Assembly: GCF_001467625.1 (NCBI RefSeq)
Contig: NZ_LNYB01000014.1
Coordinates: 1-64,000, forward strand
Length of the DNA: 64,000 bases
Reading direction: 5' to 3'
Source: Legionella feeleii
GTDB lineage: Bacteria; Pseudomonadota; Gammaproteobacteria; Legionellales; Legionellaceae
The position numbers and the translations under genes are program-made. Below the pieces are notes generated by a model. That model was not told the DNA's origin, ran no database searches, and worked only from the letters and a program-made list of their open reading frames with translations. Positions 1 through 64,000 of the stretch are shown piece by piece (positions within the stretch are counted from its first letter, which is position 1; each line of letters starts with the position of its first letter).

Positions 1-270
1 CTACTGCATTGGGGCATCGCTTCGTCGAGCCGGTGCTCGAATCCTCATGTACTGGCGTGTACACTGCGGTTCTGCGCGCCGTCTCTCCTCGCGCTGCCCG
101 CACTGCAGCGAGTTTCGCAAGAAGTCTATTTTTATACGCTACTGCATTGGGGCATCGCTTCGTTGATCCGGTGCTCGAATCCTCATGTACTGGCGTGTAC
201 ACTGCGGTTCTGCGCGCCGTTTCTCCTTGCGCTGCCCGCACTGCAGCGAGTTTCGCAAGAAGTCTACTCT
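1..270. repeat. 138-bp GC-rich tandem repeat, two copies
   Basis: Two near-identical units start at 1 and 139 and share long blocks (for example the stretch with GTACTGGCGTGTACACTGCG). They differ by only a few substitutions, such as CGTCGAGCC versus CGTTGATCC. The sequence is much richer in GC than the genes that follow. The first copy begins at the window edge, so more copies may lie upstream. An ORF (9-296) crosses both units only because 138 is a multiple of three; it encodes the same peptide twice and has no convincing ribosome site, so I do not call it a gene. Confidence 0.85.
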
Positions 271-323
271 GGATTTACTCTTGCCAGAATAAGTAAATAT
301 AGATAGGCTGCCCTTTTTAATTA

Positions 324-941
324 ATGAAATCCTGCATGCTTGACGTTCAATCCCTCACTTTTGACTATCAGGATAAGCCTTTGTTACAGAAGGTTCAATT
401 TTCTGTAGCTGCAGGACAATTGCTGCATTTGCGTGGCAATAATGGCGCTGGCAAAACAACATTGCTCAAATTATTGACAGGTTTGCTTCAGCCCCAGGAG
501 GGGGAAATTCGTTATGATGGACAAGCAATCATGACGGATCTTGCTGCTTACCAACAAAAGCTTTGTTATGTTGGGCATAAAGGAGGGATTAATCCTTTAC
601 TTACGATCAAAGAAAATTGTTTCTTTGATATGCATTGGGGTAGACGTACCCTCAGTTTTGACCATCTATTAGCAGGCTTTGGTTTGCAAGGGTTTGGTGA
701 TGAAATGGTCTATCATCTCTCAGCGGGGCAAAGAAGGCGAGTTGGATTATTACGCATAGCAATGACTGATGCGAAATTATGGTTGCTGGATGAGCCTTTG
801 GTCGCTTTAGATAAAGAAGCCATTGCTACCTTGATGACTTGCCTTGAAAGCCATCTTGCTCGAGGTGGACAGGTTATTTTGACTTCACACCAGAATTTGC
901 CATTAAACCGGACGAGTTATCAGGAGTATTCCTTGTCATGA
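324..941 (+). CDS. ccmA: Heme exporter ATP-binding protein CcmA
   Basis: ATPase of the CcmAB(CD) ABC complex of System I cytochrome c maturation. In known systems it hydrolyses ATP on the cytoplasmic face to release heme-loaded CcmE from CcmC/D. The 205-residue product has a Walker A motif GNNGAGKTT at residues 38-46, an ABC signature LSAGQRRR and a Walker B/D-loop LWLLDEPLVALD. Length is normal for the family. It is the first gene of a nine-gene operon and overlaps ccmB by the ATGA at 938-941. The start could instead be the internal ATG at 336, since upstream ribosome-binding sequence is weak. Identification is secure from motifs and context. Confidence 0.96.
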   Translation: MKSCMLDVQSLTFDYQDKPLLQKVQFSVAAGQLLHLRGNNGAGKTTLLKLLTGLLQPQEGEIRYDGQAIMTDLAAYQQKLCYVGHKGGINPLLTIKENCFFDMHWGRRTLSFDHLLAGFGLQGFGDEMVYHLSAGQRRRVGLLRIAMTDAKLWLLDEPLVALDKEAIATLMTCLESHLARGGQVILTSHQNLPLNRTSYQEYSLS

Positions 942-1618
942 TGAGTCTGTTAACCCTCTTTCGCCGCCAATTCCGACGCGAAACGCTCATCCATCTTCGC
1001 CAACCACGACTTTTGTTTCAGGCGGCCTTATTTTTTTTAATGGTTGCTGTTTTTTTTCCACTAACAATGCCACCCGACATTATTCTTTTGCGCACCGTTG
1101 CACCAGGATTAGTATGGATAGCCATGTTACTTGCTATGTTGTTAGCTTCTGTAGGGCTTTTTCAACAGGATTATGAAGACGGTGTTGTGGAACAATGGTT
1201 GATTTCTGGTTACCCCCTTAGCGTCATTGTAGGAGCAAAAATTTTAGTGCATTGGTTACTTAACCTGATACCCATGCTGATTTTTTGTCCCTTGCTGGCT
1301 TTATTGTTTAATTTGACTGCTTATGAAACAACAATTTTACTTTGCAGTTTGATTGCTGGTACACCGGCCATTCTTTTTCTATGTGCCCTGGCTGCAGCAT
1401 TTAGTGCGGGCATGCAGCAAAAAGGGGTATTAATGGCTTTGATCTTATTGCCTCTTACTATCCCGGTCATGGTTTTTGGCAGTGGCAGTTTAACCGCAGT
1501 GATGCAAGGATTGCCTGTGCTAGGCTATTTAGCACTCTTGCTGGCTTTATCCATTCTTGCGGTTGGTTTTTTACCTTTTGCTATTGCAGCGGTGATTCGT
1601 ATTAGCCTTGCCGAGTAA
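938..1618 (+). CDS. ccmB: Heme exporter permease CcmB
   Basis: Membrane subunit of the CcmAB ABC complex, 226 residues with about six hydrophobic segments after a basic N-terminus (LFRRQFRRE). In the established pathway CcmA and CcmB power the release of holo-CcmE rather than moving heme. It starts inside the last codon of ccmA and is followed by a 43-bp gap before ccmC, the only noticeable gap in the operon. Length, hydrophobic profile and gene order all fit CcmB, and nothing looks broken. Confidence 0.95.
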   Translation: MMSLLTLFRRQFRRETLIHLRQPRLLFQAALFFLMVAVFFPLTMPPDIILLRTVAPGLVWIAMLLAMLLASVGLFQQDYEDGVVEQWLISGYPLSVIVGAKILVHWLLNLIPMLIFCPLLALLFNLTAYETTILLCSLIAGTPAILFLCALAAAFSAGMQQKGVLMALILLPLTIPVMVFGSGSLTAVMQGLPVLGYLALLLALSILAVGFLPFAIAAVIRISLAE

Positions 1619-1661
1619 TGCATGGTAAAATTTCTGTTTTTTTCTGATTCAATTATTCCCT

Positions 1662-2405
1662 ATGTGGAAATTTTTATACCAACTGGCATCGCCAAAGGCA
1701 TTTTATGAGCTGACACGATCATGGCTGCGTTGTCTGGGTGCAGGTGCTTTGCTTTTTCTTATACTTGGTATGATCTGGGGTTTGGTTTTTGCACCACCGG
1801 ATTATCAGCAAGGTGATGCTTTTCGTATTATCTATGTGCATGTTCCGACAGCTTTTTTATCGATGGCAATTTATGGTTGGATGGGATTTTTGGCCGTGCT
1901 TTTGCTAGTCTGGCGCATTAAAATGGCTGGTTTAATGCTGGGAATTGCTGCCCAAACAGGGGCCGTTATGGCTTTTCTGGCGCTACTGACGGGTAGTATC
2001 TGGGGCAAGCCCATGTGGGGAACATGGTGGATTTGGGATGCACGGTTAACCTCCGAACTTATTTTATTGCTTTTATATCTGGCGATTTTAGCGACTGGAA
2101 CGGCTTTTCAGAATAAAGAGCAGGGCGATAAAATCGTCGCTATTTTGACTTTGGTTGGTTTGGTAGATTTGCCAATCATTCATTATTCTGTTTATTGGTG
2201 GAATACCTTGCATCAAGGCGCAACCTTATCTGTTTTTGCCAAACCAAAAATCGCAAGTACTATGCTTTATCCTTTATTATTGACTCTGGCTGGTTTTTCT
2301 TTTTATTGTCTGTGGGTTATGTTACACAAGGCTCGTAATGAGCTAGTTCTGCGTGAACGCCGGCAGCAGTGGGTAAAGAACCTGGTGGAGAGGGAAGAAT
2401 TATGA
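1662..2405 (+). CDS. ccmC: Heme-handling membrane protein CcmC
   Basis: Inner-membrane protein that loads heme onto the periplasmic chaperone CcmE. The 247-residue product carries the tryptophan-rich WWD motif WGTWWIWDARLTSELI, the family hallmark that presents heme in the periplasm, with conserved histidines on either side (the YVHVP and IIHYSVYWWN segments). Six membrane segments are expected. In L. pneumophila ccmC is known to matter for growth in low iron and inside host cells. Its stop overlaps the start of ccmD (ATGA at 2402-2405). Confidence 0.96.
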   Translation: MWKFLYQLASPKAFYELTRSWLRCLGAGALLFLILGMIWGLVFAPPDYQQGDAFRIIYVHVPTAFLSMAIYGWMGFLAVLLLVWRIKMAGLMLGIAAQTGAVMAFLALLTGSIWGKPMWGTWWIWDARLTSELILLLLYLAILATGTAFQNKEQGDKIVAILTLVGLVDLPIIHYSVYWWNTLHQGATLSVFAKPKIASTMLYPLLLTLAGFSFYCLWVMLHKARNELVLRERRQQWVKNLVEREEL

Positions 2406-2569
2406 CTCAGTTTATGCAATGGCTTGCCATGGGAGGCTATTCTTCCTACATATGGTCTGCATATGGTCTGGTAGTTGTCGTTTTGGCAATAAATACAGTT
2501 GGCCTACGATTACAACGCGCCCGTGCCCGCAAATTATTACAACAATGGTTTAAGAGACAGTCTTCATGA
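2402..2569 (+). CDS. ccmD: Heme exporter protein CcmD
   Basis: Small single-span protein of 55 residues ([20 protein letters not shown] at the N-terminus, then a hydrophobic helix and a basic arginine-rich tail). CcmD helps CcmA, B and C release holo-CcmE. The frame remains open to an earlier start at 2369, but the ATG at 2402 overlaps the ccmC stop as ATGA and yields the usual CcmD beginning, so I choose it. Its stop overlaps the ccmE start. Confidence 0.92.
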
Positions 2570-3015
2570 ATGCTGTACGTAAGCGTAAAATGCTACTGCT
2601 TTTATTTATCATTTCTATTCTCGCGCTGGTCACGGGTTTAGTGCTCTATGCATTGCGCCAGAACATCAGTTTATTTTATACCCCGACTCAGATTGTCAAT
2701 GGAGAGGCTTCCAGTAAACATACAATTCGTTTAGGTGGTATGGTGGTAAAAGGCAGTATTGTACGGGCAAGCAAGGGGTTGGCAGTTCAATTTAAGCTAA
2801 CTGATTTCAAGCAAACAGTGACTGTCAATTATGCAGGTATCTTACCCGATCTGTTCCGTGAAGAGCAGGGAATTGTGGCGCTTGGTGAGCTCAGCACAGA
2901 TGGGCAATTCAAAGCCCAGGAAGTATTAGCGAAACACGATGCCAATTATATGCCTCCGGAGGTTAAGGATGCCTTGGCTAAAGCGGCTCAACAAGGAGAA
3001 AAGAAAAGCGCATGA
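2566..3015 (+). CDS. ccmE: Periplasmic heme chaperone CcmE
   Basis: Membrane-anchored heme chaperone of 149 residues. An N-terminal anchor (about residues 8-30) precedes an OB-fold domain. The heme-binding motif HDANYMPPE is intact: His124 is the residue that forms the covalent bond with heme in this family, and Tyr128 is the usual axial ligand. CcmE takes heme from CcmC/D and delivers it to CcmF/H. It overlaps both ccmD and ccmF by four bases, indicating translational coupling. Confidence 0.96.
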
Positions 3016-4964
3016 TTGCTGAAATTGGTTTATTTTCTCTAATACTGGCTTTGCTATTTGCTTTTTTGCTGGCGATTATTCCTGCCTGGGGGCTTGTACG
3101 AAACAAAACAGATTGGGTTTCCGCAGCGCCGCTTTATGCATGTGGGCAATTTGTTTTTATAGCCTTGGCCTATTGCTGCCTCACGGCTTGTTTTCTGAGT
3201 GATGATTTTTCTGTGGCTTATGTACTCACCAATTCCAGCATTTCACTCCCCTGGTTTTATAAGTTATGCGCGGTCTGGGGGGGGCATGAAGGTTCGATGC
3301 TGCTGTGGGTTGCCATATTAAGTGTATGGATGCTGGCAGTTAGTTTCTTTAGTTCCGCGTTGGATTCGGCAATGCGTGCCCGGGTTTTAGTGGTGCTAGG
3401 CTGGCTTAGTGTTGGATTCATTCTTTTTCTGCTTTCAACCTCCAATCCCTTCATACGGCAATTTCAATTATTAGAGACAGAAGGGCGTGATCTGAATCCT
3501 TTGTTGCAAGACCCAGGATTTTTATTTCATCCACCAATGCTTTATATGGGGTATGTTGGGTTTTCGGTTGCGTTTGCTTTTGCGATTGCCGCACTTTGGG
3601 TGGGGCGGGTTGAGGCGTCCTGGGCAAAATGGACCAGACCATGGACTTTAGCTGCCTGGTGCTGTCTTACTGCAGGAATCACTCTGGGTAGTTGGTGGGC
3701 TTATCGTGAATTAGGTTGGGGCGGCTGGTGGTTTTGGGATCCTGTTGAAAATGCATCTTTTATGCCCTGGCTCGTTGGTACCGCTTTATTGCATTCACTC
3801 GCAGTCAGTGAACAACGACAGCAATTTAAGGCTTGGACTTTATTACTGGCTATCACTGCTTTTTCACTTAGCCTGGTAGGCACTTTTTTAGTCCGTTCAG
3901 GAGTATTAACGTCGGTCCATGCTTTTGCTGTTGATCCTCAGAGAGGTCTTTATATTCTATGCTTCTTATTAGTCGTGATTGGTGGCTCGTTAACCTTATT
4001 TGCATTGCGGGCACAGACTTTACAGCGCCGTGATAATCCTTCACCGCTTTCGCGTGAGAGTGCCTTACTGCTGAATAATGTCTTTCTGGCAGTGATGATG
4101 CTGACTGTATTAATGGGGACCGTGTATCCGTTACTCATTGACGGGCTCGGTTTGGGCAAGCTGTCTGTTGGGGCGCCTTATTTTAATTCAGTGTTTGTTC
4201 CACTGATGATTCCTTTAGTGATCCTCATGGGAATTGGCGTTCATTTAAATTGGCAGCGAGACAGTTGGCAAAAACTGGGGACTAAATTGCGACTTGTTTT
4301 TTTTGCCAGTCTTCTCTTACCTCTGGGTTTAGAGTTTGCTTTAACCGGACGCATTGATGGTTATGCACTCTTGGGGTTAATACTTGCTTTCTGGGTGGTA
4401 TTGAGCACAGTAAAACTGATTCATATTCGTAGCAAGCAGCGAGGCTTAAGAAATCTGGGTCAGGCTTTTTGGGGAATGGTTGTTGCTCATTGTGGGGTCG
4501 CCGCAACTATCATTGGTATTGCGATATCGAATTGTTATGGCATTCAAGATGATGTAAAAATGGCACCAGGTGAGTCTGTATCACTGGCAGGTTATACCAT
4601 AAAATTTTTGCGGGAAATTCCTTTAGAAGGCGCAAATTATCACGGCACACAAGCGTACTTTGCGATTGGGCACAAGGATAAAAGCACTGTTATCTATCCT
4701 GAAAAACGTATTTACAATGTTGGGCAAATGGCAATGACTGAGGCAGCGATTGACGTCAATCCCTTTCGTGATATTTATGTTGCTTTGGGTGAGCCTCTTG
4801 ATGATGAAGCCTGGTCGGTGCGTTTGTATTACAAACCGTTCGTGCGGTGGATCTGGGGGGGCGGTTTTATGATTTTAGCAGGAGGTTTACTTGCCTTAGC
4901 GGATCGCCGTTATTACCAGAAACGTCAGAAGCTCGCTAATCAGATACAAGAGGTTGCGGTATGA
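3012..4964 (+). CDS. ccmF: Cytochrome c heme lyase subunit CcmF
   Basis: Large membrane subunit (650 residues, many membrane helices) of the holocytochrome c synthetase. It carries the WWD heme-handling motif [18 protein letters not shown] and conserved histidines in loops (for example [11 protein letters not shown]). With CcmH/CcmI it attaches heme to the CXXCH motif of apocytochromes. A soluble periplasmic domain lies before the last membrane helix (about residues 510-610). It overlaps ccmE and ccmG by four bases. Length is typical. Several ORFs on the opposite strand in this interval are shadows. Confidence 0.96.
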
Positions 4965-5494
4965 AAGCACTGTATTGGCGGTTAATTCCCTTAGTAGTTT
5001 TTAGTCTTTTGGTCGTTTTTCTCTGGCGTGGTTTAAGTTTGGAACCACAGACTCTTCCTTCCGTACAGATAGGGAAAACTTTACCTGAATTTCAATTATC
5101 AACCTTGGCTAAAGATCAATTATTCACCCCACAATTGATGCACGGACGAATTGCTTTATTAAATGTGTGGGCGAGCTGGTGTGCTGCTTGTACGGACGAA
5201 CAGGTCTTTTTGTTGCGGCTCGCTCGTGAAGGGGTACCGATATATGGCTTAAATTACAAGGATAGTAGTGAAAATGCCAAACGCTGGCTTGCAGAATGGG
5301 GTAATCCTTATCAAGTGATTGGCGAAGACAAAACAGGGAAAGTGGCTATGGATCTCGGTGTTTATGGGACTCCTGAGACATTCCTTATTGATAAGAAGGG
5401 TATTATTCGTTACCGCCATGTTGGTATTCTGGACGAAAAAACCTGGCAAGCCGATTTCTTACCGCTTATGAAAACGTTGCAGGGTGAAGCATGA
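4961..5494 (+). CDS. ccmG: Thiol:disulfide interchange protein CcmG/DsbE
   Basis: Thioredoxin-fold protein of 177 residues anchored by one N-terminal helix (about residues 7-24). It reduces the CXXCH cysteines of apocytochrome c before heme attachment. The active site is WCAAC (Cys74, Cys77) in NVWASWCAACTDE, and the cis-proline loop GVYGTPETFLID is present, as usual for CcmG. The dipeptide between the cysteines is AA, whereas many CcmG proteins have PT or EP there. It overlaps ccmF and ccmH by four bases. Confidence 0.94.
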   Translation: MKALYWRLIPLVVFSLLVVFLWRGLSLEPQTLPSVQIGKTLPEFQLSTLAKDQLFTPQLMHGRIALLNVWASWCAACTDEQVFLLRLAREGVPIYGLNYKDSSENAKRWLAEWGNPYQVIGEDKTGKVAMDLGVYGTPETFLIDKKGIIRYRHVGILDEKTWQADFLPLMKTLQGEA

Positions 5495-5892
5495 TGAGAT
5501 TGACGGCTTGTTTAAGCCTGCTCCTGGTTTCTTTGTTTTTATCTACAGGGCATGCGAATACACTTTATCCTTTGGAAACGCCGAAACAGGAAGCGCAATT
5601 TTTACATCTATTAAAAGAGCTGCGTTGTCTGGTTTGTCAAAATCAGGATTTGGCTGACTCCCATGCAAGTCTCGCCAAAGATTTGCGTATGCAAGTGTAT
5701 GAGTTGGTTAAAGAGGGAAAAAGTGACAGTGAAATTATTAGTTATTTAACTGCCCGCTATGGTGATTTTATTTTATTTAAGCCACCAGTTAAGCTCTTGA
5801 CGGTATTATTATGGTTTGGTCCTGCTTTTTTTCTTTTGCTGGGATTATTAATTTTTTGGCGTACTTGTTTGAAGCGAACGACAAATGAATGA
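5491..5892 (+). CDS. ccmH: Cytochrome c maturation protein CcmH
   Basis: Short CcmH of 133 residues, with a signal peptide (about residues 1-22), the thiol-reductase motif LRCLVCQNQ (Cys46, Cys49) and one C-terminal membrane helix. It works with CcmG to keep apocytochrome c reduced and docks it on CcmF. Because the TPR part is a separate gene (ccmI, next), this is the split arrangement rather than the fused CcmH of E. coli. The following gene begins eight bases before this one ends. Confidence 0.95.
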   Translation: MMRLTACLSLLLVSLFLSTGHANTLYPLETPKQEAQFLHLLKELRCLVCQNQDLADSHASLAKDLRMQVYELVKEGKSDSEIISYLTARYGDFILFKPPVKLLTVLLWFGPAFFLLLGLLIFWRTCLKRTTNE

Positions 5893-6547
5893 ATGGTGGC
5901 TTCCGCTGTGTTTTATTACCCTGGTTCTGCTGGCGTTGTCAGTGGCCTTATACCCATTGCGTAAAACGACGTGGTTTGCGGCTGTTTTGGCGCCAATAGT
6001 AATTATTGGGGTAGCTGCTGCCTATTGGCGCTGGGGTGCGTGGTCTACCTGGCAACATTATAGGCAGGAAACAGAACGGCAGCGTCGAGTTGAAGCAGTT
6101 CTTCAAACTATTAAAAGTCCGACGGAATTAGTTGATCGATTAAAGGCGCGTTTACAAGCTAATCCTGACAGTGCACGGGGATGGTATTTATTGGGCAGGC
6201 TTTATGTCAGCGAAGGACAATGGCAAATAGCTTCTGAAGCATTTGCCAAGGCACATCAACTCGATCCCAACGATATAGCAACCACCGTCAATTATGGACA
6301 AAGCCTTTGGCAGTTAAATCAACAGCGTTTTGATGAGCAGATTAGAACTTTATTTACTAATTTGTTGCAGCAAGATCCTGACCAACCAGATGCCTTAGCC
6401 ATGTTAGCCATGGATTCATTCATGAATCATAATTATCAGCAAGCAATTAACTATTGGCAGCATTTATTGAAATTGGCTCCTGAACAATCAGAAGAAGCGC
6501 AAATGATCCGCAAAGCCATTGCCAAAGCCCAGCAACAGCTTCAATAA
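5885..6547 (+). CDS. ccmI: Cytochrome c maturation TPR protein CcmI
   Basis: Apocytochrome-binding chaperone of 220 residues, last gene of the operon. Two N-terminal membrane helices (about residues 5-22 and 29-47) are followed by tetratricopeptide repeats: motifs such as ARGWYLLGRLYVSEGQWQIA and DALAMLAMDSFMNHNYQQAI are clear TPR units. CcmI captures the C-terminal helix of apocytochrome c and passes it to CcmF/H. The gene also matches what others call cycH. No terminator with a clear T-run follows immediately. Confidence 0.9.
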   Translation: MNEWWLPLCFITLVLLALSVALYPLRKTTWFAAVLAPIVIIGVAAAYWRWGAWSTWQHYRQETERQRRVEAVLQTIKSPTELVDRLKARLQANPDSARGWYLLGRLYVSEGQWQIASEAFAKAHQLDPNDIATTVNYGQSLWQLNQQRFDEQIRTLFTNLLQQDPDQPDALAMLAMDSFMNHNYQQAINYWQHLLKLAPEQSEEAQMIRKAIAKAQQQLQ

Positions 6548-6632
6548 TGATTGAAGACTTTTCTTTACAGTCGTTTTTCGTCTACACTCAAATTCAGGAT
6601 CAATGTATTGCCAATGATTTCAAGGAGAGAAA

Positions 6633-6839
6633 ATGAACAGTCGAGTTTATCAAATTGTTGAACTGGTAGGCACATCGGAAGAGGGCATTGAAGAAGCAAT
6701 TAATAATGCTGTGGCTCAAGCAGCAAAAATGCATGGTAAACTGGATTGGTATGAAGTCGTGGAAACACGTGGCTTTATTGAAGGAAGTAAAGCCAAATAT
6801 TACCAGGTTCATTTGAAAATAGGTTGCCACGCACACTAG
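6633..6839 (+). CDS. Dodecin family flavin-binding protein
   Basis: A 68-residue protein beginning MNSRVYQIVELVGTSEEGIE and containing WYEVVETRGFIEG and YYQVHLKIG, the full dodecin fold signature. Dodecins assemble into hollow dodecamers that bind and store flavins (FMN, riboflavin or lumichrome) in the cytoplasm. The conserved tryptophan that stacks on the flavin is present. A strong ribosome site (AAGGAGAG) sits just before the ATG. The gene stands alone between ccmI and a repeat cluster. The opposite-strand ORF over it is a shadow. Confidence 0.92.
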   Translation: MNSRVYQIVELVGTSEEGIEEAINNAVAQAAKMHGKLDWYEVVETRGFIEGSKAKYYQVHLKIGCHAH

Positions 6840-6914
6840 GGTTTTTTGTTTCATTGAGGTGATCAAATAGCATTTTATCTCCACCCAATATCAGGATGAA
6901 AAGTCCGTTTCATT

Positions 6915-7082
6915 GTTGGGTCAAAATGACCCAACCTACTTTGCTAAACAAGTGTAGCCTTGATGCAGCGTAGCGAAATCAAGGTTTATTTATCTCAATG
7001 TTTGTATCATAAGCGTGGGCATATTCACTGTTTAATTTTGGAGAGTGAATACCTTGATTACGCTACGCTGCATCAAGGCTAC
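6915..7082. repeat. Palindromic repeat cluster with long inverted repeat
   Basis: Two nested structures. First, an 8-bp palindrome GTTGGGTC/GACCCAAC at 6915-6935. Second, a 32-bp inverted repeat with one mismatch: 6954-6985 (GTAGCCTTGATGCAGCGTAG...) is the reverse complement of 7051-7082, separated by 65 bp. It lies between the converging dodecin and recQ genes, as expected for a REP- or MITE-like element. The GCGTAG plus palindrome theme recurs near 31110 and 41855. Confidence 0.85.
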
Positions 7083-7120
7083 TAGACGGTATGACAAAAA
7101 TATAGCGAAGCGCTCACATG

Positions 7121-8947
7121 TCACACTAATTCGACATAGTCGCGCAGGGCTTTTAGAAAGTGCATGCCATAATGGTTGAGTTTATGTTGGCCTACCCCGG
7201 AAATATTCAATAAATCTTCCATCGTTTGCGGTTTCTCACGCACCATTTCATGCAAGGTTGTATCGCTAAAAATCATGAAAGGTGGTTTATTTTCTTCATC
7301 GGCTAATTGGCGGCGCAGAGCGCGTAATGTTTCAAACAGTGGATGATGAGTGGCAGTGAGAAGATTGCGTGCTTTTGTTTTAGCTGTTTTATTTTTCGCA
7401 TCCACATTAACGAGAGCAAGAGAAACTTTTTCTTGTCCTTTTAATAGGGCGATAGCCTTTTTAGACAGGCGCAACACATTGAACTGATTCAGATCCTGAT
7501 AACAATAATCCCGATGAATCAATTGCCATGCTAATTGCTTCCAGTAAGCAATTGATTTGTCCTTGCCAATGCCATAGGTGCTTAAAAGATGATGTCCTGA
7601 TTTTTCGATTTTTTCGGAATTCTGCCCGCGCAATACTTCAATAGTATAGGTTAAACCATAACTTTGGCGTAATCTGTAAATACAGGAAAGCAATTTTTGC
7701 GCATCTTCAGTTGCATCGACGGTTTGGGGCGGATTATCGCAGACATCGCAATTGCCGCAGGCTTGATCACTCGTTTCAGCGAAATAACGCAATAGAATTT
7801 GCCGGCGACAATGAGTTGCTTCGGCAAAGGCCAACATATGGTTCAATTTAGACGTTTCTACCCGTCGCTGGGCTTCGTTATTGCCTGTAGCAATCCAGCC
7901 GCGTAATCTGGCACTATCTGCAGGATCATAGAGAAGCAGGGCTTGTGCAGCCAAGCCGTCGCGGCCAGCCCTGCCAGTTTCCTGATAGTAGCTTTCTATA
8001 TTTTTCGGCAAATCGTAGTGCACGACAAAACGCACATTGGACTTATCAATACCCATACCAAAAGCAAGTGTTGCGACAACAATCTCAACGCGATCGTGGC
8101 GAAATAAAGATTGCACTTCGCGTCGTTCACTATGAGACAAACCAGCGTGATAGGCTTTAGCACTGTAGCCAGCTTCCTGCAATTTTGTTGTAAGGCGTTC
8201 CACCCCGTTGCGAGTACCGCAGTAGATAATGCCTGACTGTTGTTTTTGTGTTTGTAGAAATTGGTTTAACTGTTTTAGGGGATTATTTTTGGCAAGCACA
8301 AGATAGTGGATATTAGGGCGATCGAAAGAAGCAATAAATTGTTTGGGATTGTAATTAAGTTTAACAATAATATCCTGCCGTGTTTGTTGATCAGCGGTTG
8401 CTGTCAGCGCAATGACAGGCACTTCAGGGAAATGCTGTTTCAATAAACCCAACGCGGCATATTCAGGACGAAAATCGTGCCCCCATTGAGAGATACAATG
8501 GGCCTCATCGATAGCAAACAAAGCGACAGTGCACTCTTGTAACCGTTCAAGAAAAGCCTGGCTTACCAGGCGTTCAGGGGCAACATAGAGTAAATCAAGT
8601 TCGTTATTATGTAATTGGGCCAGTACTTGTCTTGCCTCATCGCTGGTTAATGATGAATTATAATAAGCGGCGCGAATTCCCTGTAATTTCAGCGCAGCCA
8701 CCTGATCTTCCATGAGTGCAATGAGGGGGGATACCACAATCCCTATTCCCTCGCGTACCAAAGCGGGAACCTGATAGCATAGTGATTTACCGCCACCAGT
8801 GGGCATAAGTACCAAAAGGTCATTACCAGCAATTAATTCATTGATAATTTCTTCTTGAGGATGGCGAAAAGCGTCAAAACCAAAATAGTTTTTTAAGACA
8901 TGAGCAGCTTTTGCCTGTTTAATATCAAAATTTGTGGTGGTCTCCAT
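7121..8947 (-). CDS. recQ: ATP-dependent DNA helicase RecQ
   Basis: 3'-5' DNA helicase of 608 residues, close to the length of E. coli RecQ. Order: helicase core with Walker A (MPTGGGKSLCYQ) and DEAH box (AIDEAHCISQWGHDFR), second RecA domain (QETGRAGRDG), zinc-binding RQC region with the cysteine cluster QACGNCDVC, and a C-terminal HRDC domain (TMEDLLNISGVGQHKLNHYG). It acts in recombination and replication-fork repair. The frame is open upstream to 9094, but the ATG at 8945-8947 (METTTNFDIKQ) gives the normal length and the upstream extension is not RecQ-like. Confidence 0.95.
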   Translation of the reverse strand: METTTNFDIKQAKAAHVLKNYFGFDAFRHPQEEIINELIAGNDLLVLMPTGGGKSLCYQVPALVREGIGIVVSPLIALMEDQVAALKLQGIRAAYYNSSLTSDEARQVLAQLHNNELDLLYVAPERLVSQAFLERLQECTVALFAIDEAHCISQWGHDFRPEYAALGLLKQHFPEVPVIALTATADQQTRQDIIVKLNYNPKQFIASFDRPNIHYLVLAKNNPLKQLNQFLQTQKQQSGIIYCGTRNGVERLTTKLQEAGYSAKAYHAGLSHSERREVQSLFRHDRVEIVVATLAFGMGIDKSNVRFVVHYDLPKNIESYYQETGRAGRDGLAAQALLLYDPADSARLRGWIATGNNEAQRRVETSKLNHMLAFAEATHCRRQILLRYFAETSDQACGNCDVCDNPPQTVDATEDAQKLLSCIYRLRQSYGLTYTIEVLRGQNSEKIEKSGHHLLSTYGIGKDKSIAYWKQLAWQLIHRDYCYQDLNQFNVLRLSKKAIALLKGQEKVSLALVNVDAKNKTAKTKARNLLTATHHPLFETLRALRRQLADEENKPPFMIFSDTTLHEMVREKPQTMEDLLNISGVGQHKLNHYGMHFLKALRDYVELV

Positions 8948-9067
8948 GTGATTTTTCTTGTTTTTTATTTCACGGACGGCAAAAATTGGCAATAATAACA
9001 TCTTTATCAAACTGTCATAAGGTTGTTTGGTCTTTGAATTGAATTCACGTTTAACTAAGGATGGGGT

Positions 9068-10222
9068 ATGGATTTTAAACTCAGTGAAGAGCATCTCGCT
9101 TTTCGTGATATGGCTGCAGAATTTGCGCGTAATAAATTAGCGCCCAATGCAGCGAATTGGGATGAACATGGTTTTTTCCCGGTTGAAACCTTGCGAGAAG
9201 CGGCAAGCCTCGGTATGGCAGGAATTGTCTCTGCTGACGATATTGGGGGCTCTAATCTCAAACGGCTTGATGCTGCTCTTATTTTTGAACAATTAGCGAC
9301 TGGTTGTATCACGACCAGTGCGTATCTTTCCATCCATAATATGGTGACCTCTTTAGTTGATCGTTATGCCGATGAGCCTTTACGCAGGGCCTGGGGGCCA
9401 CGTCTGACTTCCATGGCCGCGTTAGCCAGTTATTGTTTGACAGAACCTGAGTCTGGTTCTGATGCTGCTTCATTAAAAAGCCGTGCAATTTTAGACGGTG
9501 ATCATTATGTTTTAAATGGCGCTAAAGCGTTTATTTCAGGCGGTAGTGTCAGCGATGTCTATTTATGTATGGTAAGAACAGGTGATGAATCCCATCATGG
9601 GATCTCCTGTTTATTAATTGAAAAAAATACACCTGGGTTGAGCTTCGGTAAATTGGAAAGGAAAATGGGATGGTGCAGTCAGCCTACCTGTATGGTGTAT
9701 TTTGAGGATTGCCGTGTCCCTGTGGCTAATCGGGTTGGTGCTGAGGGGATGGGGTTTAAAATTGCGTTATCAGCACTAAATGGAGGCAGGGTGAATATTG
9801 CTTCCTGTTCTTTGGGAGGGGCGATTGCCTGTTTGCGTTTAACTCAAAACTATTTAAATGAGCGGAAGCAATTTGGTAAATCTTTAAACCAGATGCAAGC
9901 CTTGCGTTTTTATTTTGCTGATATGTTAACGGATTTTGAGGCTGCTCGTTTAATGGTATACCGCGCTGCTGATGCTCTGGATAAAGAAGATCCTCATGCT
10001 CCCATGTATTGTGCGATGGCTAAGCGTTTAGCGACTGATATTGCTTTTCGTATCAGTGACAAAGCAATGCAGTTGCATGGAGGTTATGGTTACTTACACG
10101 ATTATCAGATTGAGCGCATTTTCCGTGACCTCAGGGTGCATCAGATCCTCGAGGGCACTAATGAAATCATGCGGGAAATTATTGCTAAAGCGAGTTTGGA
10201 TGAAGCGTATTTTATTGATTAA
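9068..10222 (+). CDS. Acyl-CoA dehydrogenase, probably isobutyryl-CoA dehydrogenase
   Basis: FAD-dependent acyl-CoA dehydrogenase of 384 residues. Visible motifs are YCLTEPESGSDAAS (FAD/substrate loop), QLHGGYGYLHDYQIERIFRD and HQILEGTNEIMRE, in which the glutamate of LEGTNE is the likely catalytic base. The protein starts MDFKLSEEHLAFRDMAAEFA after a good ribosome site (AAGGATGGGG). It is the first gene of an operon with an enoyl-CoA hydratase and a 3-hydroxyisobutyryl-CoA hydrolase, a set that converts isobutyryl-CoA from valine to 3-hydroxyisobutyrate. That context favours isobutyryl-CoA over a general fatty-acid substrate; this part is inference. Confidence 0.88.
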   Translation: MDFKLSEEHLAFRDMAAEFARNKLAPNAANWDEHGFFPVETLREAASLGMAGIVSADDIGGSNLKRLDAALIFEQLATGCITTSAYLSIHNMVTSLVDRYADEPLRRAWGPRLTSMAALASYCLTEPESGSDAASLKSRAILDGDHYVLNGAKAFISGGSVSDVYLCMVRTGDESHHGISCLLIEKNTPGLSFGKLERKMGWCSQPTCMVYFEDCRVPVANRVGAEGMGFKIALSALNGGRVNIASCSLGGAIACLRLTQNYLNERKQFGKSLNQMQALRFYFADMLTDFEAARLMVYRAADALDKEDPHAPMYCAMAKRLATDIAFRISDKAMQLHGGYGYLHDYQIERIFRDLRVHQILEGTNEIMREIIAKASLDEAYFID

Positions 10223-10235
10223 CAGGAGTTTCTAA

Positions 10236-11012
10236 ATGAATTTAATTGCCCAAGAATTGGATAGCAACGGGATCTTGACCCTTACTTTAAATCGACCAGA
10301 AAAATTGAATGCTCTAAGCAGCGACGTTTTGCATGCTTTGGCGGAAATTTTCGCCTCGGCAAAAGAAAACAAAAAAGTCAAAGCATTGCTTTTAACCGGA
10401 ACAGGTAAAGCCTTTTGTGCTGGTGCGGATATCTCCCGCCTGGCAGAGTGTAATGCACAAAGCGGCTATCAATTTGCTTGTGAAGGGCAACATGTCTTTA
10501 GACAATTAGAAACCCTGGGCAAACCTTCCCTGGCCGCAATCAACGGTTTTGCATTTGGTGGGGGTTGTGAATTGGCAATCGCAGCCACGATGCGGGTTGC
10601 AGCGACTACAGCACAGTTTGGTCAGCCGGAAGTAAAGTTGGGGGTTATCCCCGGGTATGGCGGGACACAGCGTTTGGCAAGGCTCATAGGTAAAGGGCGT
10701 GCGATGGATCTGTGTTTAACGGGCCGTTTTATCAATGCAGAAACAGCGCTCAATTGGGGATTGGTCAGTGAAGTCTTTGCACCCGACGTATTGGTAGAGG
10801 AAAGTAAACGAATTCTAAATGGCATTTTAGCAATGGCTCCATTAGCTATTGCGAGTGTCATGGAAGTGATTGATCATGGCTATGATTTGTCTTTGACTGA
10901 TGCACTGCATTTGGAAGCGGTTCATTTTGCCAAGGTTTGTGCCAGTGAGGACAAACAAGAGGGTGTGGCTGCTTTTTTGGCAAAACGACAGGCAAAATTC
11001 AAAGGAGTCTAG
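10236..11012 (+). CDS. Enoyl-CoA hydratase/isomerase family protein
   Basis: Crotonase-fold protein of 258 residues. The oxyanion-hole motifs are present (AFCAGADISRLAE and INGFAFGGGCELAIAA), and the two catalytic acidic positions appear intact in the GGGCELA and QPEVKLGVIPGYGGTQ regions. In this operon it most likely hydrates methacrylyl-CoA to 3-hydroxyisobutyryl-CoA. It follows the dehydrogenase by 13 bp with ribosome site CAGGAG, and precedes the hydrolase by one base. A role in general beta-oxidation cannot be excluded. Confidence 0.9.
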   Translation: MNLIAQELDSNGILTLTLNRPEKLNALSSDVLHALAEIFASAKENKKVKALLLTGTGKAFCAGADISRLAECNAQSGYQFACEGQHVFRQLETLGKPSLAAINGFAFGGGCELAIAATMRVAATTAQFGQPEVKLGVIPGYGGTQRLARLIGKGRAMDLCLTGRFINAETALNWGLVSEVFAPDVLVEESKRILNGILAMAPLAIASVMEVIDHGYDLSLTDALHLEAVHFAKVCASEDKQEGVAAFLAKRQAKFKGV

Positions 11013-11013
11013 T

Positions 11014-12072
11014 ATGACAGCGGATATTGCTTTTGCTCGTGAGCGGCATATTGGTTTAGTGACCTTAAATCGCCCTAAAGCTTTAAATGCGTTAACTCTG
11101 GAGATGCTCAAGGCCTTACAGCAGCAGCTAGAACTGTGGCAGAGTGACGATGATATTCATGCGGTGATTGTTCAGGCTGAAGGTGAAAAAGCATTTTGTG
11201 CTGGAGGTGATGTACGTTGGCTTTATGACGCAGGGCTTAACAAAGATCCCGTGCAAATGCAGTTTTTTTGGCATGAATATCGGTTAAATCACTATATTCA
11301 CAGCTATAGCAAGCCCTATATTTCCTTGATGAATGGGATCACCATGGGAGGGGGGGTTGGTATTTCCTTGCACGGTTCCTATCCTATTGCCAGTGAACGG
11401 TTTGTTTTTGCTATGCCTGAAACGGGGATAGGTTTTTTTCCTGATATCGCTGCCAGTTATTTACTGGCTCGTTGCCCAGGAAATTTCGGAGTTTATCTGG
11501 GTTTAACAGGCGATCGTTTAAATGCCCAGGAGGCTCTTGCCTTGGGTTTGGTGAAGCAAGTAATTAGCTCAGATAAATTGCAAGATGTCCTAATGAGTCT
11601 TATTGCTGCTGATTTATCACACAATGCTTCTCAAGCGGTTGTTAATTGCCTGCAGCAATTTGCCATACCTGCTGAGCAAGCTGTGTTTGAGAAGAAGCAA
11701 GCCATAATTGATCACTGTTTCGCGCAAGACAGTGTAGAAAAAATCTTTGCTTCATTGCAGCTAAGTGGAGATGACTGGGCTCTTCAGACTTTAGAGCATT
11801 TACAGCAAAAAGCACCTTTAAGTCTTAAGGTGACTCTGGCTCAAATTCACAAAGCAAAGAACCTGTCGATGGCTGAATGCATTAAGATGGATTATTGCCT
11901 GGTTGGCCAATTTATGCGTGATCCGGATTTTTACGAAGGGGTAAGAGCTTTATTGGTTGATAAAGATAAAGCACCACGCTGGCAACCCGAAACTCTGGCT
12001 CTGGCTAGTGCTGCCAAAGTGAATGATTACTTTGTCTGTAAAGGGGAAGCGCTTTCATTAATCAATGAATAA
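11014..12072 (+). CDS. 3-hydroxyisobutyryl-CoA hydrolase (HIBCH-like)
   Basis: Crotonase-superfamily protein of 352 residues, longer than a simple hydratase as expected for HIBCH. Signature stretches include AFCAGGDVRWLYDAG, NGITMGGGVGISLHGSYPIA and PETGIGFFPDIAASYLLARC, and the C-terminal MRDPDFYEGVRALLVDKDKAP is typical of HIBCH. It removes CoA from 3-hydroxyisobutyryl-CoA in valine breakdown. The frame runs open from 10900 inside the previous gene, but the ATG at 11014 (MTADIAFARERH) sits after AAAGGAG and gives the standard N-terminus. No 3-hydroxyisobutyrate dehydrogenase gene follows, so the next enzyme must be encoded elsewhere. Confidence 0.9.
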   Translation: MTADIAFARERHIGLVTLNRPKALNALTLEMLKALQQQLELWQSDDDIHAVIVQAEGEKAFCAGGDVRWLYDAGLNKDPVQMQFFWHEYRLNHYIHSYSKPYISLMNGITMGGGVGISLHGSYPIASERFVFAMPETGIGFFPDIAASYLLARCPGNFGVYLGLTGDRLNAQEALALGLVKQVISSDKLQDVLMSLIAADLSHNASQAVVNCLQQFAIPAEQAVFEKKQAIIDHCFAQDSVEKIFASLQLSGDDWALQTLEHLQQKAPLSLKVTLAQIHKAKNLSMAECIKMDYCLVGQFMRDPDFYEGVRALLVDKDKAPRWQPETLALASAAKVNDYFVCKGEALSLINE

Positions 12073-12085
12073 CTAGTCAGGATAA

Positions 12086-12155
12086 GTTCTGGATGCGACG
12101 CATAACGATGAATACTGCCGCCTTATTTTTATCTCTATGCACAAGCATCCAGAAC
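12086..12155. repeat. Inverted repeat between converging genes
   Basis: GTTCTGGATGC (12086-12096) is exactly repeated in inverted form at 12145-12155, with 48 bp between the arms. It lies in the 136-bp gap between the converging hydrolase and GGDEF genes. It could fold as a long hairpin acting as a bidirectional terminator, but neither side has a strong T-run. Confidence 0.5.
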
Positions 12156-12208
12156 CACACATTTTTTCATGTTATTCCCTCTGCGGCTAATAAAGAAAAA
12201 ATGCTTTC

Positions 12209-14350
12209 CTACTTTTTATAAGAAATGACTTTATTTCTGCCTTGTTTTTTGGCTTGATAAAGCGCGCGATCAGCGAATTCGATCAATTCACTTTGAGTTT
12301 CGGCATGCTCAGGCATCATTGCAATGCCAAAAGAAGCCGTGATTTTTTCAAGTAATTTTCCCTGAAAGGAAATTTCCAGTTTACTAATCTCCTGACGCAG
12401 TTGATCAATCCGTTCATAAACTTCTTCTGCACTGTTAACCTCAATTAACAAAATTAAGATTTCTTCACCACCATAGCGGCAAACAATATCGGTTTCTCTA
12501 ATATTGCGTGTTAATAAATTTGCTACTTCTATTAAGACAACATCACCTGCTTCATGCCCATACGTGTCATTGACCTTTTTAAAGTGATCAAGATCCATAA
12601 TGACGGATGCTAACTTGCTATTTTGCCGTTTTGCACGTTGCAATTCTCTGGCAAAAAATTCTTCCAGATAGGAACGATTATACAAATTGGTGAGCGGATC
12701 TCTGATCGAGCGCATTTTGATACTGGCATGTAATTTAATATTTGACAGAGAGAGTGCTATCGATTCCGCAATACTAATAATAAGTTGCTCGTATTGGGTC
12801 TCTAGTAGTTGCTGAAATTCTTTTTCACCAAGATGCTGGCTATTTAAAAATTCCAGGTACAGGAGACCTATGTTTTCATTCTGGGCTTGAAGAGGTATAC
12901 AGACATAACAGGGTATGGGTTTGACAGCTTTGACATGCTGGCATGGAATACTTTGCTCCGAGTTGTAATAATGATAAATTTGCCCGCGTCTGATAGACCA
13001 GCATTGCTCGGTACCGATTATTTGTTCTTCTACAGCAGGCTTTCCCCAGCCTGTCACACAGTCCATATAATTTTTAGACGGGTGAGCCAAATATAAACTT
13101 CCTGCGGTGTTGGGTAGGAGTTTTTGTCCGTAAATTGCGATAGGTTCCAGGGCTTCCTCAACAGTTAAGCACATTTGCAATGTACTGCTTAATTGATTAA
13201 GCAGATACACAGCATGATTCCTTTGCTTGGTTTCTTCTATGTTTTTTGTTAGTTGGGCATTGGCTCTCTCCATCTCTTTTTCTATTTTTAAACGCTCCGT
13301 TACATTTCTTGCAATTTGTGAGGCGCCAATGAGTATATTGTCTGCATTATGAATGGGGCTATAAGTAATTTCATAACTGTTACGTGTCAGTTTTGAATCA
13401 CCTAATTCTTCAATAATGGAAAATTTTTTATTGCTGAGAGCTTTTTCCCATAGATTAATCTGGTTGGTTTGCTCACTAGGCAGATGTTGTAAAAGATCGT
13501 TTAAATTGTCACCCAGGGAAATGGATTTACCAAAAAGTTGCAGAAAATCCTGGGCGTAGGAAGGATTAAAAGCGATCAAATTATAATTTTTATCAATGGC
13601 GGCAATGGAATCATTTGTCCCACTAATGATGCCTTTTAGTTGATCTTCTGCTTGTTTTCTTCTCTGAATAAGTTTAACGGTGCGCGAAAATTGTATATTA
13701 AATATTCCAAGGAACAAAAAAAACAGAACAAACGTCAGGGTATTGGTCATTTTGATGTAGCTAAGCGCTGTATCGCTGGTTTTTTGCAGCTCATCATCTC
13801 TTGCGTTTAGCAGGGATTTTTCTGTATTAATCATAGAAACGATGATTGTTTGAAGCTCGTGCAGTAAAGTACCTCTATGTTTGGTTAATAGGTCTTCAGC
13901 CGCTTCTTCCCCCTTTTTCTGATAAATTGCAATAACGGAATTACTGAAATGAATGCGCTCTTTTAACAGAGTGCTTAAATGGTTCAAGCGTTCAAGTTGT
14001 TTCGGATTATCTTTAATGAGTTGTTTAAGACTCTGTACTTTTGTTGAAGCGGTAGCGCTGGCATGATTCAATGCTTGTACAGAGTTGGCATCACCTGTAA
14101 TGACATAGCCTCTCGTATACACGCTGATTTCTAGAATATTACCCCATAAGTCATTAATCGCGCTAATAAGCTCCTGTGTACGTAATACCCATTGCTTGGC
14201 ATTCAGCAGGTGCTGAATCTGTACATAAGACGAAACATTCACGCCTATTTGCAAGAAGAATAGAATGAATAAAAAAAGATTTAATAAAACCCTTTGATTA
14301 AAATTTTTCATGGCATTTAGGTTCAGGTTCTTACTACAGTTTAGTCTCAT
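12209..14350 (-). CDS. Membrane CHASE3-PAS-GAF-GGDEF diguanylate cyclase
   Basis: Predicted c-di-GMP synthase of 713 residues. An N-terminal membrane helix (about 15-37), a helical periplasmic sensor of CHASE3 type (about 40-195), a second helix (about 200-218), a PAS domain (about 235-350), a GAF domain (about 375-540) and a C-terminal GGDEF domain can be seen. The active-site loop is YGGEEIL, a functional GGEEF-type variant, and an RETD sequence five residues upstream fits the product-inhibition I-site (RXXD). The start may be the internal ATG at 14311 (MKNFNQRV), nearer the first helix. The GAF-GGDEF half closely resembles that of the protein at 48755-50728. Confidence 0.88.
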   Translation of the reverse strand: MRLNCSKNLNLNAMKNFNQRVLLNLFLFILFFLQIGVNVSSYVQIQHLLNAKQWVLRTQELISAINDLWGNILEISVYTRGYVITGDANSVQALNHASATASTKVQSLKQLIKDNPKQLERLNHLSTLLKERIHFSNSVIAIYQKKGEEAAEDLLTKHRGTLLHELQTIIVSMINTEKSLLNARDDELQKTSDTALSYIKMTNTLTFVLFFLFLGIFNIQFSRTVKLIQRRKQAEDQLKGIISGTNDSIAAIDKNYNLIAFNPSYAQDFLQLFGKSISLGDNLNDLLQHLPSEQTNQINLWEKALSNKKFSIIEELGDSKLTRNSYEITYSPIHNADNILIGASQIARNVTERLKIEKEMERANAQLTKNIEETKQRNHAVYLLNQLSSTLQMCLTVEEALEPIAIYGQKLLPNTAGSLYLAHPSKNYMDCVTGWGKPAVEEQIIGTEQCWSIRRGQIYHYYNSEQSIPCQHVKAVKPIPCYVCIPLQAQNENIGLLYLEFLNSQHLGEKEFQQLLETQYEQLIISIAESIALSLSNIKLHASIKMRSIRDPLTNLYNRSYLEEFFARELQRAKRQNSKLASVIMDLDHFKKVNDTYGHEAGDVVLIEVANLLTRNIRETDIVCRYGGEEILILLIEVNSAEEVYERIDQLRQEISKLEISFQGKLLEKITASFGIAMMPEHAETQSELIEFADRALYQAKKQGRNKVISYKK

Positions 14351-14467
14351 TAGAAATAAACCATCAATAGAAATTAAAAAAACGATTTATTCAGTATGTT
14401 TTCTATTGGTAGTTACTAAAAAAAGAGCAAGGCATAAAGATAAATGCCCGTATTTGAGGATTACGGT

Positions 14468-14890
14468 TTAAATTTTTTTAATCAGGTAGCAGCCTATGCA
14501 ATTATTGGCATGCCCGGGACGTTCATATTCAACTGTAAAACCCAGTGTCTGGTACCAGGCATAAGCTGGCCAATCCTTGAGGGTAAAAACAGTGACCGCT
14601 TTGCATCCTTTGCTTTTAGCCCATTCTTCTGCCTTGGTAACCAATGCCTTACCATAACCCTGATTGCGGAACCGCTTATCAACCCACAGCCCCCCAATTT
14701 CTGCGGGGCCAAAATTATCGAAGCCGGAAATAGCAGCGATAATTTTGTTGTCGTTATCATAGGCTGCAAAAAAATACCCACCTGTACCCGCCATACCTTG
14801 CTGGGCCGCGTAATGGTTGATCCCATGATAAATGGCTCCATGATCTTCTTCGCTGGGATTCTCAATAAATACGATGGATTCAATAGACAT
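14468..14890 (-). CDS. GNAT family N-acetyltransferase
   Basis: A 140-residue acetyltransferase. The acetyl-CoA binding loop RNQGYGKALVTKAEEWAKSKG fits motif A of GNAT (R/QXXGXG/A), preceded by strand IGGLWVDKRF and followed by AVTVFTLKDWPAYAWYQTLGF, the usual end of the fold. The substrate cannot be told from sequence. It is a single gene between the GGDEF gene and the divergent ndh. ORFs in other frames over this interval (14444-14962 plus strand and 14494-14883 minus strand) are shadows. Confidence 0.85.
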   Translation of the reverse strand: MSIESIVFIENPSEEDHGAIYHGINHYAAQQGMAGTGGYFFAAYDNDNKIIAAISGFDNFGPAEIGGLWVDKRFRNQGYGKALVTKAEEWAKSKGCKAVTVFTLKDWPAYAWYQTLGFTVEYERPGHANNCIGCYLIKKI

Positions 14891-15001
14891 TTTATACTCT
14901 TAAAATTCCAGGACTATTTTCATTGCGCTTTTAAGCTTCTTCAAAAAGTCGAGATAAACTAAACTAGATAATATCTTTATAGCGAATAAAAGCGAAGGTA
15001 G

Positions 15002-16333
15002 ATGATGCCTCAGGAACCGCTCAAACACAAAATTGTTATTGTAGGTGGTGGTGCAGGAGGACTGGAGTTAGCTACCCGGCTTGGTAAAAAATTGGGTAAA
15101 AAGCATAAAGCGGATATTACTCTGGTTGATGAAACATCCACTCACGTATGGAAACCTTTATTACACGAAGTGGCTGCAGGTTCTCTTGATTCTAATATTG
15201 ACCAAATTAATTACTATGCCCATGCCTCTAACCATGATTATCATTTCCAGCCAGGAAAAATGATAGATTTGGATCGAGAACGTAAAATGATCATGATTGC
15301 CCCCTTACTCGATGAGCAGGGTGAAGAGATTATTCCAGCAAGGACACTGCATTATGATTCGCTGATTTTTGCTGTAGGCGGCCGCTCGAATAATTTTGGT
15401 GTGCCCGGAGTGAGTGAGTTTTGCCTGACAATCGATGATCTTGAACAGGCAAATGTGTTTCAAAAAAAATATCTCAATAAAATTTTATCGATTAATTATT
15501 TCCCCAATTCCCCACCAAAACCTCTTAATATTGTCATTGTAGGGGCAGGTGCTACAGGGGTAGAGCTTGCAGCAGAATTACATCACTCACTCACACAAGT
15601 TCAAGCCTATGAACTGGATAACTCCGCAATAAAATTGGCTCAAATTACCCTGATTGAATCCTCCAATCGTATCCTGTCAGGACTGCCAGAAGGAGTGACT
15701 GACTCTGTCTGTAAGAAGATGCAGTCGCTCGGGATGAATGTTTATACCAATACGAAAGTGATTCAAGTGCAGGCAAATGGACTTCACACCGAAAAAGGCC
15801 AATTTATCCCGGCTGATCTCTGTGTCTGGGCAGCGGGTATAAAAGCCCCCGATTTTTTAAATAAAATAGCAGGTCTGGAAACGGATCCTATTAATCGCCT
15901 CATAATTAAACCAACACTGCAAACGACGCGGGATGAGAGTATTTTTGCTCTAGGTGATTGTGCGCATTTAATTGATCCCCATACAGGTTTTCCGATGCCT
16001 GCGAGAGCGCAAACAGCTCATCAGCAAGCCAGTTTTCTAGCCGATAGATTCAACGCTGAATTTTCCGGCCATAAACCAGAGAAAGTATTTCAATATCGCG
16101 ATCGAGGTTCTATTGTTGCCCTGGCCTGTTATGGCGCTTATGGCCATTTGACCAGTTTTGCCAAAATCCAGCATTTTATCAGTGGTAAGGTTGCACTTTA
16201 CACTTATCGGAGTTTGTATTTTTATCATTTGGCAACTTTATATGGTTTTTGGCCTGCCTTATGGCTGAAACGTGCCCGTAAGCAATTATTAAAAGTAAGG
16301 CCCCGGTTAAAGTTACACTTTAGTAAATATTAA
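15002..16333 (+). CDS. ndh: Type II NADH dehydrogenase (NDH-2)
   Basis: Single-subunit, non-proton-pumping NADH:quinone oxidoreductase of 443 residues. The N-terminal FAD Rossmann motif IVIVGGGAGGLELA, the NADH Rossmann motif IVIVGAGATGVELAAE, the FAD-contact sequence IFALGDCAHL and the quinone-side segment PARAQTAHQQA are all present, in family order. The C-terminal amphipathic region (about 380-430) would hold it on the inner membrane. The start at 15002 has GAAGGTAG upstream; a second ATG follows immediately at 15005. It offers an alternative NADH entry to the quinone pool. Confidence 0.92.
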   Translation: MMPQEPLKHKIVIVGGGAGGLELATRLGKKLGKKHKADITLVDETSTHVWKPLLHEVAAGSLDSNIDQINYYAHASNHDYHFQPGKMIDLDRERKMIMIAPLLDEQGEEIIPARTLHYDSLIFAVGGRSNNFGVPGVSEFCLTIDDLEQANVFQKKYLNKILSINYFPNSPPKPLNIVIVGAGATGVELAAELHHSLTQVQAYELDNSAIKLAQITLIESSNRILSGLPEGVTDSVCKKMQSLGMNVYTNTKVIQVQANGLHTEKGQFIPADLCVWAAGIKAPDFLNKIAGLETDPINRLIIKPTLQTTRDESIFALGDCAHLIDPHTGFPMPARAQTAHQQASFLADRFNAEFSGHKPEKVFQYRDRGSIVALACYGAYGHLTSFAKIQHFISGKVALYTYRSLYFYHLATLYGFWPALWLKRARKQLLKVRPRLKLHFSKY

Positions 16334-16440
16334 TTTGCAAATAAATAGAAGCCAATATTCCGTAATTGAATGTGGTAAAATTGTCTGTTTTTGTTATTTC
16401 ACTTAGAATGCGCATATCGAATGCGCAGCAGGTTTTCTTT

Positions 16441-18021
16441 ATGTCTGATTTTTACCAGGATTTTACCAAAAGGCGGACTTTCGCCATTATTTCTCACCCG
16501 GATGCCGGTAAAACAACCGTTACCGAAAAACTGTTGTTATTCGGAGGTGCAATTCAGCTGGCCGGAACTGTAAAAGGGCGCAAAGCAGATAGGCATGCGA
16601 CCTCTGACTGGATGGAGATGGAAAAAGAAAGGGGTATTTCCATTACCACGTCCGTCATGCAATTTGTCCACAACCATCATGTGATGAATTTGCTGGATAC
16701 ACCAGGCCACGAAGATTTTTCCGAAGATACCTACCGTACACTGACTGCAGTTGATTCCGCACTGATGGTTATCGATGTGGCAAAAGGGGTAGAGGAAAGA
16801 ACCGTTAAACTAATGGAGGTTTGCCGTTTGCGCGATACCCCCATTATGACCTTTATCAATAAATTGGACCGTGAAGGGCGAGAGCCGATCAGTCTGCTTG
16901 ATGAAGTAGAAACTGTTTTGGGCATTCAATGCGCTCCAGTAACCTGGCCGGTGGGAATGGGTAAACGCTTTAAAGGGATCTACCATCTTTATCAGGATAC
17001 GGTCTATCTCTATGAACCCGGTAAAAATACACAAAAGCAAGATGCGGTGCAGATTAAAGGGTTAGATAACCCGCAGCTGGATCAACTCCTGGGGCAAACG
17101 GCACAAGAATTACGTGATGAAATTGAACTGGTCAAAGGGGCTTCTCACGAATTTAATCTGGCTGATTATTTGGCTGGAAAAATGACACCGGTCTATTTTG
17201 GTTCGGCAATTAATAATTTTGGTATTAAAGAATTATTGGATGATTTTGCCCAATATGCCCCAGGCCCTATGCCGCGGCAGACCGTTGAGCGGATAGTTGA
17301 GCCGCAAGAAGAGGCTTTCACAGGCTTTGTATTTAAAATTCAGGCCAATATGGATCCTAAACACCGTGACCGCATTGCCTTCTTACGCATTTGCTCTGGC
17401 ACCTTTAGGAAGGGAATGAAGTTAAGCCATTTACGCCTGGGCAAAGAAGTGCAAATTGCCAATGCGTTGACCTTCATGGCTGGCGACCGCAGCCACGCGG
17501 AATTGGCGATGGCAGGTGATATTATCGGCTTGCATAACCATGGCACAATTCGTATTGGCGATACCTTTAGTCAAGGAGAACTGTTGAAATTTACAGGTAT
17601 CCCTAATTTTGCCCCTGAACTGTTTCGCTTGGTACGTCTGAAAGATCCTTTAAAAAGTAAGGCATTGCTCAAGGGTTTGATTGAATTGTCTGAAGAGGGG
17701 GCGACCCAGATATTTCGACCACTCAACTCTAACCAATTAATTCTGGGTGCTGTTGGGGTTCTTCAATTTGATGTGGTGGCGCATCGTTTAAAACACGAAT
17801 ACAAGGTAGATTGCGTCTATGAGGCAGTGAATGTAAGTTGTGCTCGTTGGGTTTATAGCGAAGATGACAAGGCAATGACTGAATTTCGTACTAAGGCTCA
17901 CGACTATCTGGCACTGGATGGCAGTGATTCCCTCATGTATCTCGCCCCTACCAGAGTGAACCTGACCATGGCCCAGGAGCGTTATCCGAAAATTCATTTT
18001 TCAGCAACGCGTGAACATTAA
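16441..18021 (+). CDS. prfC: Peptide chain release factor 3 (RF3)
   Basis: Translational GTPase of 526 residues that recycles RF1/RF2 from the ribosome. G1 (SHPDAGKTT), G3 ([18 protein letters not shown]) and G4 ([10 protein letters not shown]) are intact, followed by the beta-barrel and RF3 C-terminal domains ([35 protein letters not shown]). The frame is open back to 16366, but the ATG at 16441 ([16 protein letters not shown]) gives the normal N-terminus and length. It stands alone, between ndh and an unrecognised gene. Confidence 0.96.
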
Positions 18022-18160
18022 TTGATCATGTGCTATTCTAGCGCGGCTAATTTGGACTTTTATTAACGGAATATGAATTTTACGGGCTTGCCTTAATAAT
18101 CCCTTAAGGTTTCCTAACTAGTATTAACAGCATTGCTTTAGACGTTTTCAGGTGTAAAAC

Positions 18161-20764
18161 ATGGCCAAGATTAAATTTAGAGAAACTCCCTTTATCAGAA
18201 ACATCTTAGATATTTATGATCAAGAGCGTGCTATGGCTAGCATGAGCTCAAGCATTATCATCAATGACGCTCCCCAAGGATGGCTTTACACCTTTGGAAT
18301 AACGAATAAAGAGTGTTTTATTGATGGACTGGAACAGCCTAAAGCCGGCGGCCTGTCTGATGTTTATCGACGTATTTCAGAGACTAATCCTGAAAAGGGA
18401 GTAAAAAGAAACTGCGAATTCTTTAATTTTGTTTACAATACTTGCTACCAATACATCACTGATAACCAAACACGTTATTTTGGCCGTGCTGATTTGACCG
18501 ATATTTCCCATGGCAAAGTGTTTGCCATGATATTGATTGCCCATCTTTGTCAAAAAGCAATGACCCTTCCTGAGGAAGAACAGGATAAATACCGTTTAAG
18601 AATTTATAATTTCACCGTTCAGCTCATGAAAAACAGCGATATCAGCCGCTCCTCCAGTGTAGATGGTGAGATGCTTAGTTGTATTACTGCGCTTGATAAC
18701 ATTTGTATTGCGCATCGGAAACAGCCGGCACAGGAAGAAGATGCCATTGAAAAGCTGTTTTTAGAGGTCGGAAAGACAATTGGCACTATGGAGGAGATAC
18801 TTCTTCGGGTTGATCAATATACATTGCCGCTCATTACTGGCCAGGAAGGAATTACTGGGGATCAACTGCGCAGTTATTATGCCAGAGCAGAAGATATTAC
18901 CCTTACTCTTAAGCAACAAGGCGTTTTAAGTAATCCTTTGGTTGTTGAGTTGTACCGCAAGCCACATGACAAATATACAGACGAAGGTGGTTATAAAGAC
19001 CTCTATGATGGCTTGGCTTATGATTTAAGTGCAGCGGAGGATAATTCCTTTCTGTTAAAGCACTTTGATCAAGGTCAGAGGGAAAATTTTATTCGCCTGT
19101 TGCAACTACGCGATCGATTGCAGGTTTTAAAGTCCGAGCTGGACAAGCTTTACAAATTTACGAAGACCAATCAAATCACTTATTTAAATGATTTTCTTTA
19201 CCTTGTTGATCCCTATCTTAAAGAAATGCACCGCGTTAGAGGCGAGTTGCAAGCTTGTGCAGAACGTTTTGATGCCGATTGCAGCAGAGTTTATCGTGCT
19301 CGCCAGGAAGACAAAAGTTGGTTTCAAGAGGCTAGAAGACAATGGGAAAAAATCTATTATAACAAAGATTTTCTTGATGGTTTAAGAAGTGGTATTGTCG
19401 CATTAGCGCATAATATTGCCTCTACCTTCGCAAGGATTCCTTTCGATCGCTTTAATGCTTTGGAGGAACGAAGTGTTGAAGCGGGAGAAGTTGTTGCTCG
19501 TGGTGAAGTTCTATTTGGTGCTGATTTTAGTAAGGCAAAAAGTAATTTTCAGAAAGCAATAGCGACTGCACAACAATCTGAATTGAATAGACAGGCTGAG
19601 TTAATTTTAATTAAGCAGCAGGATATTTCTGAAGAATATGATCATCTGATAAAAAAGGCTCAAGCCTCTTCTGATCCGCATAGAGACAGATTAATTGAAT
19701 TACTGAAGCACCGCAAAAAAATCATCGACGACATGATCGAGGCAATGTTGCAGCAAGCCCGCGATGTAGAAGAAAGCGGGATTGTTGACGAAGATGATTT
19801 TGTGGTCATTGAGCACAGTGGCGTTACTCTTGGGATGATGGAAATTGAGCATCAGTCAGGGGGGTTTTTCCAACTCATTCGTAACTATTTGGCCTCTCCA
19901 TCTACCGCTGCTTTTGAAAAATTAAAACTGGAGCTTGAGCAAAGCAAAGCCCGACTGGCGGAAGTGGAAGAAACTGTTAGGGAAAAAGATGAGCTTATTA
20001 GTGCCAGAGATATCGAAATTGCAGCATTGAGAAGCGATTTAGACGAGCGTGATAAAAAAGTTTCTGCGTTTGAAGAGCGCTTTCAAGTTCTGAACGGAGT
20101 TACGGCTACCTTGTTGGGTTTAAAAAGCCCGGAGTTGGTAGAGATATTATTAACCGATAATGTAAGAAGCATAGATGGCCTTGCTCTTCCTGAGGCTAAA
20201 AAACTGCACAACGTATTGGCTAATTTTTCGAACATCATTAAGCAAGGATTCAATTACGAAAAAGCTTATGCTGATAATGCGAGTCGATACGAAATTACCC
20301 GGTTTTTCTCTCACAATGAGAACGGTAAAAAACATGCGAAATTGGTCATGGCAGATTGGCAGGCTCATTTAATAGCCCTTTTAAAGCACCATGTAGAGCA
20401 GGCTCTCAAAACAAACAACAATATAGTTGATGAAGCGTTTATTACAGACTTATCTACCAGGCTTTCCGAAGCCATCGGATCGTCAATTGATCACTTAGTG
20501 ATTGACGAGAGGTACAGCAGTTATAAACAACACTCTTACCGTAATTATTTATATCATTTCCATCAGCAAATAGTTGACGCACACCATACAAAGATCGACT
20601 TGGTTCAAGAGCCTGCAGCGATTTTAAGTGTGGATGAGGTTGAACAGGCTGTTGATGCAACTTTTGATGAAAAAACCTTGCGTGACTTTAGTAAGAGTCT
20701 TTATCCTCAACAAAAAGTTGAAGACCAGCAACCAACCAGCTCCTGGATCCCCAGGATATTCTAA
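18161..20764 (+). CDS. Unrecognised 867-residue protein with central coiled coil
   Basis: I do not recognise the family. The product is soluble, with no signal peptide or membrane helix. It is mostly helical and charged, with a strong coiled coil at about residues 585-655 (heptads in the segment from KLKLELEQSKARLAEVEE to LDERDKKVSAFEERF). An N-terminal region rich in aromatic residues (about 1-170) may be a separate domain. The ribosome site AGGTG precedes ATG 18161, and a strong terminator follows at 20782. Size, lack of secretion signal and helical make-up are like Dot/Icm effectors of Legionella, but a housekeeping role is equally possible. Confidence 0.8.
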   Translation: MAKIKFRETPFIRNILDIYDQERAMASMSSSIIINDAPQGWLYTFGITNKECFIDGLEQPKAGGLSDVYRRISETNPEKGVKRNCEFFNFVYNTCYQYITDNQTRYFGRADLTDISHGKVFAMILIAHLCQKAMTLPEEEQDKYRLRIYNFTVQLMKNSDISRSSSVDGEMLSCITALDNICIAHRKQPAQEEDAIEKLFLEVGKTIGTMEEILLRVDQYTLPLITGQEGITGDQLRSYYARAEDITLTLKQQGVLSNPLVVELYRKPHDKYTDEGGYKDLYDGLAYDLSAAEDNSFLLKHFDQGQRENFIRLLQLRDRLQVLKSELDKLYKFTKTNQITYLNDFLYLVDPYLKEMHRVRGELQACAERFDADCSRVYRARQEDKSWFQEARRQWEKIYYNKDFLDGLRSGIVALAHNIASTFARIPFDRFNALEERSVEAGEVVARGEVLFGADFSKAKSNFQKAIATAQQSELNRQAELILIKQQDISEEYDHLIKKAQASSDPHRDRLIELLKHRKKIIDDMIEAMLQQARDVEESGIVDEDDFVVIEHSGVTLGMMEIEHQSGGFFQLIRNYLASPSTAAFEKLKLELEQSKARLAEVEETVREKDELISARDIEIAALRSDLDERDKKVSAFEERFQVLNGVTATLLGLKSPELVEILLTDNVRSIDGLALPEAKKLHNVLANFSNIIKQGFNYEKAYADNASRYEITRFFSHNENGKKHAKLVMADWQAHLIALLKHHVEQALKTNNNIVDEAFITDLSTRLSEAIGSSIDHLVIDERYSSYKQHSYRNYLYHFHQQIVDAHHTKIDLVQEPAAILSVDEVEQAVDATFDEKTLRDFSKSLYPQQKVEDQQPTSSWIPRIF

Positions 20765-20781
20765 AGTATCGTAAATAAATA

Positions 20782-20810
20782 AAAGGGGAGTTTGATACTC
20801 CCCTTTTTTT
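20782..20810 (+). terminator. Rho-independent terminator
   Basis: A stem AAAGGGGAGT/ACTCCCCTTT with a five-base loop is followed by a run of T, 18 bp after the stop of the 867-residue protein gene. This is a textbook intrinsic terminator on the plus strand. Confidence 0.93.
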
Positions 20811-20874
20811 ATGTTTACTTAGTTTGACCGGATCTCCACAAAATGTCGTTTTTTGTGGAATAACTCACAGTCTT

Positions 20875-21261
20875 TTAAGTAGAGCAATGGGCTTTGACCA
20901 GATACGAACCCTGGTTAATTAGTTTTACTTTCGCGCCAGAGTCGGCACTAATCGTTATTTTTTCCCCATGATGAATAACCATGGATTCCCTGGATCCTTT
21001 TTCAAAAAGTTTGCCATTAATTTTTGCTTTTTTATTAATCATTTCTGCATACAGTTCAGTATGAGAGCCTTCAATGTGGGTCGTGCAAATAGCTGTAATT
21101 GTCCAAAACCAAGAGTTTGCGAAGATTACGGATTCATTGGGAGCTAGTCGGTATTCGATACTGACACCTGGTGAAGTAGTATGAATATAATTCATTGCTA
21201 GGGTTTTTGCGCTAAATAGTGCACCGGCACATAGTAAACTACAACCGATTTTTCGCAGCAT
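20875..21261 (-). CDS. Small secreted protein of unknown function
   Basis: A 128-residue product with a signal peptide (about 1-22, MLRKIGCSLLCAGALFSAKT then LAM) and a beta-rich mature part. Mature cysteines (CTTH and the terminal CST) could form a disulfide. I recognise no domain. The ATG at 21261 follows ribosome site GGAGACA. A hairpin (CCACAAAA/TTTTGTGG, 20836-20858) lies just past the stop. It is transcribed alone, converging on the preceding gene. Confidence 0.75.
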   Translation of the reverse strand: MLRKIGCSLLCAGALFSAKTLAMNYIHTTSPGVSIEYRLAPNESVIFANSWFWTITAICTTHIEGSHTELYAEMINKKAKINGKLFEKGSRESMVIHHGEKITISADSGAKVKLINQGSYLVKAHCST

Positions 21262-21419
21262 AAAAATTGTCTCCTAAATGACACACACAAATACCATAAC
21301 GTTATTTTCTCAGCATGGCAATTTAAGCCATGCCCCTATAAAGGCTTATATCAAGAGTCGCAGAGGTATACAACTATTGAAATAGGTGATCGAATAAAAG
21401 TTTTACAGGATTGATAATT

Positions 21420-21447
21420 GGCAGTCTGTTTAATGCTTAAGACTGCC
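21420..21447 (-). terminator. Hairpin after pnt operon
   Basis: Perfect 8-bp stem GGCAGTCT/AGACTGCC with a 12-base loop lies eight bases past the pntB stop on the minus strand. The T-run after the stem is poor on that strand, so it may be a weak terminator or a transcript-end stabiliser. Confidence 0.5.
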
Positions 21448-21454
21448 TTTCCGG

Positions 21455-22852
21455 TTAAATTTCAGCCAAGGCTTTGGCAATTGACTCCGTCATGGTCTTT
21501 GCATCTCCAAAGAGCATGTAGGTGTTGTCGCGGAAAAATAAATCATTTTCCACACCGGCGTACCCGGGTGAAAGACTGCGTTTTACAAATAAAACAGTTT
21601 TAGCCTTTTCAACTTCCAAAACAGGCATGCCATAAATGGGTGAGTTGGGATCAGTTTTGGCAGCTGGATTAGTGATGTCATTAGCACCGATAACAAAGGC
21701 AACATCACAGGTAGCGAAGTCGCGATTAATTTCACTTTGCTCAAAGACTCTATCGTAAGGGATATTGGCTTCTGCCAGGAGCACATTCATGTGCCCAGGC
21801 ATACGGCCAGCTACTGGATGAATGGCAAAGCGAACTCGAATTGAATGGGCTTCAAGTGCGCTGACCAGCTCTTTTACGGCATGCTGAGCATGGGCAACCG
21901 CCATCCCATAGCCGGGAACAATAATCACATCTCTAGCATTGCTTAACAAGAAGGCTGCGTCTTCGCCATTGGCTTGTCTAACTTGCTGTGATTCATGGTG
22001 GGCTGAGCCACTGCTGACCGTGCCCGCATTTTTTAAACCACCAAAAATGACGTTAATAATTGAGCGGTTCATACCGACACACATGATATAACTCAAAATG
22101 GCCCCGCTCGCACCGACCAAAGCACCCGTGATGACCAATAGATGGTTGCTCAGCGTAAAACCGATACCGGCTGCTGCCCACCCAGAATAGGAGTTCAGCA
22201 TGGAAATAACTACCGGCATATCAGCACCACCAATCGGGATGATTAACAAAAAGCCAATCAAGAAAGACAAGAGTGCAAGTAAGCAAAATGTATGGAAGGG
22301 TTGCGCGACAATAAAATAGATAAACAAGCCAAGAATGGCTAAACCCATGAAGATGTTAAGCGCTTTCTGTCCTGGAAAACGAACGGGTTGCCCTGACATC
22401 CAGCCTTGTAGTTTCAAAAAGGCGATAATCGAACCGGAAAAAGTGATGGCACCGATAATTAAACCCAGACTCATTTCTACCAGACTTGCTTTTTCAATGT
22501 TTCCTGGGGTACCGATATTAAATGAGTGAGGCGATAAAAAGGCACAGAATGCTACAAGGACGGCAGCCAAACCCACTAAAGAGTGGAAACCAGCCACTAA
22601 TTGGGGGATAGCGGTCATATGGATTTTTAGTGCGATAAAAGTACCGACCGCACCGCCAGCCAGGATTAATACGATAAGCAACCAATGATGATTCATGGAA
22701 GGCATCATCATGGTTGCAATAATGGCGAGAGCCATCCCAAAAATTCCCAGCAGGTTACCTCGCCTTGCAGAAGACGGGCTTGCCAAACCTTTAAGAGCCA
22801 AAATAAAGCATACTGCTGCAATCAGATAAAAAAAAGGAAACAATGAAGTCAT
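21455..22852 (-). CDS. pntB: NAD(P) transhydrogenase subunit beta
   Basis: Beta subunit of proton-translocating transhydrogenase, 465 residues. About nine membrane helices (residues 1-265) are followed by the NADP(H)-binding domain III, with VIIVPGYGMAVAHAQHAV as the nucleotide-binding loop and DVAFVIGANDITNPAAKTDP, EVEKAKTVLFVKRSLSPGYAG as family blocks. With the alpha subunits it uses the proton gradient to make NADPH from NADH. It is the last gene of the three-gene pnt operon, 21 bp after the small alpha subunit. Confidence 0.96.
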   Translation of the reverse strand: MTSLFPFFYLIAAVCFILALKGLASPSSARRGNLLGIFGMALAIIATMMMPSMNHHWLLIVLILAGGAVGTFIALKIHMTAIPQLVAGFHSLVGLAAVLVAFCAFLSPHSFNIGTPGNIEKASLVEMSLGLIIGAITFSGSIIAFLKLQGWMSGQPVRFPGQKALNIFMGLAILGLFIYFIVAQPFHTFCLLALLSFLIGFLLIIPIGGADMPVVISMLNSYSGWAAAGIGFTLSNHLLVITGALVGASGAILSYIMCVGMNRSIINVIFGGLKNAGTVSSGSAHHESQQVRQANGEDAAFLLSNARDVIIVPGYGMAVAHAQHAVKELVSALEAHSIRVRFAIHPVAGRMPGHMNVLLAEANIPYDRVFEQSEINRDFATCDVAFVIGANDITNPAAKTDPNSPIYGMPVLEVEKAKTVLFVKRSLSPGYAGVENDLFFRDNTYMLFGDAKTMTESIAKALAEI

Positions 22853-22873
22853 ATTATCATCCCTAATAAGGCA

Positions 22874-23179
22874 TTATTTTTTTGAGCTTTTATACATCAG
22901 CAACATGCGTTGAGTAACCACAAAACCACCAAAAATATTAATGGCAGTGATAAAAATCCCAATACCGCCAAGCCAGGTAATCGTACCCGTTAATTGGCTG
23001 CCCGCAGCAATCAAAGCACCAAGAATAATGATACTGGAGATTGCATTGGTCACAGACATCAACGGCGTATGCAGGGCAGGGGTTACCTTCCAAACCACGT
23101 AGTAACCGACAAAACAAGCCAGGATAAAAATAGTCAGAATAGCGATATAGGGATTACTGAGCGTATTAATACCAGTCAT
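22874..23179 (-). CDS. pntAB: NAD(P) transhydrogenase subunit alpha part 2
   Basis: Membrane part of the alpha subunit, 101 residues with three to four helices ([55 protein letters not shown]). In E. coli this region is fused to the end of PntA; here it is a separate gene, the split layout known from Rhodospirillum and many other bacteria. The frame is open upstream to 23254, but the ATG at 23179 begins [13 protein letters not shown] after GGAGAAC and lies one base past the stop of the previous gene. Confidence 0.93.
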
Positions 23180-23180
23180 A

Positions 23181-24305
23181 TTAGTTCTCCTTAACCGTGT
23201 GGAAGGGGAGGTAGTTACCCTCATGGCAGAGCAGGGCTTGTTTAACAATTTCATCCTCCCTGCTAAAGGTAAGCACAGGTGGTGTAGATGGCAGCAAAAG
23301 GCGAATCAAATTAACCAGATTGGTAGCATATAACTCGCTGGCTGTTGCCGGGACAAGACCAGCTAGATTGCTGTAACCCACCAAAGTCACTTCACCATGT
23401 TTAATGACTTTGTCACGTTGGCTAAGCTCACAGTTACCACCCCGAGCTGTTGCCAGATCAACAATAATAGAACCTGGTTTCATCCCTTCCACCGTTTTTT
23501 TAGTCAGCAAAACAGGCGCCTTGCGGCCGGGAATTAACGCTGTAGAAACAACGATATCAGACTGCCTGGCATATTGATCAATAAGTTCAGCTTGCCGGCG
23601 TTTATATTCTTCACTGGTTTCTCCAGCATAGCCGCCACTGGTCTCGCTGTCTTCTTCACTGACTTCAATGAATTCGGCACCTAAACTTTCTACCTGTTCT
23701 TTCGCTGCCCGGCGGACGTCAAAGGCATAAACGACAGCACCCAAACGCTTGGCAGTAGCGATAGCTTGCAAGCCTGCAACCCCTGCACCCAGGATTAGGA
23801 TCTTGGCTGGATGAATCATTCCAGCAGCAGTCATCATCATGGGGATAGCGCGATTAAAATGGTTGACCCCTTCAAGTACTGCACGATAACCAGCCAGATT
23901 CGCCTGGGAAGATAAACTATCCATACTTTGTGCACGGCTGATGCGTGGAATGAGGTTCATTGAAAAAGCACTCACTTTTTCTTTACAGCACCAGGTCAAT
24001 AGCTCGCCTTCCTGTTCATTATCAAGAGGGCCAATCAGTAAAGAACCTGCAGGTAAGCCTTGCAAATCTTTAGGAGAGGGTTCATTGACAGTGACAAGGA
24101 TCTTGGTCTTTTTCAGGAGGTCTTTTTTATCAGCGACAATGCTGGCGCCCGCTTCTTCATAGTCAGCATCACGAAAGCCAGATGCTTTGCCAGCATCTGC
24201 TTCACAAGCGACTTCAAGGCCCAGTTTCAAATAGTGTTTGACTGCATTAGGTGTAATGGCCACCCGGGTATCATTTTTACTTTCGTTTAAAGCTGCGATA
24301 ATCAT
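23181..24305 (-). CDS. pntAA: NAD(P) transhydrogenase subunit alpha part 1
   Basis: Soluble NAD(H)-binding domain I of transhydrogenase, 374 residues. It resembles alanine dehydrogenase: N-terminal [20 protein letters not shown], the Rossmann loop [22 protein letters not shown], and [21 protein letters not shown], a substrate-binding region typical of PntA. It is the first gene of the operon, with GGGATG before the ATG at 24305. Together the three genes encode a complete enzyme that supplies NADPH. Confidence 0.95.
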
Positions 24306-24528
24306 CTAAACATCCCTTTACCTTAGATGCCATCTATCCTATTGGAATCTGTTTGATATTGCTAGCATTTCAATCGCTGTTCTTGCGGAATTTGCTGATG
24401 GCTGCATTATCCTGTGTTTTGCCAGAAAAAGTGCCCTCTAAGGTAGTATTTAGATCGCCGGCCATGATTGAGAAGTAGTTCTATTTCCTCTAAAGTAGGC
24501 ACTATTGGAGCAAGCCAATCGATGGAAT

Positions 24529-26751
24529 ATGGAAATTCTCGCCTTTTTTGCCGGGATAGCCTTTGCTTATACAAAGTCTATCTATCCCCTGTTATTAATT
24601 GTTGCTGCCTTGTTTTTGAGAGCACATTGGTCGCTTGTCATTTGGTTTTTAACCGCTATTCTTTGGGTGCTTTTTCATCAATTCTGGATTGCTGATCGGG
24701 GAATGCCTGAGCAATTGGTTATTGCCAAGGCGATACTGCAGGGCAGGGTAACCTCTATTCCTGCCACTAGTCCGGGAAAGGCACAATTTCAATTTGCTGC
24801 AACCAGTTTGGATAACAAGCCTGTCCAAGTTACTTTGTTGTTATCCTGTTACCAGCGCTGCCCCATTTTTAAACTTGGACAAGTTTGGCAATTGCAGGCC
24901 AAATTGAGGAAACCAGCCAATTTAGGTAATCCCGGCAGCTTTGATTATGTGAGTTCTCTCGATGCACGCCATATCCACTGGACAGGTTATATCAAACTTA
25001 AACCATTGCCACCTGAGCTTCTAGAGCAAAGAACTCACCCGGAGCGTTTACTTACTCTACGTAATAATTTAGCGGATTCAATGGCGCAATTAATGCCTAA
25101 AGGCCATGTCTTGGGTATTTTACAAGCACTAACGTTGGGAATAACGTTTAATGTGGATAAGCAGCAATGGGATTTATTTCGCCGTACTGGAACGACGCAT
25201 TTAATGGTTATTTCCGGTTCCCACATTGGTTTGGTGGCCGGTTTAACCTATTGGTTAATAAAATGGTTGTGGTCCCGAGCAAGCCGCCTTTGTCTTTATT
25301 GGCCGGCGATTCAGGTTGCGTCTATTGTTGCTTTTTGTATGGCGCTTGCTTACGCCTTGCTGGCAGGTTTTGCTGCGCCGACACAGCGTGCGCTGGTGGC
25401 CTGTTTTTTTCTTTTTTTACGTCATTTCCTAAGCCAACGTTTTACCGTCTGGCAAGCCTGGCGTTATGCCTTGCTTGCCGTGTTGTTATTTGAACCCCAT
25501 GCTGTCTTAATGCCGGGATTTTATTTGTCATTTATAGCGGTGGCAATCTTAATTCTCGTTACCCAGCGTTTTCCCTTTAAGGGAGTCAAACAAGTTTTTT
25601 GTTTGCAATTAGCCTGTTTATTAGGTTTGATGCCGCTCACTTTGTATTGGTTTTCCTACGGCGCAGTCAACGGAATGGCAGCCAATTTATTAGCGATTCC
25701 CTGGATAGAGTTTGTTATTGTACCGCTTGCTTTGGTGACGATGCTCGTGACGCAATGGCTTGCTTTACCGGTCTTGGTGATGCCTGTTTATTGGGCAACA
25801 GAAGGATTGCTTTATTATTTACGATGGATTGATTCCTTTGCCTGGCTCAATCTGGATTTTTCTTTTACGCAATTGCTTTCGCCTTTGGCATTAATGGCAG
25901 CAATGGGCCTGTTACTGTTATTACCCCTTAGAACTATTCTTCCTGCTGCGCTTGTCCTCGGACTTGCGGGTCTTTTTCCTGCTTATCCGCGTGTGAAGGA
26001 AGGCGATGCATGGATTGATGTTTTGGATGTAGGCCAGGGTTTGGCTGTTGTAGTGAATACTGCCAGGCATACCCTTGTTTATGATACGGGTGTGAAATTT
26101 TATAAAGGGGGTGATATGGGAAAACTGGCGATTATTCCCTATCTCAATACTTTGGGAATCACCAAACTTGATAAAGTCATCATTAGCCACCCTGATTTAG
26201 ATCATCGCGGTGGCTTGCCCTCTTTGCAGGCAAACTACCCAATCGGAGAACTGGTAGTGGACCAGGTCGCTTTTTATAAACAGGGGACTACTTGCCATCA
26301 TTATCCAGCCTGGCAATGGGATGGGGTTTTCTTTCGTTTTTTTACAGTTGTGAAGGCTTTTAAAGACAAAAATAATACGTCCTGTGTTCTTCAGGTAAGC
26401 AATAAGAAGGGGAATGTTTTATTGACTGGCGATATTGAAAAAGCAGGCGAAGAGGATCTGCTTGGCACTTATGGCAAACAATTGCGCTCGACTGTTTTAG
26501 TCGTGCCGCATCATGGCAGTAAAACCTCTTCCTCAGCTGCTTTTATTCAACAGGTGTCCCCACAATACGCAATCATCTCAGCCGGTTTTGATAATCGCTA
26601 CCATTTTCCCCATCAACAAACGATTAATACGTTACAGAAAAATAAGGTGAAAATTTATAATACGGCCGATTGTGGTATGGTAACGATCAAGCTAGATCAA
26701 GAGAGTAGTGGTATCAAGTTTTCCTGTTACAACAGAGGAGAACGTCAGTAA
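24529..26751 (+). CDS. comEC: DNA uptake channel protein ComEC/Rec2
   Basis: Inner-membrane channel for single-stranded DNA during natural transformation, about 740 residues. An N-terminal OB-like periplasmic domain (about 50-150), the competence domain with many helices (MVISGSHIGLVAGL is the hallmark segment), and a C-terminal metallo-beta-lactamase-like domain (DVLDVGQGLAVVV, SHPDLDHRGGL, LLTGDIEKAGEEDLL, VPHHGSKTSSS) are all present. A TTG at 24505 after AAGTAGG could also be the start; I chose the ATG at 24529, which begins MEILAFFAGIAFAY. The ORF is intact, so the organism may be transformable. Confidence 0.94.
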   Translation: MEILAFFAGIAFAYTKSIYPLLLIVAALFLRAHWSLVIWFLTAILWVLFHQFWIADRGMPEQLVIAKAILQGRVTSIPATSPGKAQFQFAATSLDNKPVQVTLLLSCYQRCPIFKLGQVWQLQAKLRKPANLGNPGSFDYVSSLDARHIHWTGYIKLKPLPPELLEQRTHPERLLTLRNNLADSMAQLMPKGHVLGILQALTLGITFNVDKQQWDLFRRTGTTHLMVISGSHIGLVAGLTYWLIKWLWSRASRLCLYWPAIQVASIVAFCMALAYALLAGFAAPTQRALVACFFLFLRHFLSQRFTVWQAWRYALLAVLLFEPHAVLMPGFYLSFIAVAILILVTQRFPFKGVKQVFCLQLACLLGLMPLTLYWFSYGAVNGMAANLLAIPWIEFVIVPLALVTMLVTQWLALPVLVMPVYWATEGLLYYLRWIDSFAWLNLDFSFTQLLSPLALMAAMGLLLLLPLRTILPAALVLGLAGLFPAYPRVKEGDAWIDVLDVGQGLAVVVNTARHTLVYDTGVKFYKGGDMGKLAIIPYLNTLGITKLDKVIISHPDLDHRGGLPSLQANYPIGELVVDQVAFYKQGTTCHHYPAWQWDGVFFRFFTVVKAFKDKNNTSCVLQVSNKKGNVLLTGDIEKAGEEDLLGTYGKQLRSTVLVVPHHGSKTSSSAAFIQQVSPQYAIISAGFDNRYHFPHQQTINTLQKNKVKIYNTADCGMVTIKLDQESSGIKFSCYNRGERQ

Positions 26752-26839
26752 ATGCCCTGTATTTATCCAATACTCGTTGACAACAAAATATACATACTAT
26801 AGCATCATCCCAATTAATTTTATTCTTGGATTTTTACTC

Positions 26840-27982
26840 ATGGTGCGCATAGCTATTTTTTTATTTTGTATTTTTTCTACGCTTGTAGTTAATGCGAGTA
26901 CCACCTGTAAGTTCCATGAATGTGTAGCCGTCGTTGATGCAGGAAGTACCGGTTCACGTTTACATATTTATGCCTATGATGTTGATCAAACGAACTCTCC
27001 GATTAATATCAAGGAGTTATGGTCAAAAAAAATTAAGCCCGGTATTGCTACCATCGAGGCTAACCAGGCAACCATGGATGCTTATCTTACCACCTTGTTT
27101 AGTGGTGCTCCGGAAGAAAATTTAGAGGTTTATTTTTATGCCACGGCGGGTATGCGTCTACTGCCGCAACCCAAGCAACATCAAATGTACGTTTTGTTGA
27201 GACAATGGTTTAGTACACACCATGAATGGCAACTACGTAATTCCAGAACAATTACTGGCAGTGAAGAGGGGATCTTTGGCTGGCTGGCGGTGAACTACCA
27301 GTTGGGTGTGCTTAGCAATGCCGCTAAGGAAAAAGCAGTGGGTGTGATGGATATGGGTGGTGCTTCCGTGCAAATTATTTTCCCGGTGAAAACTGAGGAA
27401 GGGCTAAGCAAAAAAGATGTGCGTGAATTTAACCTTTATGGCCGTCATTTGATTTTATTTGTCCACAGCTTTCTAGGTTTGGGTCAAACTGAAGTGGCTC
27501 ATCAATATCTCGATACGGCCTCTTGTTTTGCCGAGGATTATGAGTTGCCAAAAGGGATGCCTGCCGCTGGCGATGCCTACTCCTGCAAAGAAGCAGTGTC
27601 GCCTCTAATCACGGGGGTGCACCATGTTGACAGTATTGTACAGCCCACTATGCAGGCTAATCCAGTAGACCAGTGGTTTGTACTGGGTGGAACAGCCGAG
27701 CTTGCACAAAGTAAGCCCTTTACTTTTAAAAGGCAGCAATTCACTAACCAATCGTTGCTGAGTCAAGCGGATGCTGAGATTTGTCACCAGCGCTGGGGGA
27801 GTTTAAGCAATCAATACCCGGGAAATGATTTTCTCTATGGTTATTGTTTATTCCCTGCTTACTACTATGCGTTGATGGTAGACGGTTATGGGCTCCATCC
27901 ACAAGAACCAGTCAATTTCCTGTCTGCCAATCAGAGCGGTGACTGGACGTTGGGTGTGGTTTTACACGAGCATAGTGCCTAA
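26840..27982 (+). CDS. Secreted ecto-NTPDase (apyrase), GDA1/CD39 family
   Basis: Nucleoside triphosphate diphosphohydrolase of 380 residues. A signal peptide (about 1-19) precedes apyrase conserved regions: DAGSTGSR (residues 33-40), ATAGMR, GSEEGIFGW with the catalytic glutamate, and MDMGGASVQI. Several cysteines suggest disulfides in the periplasm or outside the cell. L. pneumophila has eukaryote-like NTPDases of this family (Lpg1905 is required for full virulence), and this is a clear relative. The frame is open back into comEC, but the ATG at 26840 starts the signal peptide. A second member lies at 61295-62728. Confidence 0.93.
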   Translation: MVRIAIFLFCIFSTLVVNASTTCKFHECVAVVDAGSTGSRLHIYAYDVDQTNSPINIKELWSKKIKPGIATIEANQATMDAYLTTLFSGAPEENLEVYFYATAGMRLLPQPKQHQMYVLLRQWFSTHHEWQLRNSRTITGSEEGIFGWLAVNYQLGVLSNAAKEKAVGVMDMGGASVQIIFPVKTEEGLSKKDVREFNLYGRHLILFVHSFLGLGQTEVAHQYLDTASCFAEDYELPKGMPAAGDAYSCKEAVSPLITGVHHVDSIVQPTMQANPVDQWFVLGGTAELAQSKPFTFKRQQFTNQSLLSQADAEICHQRWGSLSNQYPGNDFLYGYCLFPAYYYALMVDGYGLHPQEPVNFLSANQSGDWTLGVVLHEHSA

Positions 27983-27996
27983 TCCGTTTCTCCACA

Positions 27997-28053
27997 GGGT
28001 CTGTTGCCATTTCTATTCGTTAGGCCGAAAAGCTAGCGAATGGCAGTAGACCC
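27997..28053. repeat. Large imperfect palindrome after the apyrase gene
   Basis: GGGTCTGTTGCCATT (27997-28011) and AATGGCAGTAGACCC (28039-28053) pair at 13 of 15 positions. The loop holds an inner inverted repeat (ATTCGTTAG/CTAGCGAAT, one mismatch). It starts 15 bp after the apyrase stop. It may end transcription or be one of the short palindromic repeats seen elsewhere in the window; there is no T-run. Confidence 0.6.
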
Positions 28054-28131
28054 CTGCCGTATATGGAAGCAGGAGAGACTAAAGACCATCTTGCTTCGCT
28101 AACTTCAGCAAGTATATACTTTCGCATGATT

Positions 28132-28204
28132 GCCGTTGTAGCTCAGTCGGTAGAGCACTTGATTCGTAATCAATAGGTCCGCGGTTCGATTCCGCGCAAC
28201 GGCA
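28132..28204 (+). tRNA. tRNA-Thr (anticodon CGT)
   Basis: A 73-base cloverleaf. Acceptor stem GCCGTTG/CAACGGC, D arm GCTC...GAGC with AGTCGGTA loop, anticodon loop TTCGTAA (anticodon CGT, reads ACG), and T arm CGCGG-TTCGATT-CCGCG. Discriminator base A; the CCA end is not encoded (TTA follows). The anticodon stem has one mismatch at its top (C opposite T). The next 1.6 kb is AT-rich with unfamiliar genes. Confidence 0.96.
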
Positions 28205-28271
28205 TTAGGTTTATCGAAAAAATAAAGCTCTGCGGGGCAATTATGGGGCAATTGGAATAAAAGATTGGATG

Positions 28272-28820
28272 TTACATTAAAACGCTTCTTACAAGCTGAA
28301 AAGTAAAAATTAAAATTACGGCTAGGGCCCAAGAAAATAATCCTATGTATTGAAAAAAATCCCAACTTATATTTGTTCGTAAAAACTTTATCGTGATAAA
28401 AAAATAATATTTAATGATGTTCATTTTTACAGTATAACCAGGAGGTCTAAAATTACCTTCATAATAGTTATTTCCAGTTTTAAGTATAAAAACACCATCA
28501 ATATAGTATAAATCCTTGGAAGGATTAATTTCAGTATATAATTCCTTCAGATTTTCGTTGTGACTGCCTTTTCGTTCCATGTAGAGTCTTAAATTACGAT
28601 GAAATGATAATTTAATCTTATTAAAAATTTTATTAGATTGAAAATCCTCTTTTAACCAAAAAATACAAAGAAAAATCCCTAGTACAAGCCCTATTTTAAA
28701 GCTTAAATCTATCTTGGAGGGGATTACAAAGCTTACTCCATAAACTCTTAGGGGAATATTAGTGCTTAGGAGAAGAATCGAGCTACTGAGAAGGAGAAGA
28801 GTTACCATAAATTTTTTCAT
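28272..28820 (-). CDS. Unrecognised small membrane protein
   Basis: A 182-residue protein I do not recognise. Hydrophobic segments lie at about residues 5-22, 40-57, 130-150 and 160-178, with a charged loop between (about 60-128) rich in lysine, asparagine and tyrosine. AT-rich codon use stands out against the housekeeping genes. It begins at ATG 28820 with no strong ribosome site and lies just downstream of the tRNA gene, on the opposite strand. It may belong to a horizontally acquired segment; no partner gene gives a function. Confidence 0.6.
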   Translation of the reverse strand: MKKFMVTLLLLSSSILLLSTNIPLRVYGVSFVIPSKIDLSFKIGLVLGIFLCIFWLKEDFQSNKIFNKIKLSFHRNLRLYMERKGSHNENLKELYTEINPSKDLYYIDGVFILKTGNNYYEGNFRPPGYTVKMNIIKYYFFITIKFLRTNISWDFFQYIGLFSWALAVILIFTFQLVRSVLM

Positions 28821-29020
28821 GTAAATTTTTCCTTAACTAGTGATTCCGATCGAAAGAAAGAATGTATATTTATTTAGCACTTAACTTATTCCGAAATTAA
28901 GAGTAGTGGGTTACAGAGCCTACTTGCTAAAGAAAGTATTGCTGATTTCTTCTTCAGATGAACATTTAGGTTCCTCTGAGATTTTCCTGATGAAAAAAGA
29001 GAATTTGAATTTTAGTATTT

Positions 29021-29797
29021 TTAATTCATATCCTTTATTTTATCCTTAGATATCCTCTTTGCTTCAAGTAATATTGCTTCAACAGAGGTGCGATCATCGT
29101 AAAAATCTTCTAATATTCTTTGACAATAATTTCTTGTTAGTTCTACATCTTCTCTAAATATTTCTTTCCATTCATCATGCAGGATATCATTTCCCAGAAC
29201 TCTGATCTCTTCATGAGCACGCTTTTTTCTAGACTCTGTGATAATGCCGTCTTGCGCAGCATCATTAATTTGCTCTTTCAAATTTTTCTTACCTATTTTA
29301 TAACCATTATCTCTAAGAGTTTTATCTAAAACTGAGCGAAAAAGTCCTGCTGCAGCTCTATAGCAGCCATTCCCTAAACATTTTTCAGCTTCTCTAAATT
29401 CTGATTTGATGCCATCAGGGGTGCTTGGAGGTAATGCTAATAATTCATAGGTAATTGGGTAAAAACTAATTAAACTGCCTGAATTTCCGGGATATTTCTC
29501 ACCTGAAAAACGAACGACACCTAATGCTCCTCGGTTGCAGCCAGCACATTTAAATAAACGATATGACATTGTCCAGCGATTATGATAGCTATCTTCAAAT
29601 TTATTTTCGATAGCTCCAAATTCTTTATTTTCTGATTTCCATTCAAAAGTACTACTTCTACTCCCGCAGCCTGGACAACTTGCAATAATTGAGCCTTGTG
29701 ATTTATTTAAAGTCTCCACTATATTCTCCGGGAGTAATTTAAAAACACTTATTTCTAATAAAATGATAGACCATCCATAACTATGGGTTTTTAGCAC
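29021..29797 (-). CDS. DUF4145 domain protein with zinc ribbon
   Basis: A 258-residue protein. The N-terminal half has two CXXC pairs (CPGC and CAGC) suggesting a zinc ribbon, and the C-terminal half matches DUF4145: FREAEKCLGNGCYRAAAGLFRSVLDKTL, the LKEQINDAAQDG segment and RVLGNDILHDEW. DUF4145 proteins are often found near restriction and other defence genes or fused to nucleases, but their function is not established. The start is uncertain: GTG at 29797 is the first available codon and no in-frame ATG lies near the N-terminus. Codon use is AT-rich. Confidence 0.75.
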   Translation of the reverse strand: MLKTHSYGWSIILLEISVFKLLPENIVETLNKSQGSIIASCPGCGSRSSTFEWKSENKEFGAIENKFEDSYHNRWTMSYRLFKCAGCNRGALGVVRFSGEKYPGNSGSLISFYPITYELLALPPSTPDGIKSEFREAEKCLGNGCYRAAAGLFRSVLDKTLRDNGYKIGKKNLKEQINDAAQDGIITESRKKRAHEEIRVLGNDILHDEWKEIFREDVELTRNYCQRILEDFYDDRTSVEAILLEAKRISKDKIKDMN

Positions 29798-30193
29798 TTC
29801 TCTGAATATTTAATCGATTGCTTTTTCCTAAAAAGCCCCCTAAATGCCCCTTTTGACATATTAATTTTTAATTATAATTTAAAAATCATTTAGTTAATTT
29901 ATAATTGCATGAGATTAATTATCAAGCGTAGCAAATGTTTTATCAAAGAGCTTGCTTAGCCAAGCATATAACGAAATTCAATTTCAGATTTGTCGCAGGG
30001 GTGGGAGGGGATAGCCGGGGTTTTAGGGACTGTAGAGTCATCCGGTAGTGCACAACTCTCTGAGTTTTTCTTTAGGTAGCTATCCAAGTAATCGCTTTGA
30101 TGAGATCGCTATCTTTAAAATGTGTTAGAAAAATTAATGACAAGAAACTAACAATTTCAAGCTCAACCATACATCTTATCTCCAACAAGAACA
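29798..30193. other. Gene-free AT-rich stretch
   Basis: No ORF of usable length and no RNA gene is recognisable here. The right half holds a short G-rich island (GGGGTGGGAGGGGATAGCCG near 30000) that stands out from the AT-rich surroundings. I looked for a duplicated tRNA-Thr 3' end, which would mark an island boundary, and found none. Confidence 0.5.
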
Positions 30194-31054
30194 TTATTTT
30201 AACAGTGCCAATCGGTATTTTCCAATTTGGTGAAAACCAAGGGCTTGGTATGCGCATATAGCGGCATTATCATTGGTGAACAAAATGGCTCTTTTGACTT
30301 GTCGGTTAGCAGCTTGTTTTAGACAAAGATACACAGCAATTCTGGCAAAACCTTTATTTCTTAATGAAGGCGGGGTATAAACGGGGCCGATCTGTACAAT
30401 ATCAGGTAGATTGGCATTAAATCCACATAGGGAAACAGGCGTGTTATTTACAAATAAAACCCATCGATTTTGGCTAAGCTGCGTATCTTGAATTTCATCA
30501 ATAATGGATTGTTCAAGTGTGGGATTACCAGCATCATCCCCGAGTGCTTCAATATGATAAGCGATAAGCCATTCTTTGATGATATCCATGTCGCAATCTT
30601 GTACTGGTTTGAGTGTGCAGCTATATGAATGAATTGCTTGAGGTATAATCATTTTCCCGAGATTAAGTAAGAATAATTTTTCCTGATAATTAATGGCAAA
30701 TAGGGACAGGTCTAGGTTTAGCTTATCAATGACAAAACCGGCTTGGGTGTCTTCGCCAAGTATTCCGGCAATTGGTCTTGTTCTTTTGAGCTCAAATTTT
30801 TCTACTAACGCTGATAATGCAGAAAAATTTTCTGTTTGCATCATCACATTACCATTCCAATAATGAGCTAGAACACCATTAATTTTATTGTTTTCAAAGG
30901 AGCCGTAATATTCTCCGTGAAAGGGTGCATCTTGGTAGGAAATTCCCGAGTGGTATAAGTTGTTCCTAATGAACATAGTCGTTTCTTGGTAATGATTGAG
31001 ATAGGATGACAATTCATTTCTATGCAATTCGTCCAGCTTTTTTATCACAATCAT
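30194..31054 (-). CDS. GNAT family N-acetyltransferase
   Basis: A 286-residue protein whose C-terminal half is a GNAT domain: VQIGPVYTPPSLRNKGFARIAVYLCLKQAA contains the acetyl-CoA loop (RNKGFA), followed by LFTNDNAAICAYQALGFHQIGKY. The N-terminal half (about 1-140) resembles another degenerate GNAT-like fold, so it may be a two-domain enzyme. The substrate is unknown. The ATG at 31054 has ribosome site GAGGT. It is a single gene, divergent from fic. Confidence 0.85.
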   Translation of the reverse strand: MIVIKKLDELHRNELSSYLNHYQETTMFIRNNLYHSGISYQDAPFHGEYYGSFENNKINGVLAHYWNGNVMMQTENFSALSALVEKFELKRTRPIAGILGEDTQAGFVIDKLNLDLSLFAINYQEKLFLLNLGKMIIPQAIHSYSCTLKPVQDCDMDIIKEWLIAYHIEALGDDAGNPTLEQSIIDEIQDTQLSQNRWVLFVNNTPVSLCGFNANLPDIVQIGPVYTPPSLRNKGFARIAVYLCLKQAANRQVKRAILFTNDNAAICAYQALGFHQIGKYRLALLK

Positions 31055-31131
31055 TTTTTACCTCGATATGAAGAGTGCTTTTAATGCATTTTTAGATATA
31101 TGTTAAGATAGCAAGCGTAGCAAGCGTAGGT

Positions 31132-31149
31132 TGGGTCGAGACCCAACAT
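31132..31149. repeat. Short palindrome GTTGGGTC-GA-GACCCAAC
   Basis: A perfect 8-bp inverted repeat with a two-base spacer, preceded by two copies of AGCAAGCGTAG. The arms are identical to those at 6915-6935. It is one of several palindromes preceded by GCGTAG in the window, a REP-like family. Confidence 0.8.
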
Positions 31150-31247
31150 TAGATCTAAAAGAGCAATGCCTAGGGTCAGATCTTGCTTTTTGCCAACTTC
31201 TAGTCAAAAGACAAATGTCAGGTTATTAGCCTTATTTAAAATTAAGC

Positions 31248-31305
31248 AGTGATTAATAAAACCATACTTTATTAATCACTATTGTGCTATATTTTGATTA
31301 ATAAA
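31248..31305 (+). promoter_or_regulatory. Palindromic operator and promoter of fic
   Basis: A perfect 13-bp inverted repeat AGTGATTAATAAA (31248-31260) / TTTATTAATCACT (31268-31280) with a 7-bp spacer is followed by an extended -10 element TGCTATATT (-10 at 31288-31293) and a third half-site GATTAATAAA (31296-31305). The palindrome covers the expected -35 region, so a bound repressor would block the promoter. The downstream gene has a strong ribosome site (AGGAGG). The right half-site and -10 are conserved at the fic remnant near 46370. Confidence 0.75.
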
Positions 31306-31322
31306 ATAGGAGGTTATTCATC

Positions 31323-32432
31323 ATGAAATGGAATTGGCAGCTTGAGGATTGGCCTAATTTTACTTGGGACTCAGATAAATTAGTTGTGTATGAACGGTCT
31401 TTTACTGAGAGTGCTGGGATTATTATTGGTTCCTCACAACATATTTCTCAAGAAGGTAAGCAAAATTTATTTATCGATTTAATGTGTACTGATGCTTTAG
31501 ATAGCTCTGAAATTGAAGGTGAGCATTTAAACAGAGATAACGTTCAATCCTCCATAAAAAAAGAGTTAGGGGTGTCTACAGAAGCTACTAGAGCTAGCAT
31601 GGCAGAGCGTGGGATCGCTAAAATGATGGTTAATTTATATCAAACGATTCCTAGTCCGCTAACGCATCAGGTTCTATTTGAATGGCATCAATTTTTAATG
31701 GGTAATAGCCATCATTTAGAAAATATTGGTCAATATCGTAAGCATGAAGAAGCAATACAAATTGTTTCTGGGCCGGATTATGAGCGAAAAATACATTTTG
31801 AAGCGCCTCCCTCATCATCTGTTCCGGCCGAAATGGAGCAGTTTATTGATTGGTTTGAACGGAGTTCTCTCACTGGCTCAGCCTCTTTACCCACATTAAC
31901 ACGAGCAGGAATAGCCCATTTATGGTTTGAGAGTATCCATCCTTTTGAAGATGGAAATGGAAGAATAGGGCGAGCTATAGCAGAAAAAGCCTTATCGCAA
32001 GGATTTTCAAAACCAGTAATGACAGTATTGGCAAAAATATTATTAAAAAAGAGAAAGGAGTATTATCAGCAATTAGGTTTAGCAAGTAAAACGTTAGACT
32101 TAACATCCTGGTTAATATGGTTTGCTAACATCGCCTTAGAAGCGCAACAAAACACTTATTTGTATATTGATTTTATTATTAAGAAATCTGTAATTTTAAG
32201 GGAAGTGGCAGGGAAAATTAATTCAAGGCAGGAAAAGGTTTTATTAAGATTATTTCATGCTGGGCCTGAAGGATTTGCAGGTGGTTTAAGTGCTAAAAAT
32301 TATATGAGCATAACAGGCGCGCCCATCGCGACAACAACCAGGGATCTAAATGACTTGGTTAAAAAAAATATTCTCAAACGAACTGGAGAACTTAAAGCGA
32401 CTCGTTATTTTTTAAATCTCGAGAAGGCTTAA
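31323..32432 (+). CDS. Fic family protein with DUF4172-type N-terminus
   Basis: Probable AMP-transferase of 369 residues. An N-terminal DUF4172-like region (MKWNWQLEDWPNFTWDSDKL) holds the inhibitory-helix motif SSEIEG, matching (S/T)XXXE(G/N), so this is a class II Fic protein that restrains itself. The Fic core motif HPFEDGNGRIGR is complete, with the catalytic histidine and both arginines. The C-terminal 90 residues look like a winged helix (ISRQEKVLL-like and ITGAPIATTTRDLNDLVKKN), which could bind the operator upstream. The gene stands alone. Fic proteins modify target proteins with AMP or related groups; the target here is unknown. Confidence 0.93.
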   Translation: MKWNWQLEDWPNFTWDSDKLVVYERSFTESAGIIIGSSQHISQEGKQNLFIDLMCTDALDSSEIEGEHLNRDNVQSSIKKELGVSTEATRASMAERGIAKMMVNLYQTIPSPLTHQVLFEWHQFLMGNSHHLENIGQYRKHEEAIQIVSGPDYERKIHFEAPPSSSVPAEMEQFIDWFERSSLTGSASLPTLTRAGIAHLWFESIHPFEDGNGRIGRAIAEKALSQGFSKPVMTVLAKILLKKRKEYYQQLGLASKTLDLTSWLIWFANIALEAQQNTYLYIDFIIKKSVILREVAGKINSRQEKVLLRLFHAGPEGFAGGLSAKNYMSITGAPIATTTRDLNDLVKKNILKRTGELKATRYFLNLEKA

Positions 32433-32673
32433 ATGGAGTTCGACAGCGTTTTTATTGATAAATTTTTCAACGAAAAATGCTTTTTCTCCTCCAGAGGTAA
32501 CACGAATCGTTGTAGCTATCCTTTTGTGAGTTGTCTGCCACACCAAGCAGGGCAGACTGTTGGTTTTGATAATCAGGAAACATCCTTACTTCAATCAGCC
32601 ACCTAATCGGTTATATGATAAGTGAGTAGAGGTTTGTCAGTGAAGGTGGATTCTTGCCCTGTAGGTAATCTGA

Positions 32674-35199
32674 TTAGGAAGTAAATTTTTTCTTTTCCAA
32701 CGCATACCAAAATGCTCTGATTGCCTCTTCTACTTGATTATATGTGTTGGCGAGTTGCTGACTGTCCTGCGGTTTTAATTTTACTGCTTCATGAAAACGT
32801 GCCAGTGCCCTATTGAGTTGGGGTAGGGTAAGGTAATTGATGCCGCCTCGAACACGATGCAATTCTTTGCGAAGGGTTTCATCATCATGACTCGCATAAG
32901 CTTTTGCCAAGGTATCCAGACTCATTCTGAGATCAATCTCCAGCATTGATAATAATTCACGAAGAAGACTCTCATCCCCATTCATTTGATCAAGGCTTGC
33001 TTGCCAGTCGATTACGGCTGCTTTTTCCTCCTCACTGATTTGGATTTCATTCCCTAGGGAGGCGGACTCTGATTGTCTCTTTTTAAACACGTACTGTTGT
33101 AAAAGGCTTTCTAACTTCGATTGCTGTAATGGCTTGCTGCAAACTTCTTGCATACCGGCCTCCAATGATTCATTCACCTTTTGAGCATCATCGGCGTGTC
33201 CTGTGATTGCTACAATGGGTACTTGTAATGCGTTTTGATTATTCAATGCACGGATCTGTTTCGTAACTTCAATACCGTCAACGTCAGGTAATCCTATATC
33301 CATCAGAATTAAATCATAGTCGTTATTTTGAACCATTGAGAGTGCTTCCATGCCATTTTCTGCATGATCATGAGCGCACTGAAAGCGATTTAAGTAAGCT
33401 TGCAGGCTTTTAGCGGCAAGGGGATTATCTTCTACTACCAGGACAGAGGCCACAGCATCGACTTTTGTTATCTCCGCTGGCTTTACGGTACGGTCAAATG
33501 GCAAGGCTTGTACGGTAGAGATTGGTGGCTGACGAACCGGTATTTTTTCTCGATCAGAATGATCAGAGACAACCAGTGGAAGAGTAATAATAAAACAAGT
33601 TCCTTTACCTACTTCACTTTGGATATTAATTGTGGCATTCATCGCTTCGATGTAACGCTTCACGGTATATAGACCTAAACCTGCACCTTTGTATAATCCT
33701 TGATAAGCAGGAGTCAGGCGAGAAAAATGTTCAAATATTGTTTCAAATTTATCTTCTGGAATACCAATGCCACTGTCCTCTACCAATAGTTGTAAGGTCA
33801 TCTTATCGCCCAAGCGATAAGATGAGGTCCTTTCATCAAGCGATTTCACGTTGATTTTGACAAAACCGTTGTTGGTAAATTTTAAAGCGTTAGATAAAAG
33901 ATTAAGCAGGGTGCGGTCAAGGTAATTCCGTAATCCACTAAAATAGGTAGGGATAGATTCCTCTATATCAAAGGACAATTGTAATTTTTTATGAAAAGCG
34001 ACCGGTTGTAAAAGATCAATGTTGTGTTTAACTAAATCACGAAGATTAAAGGACTCTACTTCTTCTGGCCGATGTCCTGATTCCAGGCGCATGGTTTCCA
34101 GAATTTCATTACAAAGTTCTAATAGTTGATCGGTTGCTCCTATTAGAAGCTGGGTATCCTCCTGTACGGTTTCAGTAATCTCTTTTAATAAAGAAAAAAA
34201 GGTTTTGGGGGTAGCTAAATTTTCCTCTTCTGGCGTTTGTTGTAAAAAGGAACGGGCATTGTCCGCTATATTAAACATCTCTTGTGACATCCCAATAATC
34301 CCACTTAACGGGGTGCGAATATCATGGCTCATATTGGCAATGAAATCAGATTTTGCCTGGTTGGCTGCTTCAGCTGCCCTTTTAGCTTGAAGTAAGTCTT
34401 CTTCCATTTTCTTACGTTCGGTAATATCAACGGAGATGCCAACCATCCCTACAATTTCACCCTTCGTATTATGCAAAGGGACTTTATTGGATAAATAAAT
34501 TTCTTTAGTTCCATCAGGATAATGCAAAGGTTCTTCTGCAGTTAATGATACTCCTTTATCCATAACCGCTCTGTCTGCTTTCCTATAGTGGGATGCTGAT
34601 TTATCATCATAAAGATCAGCATAAGTTTTCCCAACGATCTCGTGTCTTGATTTTAGATCTAACAATTTAGCCATATTGTTGTTACATCCAAGGTATACGC
34701 AATCCCTGTTGATCCAATAAACACTGACTGGCATCTCGGCAATAATATTTTCCATGTAATTATAAATATTTCTCACTTGCTCTAATGTGCTTTTGCTCTC
34801 ATCAATTAAATGGCTAGACAAAAGTAGGTTTAGATTACTGATTTCTTGATGAGTAGAGTCCTCAAATTCTTTTTGAATGTTTAAAAGAGACTCGTTCTTT
34901 TGATCCTGGACGGTCCCAACCAGGATGAATTCATCCATCTCTGGAGGGTTCGCTAAACGCCACAGAACGGTTTTATCTCTGGTGTGGGAAACTAAATGTT
35001 GAGACTGTAGGGTGGTGTTTGGATCAAGATTGGGGCATAAAACTGAAAAGGGTTTACCTATCGTGGTGGCTTTTTTTATTTTTAATACCGTTTTTGCTTT
35101 AACATTGAGATCTAAAATAATGAGTTCCGATGATAGCAAGATGATGGGCTGGTCAACCAGGTTTATAAACGTCGATAATATCTCTGTGGTTTTAGGCAT
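32674..35199 (-). CDS. Cytoplasmic hybrid sensor histidine kinase (PAS-HisKA-HATPase-REC-Hpt)
   Basis: An 841-residue sensor kinase without membrane helices. Order: a weak N-terminal PAS-like region, a clear PAS domain (about 150-275), HisKA with ANMSHDIRTPLSG (phosphohistidine about residue 291), HATPase with N-box LLNLLSNALKFTNNG and VEDSGIGIP, receiver domain with LVVEDNP and phospho-acceptor LILMDIGLPDVDG (about residue 633), and Hpt domain with LHRVRGG (about residue 779). This is a full phosphorelay in one chain. The output regulator is not adjacent. The Hpt site has RGG where KGS is commoner. It may serve the neighbouring NRPS gene; that is speculation. Confidence 0.93.
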   Translation of the reverse strand: MPKTTEILSTFINLVDQPIILLSSELIILDLNVKAKTVLKIKKATTIGKPFSVLCPNLDPNTTLQSQHLVSHTRDKTVLWRLANPPEMDEFILVGTVQDQKNESLLNIQKEFEDSTHQEISNLNLLLSSHLIDESKSTLEQVRNIYNYMENIIAEMPVSVYWINRDCVYLGCNNNMAKLLDLKSRHEIVGKTYADLYDDKSASHYRKADRAVMDKGVSLTAEEPLHYPDGTKEIYLSNKVPLHNTKGEIVGMVGISVDITERKKMEEDLLQAKRAAEAANQAKSDFIANMSHDIRTPLSGIIGMSQEMFNIADNARSFLQQTPEEENLATPKTFFSLLKEITETVQEDTQLLIGATDQLLELCNEILETMRLESGHRPEEVESFNLRDLVKHNIDLLQPVAFHKKLQLSFDIEESIPTYFSGLRNYLDRTLLNLLSNALKFTNNGFVKINVKSLDERTSSYRLGDKMTLQLLVEDSGIGIPEDKFETIFEHFSRLTPAYQGLYKGAGLGLYTVKRYIEAMNATINIQSEVGKGTCFIITLPLVVSDHSDREKIPVRQPPISTVQALPFDRTVKPAEITKVDAVASVLVVEDNPLAAKSLQAYLNRFQCAHDHAENGMEALSMVQNNDYDLILMDIGLPDVDGIEVTKQIRALNNQNALQVPIVAITGHADDAQKVNESLEAGMQEVCSKPLQQSKLESLLQQYVFKKRQSESASLGNEIQISEEEKAAVIDWQASLDQMNGDESLLRELLSMLEIDLRMSLDTLAKAYASHDDETLRKELHRVRGGINYLTLPQLNRALARFHEAVKLKPQDSQQLANTYNQVEEAIRAFWYALEKKKFTS

Positions 35200-35304
35200 G
35201 AAATCAACCCGGTTTAATGTTCAACCAAGTAAATGGTAGGCCAGGGAAAAAATAAAAACAAATAAGCCTGAATCATTATGCCCGCGAGTTAATTCAAATA
35301 TCTA

Positions 35305-38300
35305 TTAAAATTCTAATAAATCACCTCCAATGACTTCATTTAATAGGGAAGGTTCAATATTTTTCTCACTTAAACTCTTGTTGAGTTTGCTGGCTAAGGT
35401 TTGGATGTTAGGCTCGTAAAACATACTTTCGTGATCTCCTGGAACGATGTGGAGTTCGATGGGCCGTTTCGAATAATTTTCCCACCAATTTAAAGGGGCA
35501 TCATATTGAAACATCTCGGTCAGCTTTTCGGCTTTAAACAAGATTAATTGGCTATTAATAATAGGCAATTTGTATTGCGTTAACATTTTTTCCCTATGCC
35601 ACTGCAGGTCTAGCAAAAATTTAGAATTATAGACATTATTTTCTACATACTTTTTTAAGAGTCTCGAATTTTGTTCCTTCATGATGTCTTGGAAATAAAG
35701 CTCATTACTTTGAAGTGTGGGATAAAATGCCCAGCCATCGAGTGAGATAATGGCACTAACAGTTTCCCCTTTCTCCTCTAACTGTCTCGCCATTTCAATC
35801 GCGACAGTACTGCCAAATGATGAGCCGCCAAGCAAATAAGGGCCATAAGGATAAATAGCCTGAAGTGAATCGATGTAGGCGCTAGCCATCTCTTCCAGGG
35901 TATCAAAAATGAATTCGTTTTTATCAATGCCTGGGTCTTGTATCCCGTATAAGGGCCTTTCTTTGTCTAAATATTTAGCAAGAAGTTTGTACCAAAATAC
36001 ACTGCCGCCAATAGGGTGAACTAAAATGAGAGGTGTTTTATCCCCGGTTTCTTTGAGGGCAATAAAATTTTCAGATGGATTATAGAGAGTTAATCGTTCA
36101 TCCGCTGTACGAGTCTCCATTTCAATTTCTTTCGCCAAAGAGTGTATCGTTGAGAACTCAAAAAAATTTCTAAGGCTTAAACACACTGAAAATTGCTCCT
36201 GAATTAGCGAAATGATATTCATAGCGGAAAGTGAGTTACCTCCCAGCTCAAAAAAATCATCATGAATTCCAAGATGGTCAATTTTTAACACAGAGCACCA
36301 GATTTTTTTTAATTGCAATTCAATATCATTATTTGGCTCTGCGTAATCATTGCTGGAAGTCAATTGTTTACAGGGTGCGGGTAAATTCTTTCTATCTACT
36401 TTTCCGCTTGGGGTTATTAAAAATTTGTCTACAACAAAGAATCGGGAAGGGATCATGTAGTCAGGAATCATTGCTTTCAGGGTGGAGCGAATATCTGTAG
36501 CAGATAGTTGAGCGTTTTGATCCAGTACAACGTAGGCTGATAACGATATTGAATTATCAGAGCCAGGTTCTGGTATGACAATGCATTGACGAATGGAAGG
36601 AATTTTTTCCAAATGGGATTCAATTTCATTCACTTCTATCCTAAATCCGCGAATTTTGACCTGACTATCACGTCGACCAATATATTCTATAATTCCGTCA
36701 GATTGCCATTTGACTAGATCACCGGTTTTATACAACCTGTCATTCTTTTTGTTGCTGAACGGATTAGCTATGAATTTTTGCTGTGTAAATTCTTGATTAT
36801 TTAAATACCCGCGCGCTAAACCCTCCCCGGCGATGTAGAGCTCACCTGTCATTCCAATTGGCACAGGCTGCAGTTTGTCATCCAAAATATAGGCTTTTGT
36901 ATTAGAGATGGGTTTACCGATTCGACTTGCATCGCTTTCTGCATCCCCTGGGGTACAGGTCAGTGTTATTGCGTCAATAGTCGTTTCAGTTGGGCCATAG
37001 AGATTATGCAGTTTTGCTCCAGAGGCGTTATTTTTAAAAAAAGCACCGATTGTTTCTGGCAAAAGCGCTTCACCACCACAAAAGACCTGTTTAAGTGAAT
37101 GACAGCTATCAAAACCTGGTGTAGACACTAATTCTTTCAACATGGAAGGGACAAGCTGTAAAACACTCACCTGATTGTCTTTGACTAAATTAGTCATTTG
37201 GATGGGACTGGCATGAGCATCTGCTGGCGCTATTACGAGTTTACCTCCTATGAAGAGAGGCATAAAAAATTCCCAAACGGAGGCGTCAAATGAGAAGGGA
37301 GTCTTCTGTAGAAAGACATCCGTATTGCTAAAGGAATATTCTTTTTGCATCCAAACCATGTGATTACAAATAGCACGATGGGAAATCGCTACGCCTTTTG
37401 GTTTACCAGTTGTTCCTGATGTGTAAATAACATAAGCTAAATTTGAAAACTTGCTGACATGTTGTAGATTTTCATCCGGTAAATTTTTTAAATCCAGGAC
37501 GGAATTTATGTTAATAATTTGGCCTGTGTATCGATGAGGTCTTTTCTTTATTGATTGTTGATCCACGATTAATAGGTTTGCTTTACTATCATTCAGCATA
37601 TAGGAAATGCGTTCATCAGGATAATTGGGGTCTAAGGGAAGGTATGCCCCTCCTGATTTTAAGATTCCCAAAATACCAACAACCATTTCTATGCTGCGAT
37701 CTAAACAAATCCCTATCAAATGATCCTTCCGCACGCCCTGGCTTCTCAAGTAGCAAGCTAATTGATTCGCTTTTTGATTGAGCTCGAGATAACTAATTTC
37801 TGTACCTTGAAAAACAGCAGCGATTGAATCGGGCGTTTTAGTAACTTGTTCTTCAAAGTACTGATGTAGCAGTTTTTTATAGTTATATTTAAACCCTGTA
37901 TTATTCCAGGCATGCAGCACATTATTTCTTTCTTTTTTACCCATTATTGAAAGAAGGAAAATAGTTTTATCAGGATTATCAACTAAATCTTCCAGTAGTG
38001 TTAAAAAATGTCCATTCATATTTTCAAATAATGCATAAGAGCCAGGCGGTGAGTTGTCATTGACATTGCTATGAAAATGGAACCAGTCGTGATTTGCTGA
38101 GATAAAAATAGTTAATTTTTTATTCGTCTTGCAGGGGGGGGGATTGTTTGCATCGATGAACCTGATACTGGCGTCAATTTGACTGGAAGACTTTTTTAAT
38201 TGTGGGTAGCGAATAAAAATATCTTTGGTGTAGGTGCTCTTTTGCAACAGCTTTGTTTTTTCGATTGAGACCAATGTTAATACGTCCTTGAATGCCATAG

Positions 38301-39612
38301 TACTATCAAACCTGGTTGACAATGGGAGATGGTCTGATAAAAAATTATTCAGGAATAAAGGTTTCGATTGTAATTCCAGTGGGCTCAATTCTACGGATAA
38401 ATTTCTATAATTGTTTAGCCGGTATAAATAAATTAAGGTAGCTGTTAACAAGATGTTCTCTAAAGAATGACCATCACTCGATAGTTTCTTTAGTTTCTTT
38501 AGCAAGGTATTGGGAATTCTGGTTTTCATCTCGCCAAATACGGCAACTGATTCCCTGGGGCTCGGTAGTTTAGACAAAAATGAAATCTCTTCATGGGCGC
38601 ATTTTAAAAACTCATTAACCCAGAATTTTTCTACTTTAGGGTTTTGGGCAGGGCACGTTGATAATTTTTTGAGCAATCCGGCATCAATTGGGTCAAGCTT
38701 TGTATGGATAGTGATATTCAATAAATGAACCAATGTTGGAATATCGTAATTTTCTCCATCAAGATCAGTAAGCTCTAAAATGGCAATATCGAAGGTTGCG
38801 GTAGCTACTTGAATGTAACTCTTTGAAAGATTAACAATTGTTCCTGGCTCCATGCCTGAGATTGCATTTAATTTTTTTAACGCTTTTACGACAAAAATTT
38901 TTCCATTCATTATAATTTTGGGAACGACTAATTGATTTAAATAGTTTCCCATGGAGAGAGCCCTACACAATCGATCGATATCATCAGCGGATTTTTCCCA
39001 AGCGATAAACCCCAAATTAGCGGGCTTATCTTTCAGGCCGTAGTAGGAGCGGCATGATAAATTTTGTTTGACTGGTTTAGTGGTGTTAGTAGCAAGCTCA
39101 TCAACAAGTTCACGAAATGAGTGGATAGCCTTTTCGTAACATTTTAGATTTAAACTAAGTGCTGTATCAAAATCATCTATGGGAATGACGGGTTGTTTCA
39201 GGATATTACCGGCATCAATCCTTTCATCCATAATGTGCCAACTAATCGCATGTTGCGTTTCGCCATTAAGAATCGCCCAGGTGGTTGCATACAAACCAGC
39301 ATATTTGGGTAATGGAGAATTGTGATAATTTATAGCGTAATAACGCGGAAGCGCCAGAATTTCTTTGGAAAGGATTTCCCCATTGACTATGCTAAAGAGG
39401 AAATCAAATTTCCCACCCAGGTGTTTTTTTTCAAATTGCCTAACGCTCTCGATATAAGGAATAAAATTAGCAGTACACCATTTTTCGATTTTTTCTGACG
39501 GAGATATCAAACCAAGCAATTCATGGCCGCTAGCCAAGATAATATTTGCACATTCTAATGTCATATTATCGTCACCAATAATGTAACAGCTAAAGGTTTT
39601 TTTTGCGCTCAT
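35305..39612 (-). CDS. Single-module NRPS: formyltransferase - degenerate C - A - PCP - thioesterase
   Basis: A 1435-residue synthetase. Residues 1-200 are a formyltransferase domain with Asn-His (YAINYHNSPLPKYAG) and Asp (HIMDERIDAG) of the catalytic triad intact, followed by a Formyl_trans_C-like part. About 310-580 resembles a condensation domain lacking HHXXXDG. The adenylation domain (about 600-1090) has YTSGTTGKPKG, NLYGPTETT, YKTGDLV and ITPSGKVDRK. I read the pocket as DAWQFGLID-K, the code of the glutamine module of tyrocidine synthetase. A carrier site LGGNSLSA (Ser about 1126) and thioesterase GSSFG (about 1264) with a C-terminal GDHESMF histidine follow. Likely product: an N-formyl-Gln derivative, unknown. 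An upstream TTG (39624) is possible, but I prefer ATG 39612. Confidence 0.9.
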   Translation of the reverse strand: MSAKKTFSCYIIGDDNMTLECANIILASGHELLGLISPSEKIEKWCTANFIPYIESVRQFEKKHLGGKFDFLFSIVNGEILSKEILALPRYYAINYHNSPLPKYAGLYATTWAILNGETQHAISWHIMDERIDAGNILKQPVIPIDDFDTALSLNLKCYEKAIHSFRELVDELATNTTKPVKQNLSCRSYYGLKDKPANLGFIAWEKSADDIDRLCRALSMGNYLNQLVVPKIIMNGKIFVVKALKKLNAISGMEPGTIVNLSKSYIQVATATFDIAILELTDLDGENYDIPTLVHLLNITIHTKLDPIDAGLLKKLSTCPAQNPKVEKFWVNEFLKCAHEEISFLSKLPSPRESVAVFGEMKTRIPNTLLKKLKKLSSDGHSLENILLTATLIYLYRLNNYRNLSVELSPLELQSKPLFLNNFLSDHLPLSTRFDSTMAFKDVLTLVSIEKTKLLQKSTYTKDIFIRYPQLKKSSSQIDASIRFIDANNPPPCKTNKKLTIFISANHDWFHFHSNVNDNSPPGSYALFENMNGHFLTLLEDLVDNPDKTIFLLSIMGKKERNNVLHAWNNTGFKYNYKKLLHQYFEEQVTKTPDSIAAVFQGTEISYLELNQKANQLACYLRSQGVRKDHLIGICLDRSIEMVVGILGILKSGGAYLPLDPNYPDERISYMLNDSKANLLIVDQQSIKKRPHRYTGQIININSVLDLKNLPDENLQHVSKFSNLAYVIYTSGTTGKPKGVAISHRAICNHMVWMQKEYSFSNTDVFLQKTPFSFDASVWEFFMPLFIGGKLVIAPADAHASPIQMTNLVKDNQVSVLQLVPSMLKELVSTPGFDSCHSLKQVFCGGEALLPETIGAFFKNNASGAKLHNLYGPTETTIDAITLTCTPGDAESDASRIGKPISNTKAYILDDKLQPVPIGMTGELYIAGEGLARGYLNNQEFTQQKFIANPFSNKKNDRLYKTGDLVKWQSDGIIEYIGRRDSQVKIRGFRIEVNEIESHLEKIPSIRQCIVIPEPGSDNSISLSAYVVLDQNAQLSATDIRSTLKAMIPDYMIPSRFFVVDKFLITPSGKVDRKNLPAPCKQLTSSNDYAEPNNDIELQLKKIWCSVLKIDHLGIHDDFFELGGNSLSAMNIISLIQEQFSVCLSLRNFFEFSTIHSLAKEIEMETRTADERLTLYNPSENFIALKETGDKTPLILVHPIGGSVFWYKLLAKYLDKERPLYGIQDPGIDKNEFIFDTLEEMASAYIDSLQAIYPYGPYLLGGSSFGSTVAIEMARQLEEKGETVSAIISLDGWAFYPTLQSNELYFQDIMKEQNSRLLKKYVENNVYNSKFLLDLQWHREKMLTQYKLPIINSQLILFKAEKLTEMFQYDAPLNWWENYSKRPIELHIVPGDHESMFYEPNIQTLASKLNKSLSEKNIEPSLLNEVIGGDLLEF

Positions 39613-39916
39613 ACATATGCTCAATAGATAATTTGAAAATTAATATGCAAATCAAAACTCAAGTGGAAAACCAATTCATCTGAATGAAAAGCTACTCACC
39701 AGAACTAGTCGAGTGCGACGGTGATATGATGGCTCAGATGAGCTACATTAGCAGGTAGTATTTTATCATAAAATTGTTGTTAAACTAATCAATGACAATA
39801 AATTTGATTCAAAGTAGCTGGGATATGTTTTTGAAATCAATACGCTACGAAAATTTTTTAATGCTAGAGAGGGTAGGACTAAATTTTCCTTAACACGTCC
39901 TAAAGCCATCTCCGAA
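39613..39916. other. Upstream region of the NRPS gene
   Basis: About 300 bp with no ORF worth calling. It must hold the NRPS promoter on the minus strand, but I see no clear -35/-10 pair, operator or riboswitch. Confidence 0.4.
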
Positions 39917-40214
39917 AATTTAAAAATCGTCGAGTCAAGACTGTTTTTTTATTATTTATTTGTTTATGATGCCCCACCGAGGGCTTATTTTTTACGTCCT
40001 TACCTATTTGTGGATAATTCTTTACTCGCCTCGTCCATTTTTTATAATAAAACATCTAATTCTCATACGCCCCCCTTATTTTAAAAGGTTTTTGCCATTT
40101 TTTCTTTCATTATTGATTTTTACGTTATCCACAAAAACTGTGGATAAAAATGTGTATAGAGTGGTAAATCTCAATGAACTAAAGCAGTTGAGTAGGTGCT
40201 CAACAACTTAACAT
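39917..40214 (+). repeat. oriC-like non-coding element, copy A
   Basis: A ~300-bp element homologous along its length to 50793-51095. It holds three perfect DnaA boxes: TGTGGATAA at 40009-40017, TTATCCACA at 40125-40133 and TGTGGATAA at 40139-40147; the last two form an inverted pair with a five-base spacer. An AT-rich tract (GTCAAGACTGTTTTTTT) lies at the left end and a conserved GTGTATAG block follows the pair. A short ORF (39960-40211) over it is not conserved in copy B, so it is not a gene. No dnaA, rep or par gene lies near. Confidence 0.85.
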
Positions 40215-40363
40215 GGTTGATCATCCGCGAAACGCATAGATAGTTACGTACAGTGGCTACTGATGCTTATTGCTCCTGATTTGCGCTTTAAAATTAAGGC
40301 GGGCATACAGGAATTTTATTTTTTAACAGGAATTTAAACAAATCTTTAGAGAAGGAACTTAAA

Positions 40364-41776
40364 ATGAACAATAGAAGGCTACTGGCATTGGGTTTAAGTA
40401 TGTCGCTTGCAACCCAGGCTTGCCCTTTAATCTATGCCAAGCAGATTTATCCGGCAGAAGTTTTGGGAAGAGATCTGAACTTACCTGGACTTGGTTGGAT
40501 AGGTCATGTTGGTATTTCAACAACGTATAGGATGTCTCCTGAAGGTATGGGAAAAAATGCCGACCAGGTAATAGAGGTACTCAATGAAAATCCAGTAGGG
40601 CAAATTAATTCAATAAGCAATTTTAAAGCCCGCTCAAAATATTGGGGAAGTAAATTTGGACTTGCTGATAGAGGTATGATTGGTTATCGAGTGCTTGTCG
40701 AAGCAAATCATCAACGTTGGTGGTGCCCTAAATATACCTCTGATACCTACTATCATATTGGCTCAGGGGTTCCAACGACTGGTCAAGTCATAGAGTGTGG
40801 TACTTGGCGCTGTGATACTTATGCCTGGTGGGCATTTTATAGCCAAGGCATCGATACAATGCCGGGACGCGTTTGGTTACCAATAAAGGTGTTTCATGCA
40901 TTTCCTTATTATAATGACGAACGGAAAATAGACCTTCCTCTAAATAATTTAGATAATAATGTAAATAAAACCTTAGAGAATGTCACATCCGAAGAACTTA
41001 ATGCAATGCCATATGAGGAATTCCAAATGATCATGGATGCACCATCAGTACACTATGTAACGTCACCCTCCACCATTCAAATGCAATTTGCTTACGATTC
41101 AAACCTAAATGACGTTAAACGCGGAATTATGATAGATAGGCTCATTGCTGAAGATACCGAGCCCGATTTGGTCAAAAAATTGTTAAAATTATACAGTGAG
41201 TCAGACAGCATCGAAGTAAAAAACAAAATTGTTCAAGGTTTAATGCTTTATAATCAGAGGCATCGAAATGTTAAATCCTATATCAATAATGAGCAGCCCC
41301 TGCTAAAAGTTTTTTTTACTGAGCTTTTAAATTCCAAATCGTTAACCCCTAAGATGGCTGATGATGGTGTTAGAGGTTTTATCGATACCCATTCCCCTGA
41401 TGAAGTAATGGCTAATCTTGATAAAATTAATAAATGGCTGCGCGAGGTGGATCATTATTCGTCGATTATGCTGAAGTATACTTTGGTTCATAAGTCCAAA
41501 TCATTACAACGAATCTATATGAAATCGATAGTGAAAGAGCTTCGTGAGGCGAATAACTCGGATTTAGACAGTTATTTATTTGGTCCATTATCGATTGGGT
41601 ATAAAGGCACCGGAAAAAACCTGCTTGAACCAGAATCCAAGCAAATGGTCATAGACTATTTGCACGAGGTTCGTCATAAGTACAGTCCCCAAGGCATTCA
41701 GGCTAACCCAAACGATTCTCATCGTATAACCACCGCACCGTATTATTTTGAGTTAAAGAAGAACATGGGAATTTAA
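40364..41776 (+). CDS. Secreted protein, possible permuted NlpC/P60-like cysteine hydrolase
   Basis: A 470-residue protein with a signal peptide (about 1-25, ending YAKQ). The first half contains GWIGHVGIST (His48) and later ECGTWRCDTYAWWAF (Cys150). His before Cys in GHVGI and C-aromatic settings resembles the circularly permuted papain-like (YiiX/NlpC-P60) family, which cut amide or ester bonds; this is inference from motifs only. The second half (about 215-470) is helical and may be HEAT-like. Ribosome site AGAAGGAA precedes the ATG. It sits immediately right of the oriC-like copy A. Confidence 0.75.
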   Translation: MNNRRLLALGLSMSLATQACPLIYAKQIYPAEVLGRDLNLPGLGWIGHVGISTTYRMSPEGMGKNADQVIEVLNENPVGQINSISNFKARSKYWGSKFGLADRGMIGYRVLVEANHQRWWCPKYTSDTYYHIGSGVPTTGQVIECGTWRCDTYAWWAFYSQGIDTMPGRVWLPIKVFHAFPYYNDERKIDLPLNNLDNNVNKTLENVTSEELNAMPYEEFQMIMDAPSVHYVTSPSTIQMQFAYDSNLNDVKRGIMIDRLIAEDTEPDLVKKLLKLYSESDSIEVKNKIVQGLMLYNQRHRNVKSYINNEQPLLKVFFTELLNSKSLTPKMADDGVRGFIDTHSPDEVMANLDKINKWLREVDHYSSIMLKYTLVHKSKSLQRIYMKSIVKELREANNSDLDSYLFGPLSIGYKGTGKNLLEPESKQMVIDYLHEVRHKYSPQGIQANPNDSHRITTAPYYFELKKNMGI

Positions 41777-41861
41777 CCCCCGAGGCGCCAGACAATACTC
41801 TGGCACTCCAGTTCGGTCAAAAATTACGTACGTGGCTAATAGAGCTTGCCAACAAGCGTAG

Positions 41862-41881
41862 CCTGGTTGCTTGCAACCAGG
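41862..41881. repeat. Short palindrome CCTGGTTG-CTTG-CAACCAGG
   Basis: A perfect 8-bp inverted repeat with a four-base loop, preceded by AAGCGTAG just as the palindromes near 6960 and 31130 are. It is part of the same REP-like family. Confidence 0.7.
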
Positions 41882-41974
41882 ATTGCTGGGAAAATTATGA
41901 TTGTACAACTATTTGACGGGATCGTTCAGGCCCTGACCCCCATAGTTCCAAGGTACAACTTTAGGTTTTTCTCG

Positions 41975-42232
41975 TTAAAATCCCCTCGCTGCTAACCCTG
42001 TTTCTTCCTCGGTTTTGCCCTTAACCAAAGTAATAGCCGAACGAGTTAGCAGAGTTAATGTATCAAAAATAGAACTTAAAAGAAGAAAAGTTGGTAAAGC
42101 TAAACTTGTTTTTAACAATTGACCCGAGCACTCCAAGGAATCAGCTGAACAGTCCGATTTAGACATTGAAAGTTCAACGACAGATTTGACCGCATAAATT
42201 GCAGACAATGCAGCAAATCCAGTGAAAACCAT
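41975..42232 (-). CDS. Small hydrophobic protein, doubtful
   Basis: An 85-residue ORF with two hydrophobic segments (about 1-18 and 40-65) and two cysteines between them. There is no ribosome site in front of ATG 42232, and the frame stays open a further 16 codons upstream without a start codon, so it may be the remains of a longer gene. It diverges from, and overlaps at its start with, the antitoxin-like ORF. I recognise no family. Confidence 0.35.
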   Translation of the reverse strand: MVFTGFAALSAIYAVKSVVELSMSKSDCSADSLECSGQLLKTSLALPTFLLLSSIFDTLTLLTRSAITLVKGKTEEETGLAARGF

Positions 42233-42254
42233 AGCGGAAATAGCTAAATTAAGT

Positions 42255-42449
42255 ATGAAAACATTATCAGAAACAAATCCTTATCTACAGGATAAGGAAC
42301 AAGCTAAGCGCTTAAATGCTCGTTCTACAAGAACTTCTTGTGGGGTGGAAGGCATTAAAGCGAAAGATAAAGGTTTGACTCTGAAAATCGACCATTCTCG
42401 TTCAAGTGCTGTTTTAGAAGAAATGAAAAAAAGGCTGCATAAAAGCTAA
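42255..42449 (+). CDS. Small ORF with Fic-antitoxin-like inhibitory motif
   Basis: A 64-residue product, MKTLSETNPYLQDKEQAKRL then NARSTRTSCGVEGIK. The stretch SCGVEG fits the (S/T)XXXE(G/N) inhibitory motif that class I Fic antitoxins (VbhA type) place over the Fic ATP site, and NPYL-D-RL resembles the start of that helix region. It converges on the Fic fragment and their stop codons overlap by four bases. A GTG at 42222 would add 11 residues. Class I antitoxins normally precede fic on the same strand, so the opposite orientation is odd. Confidence 0.5.
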   Translation: MKTLSETNPYLQDKEQAKRLNARSTRTSCGVEGIKAKDKGLTLKIDHSRSSAVLEEMKKRLHKS

Positions 42450-42751
42450 CTAGCTCTTAGTATCTCCACGAACACTTCTTTAATTGGTTCGTAATTTCCC
42501 ATTACCCCATAATGTATTGCTTGAATATATTTGTTATAGCCCTCTGTATTAGTGGTTTTATCAATGGGCTCAAAATTCAATTGTGGTAATCCAGCCTGCA
42601 TTGCCATTATATTCGCCAGTAACCTTGAAACTCTTCCATTTCCATCTCTAAACGGGTGGATAATAATTAATTCAACATGAACAACACCCAACGCGTTAGC
42701 AAGTTCATCATACATTTTAAAAAATAATCGGTAATCATTTGCATGGCATAT
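42446..42751 (-). pseudogene. Truncated Fic/DOC protein, C-terminal part
   Basis: A complete Fic motif HPFRDGNGRVSR lies within an 89-residue ATG-started ORF (42715). Homologous-looking sequence continues in frame upstream of that ATG (ICHANDYRLFFK), then stops abruptly at about 42751 where a palindromic repeat begins; a stop codon follows further upstream. So the N-terminal part of the gene is gone, and the ATG at 42715 is probably internal. The Fic core alone might still fold, but helices before HANDY are missing. It is unlike the intact Fic at 31323. Confidence 0.8.
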
Positions 42752-42776
42752 GGGATCAGGACTTGACCCTGACTTC
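42749..42776. repeat. Shortened copy of a CAGGGCTTGA palindrome, at the fic break
   Basis: Read on the minus strand, GAAGTCAGGG then TCAAGTCCTGATCCCATA matches the two outer ends of the palindromic element at 45280-45333, with the middle ~28 bases missing. Its edge coincides with the point where the Fic homology ends. Confidence 0.6.
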
Positions 42777-42896
42777 CATTACGTTTTTTCGACTCATACT
42801 CCCAAGACAACATCGCGCAGCGAAGGCATCATAGGGTTGTTAAAAAAAGTAATAGCGTGATAAATTGAATTTTTCTAATAACAGGGAAGGTCAAGG

Positions 42897-45239
42897 ATGA
42901 GATATCTGCACGTTGGATTAGGTATTTTAACGGCGGCAACAGGGATGGCGCATGCTTCGCTGCAATCCACTATGGCCCAACCCACAACCTGTATTACTTC
43001 TCAATTCAGTGCTACTGGGAGTCAATACTGGAAGTCAATTGTTTTAAAGTTGACGAATAATTGCAATCAGGCCGTCGATTTTCAAAATACAACGATATCG
43101 TTTCAGACAACCGACGCATTAAATACGTCCTTTTGGGGTGATTTTTCACCGTTGTCTTACCCTGACAATGCATTAAATATTACTTCACAACAACAGCCTG
43201 ACAATCGGTTTTTAGCAACCTTTAACCTGCATTTCCCGAGTTTCTCTGGTGCCAATAGCCTCTTACCCATCGGCAGCTCTATTTCAATTAAATATGGGGC
43301 AACTACCGATAGCCATATAGAAGGGACTACCAAAGTTTATCTTAGCACGGGAGTAGAAACAGGCAGTATTCAAGTCACTAATTCCTCAGCAAAGCCAACG
43401 AATGTTTCGCAAAATTATGCAATGGTTCATTTGACAATGAATGGTCAATCGGTCGGCGATATCCAGTTACCTTGGCAAAGTTCAAAAACGTTATCGGGTC
43501 TTGCTGCCGGTAATTATAAAATTTCAGCCGATACAGTCACCGACAGCGCTGGCAATAATTATGTCGGCCAGGCCAATCCCAGCAGTGTTAATTTAGTTGC
43601 CAATCAGACAGTGAGCTCAATCATTAGTTATGCACAGCGGCAGCAACAGGGGAAATTACGCATCAATTTGCAAAATTTGCCTAATGAGATAGCCGGTTAC
43701 AGTGGCAATCCATCTGTCTTAATTACCCAGGGCACCTCAGGGAACTCGCAAACCCAATCATTAACCTGGGGCAATGCGACAACCGTCTCTCAACTGGCTG
43801 AGGGTTCAACTTACCAATTCGCCACATCGACCATTAATTACAATGGTTACAACTGTTTGCCAACCTTTACTCCGACCTCTTTAGAGGCCAACGCGACCAA
43901 CGTCCCGGTTACTAATTTAACCTATCAATGTATTCAGGTAGCACAAGATTCTGTGCGATTAGAGGTTAATGGCGCACCGACTTCTTTATCTGCGTTAAAA
44001 ATTACTTTAACACCCAATAACGGTTCACAATCTGTCGAACAAATTGTCGATTTAACGAATGGCAGTGGCTCAGCGTCTGTCTCTTTAACCGATGGCGTTA
44101 TCTATACTGTTTCAAGTGATACGGTATCTGGTTACGCGGTACGATTTTCCCCTCAGCCTTTAACAGCCACTCCAGATGCCGTTGAAATAATTACCTTAAC
44201 TCAAGAAGTTGCTTCGGGTGGACGTATTATTGGTTATATCCCTGGCTGGAAAACCCCGCCTACCGCTCAGGCATTAGCCAATGCGGGATATACCCATGTC
44301 ATGATTGCCTTTGGAGTATTCAGTACAAGTACACCTGGAGTCATCACGCCGGCTTTCGATACCGTTACGGAAGACTATATCCAGTCGCTTCATGGCGTTG
44401 GAATTAAAGTTCTTCTTTCTTTAGGCGGTGCTTTAACAAGCCTCCCTAATACAAGTGTTGATTTTCATCAAGTATTAACTGCCGCTGCTTCACCAGAAGG
44501 CTTTAAACAAACCTTTATTAATTCGTTAAATGGCTTAATCACGCAATATCATTTTGATGGTTTTGACATCGATATTGAGCACGGCATTAATGGTGGTGGG
44601 ACTTTTTCTCAACCACAAGGGGATATTGCTGTACTCGCTAGTATTATCAATACGATGCACAATCAAAATCCTTCGCTCCTGATTACCTTAACACCGCAGG
44701 TTGCTAATGTCGCAGCCACAAGGGGGTTTGATCAGACCTGGGGCAATTATGCTTCGTTAGTGATGCAAACTCATGCCTCGCTGGCCTGGGTTGGGATTCA
44801 GCTTTACAATACAGGCTGTGCATTTGGTATAGATCTCATATGCTACGGTCCCACGCCTACCAATACCCCTGATTTCTCTGTCGCGATGGCTACTGATTTA
44901 CTGGCAAATTGGCCTGCTAGGGTGAATGGACAAAATACAGGCTTTCAGCCTTACATTAGCCACTTACAACCGTCACAAGTTGTCATTGGTTATCCTTCTT
45001 CTAACGCAAGTGGACAAAGTGACGGCTCGCCTGTAATGCCGACCGCCACGATTAAGCGTGCAATTCAATGCCTTAAAACAGCGGTTGCTGGTAATACAAG
45101 CTGCGGCAGTTATATTCCACCGCAAGCCTATGGCAATATTGGCGGTGTCTTTAATTGGGAAGTCACTTATGATCAAAATAACAGTTTCAAATTTGCGACG
45201 GAACTAAAAAACTGTGTCATTAATGGGGTTTGCAATTAA
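42897..45239 (+). CDS. chiA: Secreted GH18 chitinase, ChiA-like
   Basis: A 780-residue chitinase resembling L. pneumophila ChiA, a type II secretion substrate of about the same length. It has a signal peptide (about 1-20), an N-terminal carbohydrate-binding-like beta domain (about 25-160), two or three further beta modules (about 160-435), and a C-terminal GH18 barrel starting GGRIIGYIPGWK. The catalytic motif FDGFDIDIEHG (DXXDXDXE) is intact with the proton-donor glutamate about residue 560. L. pneumophila ChiA promotes lung persistence. Ribosome sequence CAAGG precedes the ATG. A perfect palindrome follows the stop. Confidence 0.92.
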   Translation: MRYLHVGLGILTAATGMAHASLQSTMAQPTTCITSQFSATGSQYWKSIVLKLTNNCNQAVDFQNTTISFQTTDALNTSFWGDFSPLSYPDNALNITSQQQPDNRFLATFNLHFPSFSGANSLLPIGSSISIKYGATTDSHIEGTTKVYLSTGVETGSIQVTNSSAKPTNVSQNYAMVHLTMNGQSVGDIQLPWQSSKTLSGLAAGNYKISADTVTDSAGNNYVGQANPSSVNLVANQTVSSIISYAQRQQQGKLRINLQNLPNEIAGYSGNPSVLITQGTSGNSQTQSLTWGNATTVSQLAEGSTYQFATSTINYNGYNCLPTFTPTSLEANATNVPVTNLTYQCIQVAQDSVRLEVNGAPTSLSALKITLTPNNGSQSVEQIVDLTNGSGSASVSLTDGVIYTVSSDTVSGYAVRFSPQPLTATPDAVEIITLTQEVASGGRIIGYIPGWKTPPTAQALANAGYTHVMIAFGVFSTSTPGVITPAFDTVTEDYIQSLHGVGIKVLLSLGGALTSLPNTSVDFHQVLTAAASPEGFKQTFINSLNGLITQYHFDGFDIDIEHGINGGGTFSQPQGDIAVLASIINTMHNQNPSLLITLTPQVANVAATRGFDQTWGNYASLVMQTHASLAWVGIQLYNTGCAFGIDLICYGPTPTNTPDFSVAMATDLLANWPARVNGQNTGFQPYISHLQPSQVVIGYPSSNASGQSDGSPVMPTATIKRAIQCLKTAVAGNTSCGSYIPPQAYGNIGGVFNWEVTYDQNNSFKFATELKNCVINGVCN

Positions 45240-45282
45240 TCCCGGGTTGCGCGCCGTTTGAAAGAGGGGCGTGTAAACGAAG

Positions 45283-45327
45283 TCAGGGCTTGAATTTTGT
45301 ATTCAACAATCAAAATTCAAGCCCTGA
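45283..45327. repeat. Perfect 17-bp palindrome after chiA
   Basis: TCAGGGCTTGAATTTTG (45283-45299) and its exact reverse complement (45311-45327) flank an 11-base loop. No T-run follows, so it is more a dispersed palindromic repeat than a plain terminator. Related pieces occur at 42749-42776 and, weakly, at 41925-41945 (CAGGCCCTGACCCCCATAG). Confidence 0.85.
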
Positions 45328-45593
45328 TCCCATAGGTACTCCATAGTAAGAAAATTCAGAGAATAGCACTCAGAGTAATGGCAGGAATAGAAACGCAGTT
45401 GTTAATTGAAACGCTTTGTAGAGGAGCTAATTTGCTCCTTTAGTGTCTGCTGAATTCTAAAAATTCATTGCAAGACACTAAAGAATCAAATAGTATAAAA
45501 AGCGCGTTTGAAGTATTAAATGCAACAAGCGCTGACAGAGAGGAATTCGAGCGCCTCCCCGCCAGCTGACCAAATTTATCACAGGAGATAAAG

Positions 45594-45686
45594 ATGGCTA
45601 AAGGAATCTTAGTCTATTTCAGTTTTATATTTCAATGGCATGTCCGTAAGAAGCCACCAAAATTTCCCATTATTTACATCGGTTGA
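45594..45686 (+). CDS. Possible 30-residue peptide
   Basis: A short ORF, MAKGILVYFSFIFQWHVRKK followed by PPKFPIIYIG, starts 7 bases after a strong ribosome site (CAGGAGATAAAG). It has a hydrophobic N-terminus and basic middle, and lies in the 590-bp gap before the luxR-type gene. It could be a membrane peptide, a leader peptide or chance. No family is recognised. Confidence 0.3.
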   Translation: MAKGILVYFSFIFQWHVRKKPPKFPIIYIG

Positions 45687-45762
45687 ACATTAAGGGCATG
45701 GTTTACAGCGTGCTTTTAATTCGCTTTTAGCCAGAAATCTTAATTATTTCAGCGACTAGAGA

Positions 45763-45794
45763 CACAGGAATTATTTTTTTCAGTAATTCCTGTG
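45763..45794. repeat. Hairpin upstream of the LuxR-type gene
   Basis: CACAGGAATTA (45763-45773) and TAATTCCTGTG (45784-45794) form an 11-bp perfect stem with a T-rich loop, 36 bp before the ATG of the regulator. It might be an operator for the regulator itself or a transcript hairpin. Confidence 0.55.
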
Positions 45795-45829
45795 CTAAGT
45801 CACACCTTTTAAAAAATAACGGAAGAATA

Positions 45830-46195
45830 ATGGTGAAAACAAAGCAAGAAACCTTGAGGAAAACGAATTTAATCGACAGTCCCTTTTTTAAAGTGTTTGC
45901 AAAGAATTACCTGGACTACTTAGGGAATAGCAATCCTACCCATAAACAGCTAGCTGAAATCCAGGCCTTACTGTCCAATACCTGGATACGACTTCCGATT
46001 TGTTTCGACCTACGTTTAAGTGAGCAGGAAAAACAGTGCCTGTATCTATCCGCACAAGGTAAAGAGGTGAAAGAAATAGCTGCGTTTTTAAAGGTATCCA
46101 CCCGAAGAGTGACTCAGCATCGGCAATCCATCTTTCAAAAATTGAATTGTAAAAATATAACCAGTGCAATTATTGTCGGGCTGCGGTTTGGGTAA
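45830..46195 (+). CDS. LuxR-type DNA-binding protein
   Basis: A 121-residue protein whose C-terminal 65 residues form a LuxR/FixJ helix-turn-helix: LSEQEKQCLYLSAQGKEVKE, IAAFLKVSTRRVTQHRQSIF, QKLNCKN. The N-terminal half (about 1-55) is short and lacks a receiver or autoinducer domain. Such truncated LuxR proteins occur in Legionella as stand-alone regulators. ATG 45830 follows CGGAAG. It may regulate the divergent or adjacent genes of this island (chitinase, GGDEF), which is inference. Confidence 0.82.
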   Translation: MVKTKQETLRKTNLIDSPFFKVFAKNYLDYLGNSNPTHKQLAEIQALLSNTWIRLPICFDLRLSEQEKQCLYLSAQGKEVKEIAAFLKVSTRRVTQHRQSIFQKLNCKNITSAIIVGLRFG

Positions 46196-46359
46196 TCAAA
46201 GCTGAACATCTATTAGACGAAAAGTAGATTGCTTGGGTAGATGGCAAATTCCAGATGGGGGAGATGTAAGATGTGAATCTTGATATAAATTTTGTTGTAC
46301 AACTATTTAAAATAAGTAGGACATTTGGCGTATTGGGACAATAAAACGATGCTTTATTA

Positions 46360-46452
46360 AGCATAATCCTGCTATATTCTGATTAATAAAAAGTAAGATT
46401 ATTAATCATGAAATGGAATTGGCAGCTTGAGAATTGGCCTGATTATACTTGA
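46360..46452 (+). pseudogene. Promoter and first 14 codons of a second fic gene
   Basis: From about 46360 the sequence follows the upstream region of the intact fic gene: TGCTATATT -10, half-site GATTAATAAA (46381-46390), then ATG 46408 and a peptide MKWNWQLENWPDYT that ends at TGA 46450-46452. The intact protein reads MKWNWQLEDWPNFTWD at this place. The ribosome site AGGAGG is changed (AAGTAAG) and the rest of the gene is missing. This is a decayed paralogue whose promoter survives best. Confidence 0.85.
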
Positions 46453-46674
46453 ATCAAAAATAATTGTTGTTGCGGACAGCAGACGCAATGCCATCTCATC
46501 GACCCTATCCACTGCCATTAGGGATCAATGTAGCACTAGACGAAATTCAAACGTTTAAAGGCGTGTTATTCGATTCTGATGGAGTCAATGCTGGTCAAAA
46601 ATGATTTCTCGAAAAACCGATCTTTAAGGTGAAATTAAAGTTGGATATTCTTTTGGATTAGGAGCACTGGATTT
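46453..46674. other. Gap between the fic remnant and the GGDEF gene
   Basis: A 38-codon ORF (46488-46604) beginning MPSHRPYPLPLGINVALDEI lacks a ribosome site and looks like debris of another gene. The promoter of the GGDEF gene must lie nearby, but I cannot place it. Confidence 0.35.
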
Positions 46675-47964
46675 ATGTCCGATAAAATTGATGAAAAGGA
46701 GTTACCATTTAAATCGGTTCTTGATCAGACTGATGATGTCGTTATCATCACTGAAGTTGAACCTCTCAATGAGCCATTTGGTCCAAAAATTCTTTATGTT
46801 AACAATGCATTTACAACACTTACTGGGTATACCCAGGAGGAAGTTCTAGGTAAAACACCCCGTATTTTACAAGGAGATAAAACCGATAAAAACACGCTAA
46901 AACGAATCAGGACAGCGTTGGAAAAAAAAGAAGCTATCCATGTTGAATTATTAAACTATGCCAAAGATCAAACAGAATATTGGCTCGATTTTACTATTAT
47001 CCCTATTAAAGATAGTAAGGGGAGGATTCAGTATTTTGCTGCGATTGAACATGATATTACTGAGCGAAAAAAACTGGAAGATGCAAAGGCTATGCTTTCT
47101 GCTCTTGTTGAGTTTTCAGGGGAAGCAATCATAGGAAAAAACCTGGAAGGGATCATACAAAGCTGGAATAAAGCAGCCAGGAATCTTTACGGTTACACTG
47201 AAAAGGAAGCCATAGATGCTAATATAAAAATGCTATTTCCTAAGGAGAGGCAAGGAGAGCTTCAAGATATCATGGACAAAATTGTTAGGGATGAACACAT
47301 CAAAGGCTTTGAAACAGTCAGAATGCATAAAGATGGTCATATTATTCCAGTTTCTCTTACGATAGCGCCAATAAAAAATGCGCGAGGAAAGATAATAGGG
47401 GCATCAACAACCGCTCGCGATATTACCCAACAAAAAATAAACGAAGAAAAATTAAAACACCTCGCGGAGCATGATGTTTTGACAGGATTGATTAATCGAC
47501 CACTCTTTGAAGATCGCATGGTTCAAGCACTTGCTATTGCAAAAAGAACAAATTGTAATATGGCAGTTTGTTTTTTAGACATCGATGGGTTTAAAAATAT
47601 TAATGATACTTACGGTCACAATATAGGGGATTTGGTATTGTGCACTGCAGCTAAATGCATGCAAAAATGTATACGGGACATTGATACCTTGGCACGGTTT
47701 GGTGGCGACGAATTTGCATTAATATTGTCCTACCTCAATGAAGAAAAGGATGTTATTAAAATAGTGAAGAAGTTAATTCATTTATTCTCAAAAGGATTTT
47801 TGATTGAAAATTATAAACTGAAAGTTACTTTGAGTATTGGTATTTCATTGTACCCTAGAGATGGCATGAATGATCTTCTTAAGAAAGCGGATGCTGCGAT
47901 GTATTACGTGAAAAAACACGGCAAGAATAATTTTATTTTTTTCAATGCAATTGATAAGGACTAA
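46675..47964 (+). CDS. PAS-PAS-GGDEF diguanylate cyclase
   Basis: A soluble 429-residue c-di-GMP synthase. Two PAS domains (about 10-130 and 135-255, with PAS signatures YVNNAFTTLTGYTQEEVLGK and GYTEKEAIDAN) precede a GGDEF domain with the canonical RFGGDEFAL site and an I-site RDID five residues before it, so product inhibition is likely. The first PAS has features near those of flavin-binding LOV domains (TGYTQEEVLGKTPRILQG), but the GXNCRFLQ cysteine motif is not present. ATG 46675 follows TAGGAG. No EAL domain is attached. Confidence 0.9.
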   Translation: MSDKIDEKELPFKSVLDQTDDVVIITEVEPLNEPFGPKILYVNNAFTTLTGYTQEEVLGKTPRILQGDKTDKNTLKRIRTALEKKEAIHVELLNYAKDQTEYWLDFTIIPIKDSKGRIQYFAAIEHDITERKKLEDAKAMLSALVEFSGEAIIGKNLEGIIQSWNKAARNLYGYTEKEAIDANIKMLFPKERQGELQDIMDKIVRDEHIKGFETVRMHKDGHIIPVSLTIAPIKNARGKIIGASTTARDITQQKINEEKLKHLAEHDVLTGLINRPLFEDRMVQALAIAKRTNCNMAVCFLDIDGFKNINDTYGHNIGDLVLCTAAKCMQKCIRDIDTLARFGGDEFALILSYLNEEKDVIKIVKKLIHLFSKGFLIENYKLKVTLSIGISLYPRDGMNDLLKKADAAMYYVKKHGKNNFIFFNAIDKD

Positions 47965-48081
47965 TTCAGGTTGGTATTATTTGTCCTGAAATTATGGATA
48001 AACACTCTAGTGGCATTTTCTGTGAATAGACAAAATAAAGGGATTACAATAAGCTTCAATGTTTAAAGAGGAGCTTCTCAT

Positions 48082-48552
48082 ATGAGTCTTACAATCTCCT
48101 ATCTTAAAAATCATCCTCACGTAATTCCTGCTCTTGCAAAGATTTGGCATTCTGTTTTGGGACGTGTTTGGGTGCCAGACATTCCCATCGAACGTGTCGA
48201 GCAGCGTTTTCGTGATCATTTAAACGATGTCTTATTGCCAATGACCTTTGTTGCTTTTGATGGAAATAAACTCGTAGGTAGTGTTTCTTTACGTGAAAAT
48301 GATGGAATACATCCGCATTTGACGCCCTGGCTTGGTTCTCTTGTGGTCGATACAGCCTATCAAAAATGTGGTATTGGAAAAATGCTAATTGATGTCACCA
48401 AGCAAAAGGCCATTGAATTAGATTTTAAGCAATTGTACCTGTTTACTTTCGATCCAACACTTCCTGCTTATTATGTGCGACAGGGATTTAATAAAATTGG
48501 TATGGATGAATTTAGAGGCCATCCTGTCACTGTGATGGAAACAGGGCTGTGA
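48082..48552 (+). CDS. GNAT family N-acetyltransferase
   Basis: A 156-residue acetyltransferase. LGSLVVDTAYQKCGIGKMLIDVTKQKAIE contains the acetyl-CoA loop (QKCGIGK), followed by LFTFDPTLPAYYVRQGFNKIG. The N-terminal SLTISYLKNHPHVIPALAKI pattern with a conserved tryptophan is as in small-molecule GNATs. It lies between the two GGDEF genes on the same strand, 117 bp after the first. Substrate unknown. The opposite-strand ORFs are shadows. Confidence 0.88.
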   Translation: MSLTISYLKNHPHVIPALAKIWHSVLGRVWVPDIPIERVEQRFRDHLNDVLLPMTFVAFDGNKLVGSVSLRENDGIHPHLTPWLGSLVVDTAYQKCGIGKMLIDVTKQKAIELDFKQLYLFTFDPTLPAYYVRQGFNKIGMDEFRGHPVTVMETGL

Positions 48553-48754
48553 GCCGTTATTGGCTAAAGTCAATTGCTTTCTTTTGAAGCAGGGGCTCCT
48601 ATCCCGGAAATCCGCAGCAAACTCTCTTGCAAATCTCCGCATTCTTCTTACAGGAGTATAGAGTTCTTTGAGCTGAATGATTAAATCTTATGCTATCATT
48701 TACTATGTCTTATTGATTATATCTCTTGAGGCCAAGGATCGGTAATGAGCGGAC

Positions 48755-50728
48755 ATGAAAAACAAAGACATTCAACATTTCAAAGAAGACGCTAAAGCCA
48801 TTTTGGAAGCAGTTCCGGATTTGTATCTTATTTTATGCCCCAAATTGAATATTGTTGGTGCAAGCGATGCTTATCTTAAAGCCACGATGCGGAAACGAGA
48901 GGAAATACTGGGACAACCTATCTTCGATATTTTTCCTGACAATCCTGATGATCTGTCGGCAACGGGTGTCACTAATTTGCGTTACTCTTTAAATCGGGTA
49001 TTAGAAGACAAAGTTTGTGATGCGATGGCTATACAAAAATACGATATTCGACGTCCTGCTGCTTTAGGCGGAGGGTTTGAGGAAAGATACTGGAGTCCTA
49101 TTAATTGCCCCATTCTGGATCAAGATAACCGCGTAAAATACATTATTCACCGAGTCGTGGATGTAACAACATTTATTCATCAGCAAGCTCATGACGCCCA
49201 ATCAAAAACGATGGAAATATTGCAAAGTCATGAGGGGCAGGTTGGTTTGGAAATCATGGAGAGAGCTAATAATATTCAAGAAGTTAATAAAACTTTGCAA
49301 GAAAAAGAGGGGTATAATTCGGCTTTTTTATCTGCTATTCCTGATGCAATGATTTTAGTGAATCGAGATGGAAAAATTGAATTTAGTAATAATCAGGCAG
49401 AAGTCATGTTTGGCTACACCAAAAAGGAATTATTAGGACAAGCAGTCGAGTTATTAATGCCTGAAAATGCGGCTAAAATACATCCTCAGCATCGTGAGGA
49501 TTATTTTAATGCACCACGTGTACGTCCCATGGGGCTTGGCATGGAGCTTCAAGGAAAGCGAAAAAATGGGGAAATATTTATCATTGAAATTAGTTTAAGT
49601 CCGTTGCAAACCCCTCAAGGAGGGAGTGCTATCGCGATTATCCGCGATGTAACTCTGCGAGTTGAACAAAACAGATTATTACAACAAAAAGAAAAGTCTC
49701 TCAGAGAATTGTATGAAACGGTTGAGAAAGAAAAATCGCAACTTAAATCGATAAATCAAAAGATGTTTACCATTACACAATTAAGTGAAACTTTTCTTGC
49801 ATGCAACACAATTGATGAAATACTGGAGTCCTTCTCATCGTTTGCTAATAAAATTCTGGGTTTCTCCAAGGGTGCTTTATATCTAATGCATAATTCACGC
49901 AACTATCTGGAGAAAAAAATTACATGGGATGATGTAAATCACTATCCAGTGATTTTTTCTTCGAATGAATGTTGGGCTTTGAGACGAGGCTGTATCCATG
50001 AAATCAGTGAGGTGCAACCGGGGGTTATATGTCGGCATATCAAAGAGATGAAACAAGAACAGCAAGCATCCTTGTGCATACCCTTAATGGCTCAAAATGA
50101 AATACTGGGTCTGTTATTTATTAACAGGGATTCCGACGAACAGAATACGTTAATTCCAGTGGTTGCAGAAACAGTTTCACTAGCCATTGCAAATATCAGA
50201 TTAAAAGAATTACTTCACTCCCAGTCCATTCGTGATCCACTGACCGGCTTATTAAATCGTCGCTTTCTTGACGAATTTATGATCAAGCAAATAGGGCAAG
50301 CAAAACGTACCAAGACATCGTTGGTATTTATTATGGTTGATATTGATAATTTTAAAGCAATCAATGATAGTTTTGGCCATGAAATAGGGGACTATGTATT
50401 ATCTCGCCTGGGTAATTTACTTCCGTCTTTAGTTCGAGAAGGTGATTTGGCGTGTCGCTACGGTGGTGAAGAGTTTTTAATTGTTATACCGAACTGCGAT
50501 CCTCAGAATGCAAAACTCTTTGCTGAAAAAATTCGAAATAAAGTGGGCAGCATGCGGATTGTGATTGAAGAAAGGGTTTCTAATATTGCTATATCACTAG
50601 GGGTTGCAATCTATCCAAGCGACGGTTCTTCATTGAAAGAGTTAGTCGATGCAGCCGACCAGGCATTATATGCAGCTAAAAGACAAGGTAAAAATAAGAC
50701 AATTATATTCACTGAAATTAATAAATAA
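48755..50728 (+). CDS. PAS-PAS-GAF-GGDEF diguanylate cyclase
   Basis: A 657-residue soluble protein. It has an N-terminal PAS-like domain (about 8-140), a short coiled linker, a second PAS (about 185-310, FSNNQAEVMFGYTKKELLGQ), a GAF domain (about 350-500) and a GGDEF domain with YGGEEFLIV and I-site REGD. The GAF domain keeps a cysteine-rich stretch (CWALRRGCIHEI...VICRHI...ASLCIP) that parallels the one in the protein at 12209-14350 (CWSIRRGQIYHY...IPCQHV...YVCIP), so the two share a GAF-GGDEF module. The cysteines could bind a ligand or metal. It ends just before the oriC-like copy B. Confidence 0.9.
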   Translation: MKNKDIQHFKEDAKAILEAVPDLYLILCPKLNIVGASDAYLKATMRKREEILGQPIFDIFPDNPDDLSATGVTNLRYSLNRVLEDKVCDAMAIQKYDIRRPAALGGGFEERYWSPINCPILDQDNRVKYIIHRVVDVTTFIHQQAHDAQSKTMEILQSHEGQVGLEIMERANNIQEVNKTLQEKEGYNSAFLSAIPDAMILVNRDGKIEFSNNQAEVMFGYTKKELLGQAVELLMPENAAKIHPQHREDYFNAPRVRPMGLGMELQGKRKNGEIFIIEISLSPLQTPQGGSAIAIIRDVTLRVEQNRLLQQKEKSLRELYETVEKEKSQLKSINQKMFTITQLSETFLACNTIDEILESFSSFANKILGFSKGALYLMHNSRNYLEKKITWDDVNHYPVIFSSNECWALRRGCIHEISEVQPGVICRHIKEMKQEQQASLCIPLMAQNEILGLLFINRDSDEQNTLIPVVAETVSLAIANIRLKELLHSQSIRDPLTGLLNRRFLDEFMIKQIGQAKRTKTSLVFIMVDIDNFKAINDSFGHEIGDYVLSRLGNLLPSLVREGDLACRYGGEEFLIVIPNCDPQNAKLFAEKIRNKVGSMRIVIEERVSNIAISLGVAIYPSDGSSLKELVDAADQALYAAKRQGKNKTIIFTEINK

Positions 50729-50792
50729 TAAGTCAGATGGTTATTTTGATAGGGTGTGCAAGTTAAGTAGTTAACCACTTGATTGCCTATCT

Positions 50793-51095
50793 AAATTTAA
50801 AAATTGTAGAGTCAAGACTGTTTTTTTAATATTTATTTGTTTATCATCGTCCACGGATAATTCTTTTTTTATTTTCTTATAAAGCCTGTGGATAATTCTT
50901 TAGTATTCCCGCCTATTTTTTAGGAAAAAATCCTTTTTAATAATTAAAAAGCCTTATTTTAAAAGGGCTTAACAAAACTCTGTATGGATTGTTGTTCATT
51001 TACCTTATCCACAATATCTGTGGATAAGGTTGTGTATAGAATGCTAAATCCTAATGGACTAATACAGTTACTCATGTGCTCAATTACTTAACACG
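50793..51095 (+). repeat. oriC-like non-coding element, copy B
   Basis: Direct-repeat partner of 39917-40214. It starts AAATTTAAAAATTGTAGAGT, has the same GTCAAGACTGTTTTTTT tract, and holds perfect DnaA boxes TGTGGATAA (50887-50895), TTATCCACA (51005-51013) and TGTGGATAA (51019-51027), plus a near-match at 50852. The inverted pair has the same five-base spacing as in copy A, and the distance from the first box to the pair is nearly equal (118 versus 116 bp). It occupies the gap between converging genes. Confidence 0.85.
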
Positions 51096-51148
51096 ATTCC
51101 CTTCGTTAAGAACGCGATGAGGTAGCTGGAAACCCCTAACCCAATTTG

Positions 51149-52483
51149 CTAGTACTCCCATGGTGGTTTAGGGGTAGTTGGGTAAGCGGTGGGTGTTTGT
51201 GTTTTTTCAACCTTCTCGGTTGTTTGATCGCCTGGTTGCTCTTCATTCTGCATGGCAGACCTTGTCTTGTAGGCCCTTTCCTTTAATTCCGGGTTTAAAA
51301 TTTTGGGATTTAATCCGTGAAAATCAGTGCCGTCTAATTCTTCGACGTTCCGAGCAAAGCCATAGGTTGGGAAAAAGTAATTAAGTGCGGGCTCTAACGT
51401 AGAAGGTAAGACGTGTTCGGCAAGGATATGACCATTGTGCGAATTGGAGAAATAAACAGTCGTTGCTATACAACGTTGAGTGTGCGGATTTATTTCGGCA
51501 CCAAAACCAGCCCTTGCTTTATTCATGTCGCCGGTGTGGTAAGCGCCTATGATTTGGCCCTGGCCATTTTTGACTAACCCTATGCCTAGACCCCAAGTCA
51601 CCTGTTCTCTATCGCTTTCAGAAACCCTCACTTTTTCAACCAGCTTATCTTCTGAATAGGGGAAGAAATCGTTGATCATCGAATAAATGGGTTCAATAGG
51701 CCTGAAGGCATAATTTAATTGGTCGTCATTGATCCAGGCGGTTATGAATTTGGCATAGTCTTCCGCTGTTGTTCTCAGACTGTTGGCTGCGACAGGTTTC
51801 GGGCCATAGCTACTGTTTGGCATATTTAAAGCCCGCGGCCCAAATACGTACTCTTGAGCTAATGTTTCCAGATCCACACCGGTCAGCTCTTTAATTGCTC
51901 CTTGCAAGCAGTCAATACCAGGTCCTGAATAGGCATAATATTTACCCGGTGGAAACTGGAATTTAAACGGCTCTTCATCCGTGATATGTAAACCAGTTCT
52001 ATGGGATAGTACCATTTCAGCGCTCAAGCATTTTGCCTGATCGTTCTGGTTAGGGAGAAATCGCTTGAGGAAGGGGTTTTCGTCATCTGAAATGATTTGT
52101 CCTTCCGTATCCCGAAACAGAGTATACAAAGGCGTTTTTAAATCAAATTCAGTCTTAAATTTCCCCAGGAATTCAGGTCGCTCTCTGTTGATTTTATTCA
52201 TTTCGATTAATTTCAAGACCAAATAAGCAAAGACGGGTTTACTCAGCGAAGCAGCCTCAAAAATTGTTCCGGGCTTAACAGGAGTAGGGGAGGACGCTTC
52301 TGTGCCAAGCGTTTCTCCTATGGGCATCGTAAAAATGCCCCCATTTTTACAAGCAGCAACAGCTGCTCCCATGATCTTGCTTGATCTCATTAAATGCTGA
52401 GTCGACTCGCGGGTAATTCCATTAACCTCTTCTACTTCCTGAATTTGAATGGTGTCTTCAGGTTCAAATTTTTCGGTAGACAT
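51149..52483 (-). CDS. Beta-lactamase-fold serine hydrolase without signal peptide
   Basis: A 444-residue class C beta-lactamase/esterase-type hydrolase. The SXXK motif is SLSK (Ser79-Lys82), with a tyrosine motif YSG in FPPGKYYAYSGPGID and AYHTGDM as the likely KTG-box equivalent. It has no signal peptide (the N-terminus MSTEKFEPEDTIQ is acidic and polar), so it acts in the cytoplasm or is exported another way; a Dot/Icm effector is possible. The last 50 residues are proline- and threonine-rich and disordered. Substrate unknown; an antibiotic-resistance role is unlikely. Confidence 0.85.
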   Translation of the reverse strand: MSTEKFEPEDTIQIQEVEEVNGITRESTQHLMRSSKIMGAAVAACKNGGIFTMPIGETLGTEASSPTPVKPGTIFEAASLSKPVFAYLVLKLIEMNKINRERPEFLGKFKTEFDLKTPLYTLFRDTEGQIISDDENPFLKRFLPNQNDQAKCLSAEMVLSHRTGLHITDEEPFKFQFPPGKYYAYSGPGIDCLQGAIKELTGVDLETLAQEYVFGPRALNMPNSSYGPKPVAANSLRTTAEDYAKFITAWINDDQLNYAFRPIEPIYSMINDFFPYSEDKLVEKVRVSESDREQVTWGLGIGLVKNGQGQIIGAYHTGDMNKARAGFGAEINPHTQRCIATTVYFSNSHNGHILAEHVLPSTLEPALNYFFPTYGFARNVEELDGTDFHGLNPKILNPELKERAYKTRSAMQNEEQPGDQTTEKVEKTQTPTAYPTTPKPPWEY

Positions 52484-52644
52484 TGTTTAGCTCAAGATTA
52501 AGTGTTTATTTATTATACTCTATCTTCTCTGGATCCCGGTAACGTATCCATAACGCCAGTGTGATTGATGATATTTTTATAATAATTAGTTGATATTAAA
52601 AAGAGATATGGCAAACTTCGCTTTTTTAACGAGGATGTCTTAAC

Positions 52645-52971
52645 ATGAAAAAAAATTTTGTAGCAGCTTGCCTGATTATGTTGGTTCCAGTGATTTCTTT
52701 TGCGGGCATTAACTATAAGAATACCTACTGTGGTAATGAAAAATATTTAGGAAACCCCAAGACAAAGCGGCCACATCTGCACTGCGGCAAGGGTTTTATG
52801 TCTTATAAAAAAGCGAGCGGTGACCATACGGTTATAACTGGGATGGGTGATTGCAAACGAACAGATACTGTTTTTGATGATATAAAAGCGAATCAAACTG
52901 CATTTGCAAATTATACTGCGATTTATAATGCCCTTGTAGCCTACCACCAAAGTGGTTGCCCAAATCAATAA
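52645..52971 (+). CDS. Small secreted cysteine-containing protein
   Basis: A 108-residue protein with a signal peptide (about 1-20, ending SFAG) and four mature cysteines (NTYCGNEK, HLHCGKG, GDCKRT and a final GCPNQ), enough for two disulfides. The ribosome site GAGGA lies upstream of ATG 52645. I recognise no family. It is followed by a terminator shared with the converging gene. Confidence 0.75.
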   Translation: MKKNFVAACLIMLVPVISFAGINYKNTYCGNEKYLGNPKTKRPHLHCGKGFMSYKKASGDHTVITGMGDCKRTDTVFDDIKANQTAFANYTAIYNALVAYHQSGCPNQ

Positions 52972-52985
52972 TTACCGGTTAAAAA

Positions 52986-53014
52986 ATCAAGGGAGTCAGT
53001 GTTACTCCCTTGAT
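52986..53014. terminator. Bidirectional hairpin terminator
   Basis: A perfect 11-bp stem ATCAAGGGAGT/ACTCCCTTGAT with a seven-base loop lies between the stops of two converging genes. The T-run is on the minus strand (AAAAAA at 52981 on plus), so it works best for the 53020-53955 gene. Confidence 0.85.
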
Positions 53015-53019
53015 GGTTG

Positions 53020-53955
53020 TTAGAAAAGTGATTGCAAGTGGGAACGGGCTGCATCTGTCACTTCATGTACTTCTTTTGGGACAGGCATGGGTGCTTTGGG
53101 TTTAAATAGACCATCGCAGGCAACGCCAGCACTAATAACACTCGGGAAAGCGGTAGTAGCTGCCAGTGCAGGCAAGGCTGTCTCTGCTGTTCCCAGAAAA
53201 GGTGCAATAAAGAGAGCGGGATAACAGGAGCACAGTGTTAAGCCAACTCCATATCCTATTGCCCCTGCAAATAAAGTGATAATTGCCACAGCGGCAACTT
53301 TTAAAACAATATTGAGAAACGGATGCGCTTCTTCTGCAAGAATAAGCTGAGTATGAGCAATAAAGTCAGTAATGGATTTTTCTTTATCTAATCCATTGAT
53401 AATCGATTCCTCAAGTTGCTCCAGGGCAGCTTGCAATTTCTGCTTTTTATCCGGGGATAAATTGCCCATTTCTTTGGCATACTTTATTTTTGCCTCGCTC
53501 CACAAGGAAAGACGTTGCTTATTAGCTAACTGTTGTTGCTTTACAACCTCTTCGACTTGTTGGCATAAATCTGAATTCATATCGTGATGGGCTACAACGA
53601 CGTGTTTGCTAATTCCTTGAAGTGGCAATTGAGAAAGTTTTTGCATCGCTGGGAATTTGCTCGTGCAGTATTGAACTGTTCCAAGCATCATTAATGGTGT
53701 AGCAGGATTTTCTTGGAGAAAAGCATTGATAGCTGACTGGATTTTCTCTATTTCTATGGGTTGGTTTAAATCAATGCAGCAAAACCCTATTTTGCCCTCG
53801 TCATGCTCGACAGTGATGATACTTCCTTGCAATTGGTAATGTTCTAAAATCCAGGTGCTTAACAGTTTGTTCTCAAGGTCTTGAAACGCTGTTTTTGTTG
53901 GCGTTCCGCTACCAGTGGTTAACCGTTTAAAAAAAGAAATTTGTTCTTTACCCAT
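53020..53955 (-). CDS. Unrecognised protein with C-terminal membrane hairpin
   Basis: A 311-residue protein of unknown family. The first 215 residues are soluble, with a helical, lysine- and glutamine-rich stretch (about 130-205), and then two or three hydrophobic segments (about 218-285, including VAAVAIITLFAGAIGYGVGL) before a polar tail. The ATG at 53955 (MGKEQISFF) follows CCAGGAATC; a TTG at 53970 is less likely. A soluble head with a late membrane hairpin and no signal peptide is common among Legionella effectors that insert in host membranes, but this is only an analogy. Confidence 0.72.
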   Translation of the reverse strand: MGKEQISFFKRLTTGSGTPTKTAFQDLENKLLSTWILEHYQLQGSIITVEHDEGKIGFCCIDLNQPIEIEKIQSAINAFLQENPATPLMMLGTVQYCTSKFPAMQKLSQLPLQGISKHVVVAHHDMNSDLCQQVEEVVKQQQLANKQRLSLWSEAKIKYAKEMGNLSPDKKQKLQAALEQLEESIINGLDKEKSITDFIAHTQLILAEEAHPFLNIVLKVAAVAIITLFAGAIGYGVGLTLCSCYPALFIAPFLGTAETALPALAATTAFPSVISAGVACDGLFKPKAPMPVPKEVHEVTDAARSHLQSLF

Positions 53956-54143
53956 GTTGATTCCTGGCAAATTTTGCCTAGTGTATTGTAGTTACATTAA
54001 CGGAGTCTTAAATAGGATTTTTCCAGGTAACTAATTCTTTATACGGCACGAAATGGCCTGGACAAAAGGTGCCTCAGCGTTCTCATGTCCGATTTTGAGG
54101 CAAGAAAAGAACAGTGTTATAACAAGAGCTTATTATATATTTA

Positions 54144-55319
54144 TCACCCATATTCAATGTGTTTACCTTTGGTAATTTCATAAATAACTGACTTCACCTT
54201 GAAACGCCGTTCAGCGCTTAAACTGTTTGCCAAGGTCATATAAAGTGAATCATCCATTGAAAATACGTGGGAGCTAATGCCACCAAAAGTGGGTATTGTT
54301 TGAATGACGGCAAATTGTCCTTCTTTCCATTGATACAAGGGAGATTGCAAGGCGGGGTTTGGATTATTGTGATTACCCGTAATAAAATTAATTCGGAAAA
54401 GGTAGTGCTCGTCCCTTAGAGTGAAATAACTAAAATGTCGTCCTCCTTCGCCTTGCAAAAGTTGATATGGATTAAATTTTTTCCTATCCCACTGATAAAG
54501 TATCGAATCTGTTTTAATATTGGCGTAGGCGAGATAAAATTTATTATCCAGCATAAAAAATTCAAAGCCTCGCCCGCCATCACCTTTAAACTGTTGATAC
54601 AGATTAAATTGAGAGCCATCCCACAAATAAAGGGACGATTGCTTCAAGTCATCCGCAAAGGCCAGGAATAGTTTGTTATTGATAGAGAAGGCTTTAAACG
54701 AATAACCCCTGAGTGATGGAATGGTTTGAAAAGGAATAAATTTTTTACCATTCCACTCATAAATCATGGAATTAGTTTCTGGACTATTGCCTTTATTTTC
54801 TGGAGTAAACCCGCCATTTGCAACAGCTAAAAAGTGTCGTTGGCCAATATTAAAAGAGTACCATTGCTGCGCACCGTAAGTTAAAAATTCTTGTACCGGA
54901 TAAAAATAACGTCCATCCCATTGATAGAGCATGGAATAAGTATGCAAATTAAAAGGAGGATGAGGACCTGAGTGGGCACTGGCAATCGCTAAAAAAGAAT
55001 TTTTGCCAATGGAAAAAAAAGTAGCTGATTCGTTACCATGGCCGGGGATACGTTGGTATTCACGGAATTGACTACCTGCTTTCTTGAAAATTATTACATC
55101 AACGTCGGCGTTACCTCCGTCTATATTAGCAGGGGTGTCAGGGATGTCTTCAGCTAACTGCGCTACTGCAATGTAGTACTCATCCTCCAGAGTAAATGGT
55201 GTTAATTGCCGAGCGCCAGTAGTGTCGAGGTATTGGATAGGAATCAATAGTTGTTCTGCAAAAACCGAAGTGGAAAAAGAAATCAGTAAATATGTCATTA
55301 ACCATTTGATTATTCTCAT
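54144..55319 (-). CDS. Secreted EPTP/EAR-repeat beta-propeller
   Basis: A 391-residue protein with a signal peptide (about 1-21). The mature part is about seven repeats of ~50 residues, each with the pattern F-x-ID/IGN-K-x-FLAxA followed by SxLYQWDGxxFxPYQ (for example NSFLAIASAHSG, MLYQWDGRYFYPVQ, SLYLWDGSQFNLYQQFKGDG). This is the EPTP or EAR repeat known from animal LGI1 and TSPEAR proteins, predicted to form a seven-bladed propeller. In a bacterium it suggests binding to a surface partner. It stands alone with no enzymatic domain. Confidence 0.82.
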   Translation of the reverse strand: MRIIKWLMTYLLISFSTSVFAEQLLIPIQYLDTTGARQLTPFTLEDEYYIAVAQLAEDIPDTPANIDGGNADVDVIIFKKAGSQFREYQRIPGHGNESATFFSIGKNSFLAIASAHSGPHPPFNLHTYSMLYQWDGRYFYPVQEFLTYGAQQWYSFNIGQRHFLAVANGGFTPENKGNSPETNSMIYEWNGKKFIPFQTIPSLRGYSFKAFSINNKLFLAFADDLKQSSLYLWDGSQFNLYQQFKGDGGRGFEFFMLDNKFYLAYANIKTDSILYQWDRKKFNPYQLLQGEGGRHFSYFTLRDEHYLFRINFITGNHNNPNPALQSPLYQWKEGQFAVIQTIPTFGGISSHVFSMDDSLYMTLANSLSAERRFKVKSVIYEITKGKHIEYG

Positions 55320-55577
55320 AATATCCTAATTATTTTCTGTTACTGAAAATATCAATGCTGAACTGGTATAGCCAAGATGGGTGAATAATTCATTGCGAAA
55401 CATTAAAAAAATTTTTTCAATTAAATAGTTCTATCACAGCAAACTCTCCGCATCAATTAGCAGAATTCAATTATTGCCAATTCGGTTCCATAATATTCAC
55501 CTAAGAAATACGTAATATTGCGATAATAAATTAGTCATACAATTTATGTATAGCAACGCACTTTGTTGTGGTGTTCA

Positions 55578-58500
55578 ATGCATGTATTTTCAGCAATGCA
55601 AGAGCCTTATACCAAGGTTAAGGCTACAGTAGATAAGTTTAAGACTTTAGGGTTATCTAAGAAGTGCAATGAAATTCGCCATACCCTGACGATGTTGTTA
55701 ACTAATCCTGAGATTATGTCTGAGCAACTTGCTGAAAAATTATTACCTTCAGCAAAAGGGGTACCATACCACATCAATTCCTCTGATCCTGAACAAGTCG
55801 TTGTGCTCAAAAAATTAATCAATATGTTGTTCAATATTGAAAAAATGCTACAAGATCTCGAACGAATCAATCTGAGTGAAACAGCAAGCCTTACAGAGTT
55901 AATCGCACTTGCTCCAAAAATTGCAAGAAGTCTTTATTGCGTGGTTAATCAAGTGTATGAGGCTATCCAATTAATTAATCACTCAAACGCTTCTGTTCAA
56001 GCAATTTTTGGCCCTTACTTTAATCAGCTTAAACAAAAAATGGCTCCCTTATTGGAGCAGCTAAGACAATTTACACCAAGTGGCACTATCCTGGATCAAA
56101 ATTGGGGTGAGGTGTTTGGTAAAGCGGTTGAGTTTTTACCCAAAGAACACATAACACCAGACGAGGTAAGTTTCAATGCTCTGGGGCAAGCTGTTTTTAA
56201 TATTCCAGACTATTTTAAGCAATTACAAACCATGCTTGAAAGCGGCTCCTTATTCCCTGAGCCAGACTTATCTATAGATCCCTCTAATCCTGCACTTTTA
56301 AAACAAAAGGAAAAAAGAGAAAAAGAAGCGAATGCCTTTGTTGCCAATTTGGATAGTATGGCCGTTAAAACCTGGTCCCAAGGACTCGGTATTGAATATG
56401 TTGCTGCGATTGGGCGGTTGGCAGGTTTCTTAAAAGATCATACGAAGGCCTTAGTCCAGACTGCCATACCAACCTCTAAAGCAGCCTACTTAAGACTCGA
56501 AGAAGCTTTACTTGATTTTAAACGCAAAGTACTGCCAGCTATCATAGATGAGTTGGAAGTTCTTGAGATAACTTTGGGTTTAAAGCCTGGTCTTTTAGTT
56601 GAGCCAGCTTTAAATGCCGCGACTACTTATTACAATAAATTAATTGAAACACTTAATACTAAAATTGAAGAAGCGAGAGTTAAAGCGGATAACGTAGGTG
56701 TAAAGGCTTTCTTATATGTCACTGAAAAGGATGAAGATAAATTAGAGTTAGGCACTAAATTCGAAGTAGGAGAGAAAGTCGCTCACTTAATTGATGAGAC
56801 CTTCGTAGCACAAAGGATAAGTCGGCAAAATGCGAGACTCGATGCAGCAAGGGAAAAGATGTATGAGGTACAAGATATTGCCAAGGCTGCTGAATCATTT
56901 TTTGCAAAAATTAGTACGCGACCTGAAAAGTTAACTATCGAGGAGAGACAAGAATTAGCCTTCCTTTATCAGCAATTCCAACCGTATATGGTGGCTAGAG
57001 ATCCCCGATTGGATGCGGAAATTGTAGGTTATCTGAATTTAACAGAGCAAGAAAAAGAGCGCTTATCTCAGGGAGCAGCAAGCGTATCACCAATTCCTGA
57101 GGGACAATCCTTTCTCAGGAGTGTAAGTGAATATGGTTTTCGACTGGTTGGAAATACCTTATTTGACAGGATTTTAAAGCAAGACACGGGAGTTATGAGT
57201 GCGATAAATAGAGAAATAGCTACCGTAGCAACTCAAATAGATTTAATTAAATCCAGTCAGGCTCAAGTGAAAGCGTCCTCCTATGAGAGAGTGGGTAAAA
57301 AAACTGCCCTTGAAGTGATTTCTGATAGCAATTGGTTAAAACCAGACACCGCTGCCGAAAACTTATCGTCTGGACAACTCAACAAAAAAATTGCTGAGTT
57401 GGGTGATCAATTAGATGAATTGGCACAAGCAAAAAATGCATTTTCAACGTTTATTGATTCGCTCAATGAAGTTGCAAAAGGAAATAAACCACTCAGTGGG
57501 GTGGATGAAGAGACCAAAGAGCAATTGCGGAAACAATATGCTCAATTCCAAAAATACATGTTCCTTGAAGAGAACGAGTTTCTCCACCAATGGGATAAAC
57601 AAATAGTACAAGCCTTGATGCAGGATAAACCTCAAGTCGAAGACGTGCGTCCAGTGACTACTGCAGAAGTATTGGAGCTTGAAAAGGTAATCGCTGGTAA
57701 CATGGCCGCTATTCAAAAGCGTTTTGAACAAGGTAAAGAACTCTATTTACAACAGCTACAAGAAAAATTAAAGGAAAGACCAGTATCTCCCATCATTTTA
57801 AAGCCTTCACGGGACTTATCCAAAGGCACTCTCCTTGCGCAAGCTAATGCAGCAAAACTGTCAGGAGAATTTGATAAGTCCATACAAAAAGCAATCGAAT
57901 TTTTGCAAAAAAACCTGGCTGCCGAGGTGGCTTCAGGCCTCCGTCAGGTGCCAGGCCTTCCCTATCAAATAGCGGCTAATGATGCTTCTGTAACTGTTTT
58001 TTATAAAACGGTATTTAATTACTTTTATAGTTTAATTGATAACACGATACAAAAAGCAGTTGGTTTTTTGAGAGACAATCTTTCTACTGGATTAGTAGCA
58101 GAACTGGGCCTTAGCGATACTGGGGGAGTAAAACCCTATCAACTAAAGGAAACTGATTCAAGTCAAGTCTCCTTGTACAAAAATGTAATTAACTCGCTTT
58201 GCTACTTAAGAGACGCTGTCGTTGCAGTTGAGAAGCAGGCAGGGCATCAATACACCGAGAGCACCTTATCAAGAGCTCTCTTTTTAGGCCAGACAGGTTT
58301 AGGGGTTGCTTCACCAGCTAAAAATATGGCAGGGGCTCTTGCTAATGTCGCCAATAATCCGCAATTTGAAGCGCTTGTCAAAATTTTACCTAAGGAGTTA
58401 GCTGAGTTTTTTGAAAAAGCGAAGTTAACGACTACTCAACAGATGAGTGAGGCGGCCGCCAAAGCCAAGGTTGATCCACGATTTGCCGTTATGTTGCAGG

Positions 58501-61217
58501 ATATACCTAAAGAGGTCACAGAGTATTTGCAGCATACCGATGATCCATGCCTCATACCAAAAGTGATTGATTGGTTAGAGCATAGGATCCTCAATTTTTT
58601 CGAGAATACGCCTGTTGAACAACTTGAAGCCCGTTTTAACGAATTTGAACAAGAGTTCATTCGCTTTATCCAAGACCTGGAGGCCAAGGGTTTAACCAAA
58701 ACTCCCGTGACCGAGGATGGCGTTTTAGTCGATAAAATTTTAGTTGCTTTGCATAAAGTCAAAGTGCAAATAAAAGTAGAATTGGGTGAGATCGACAATC
58801 TGCTTGGTGACCAATGGAGTGCTCCTAAAGGAGAGGAAGCTGAAGAACAAGTTGCTGGTTCTTTACAAAAACTGGATGCCTGTTTCGCTAAATACGCCAA
58901 ACCAGGTATACCATTGACTCATCCAGATCAAGAAACTATCAAAGAATGCTATGAGGAATTAAAACCTTACCTGGCCCAGGTAGATAAAAATTACTATACA
59001 AAAGATTTATTAAACGATTCTCCGAATTACGAGCAAGTTTTACGGAAAATTTTAATCCAGGATAGAACAAAACTTATTGCAGCAATTAAAGAAAATAGAA
59101 TGAACAGGATTTTTCATTATGTTCTTTCCGAGGGTACACCAGCACTCAAAGAAGTAATGGGCGCACTGACTGCAAACATTATTGCCCAATCTGAGCCAGT
59201 AGAAATGACTGTGGAAAAATCAGATGCAATGAAGCGTGAGGAGGCTCTACAAGAAATCATTAAAGGTGTTAGGAGCTTCCCCACTCCTGCAAATGATAGT
59301 CCCGAGGCTCGCCAAATTGCGCAGGATAAGGAAGTATTAATCTCCGCGCTACAAGGTATGGCTCCGTTTCTAGTGAAAGTAACTCCAACACCGAAAGACG
59401 TACAAAATCTTCTAAATGCGGTAAAAGAAGTTTATGCGGCATTATTCAATGTTGGCGTTGGAAGTCACGAGTTATTTCTGGAAAAAATGCAGGACTTCCG
59501 TGTTGCTTGGGAATCCGTTGTTTTGCTCGCTGATGAGGCTGAATTTTCACTGGGCTTAAAACCAGGTGTTCTATCGTCTGCTGTTAATGACCCGGTTGAG
59601 AAATTCTATCGAGGGTTTATTACGAGCGTCAAAACAAAATATTCCGATCAGGATGTTTTAAAATTACTGGGTGATCTGAATCCTATTTCAATACGGATTG
59701 CTAATGAGGAACGGCGATTAAAACATCTCGAAGAAACTGCTGGTTCTGAAATAACTGCAACTAGAAAAATGGAAATCAGTATCTCACGAGAAAGATTAGC
59801 TTATTTAGCAGAATTAAAATTAGAAAAAGAAGCAGACAAGAGCAAACGATTCGAGCAATTTAAGGAAGTTAACTATGAAAAGATCATCAACGAAGAGATT
59901 CTCCCTTTAGTGAATCAAAAAATGGGCGTTTATGCCGATCAATTCTTTCATGATGTGCGCCTGTTGTATGATGAACGTAGAGAATCAATGTTGCAAGATA
60001 TCGATCTGGGCACATCCGTTGAAGCAGCTATTAGAGAAAAAATAAATAGTGTATTCGGAGAATTGATGACTCCCAGCCCAGAACAATCACCAGGCAATCC
60101 CCTTCAAACAATTAGAAAAACCTATGCACAACTTAATGCCGATTATCAGGCGATTCAAGAAATAAGAAAGCAATTTGCAAGCGCAAAAAATAATCCTCTG
60201 ATGAAGGAGATACTTGCCAAATTTGATGCTTTTGAAGAAGAAGTAAAAAATTTTGCCAATAAGGAATTTCCAAGGGGTAATGAATCTGAACAAGCCGTTT
60301 ATAGGGCACAGCTGCAAGAGCACGCCCTTTTCGTAAGATCATTTAGAGATAGATTGGGCAATTATCAGTTACTAGTTAATAAAGAAAACATGCACAACTA
60401 TGAGGAATTGCAAGGCGAGAAACAAAATTTACTTGATAAATCGCCAAGAGAGAGAAATGCAGGTATGCAACAAAAGCTCGACTACCTGAATACTTATGAA
60501 AAACGTCTGGTAGAAAAATGTGAGCAGGGTAGTCGGCATGAGGTTGCTGGGGACATTAACGCTTTTGTTAAAGCCCTTAATCTTTATGATGCCTTAGTTG
60601 AGGTTTCTGGAAATAACAGAAAGTTAATGGCCCAGTTACAGGAAGAGATACCTAAATTAACTAAGCCAGCTGATATAAAGAAATTGGAAATGAAAAAACA
60701 GCAATTGGCTATTGCGCAAGATATTGAAAATATTATTAGGCACCCAGAGATGCCAATAGAGCAAAAAATTAAGGTCTTAAAGCAATTCATGGTTAATGAC
60801 AGTAAGGACAATAAAGCAGTTTATACGGGAGATTTTGGTAAAATAATTGAAGAAAATTTATCTGTTGTAAATAAGTTCAGTGCCGTAGAAGAACGTAAAT
60901 TTTCTTTTTTCTCAAGTCACAGCTCAGGAAGCTATGTGAGCAATATAACTCCAGAAAGCTTGCTACCCAAAATAGAGAAAAAAATAGCCGAGTTTGAAGG
61001 TAAAAATGATAAATCGAGTATTCATAAAAGAGAGGTACTTAAAGCCGCTCAGCAAATGTTACGTGATGGAAGTGGAAGCAGGGAAGAACTGGCTCAAGTG
61101 ATACGTAGATACCCTGAATACGATTCAGGAATTGGACCAAGTGACACAAAGAAACTTGCCCAACAGGCCATGAGTTGTTTAGATACACAGGTAAAACAGG
61201 CTGGATTAGGCTCCTGA
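55578..61217 (+). CDS. Giant helical repeat protein, effector-like
   Basis: About 1879 residues, nearly all helical and charged, without signal peptide or membrane helix. Internal duplication is visible: a module with PY-hI-xxxDxxxVxxxKxxhN occurs near residues 60-95, 790-825 and 855-885 (GVPYHINSSDPEQVVVLKKL, GLPYQIAANDASVTVFYKTV, KPYQLKETDSSQVSLYKNVI), and LGLKPG occurs near 337 and 1327 in similar contexts. It resembles in style the very large Dot/Icm effectors of Legionella (SdhA/SidH size class), but I cannot assign it to one. The start is uncertain among TTG 55563, ATG 55578 and ATG 55596; none has a good ribosome site. Confidence 0.85.
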   Translation: MHVFSAMQEPYTKVKATVDKFKTLGLSKKCNEIRHTLTMLLTNPEIMSEQLAEKLLPSAKGVPYHINSSDPEQVVVLKKLINMLFNIEKMLQDLERINLSETASLTELIALAPKIARSLYCVVNQVYEAIQLINHSNASVQAIFGPYFNQLKQKMAPLLEQLRQFTPSGTILDQNWGEVFGKAVEFLPKEHITPDEVSFNALGQAVFNIPDYFKQLQTMLESGSLFPEPDLSIDPSNPALLKQKEKREKEANAFVANLDSMAVKTWSQGLGIEYVAAIGRLAGFLKDHTKALVQTAIPTSKAAYLRLEEALLDFKRKVLPAIIDELEVLEITLGLKPGLLVEPALNAATTYYNKLIETLNTKIEEARVKADNVGVKAFLYVTEKDEDKLELGTKFEVGEKVAHLIDETFVAQRISRQNARLDAAREKMYEVQDIAKAAESFFAKISTRPEKLTIEERQELAFLYQQFQPYMVARDPRLDAEIVGYLNLTEQEKERLSQGAASVSPIPEGQSFLRSVSEYGFRLVGNTLFDRILKQDTGVMSAINREIATVATQIDLIKSSQAQVKASSYERVGKKTALEVISDSNWLKPDTAAENLSSGQLNKKIAELGDQLDELAQAKNAFSTFIDSLNEVAKGNKPLSGVDEETKEQLRKQYAQFQKYMFLEENEFLHQWDKQIVQALMQDKPQVEDVRPVTTAEVLELEKVIAGNMAAIQKRFEQGKELYLQQLQEKLKERPVSPIILKPSRDLSKGTLLAQANAAKLSGEFDKSIQKAIEFLQKNLAAEVASGLRQVPGLPYQIAANDASVTVFYKTVFNYFYSLIDNTIQKAVGFLRDNLSTGLVAELGLSDTGGVKPYQLKETDSSQVSLYKNVINSLCYLRDAVVAVEKQAGHQYTESTLSRALFLGQTGLGVASPAKNMAGALANVANNPQFEALVKILPKELAEFFEKAKLTTTQQMSEAAAKAKVDPRFAVMLQDIPKEVTEYLQHTDDPCLIPKVIDWLEHRILNFFENTPVEQLEARFNEFEQEFIRFIQDLEAKGLTKTPVTEDGVLVDKILVALHKVKVQIKVELGEIDNLLGDQWSAPKGEEAEEQVAGSLQKLDACFAKYAKPGIPLTHPDQETIKECYEELKPYLAQVDKNYYTKDLLNDSPNYEQVLRKILIQDRTKLIAAIKENRMNRIFHYVLSEGTPALKEVMGALTANIIAQSEPVEMTVEKSDAMKREEALQEIIKGVRSFPTPANDSPEARQIAQDKEVLISALQGMAPFLVKVTPTPKDVQNLLNAVKEVYAALFNVGVGSHELFLEKMQDFRVAWESVVLLADEAEFSLGLKPGVLSSAVNDPVEKFYRGFITSVKTKYSDQDVLKLLGDLNPISIRIANEERRLKHLEETAGSEITATRKMEISISRERLAYLAELKLEKEADKSKRFEQFKEVNYEKIINEEILPLVNQKMGVYADQFFHDVRLLYDERRESMLQDIDLGTSVEAAIREKINSVFGELMTPSPEQSPGNPLQTIRKTYAQLNADYQAIQEIRKQFASAKNNPLMKEILAKFDAFEEEVKNFANKEFPRGNESEQAVYRAQLQEHALFVRSFRDRLGNYQLLVNKENMHNYEELQGEKQNLLDKSPRERNAGMQQKLDYLNTYEKRLVEKCEQGSRHEVAGDINAFVKALNLYDALVEVSGNNRKLMAQLQEEIPKLTKPADIKKLEMKKQQLAIAQDIENIIRHPEMPIEQKIKVLKQFMVNDSKDNKAVYTGDFGKIIEENLSVVNKFSAVEERKFSFFSSHSSGSYVSNITPESLLPKIEKKIAEFEGKNDKSSIHKREVLKAAQQMLRDGSGSREELAQVIRRYPEYDSGIGPSDTKKLAQQAMSCLDTQVKQAGLGS

Positions 61218-61294
61218 AGCAAAAATAGGTCAATATTCTTCTCTGTGCGGAAGTAGGCGTATTGTGCGCTATTTCTGTGTTCGTTACTAAGTAT

Positions 61295-62728
61295 TTAGCC
61301 AAGTATTGAAGGGCTCTTGTTTATCAGATAAATATAACCGCCAGTCCATGTGATAGGAACCCCACTGATAGTCACGACAGGTTCTACAGGAATACCAACC
61401 AAATTTAATCCTGGTGAAGAATATAGAAAAGAATCAACGTAGGTTGAGTCAGCGCATTTATTAAATAATTGCGGGAGGCCGGGGTATAGTTGTTGTAATT
61501 GGGCATAGCTGTTAGAACAGATAGACGTAATGGCATTGCGTATTGAAAGGGGGTTGAAATTATTGGAGATGCCTAGAAACGTTGCATTGAAGTAAATCGC
61601 TGCAATGCCATAATAGCTTTGGCTTGCAAAACCTGGCACGGAAGTTAACTGCGATAACATTGAAAAATTGGTAAGGACCTCGCCATAATTTGCCAAACAC
61701 CTGCTGTATAAAAAATTACCGGTAATGGGCCCTTGATTATAGCCAACGGGGTAACAATTATCAGGGTCGAGAGGTGGTTGTACTGCATCCATCGATTGCC
61801 TTGCCAGGTCTTGCCCTAACCCCAGGAAACTAATACTGAAAAGATCATACACCACACCATTGATGGTCAATTTGATGACATTAGGATTCGATGGAGTATT
61901 GGCAACAAAGGCGACTTGTGCTGAAGCGCCGCCAATTTCAATAATACCCCTGGTAAGGTAGGTACCAAGGCTGCTGTTTAAATAATTGACTTCTAGCCAT
62001 TGATATAGACCTTCTTGCTGCCCACTAATGGTTTTTGTTTCTCCCAAACCATAGTTATTGCTTACTATCGTATTGGCGACTGATTGATAAATGGCCGCTT
62101 GCTGTGCTTCTGTCAGCACTCTCATTCCCGCAGTTCCCAAAACGCTGGCAATGGCCTGAGATGGCGTGATTTGATAGGTTTGCAATACATTGGTCGCTTC
62201 TGTTAACAGAGGCTGGATGGCATTGCCTGCTGCTGCAGGGTTATTCGCAAAACTGGCTAGAGGAATATTGTTATTATCAGTGAATAAAGTAACGATGAGA
62301 GGATTAAGGGGGGCAATAGTTTGATAGATAAACATCCGTGTGCCACTGCTGCCAGCATCAAAAACAACATTGTATCGTGCATTGGCCGGGGTAATGGTGG
62401 CGGGGGATACATTATTTGCTGAAAATAAACAGTAGCCATTTGCAATGGGGGTACAACCCAATAAAGGATAATAACCTGGTCTATTAACCTTGATACCTAC
62501 GGAGGGATAGACACGATTGGGTACGGTGGTAGTGATGCTTAGATTTAATGAAGCGACATTATAGTTTTGGCAGGTAAGGGGGCCTTTTCCATTCAGGCAC
62601 AGAGTTATGCTTATTGTTTCTGAGGACAGACCTGTTGACGATACTTTGAAAAAGGCTGCCGCAAAGGCTAGTTGGCTTGTTAATAATAAACCAAACAACA
62701 CACCAAACCTGCTTAAACTCCGTTTCAT
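61295..62728 (-). CDS. Secreted ecto-NTPDase (apyrase), second copy
   Basis: A 477-residue GDA1/CD39 protein. A signal peptide (about 1-23) and a ~100-residue beta-rich N-terminal extension with cysteines precede the apyrase core: DAGSSGTRMF, LGTAGMR, SGQQEGLYQW with the catalytic glutamate, and IEIGGASAQV. It differs from the apyrase at 26840 in having the extension and in using QQEG for SEEG, so the two are distant paralogues. ATG 62728 follows AAGGATTG. It lies 15 bp downstream of the beta-barrel gene, so the two are probably cotranscribed. Confidence 0.92.
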   Translation of the reverse strand: MKRSLSRFGVLFGLLLTSQLAFAAAFFKVSSTGLSSETISITLCLNGKGPLTCQNYNVASLNLSITTTVPNRVYPSVGIKVNRPGYYPLLGCTPIANGYCLFSANNVSPATITPANARYNVVFDAGSSGTRMFIYQTIAPLNPLIVTLFTDNNNIPLASFANNPAAAGNAIQPLLTEATNVLQTYQITPSQAIASVLGTAGMRVLTEAQQAAIYQSVANTIVSNNYGLGETKTISGQQEGLYQWLEVNYLNSSLGTYLTRGIIEIGGASAQVAFVANTPSNPNVIKLTINGVVYDLFSISFLGLGQDLARQSMDAVQPPLDPDNCYPVGYNQGPITGNFLYSRCLANYGEVLTNFSMLSQLTSVPGFASQSYYGIAAIYFNATFLGISNNFNPLSIRNAITSICSNSYAQLQQLYPGLPQLFNKCADSTYVDSFLYSSPGLNLVGIPVEPVVTISGVPITWTGGYIYLINKSPSILG

Positions 62729-62743
62729 TCACAATCCTTATCG

Positions 62744-63481
62744 TTAAATCACAACTGAGCAAATCAAGGCATTAGCATAGCTCGGACCTGTGCTCAGGTT
62801 ATTAAGTAATTGATTTGTCTGCATTTTAAATTTGCCTTGTCCTAAATAAAAAAAACGATAGCCGCATTCGAGTGGTGCATGACCAAAAACGTCATTCATT
62901 TTTACTCCGAAGCCTGCCATTGCAGAAAAAGTGACTTGACTATGCCCCGAAAAAGCATGATCGGGAAGGGTCATACCGTCGAGAGACTCTTCATGAAAAC
63001 TGCTGGTTGTCAGAATATTGACTCCAATTCCGCTATCAAAAGTAATTCCATAATGATTGGCAGGATTATCGATGGATGCCTTGGCAGCAGCGTAGACAGG
63101 AACATGGCTAAGGCCATATTTGTAGCCCAGATTTTCAAATAAATCTTCCTGGATAACCTGCCCCTTGACATGCGTTTTTGTTAAATAAAAGACATTAATG
63201 CCATAGGATAACTGAATGGCTTTTTTTACGGGATGATTTAAAAGGTACCCTAATCCGACTAATAGATTTCCATCATGGTGTTTACTTACCGTGAAGCGGT
63301 CACCAATCAAGTCTTCAATTCCGATAAACTGGGTTTTACCTGAGTGATTCAGATAACCGCCTAATTGCAGGATTTTCTGTCCTTTTGTTAAATCAAGGGC
63401 AAAAGAGGGGGGAACAATGGCTAATAAGGTAGCCAAGGTTATAACTTTGGGCAGGGAGCGTTGAATGTTTAATGGCAACAT
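62744..63481 (-). CDS. Probable outer-membrane beta-barrel protein
   Basis: A 245-residue protein with a signal peptide (MLPLNIQRSLPKVITLATLL, cleavage near PSFALD). The mature part alternates polar and hydrophobic residues in strands with glycine-rich turns (LQLGGYLNHSG, GNLLVGLGYLL, FSAMAGFGVKM, ECGYRFFYLGQG), like a small porin- or OmpW-type barrel. The frame is open to 63565, but ATG 63481 starts the signal peptide. It lies directly upstream of the apyrase gene and could help its surface display; that is inference. Confidence 0.78.
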   Translation of the reverse strand: MLPLNIQRSLPKVITLATLLAIVPPSFALDLTKGQKILQLGGYLNHSGKTQFIGIEDLIGDRFTVSKHHDGNLLVGLGYLLNHPVKKAIQLSYGINVFYLTKTHVKGQVIQEDLFENLGYKYGLSHVPVYAAAKASIDNPANHYGITFDSGIGVNILTTSSFHEESLDGMTLPDHAFSGHSQVTFSAMAGFGVKMNDVFGHAPLECGYRFFYLGQGKFKMQTNQLLNNLSTGPSYANALICSVVI

Positions 63482-63651
63482 GGTTTTTTCATTGAAAAGT
63501 AAAATCTTAAACTGAATTGCTGAAAATATATATAGGTTATTGATAGTTTGAAAAAAAATCTGCACGTCTTCTGGTATAAAAAAGACCTAATTTTTCCTTA
63601 ATGTATATAGGATAAAATCTACCCATTAGTGGTAAAAAAGAAGTAATTGTC

Positions 63652-64000
63652 ATGTCTAAAACCAAACCATGTGATCAAGGTAATAATAACGTCACAAGAA
63701 TAGAAGGCGACCGTGTTTTTAAATCGACCAAAGGACTTGGCCTTGAGAGAAGTTATTCTGTGCAGGTAAAACAATGGAATGAGTTTTACAAAGATACTGA
63801 GTATGCAACTGCCTGTGTTACAGAAAAAGGAGAGCTTTCTTTACCTTATATTAGTGGGAGTTATCCAACCGATCGCCAGCGACTTGCCTGTCTTAAGGAT
63901 ATGCTTGAGCAAGGTTATGTCATGACCGATTGCCGGGATAAAAGAAATTTTATTACGCATAACGGTAAAACATATCCTGTTGATTTTGGTCAAATTTATC
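63652..64000 (+). CDS. Partial kinase-fold protein, cut by window end
   Basis: The first 116 residues of an ORF starting MSKTKPCDQGNNNVTRIEGD and still open at the window end. YVMTDCRDKRNFITHNGK followed by YPVDFGQIY looks like a degenerate kinase catalytic loop (D-x4-N) and DFG magnesium loop; the LACLKDMLEQGYV helix before it fits the fold. No signal peptide. Short kinase-like proteins are common effectors in Legionella. With the rest missing, its class (protein or small-molecule kinase) cannot be settled. Confidence 0.6.
   Translation, partial: MSKTKPCDQGNNNVTRIEGDRVFKSTKGLGLERSYSVQVKQWNEFYKDTEYATACVTEKGELSLPYISGSYPTDRQRLACLKDMLEQGYVMTDCRDKRNFITHNGKTYPVDFGQIY

What the first reader, a model, noticed from the sequence alone, without database searches (positions are those of the whole stretch)
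39917..51095. Two dispersed oriC-like elements with perfect DnaA boxes
Copies at 39917-40214 and 50793-51095 are homologous over ~300 bp, in the same orientation. Each has three perfect TTATCCACA boxes, including an inverted pair with a five-base spacer, plus a conserved AT-rich tract and a conserved GTGTATAG block. Perfect DnaA boxes are rare by chance, and these recur with preserved spacing. They look like copies of a replication-origin region, a DnaA-titrating site (datA-like) or a non-autonomous element carrying DnaA boxes. No replication gene is nearby.
Basis: partly seen in the sequence, partly recalled or inferred. Interest (0 to 1): 0.85.

Follow-up and report, generated by a model that had tools for sequence, protein, structure and literature searches.

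The report
Multi-copy DARS-like DnaA-recharging sites
The two repeated patches look like DARS sites, the DNA elements that recharge the bacterial replication starter DnaA; genomes of this Legionella group carry up to eight where E. coli has two known ones, so they could show how DARS dosage sets replication timing.

Summary
[quoted passage not shown] coli DARS1 and DARS2, sites that turn ADP-DnaA back into ATP-DnaA. A pattern fitting both E. coli sites finds at most two places in each of 17 genomes of family f183, but eight in the window's genome and 1-8 in each of 22 genus genomes, reversed-pattern control zero. Of 77 perfect inverted box pairs 0-30 bp apart in the genus, 76 have a five-base spacer. 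All 75 fetched pairs have a third box three bases beyond. Most also have a fourth box near -118 and a ~30-bp module near -191; 56 of 56 exact module copies have a core downstream. One copy lies beside recG in 15 of 22 genomes; six other Legionella genomes carry tandem triplets, five with recG alongside. They are not oriC copies. Best reading: an expanded, modified DARS family. Activity is inferred, not shown.

The parts
39933..39962 (+). copy 1: conserved left module AGTCAAGACTGTTTTTTTATTATTTATTTG, 192 bp before box I
   Evidence: 30 of 32 module columns identical in three orthologues
40009..40017 (-). copy 1: DnaA box IV (TTATCCACA)
40125..40133 (+). copy 1: core DnaA box I (TTATCCACA)
40139..40147 (-). 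copy 1: core DnaA box II (TTATCCACA), 5 bp from box I, opposite orientation
40151..40159 (-). copy 1: core DnaA box III (TGTGTATAG on +), 3 bp from box II
39917..40214 (+). copy 1: whole DARS-like element, between divergent open reading frames 35305-39624 (-) and 40364-41776 (+)
50810..50839 (+). copy 2: conserved left module AGTCAAGACTGTTTTTTTAATATTTATTTG, 195 bp before box I
   Evidence: 31 of 32 module columns identical in three orthologues
50887..50895 (-). copy 2: DnaA box IV
51005..51013 (+). copy 2: core DnaA box I
51019..51027 (-). copy 2: core DnaA box II
51031..51039 (-). copy 2: core DnaA box III (TGTGTATAG on +)
50793..51095 (+). copy 2: whole DARS-like element, between convergent open reading frames 48755-50728 (+) and 51149-52483 (-), so it is not upstream of either neighbour

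Best explanation
Each element is a DARS (DnaA-reactivating sequence) of a form expanded in the Legionella family. Inferred mechanism: ADP-DnaA binds box I and box II head to head and a further molecule binds box III. The contact between the AAA+ domains loosens ADP, apo-DnaA leaves, binds ATP, and can start replication at oriC. Box IV (about -118) and the left module (about -191) lie at near-fixed distances from the core, so they probably position an accessory protein or a DNA bend that switches the core on; in E. coli DARS2, IHF and Fis do this. Shown here: box layout, spacing, conservation, copy number and positions. Inferred: DnaA binding, nucleotide exchange, and the accessory protein.
For: E. 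coli DARS1 is TTATCCACT-N5-TGTGGATAA-N3-TGTGTATTA and DARS2 is TTATTCACC-N5-TGTGGATAG-N3-TGTGAAGAA, the same orientation and offsets as both window cores. A review states that box spacing is the same at DARS1 and DARS2 and that box I is opposite to II and III (PMC5742627, passages). A model trained only on 75 genus cores has DARS1 as its best hit in 223 kb of E. coli regions holding DARS1, DARS2, oriC, datA, polA, purH, nrdA and nrdD (E 1.6e-4, positions 1-33 of 35); the oriC, datA, polA, purH and nrdD regions match only in part and the nrdA region not at all. The pattern fitting both E. coli sites finds 2 places in 11, 1 in 3 and 0 in 3 (1.0-1.2 Mb) of the 17 family-f183 genomes, never more, some letter for letter those of E. 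coli. Spacing is exactly 5 in 76 of 77 genus pairs. Box III is present in 75 of 75 fetched pairs at 5/9 or better, 71 of 75 at 6/9 or better; the other side reaches 5/9 in 6 of 75. A box of 8/9 or better upstream is in 68 of 75, downstream control 8 of 75. All 56 exact 15-mer module copies in 22 genomes have a core 150-230 bp downstream, nine of these cores degenerate. In three-species orthologue sets of three copies, 31-34 of 35 core columns are identical. The recG copy lies 0.15-0.24 genome lengths from dnaA in 7 genomes with one chromosome-sized contig (E. coli DARS2 0.206, DARS1 0.329).
Against: No binding or exchange assay exists here. The model did not retrieve the E. coli DARS2 core; DARS2 fits by layout only. 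The next E. coli hits, two-box matches at polA, datA and purH (E 0.001 to 0.003), are only about tenfold weaker than DARS1, and dnaA loci of the genus give partial matches down to E 1.4e-4. Canonical IHF sites, which DARS2 needs, are in only 6 of 75 elements against 3 of 75 in a somewhat shorter control region. In E. coli, oversupplied DARS2 causes extra initiations and inhibits growth (PMC4245941 and PMC5742627, passages), so eight copies are surprising unless each is weak or regulated. Perfect boxes could also simply titrate DnaA. The module is missing at 3 mismatches or fewer in 13 of 75.
Confidence: 0.8

Rival explanations
1. DnaA-titration or DnaA-inactivating (datA-like) sites: dispersed clusters of strong boxes that soak up DnaA, or promote ATP hydrolysis, after they are replicated.
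For: Boxes I, II and IV are perfect consensus in both window copies and the pair is multi-copy, which suits a sink. Copies within 0.06 genome lengths of dnaA exist in five of seven genomes measured.
Against: Layout and spacing match DARS1/DARS2, and the datA region in E. coli matches the core model only in part. datA depends on an IHF site (PMC4585315, passages) and canonical IHF sites are hardly more frequent here than in the control. Pure titration would not require a 5-bp spacer in 76 of 77 pairs or a third box at exactly 3 bp.
Confidence: 0.12
2. DnaA-controlled promoters that share an upstream regulatory block.
For: Copy 1 lies between divergent reading frames; box II plus box III resembles the double box (3-bp spacing) that E. 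coli DnaA prefers (PMC11317965, passages).
Against: Copy 2 lies between convergent reading frames; neighbouring gene clusters differ between most copies of one genome.
Confidence: 0.03
3. A non-autonomous mobile element or relic plasmid origin that happens to carry DnaA boxes.
For: Copies are dispersed, vary from 1 to 8 per genome, and some form tandem repeats about 400-417 bp apart.
Against: No consistent terminal inverted repeats; recG copy in the same place in 15 of 22 genomes; window copies in place in three species; conservation in those orthologues is highest in module, core and the 45 bp after it. Target-site duplications were not tested.
Confidence: 0.04
4. Copies of the chromosomal origin oriC.
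For: DnaA boxes and AT-rich tracts.
Against: dnaA is on C80 and no pair with up to 2 mismatches is on C80. Nine dnaA loci hold only partial matches to the core model; blastn of the elements against ten fetched loci (those nine and the second, shorter DnaA-like hit) gives nothing better than E 0.043.
Confidence: 0.01

Closest known systems
E. coli DARS1 (beside bioD, upstream of uvrB)
   Same: Three core boxes in the same order, orientation and spacing; very similar letters (33 of 35 model positions aligned).
   Different: In DARS1 only box II is a perfect consensus box, here boxes I and II both are; here there is a fourth box and a module on the box I side, and up to eight copies per genome.
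E. coli DARS2 (beside mutH)
   Same: Same box order and spacing; further conserved DNA beyond the core; recG-linked copy at a similar relative distance from dnaA.
   Different: Core letters differ and the model misses it; IHF consensus sites, present in DARS2 according to PMC4245941 (passages), are not enriched here; the conserved extra region lies on the box I side, whereas the fetched DARS2 has a perfect extra box on the box III side.
E. coli datA
   Same: Cluster of DnaA boxes away from oriC.
   Different: Only a partial match to the core model, and no enrichment of canonical IHF sites in the present elements.

Membership tests
DARS (core-defined) | Three DnaA boxes with box I opposite to boxes II and III | tested here: met
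   Both window copies and 75 of 75 fetched genus pairs, box III counted at 5 of 9 or better on the better side; definition from PMC5742627 passages
DARS (core-defined) | Box spacing identical to DARS1 and DARS2 (5 and 3 bp) | tested here: met
   76 of 77 genus pairs at N5; box III at +3; E. coli measured
DARS (core-defined) | Intergenic position between origin and terminus | tested here: met
   Window copies lie between reading frames; their orthologues in G004 are 0.380 and 0.382 genome lengths from dnaA; recG copies 0.15-0.24 in 7 genomes; all copies in these genomes 0.03 to 0.48. oriC is assumed to be near dnaA
DARS (core-defined) | Promotes ADP release from ADP-DnaA | not testable with these tools
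   Needs biochemistry
DARS2 subtype | IHF sites of canonical consensus in the regulatory region | tested here: not met
   6 of 75 elements against 3 of 75 control; so not filed as DARS2
DARS2 subtype | Fis sites FBS2-3 next to the IHF sites | not tested
   No Fis consensus scan was run
oriC | Next to dnaA and single-copy | tested here: not met
datA | DnaA boxes with an IHF site | tested here: not met
   (canonical consensus only)
MITE or similar mobile element | Terminal inverted repeats | tested here: not met
   one imperfect 21-nt pair around copy 2, none corresponding around copy 1
MITE or similar mobile element | Target-site duplication | not tested
   No empty sites were fetched

The most novel reading that the evidence does not exclude
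The Legionella family runs DnaA recharging on a distributed, dosage-based system: many DARS copies spread over the chromosome, some in tandem triplets, each gated by an unknown protein that binds the AGTCAAGACTGTTTTTT module in place of the E. coli IHF/Fis switch. Replication of successive copies, and control of the module protein, would then tune ATP-DnaA to growth phase.
Probability: 0.35. Interest if true: 0.82.

Novelty: new variant of a known kind. Interest (0 to 1): 0.66.

Why it matters
The DARS papers I saw concern E. coli, which has two known sites and is harmed by oversupplied DARS2. A family with up to eight dispersed copies and natural tandem triplets is a ready-made dosage series for asking how DnaA recharging sets initiation time. 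The module, whose exact 15-mer occurred only with such cores in the 22 genomes searched, points to an accessory factor that can now be looked for. The 30-base pattern used here recovers two DARS-type sites in 11 of 17 genomes of family f183 and hits 160 of 369 class genomes, so DARS may be more widespread than described.

Tried and rejected
oriC copy: rejected. Structured RNA: no Rfam match at gathering scores in 39600-51400. Mobile element: no consistent inverted ends. IHF site as the identity of the module: the canonical consensus is not enriched and the module has three mismatches to it by eye; Fis was not tested. Dokdonella as a carrier of the full element (L227, L242): rejected, the module lies on the wrong strand relative to box III, so the match is probably coincidence. 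Class-wide count from the core model (301 of 369 at E up to 0.01): not used as a DARS count, because partial two-box matches are included; the exact pattern (160 of 369) is used instead. One core of 76 exact genus pairs (in G021) was not fetched, and three cores with one mismatch were left out of the 75.

Literature: Legionella with DARS2 (0 papers); DARS + DnaA + Legionella as whole words (0 papers); two of DARS, DnaA-reactivating sequence, Legionella (140 papers, 20 seen as a listing); Legionella + oriC + DnaA box (2 papers, listing only). Searches on DARS were seen as listings. Legionella pneumophila + IHF + Fis1 gave 0; IHF, Fis and DiaA genes were not searched for in the genome. Papers seen as passages only: PMC4585315, PMC11317965, PMC8682772, PMC4245941, PMC5742627. 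The original DARS paper (Fujimitsu 2009) is known only through these.
Full report
What is there. Both repeats exist as described. They align at 72% identity over about 300 bp in the same orientation. TTATCCACA occurs seven times in the window against 0.56 expected, six of them in the two elements. Copy 1 lies between divergent and copy 2 between convergent reading frames.

What it matches. I fetched E. coli K-12 DARS1 and DARS2 and measured their boxes. DARS1 is TTATCCACT-N5-TGTGGATAA-N3-TGTGTATTA and DARS2 is TTATTCACC-N5-TGTGGATAG-N3-TGTGAAGAA. Orientation and both spacings are those of the window elements. Passages of a review give this as the common feature of the two sites: equal spacing, box I opposite to II and III, and head-to-head contact of the DnaA molecules on I and II (PMC5742627; also PMC8682772).

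How specific this is. In 22 genus genomes, perfect inverted pairs 0 to 30 bp apart number 77 and 76 of them have exactly 5 bp. The same search in 369 class genomes hits 160; its capped list shows 75 places, none in the genus, and 69 of them have 5 bp; the backwards-read control has one place in each of 2 genomes. I fetched 75 of the 76 genus pairs with surroundings. All 75 have a 9-mer matching the DnaA box at 5 of 9 or better exactly 3 bp beyond the pair on one side (71 at 6 or better); the other side reaches 5 in 6 of 75. The side was chosen as the better of two, which favours the count slightly. A sequence-only model of these 75 cores, with no E. coli in it, was run on 223 kb of E. coli that includes DARS1, DARS2, oriC, datA, polA, purH, nrdA and nrdD. 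Its best hit is DARS1 (E 1.6e-4), over positions 1-33 of 35. The other loci give partial two-box matches (best polA, E 0.001) or none, and the DARS2 core is not found. The pattern TTATNCACN6TGTGGATAN4TGTG, which fits both E. coli cores as read, hits 160 of 369 class genomes, with zero for the backwards-read control. In the phylum sample (79 of 398 hit), family f183 has 17 genomes: 11 with two hits, 3 with one and 3 (1.0-1.2 Mb) with none. The hits fall into two types, one like E. coli DARS1 and one like DARS2, some identical in letters; that f183 is Enterobacteriaceae is my inference. Under the same pattern the 22 genus genomes hold 1 to 8 each, 71 in all, and the window's genome and G004 hold 8. 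In the class sample the next highest count is 4.

The rest of the element. Upstream of box I, 62 of 75 cores carry AGTCAAGACTGTT at 3 mismatches or fewer, against 6 of 75 in a downstream control. Its distance to box I is 189-195 bp in 52 of 62, and the conserved stretch extends to about 30 bp. The exact 15-mer GTCAAGACTGTTTTT occurs 56 times, in 20 of the 22 genomes. Of these, 47 lie 150-230 bp before a core already listed, and the other nine have a degenerate core 176-191 bp downstream scoring 21-26 of 27; 297 of 300 random stretches reach 11-16, and three score 27, which I take to be stretches overlapping the real elements. A fourth box, 8 of 9 or better, is in 68 of 75 (downstream control 8 of 75); 61 of 68 lie 115-120 bp before box I. 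In three-species orthologue sets of both window copies and the recG copy, identical columns are 30-32 of 32 in the module, 31-34 of 35 in the core and 38-42 of 45 just after it, against 64-78 of 108 between box IV and the core, 17-33 of 42 between module and box IV, and 40-78 of 100 to the left, where the recG set includes the end of recG. Among the loci of the named-genome scan, 97 cores have module and pair on one strand at the right distance and 94 of these have box III on the far side.

Where the copies lie. One copy sits beside recG (identified by NCBIfam) in 15 of 22 genus genomes. A second site, near folM-like and pterin-synthase-like genes and often a dus gene (my reading of the sequences), is used in 7. 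In seven genomes with one chromosome-sized contig the recG copy lies 0.15-0.24 genome lengths from dnaA; E. coli DARS2 is at 0.206 and DARS1 at 0.329. A scan of named species genomes for module plus pair gave 84 stretches; the 80 listed are Legionella, Fluoribacter, Tatlockia or Legionellaceae except one unclassified gammaproteobacterial MAG and two Dokdonella, the latter probably coincidence. Six Legionella genomes have three cores in tandem, 402-417 bp apart: in five of the six, recG lies on one side and the cation-efflux gene on the other; in the sixth (L239) only the efflux gene is seen within the stretch held.

How it most likely works. By analogy with E. coli: ADP-DnaA on boxes I and II meets head to head, ADP is released, and apo-DnaA rebinds ATP. 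The near-fixed distances of box IV and the module suggest a folded complex switched by an accessory protein. It is not obviously IHF: exact IHF consensus is in 6 of 75 elements against 3 of 75 in the control. None of these functional steps is shown here.

What it is not. It is not oriC, not a known structured RNA, and it has no consistent inverted ends. A titration role cannot be excluded by sequence.

Novelty. DARS-type sites are described for E. coli and relatives including Vibrio and Shewanella (PMC8682772, passages). I found no paper joining DARS and Legionella (open-licence PMC only). The multi-copy state, the tandem triplets and the module appear to be new features of a known kind of element.

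Noticed in passing
L265-L297 (viral contigs): 33 viral contig stretches hold a core I-N5-II-N3-TGTG with perfect boxes I and II; none has the Legionella-type module at 2 mismatches or fewer. They may be phage-borne DARS or host flanks of prophages.
   Followed up: partly
G253:C209:4937-5346 and G309:C81:374-997: Paired cores 380 and 594 bp apart in a genome of another family of the class and in one of another genus of the same family: tandem DARS-like sites are not limited to the species with triplets.
   Followed up: no
phylum sample, families f211 and f215 and others: 15 genomes listed as same phylum but outside the class also match the two-site E. coli DARS pattern, seven of them in family f211.
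   Followed up: no
L100, L107, L111, L122: Four copies in three species have a gene of the same cluster (c21, exonuclease-like by eye) ending about 230-260 bp before the core, possibly carried along when the copy spread.
   Followed up: no
window 46675-47964 and 48755-50728: Two genes with PAS and diguanylate-cyclase domains precede copy 2; the gene after it matches a class C beta-lactamase model only weakly.
   Followed up: no
G000:C86:5822 and G000:C90:10851: Two near-identical degenerate pairs (AGTGGATAA as second box) on short contigs, alike to the left of the pair and different to its right: perhaps a separate repeated element.
   Followed up: no
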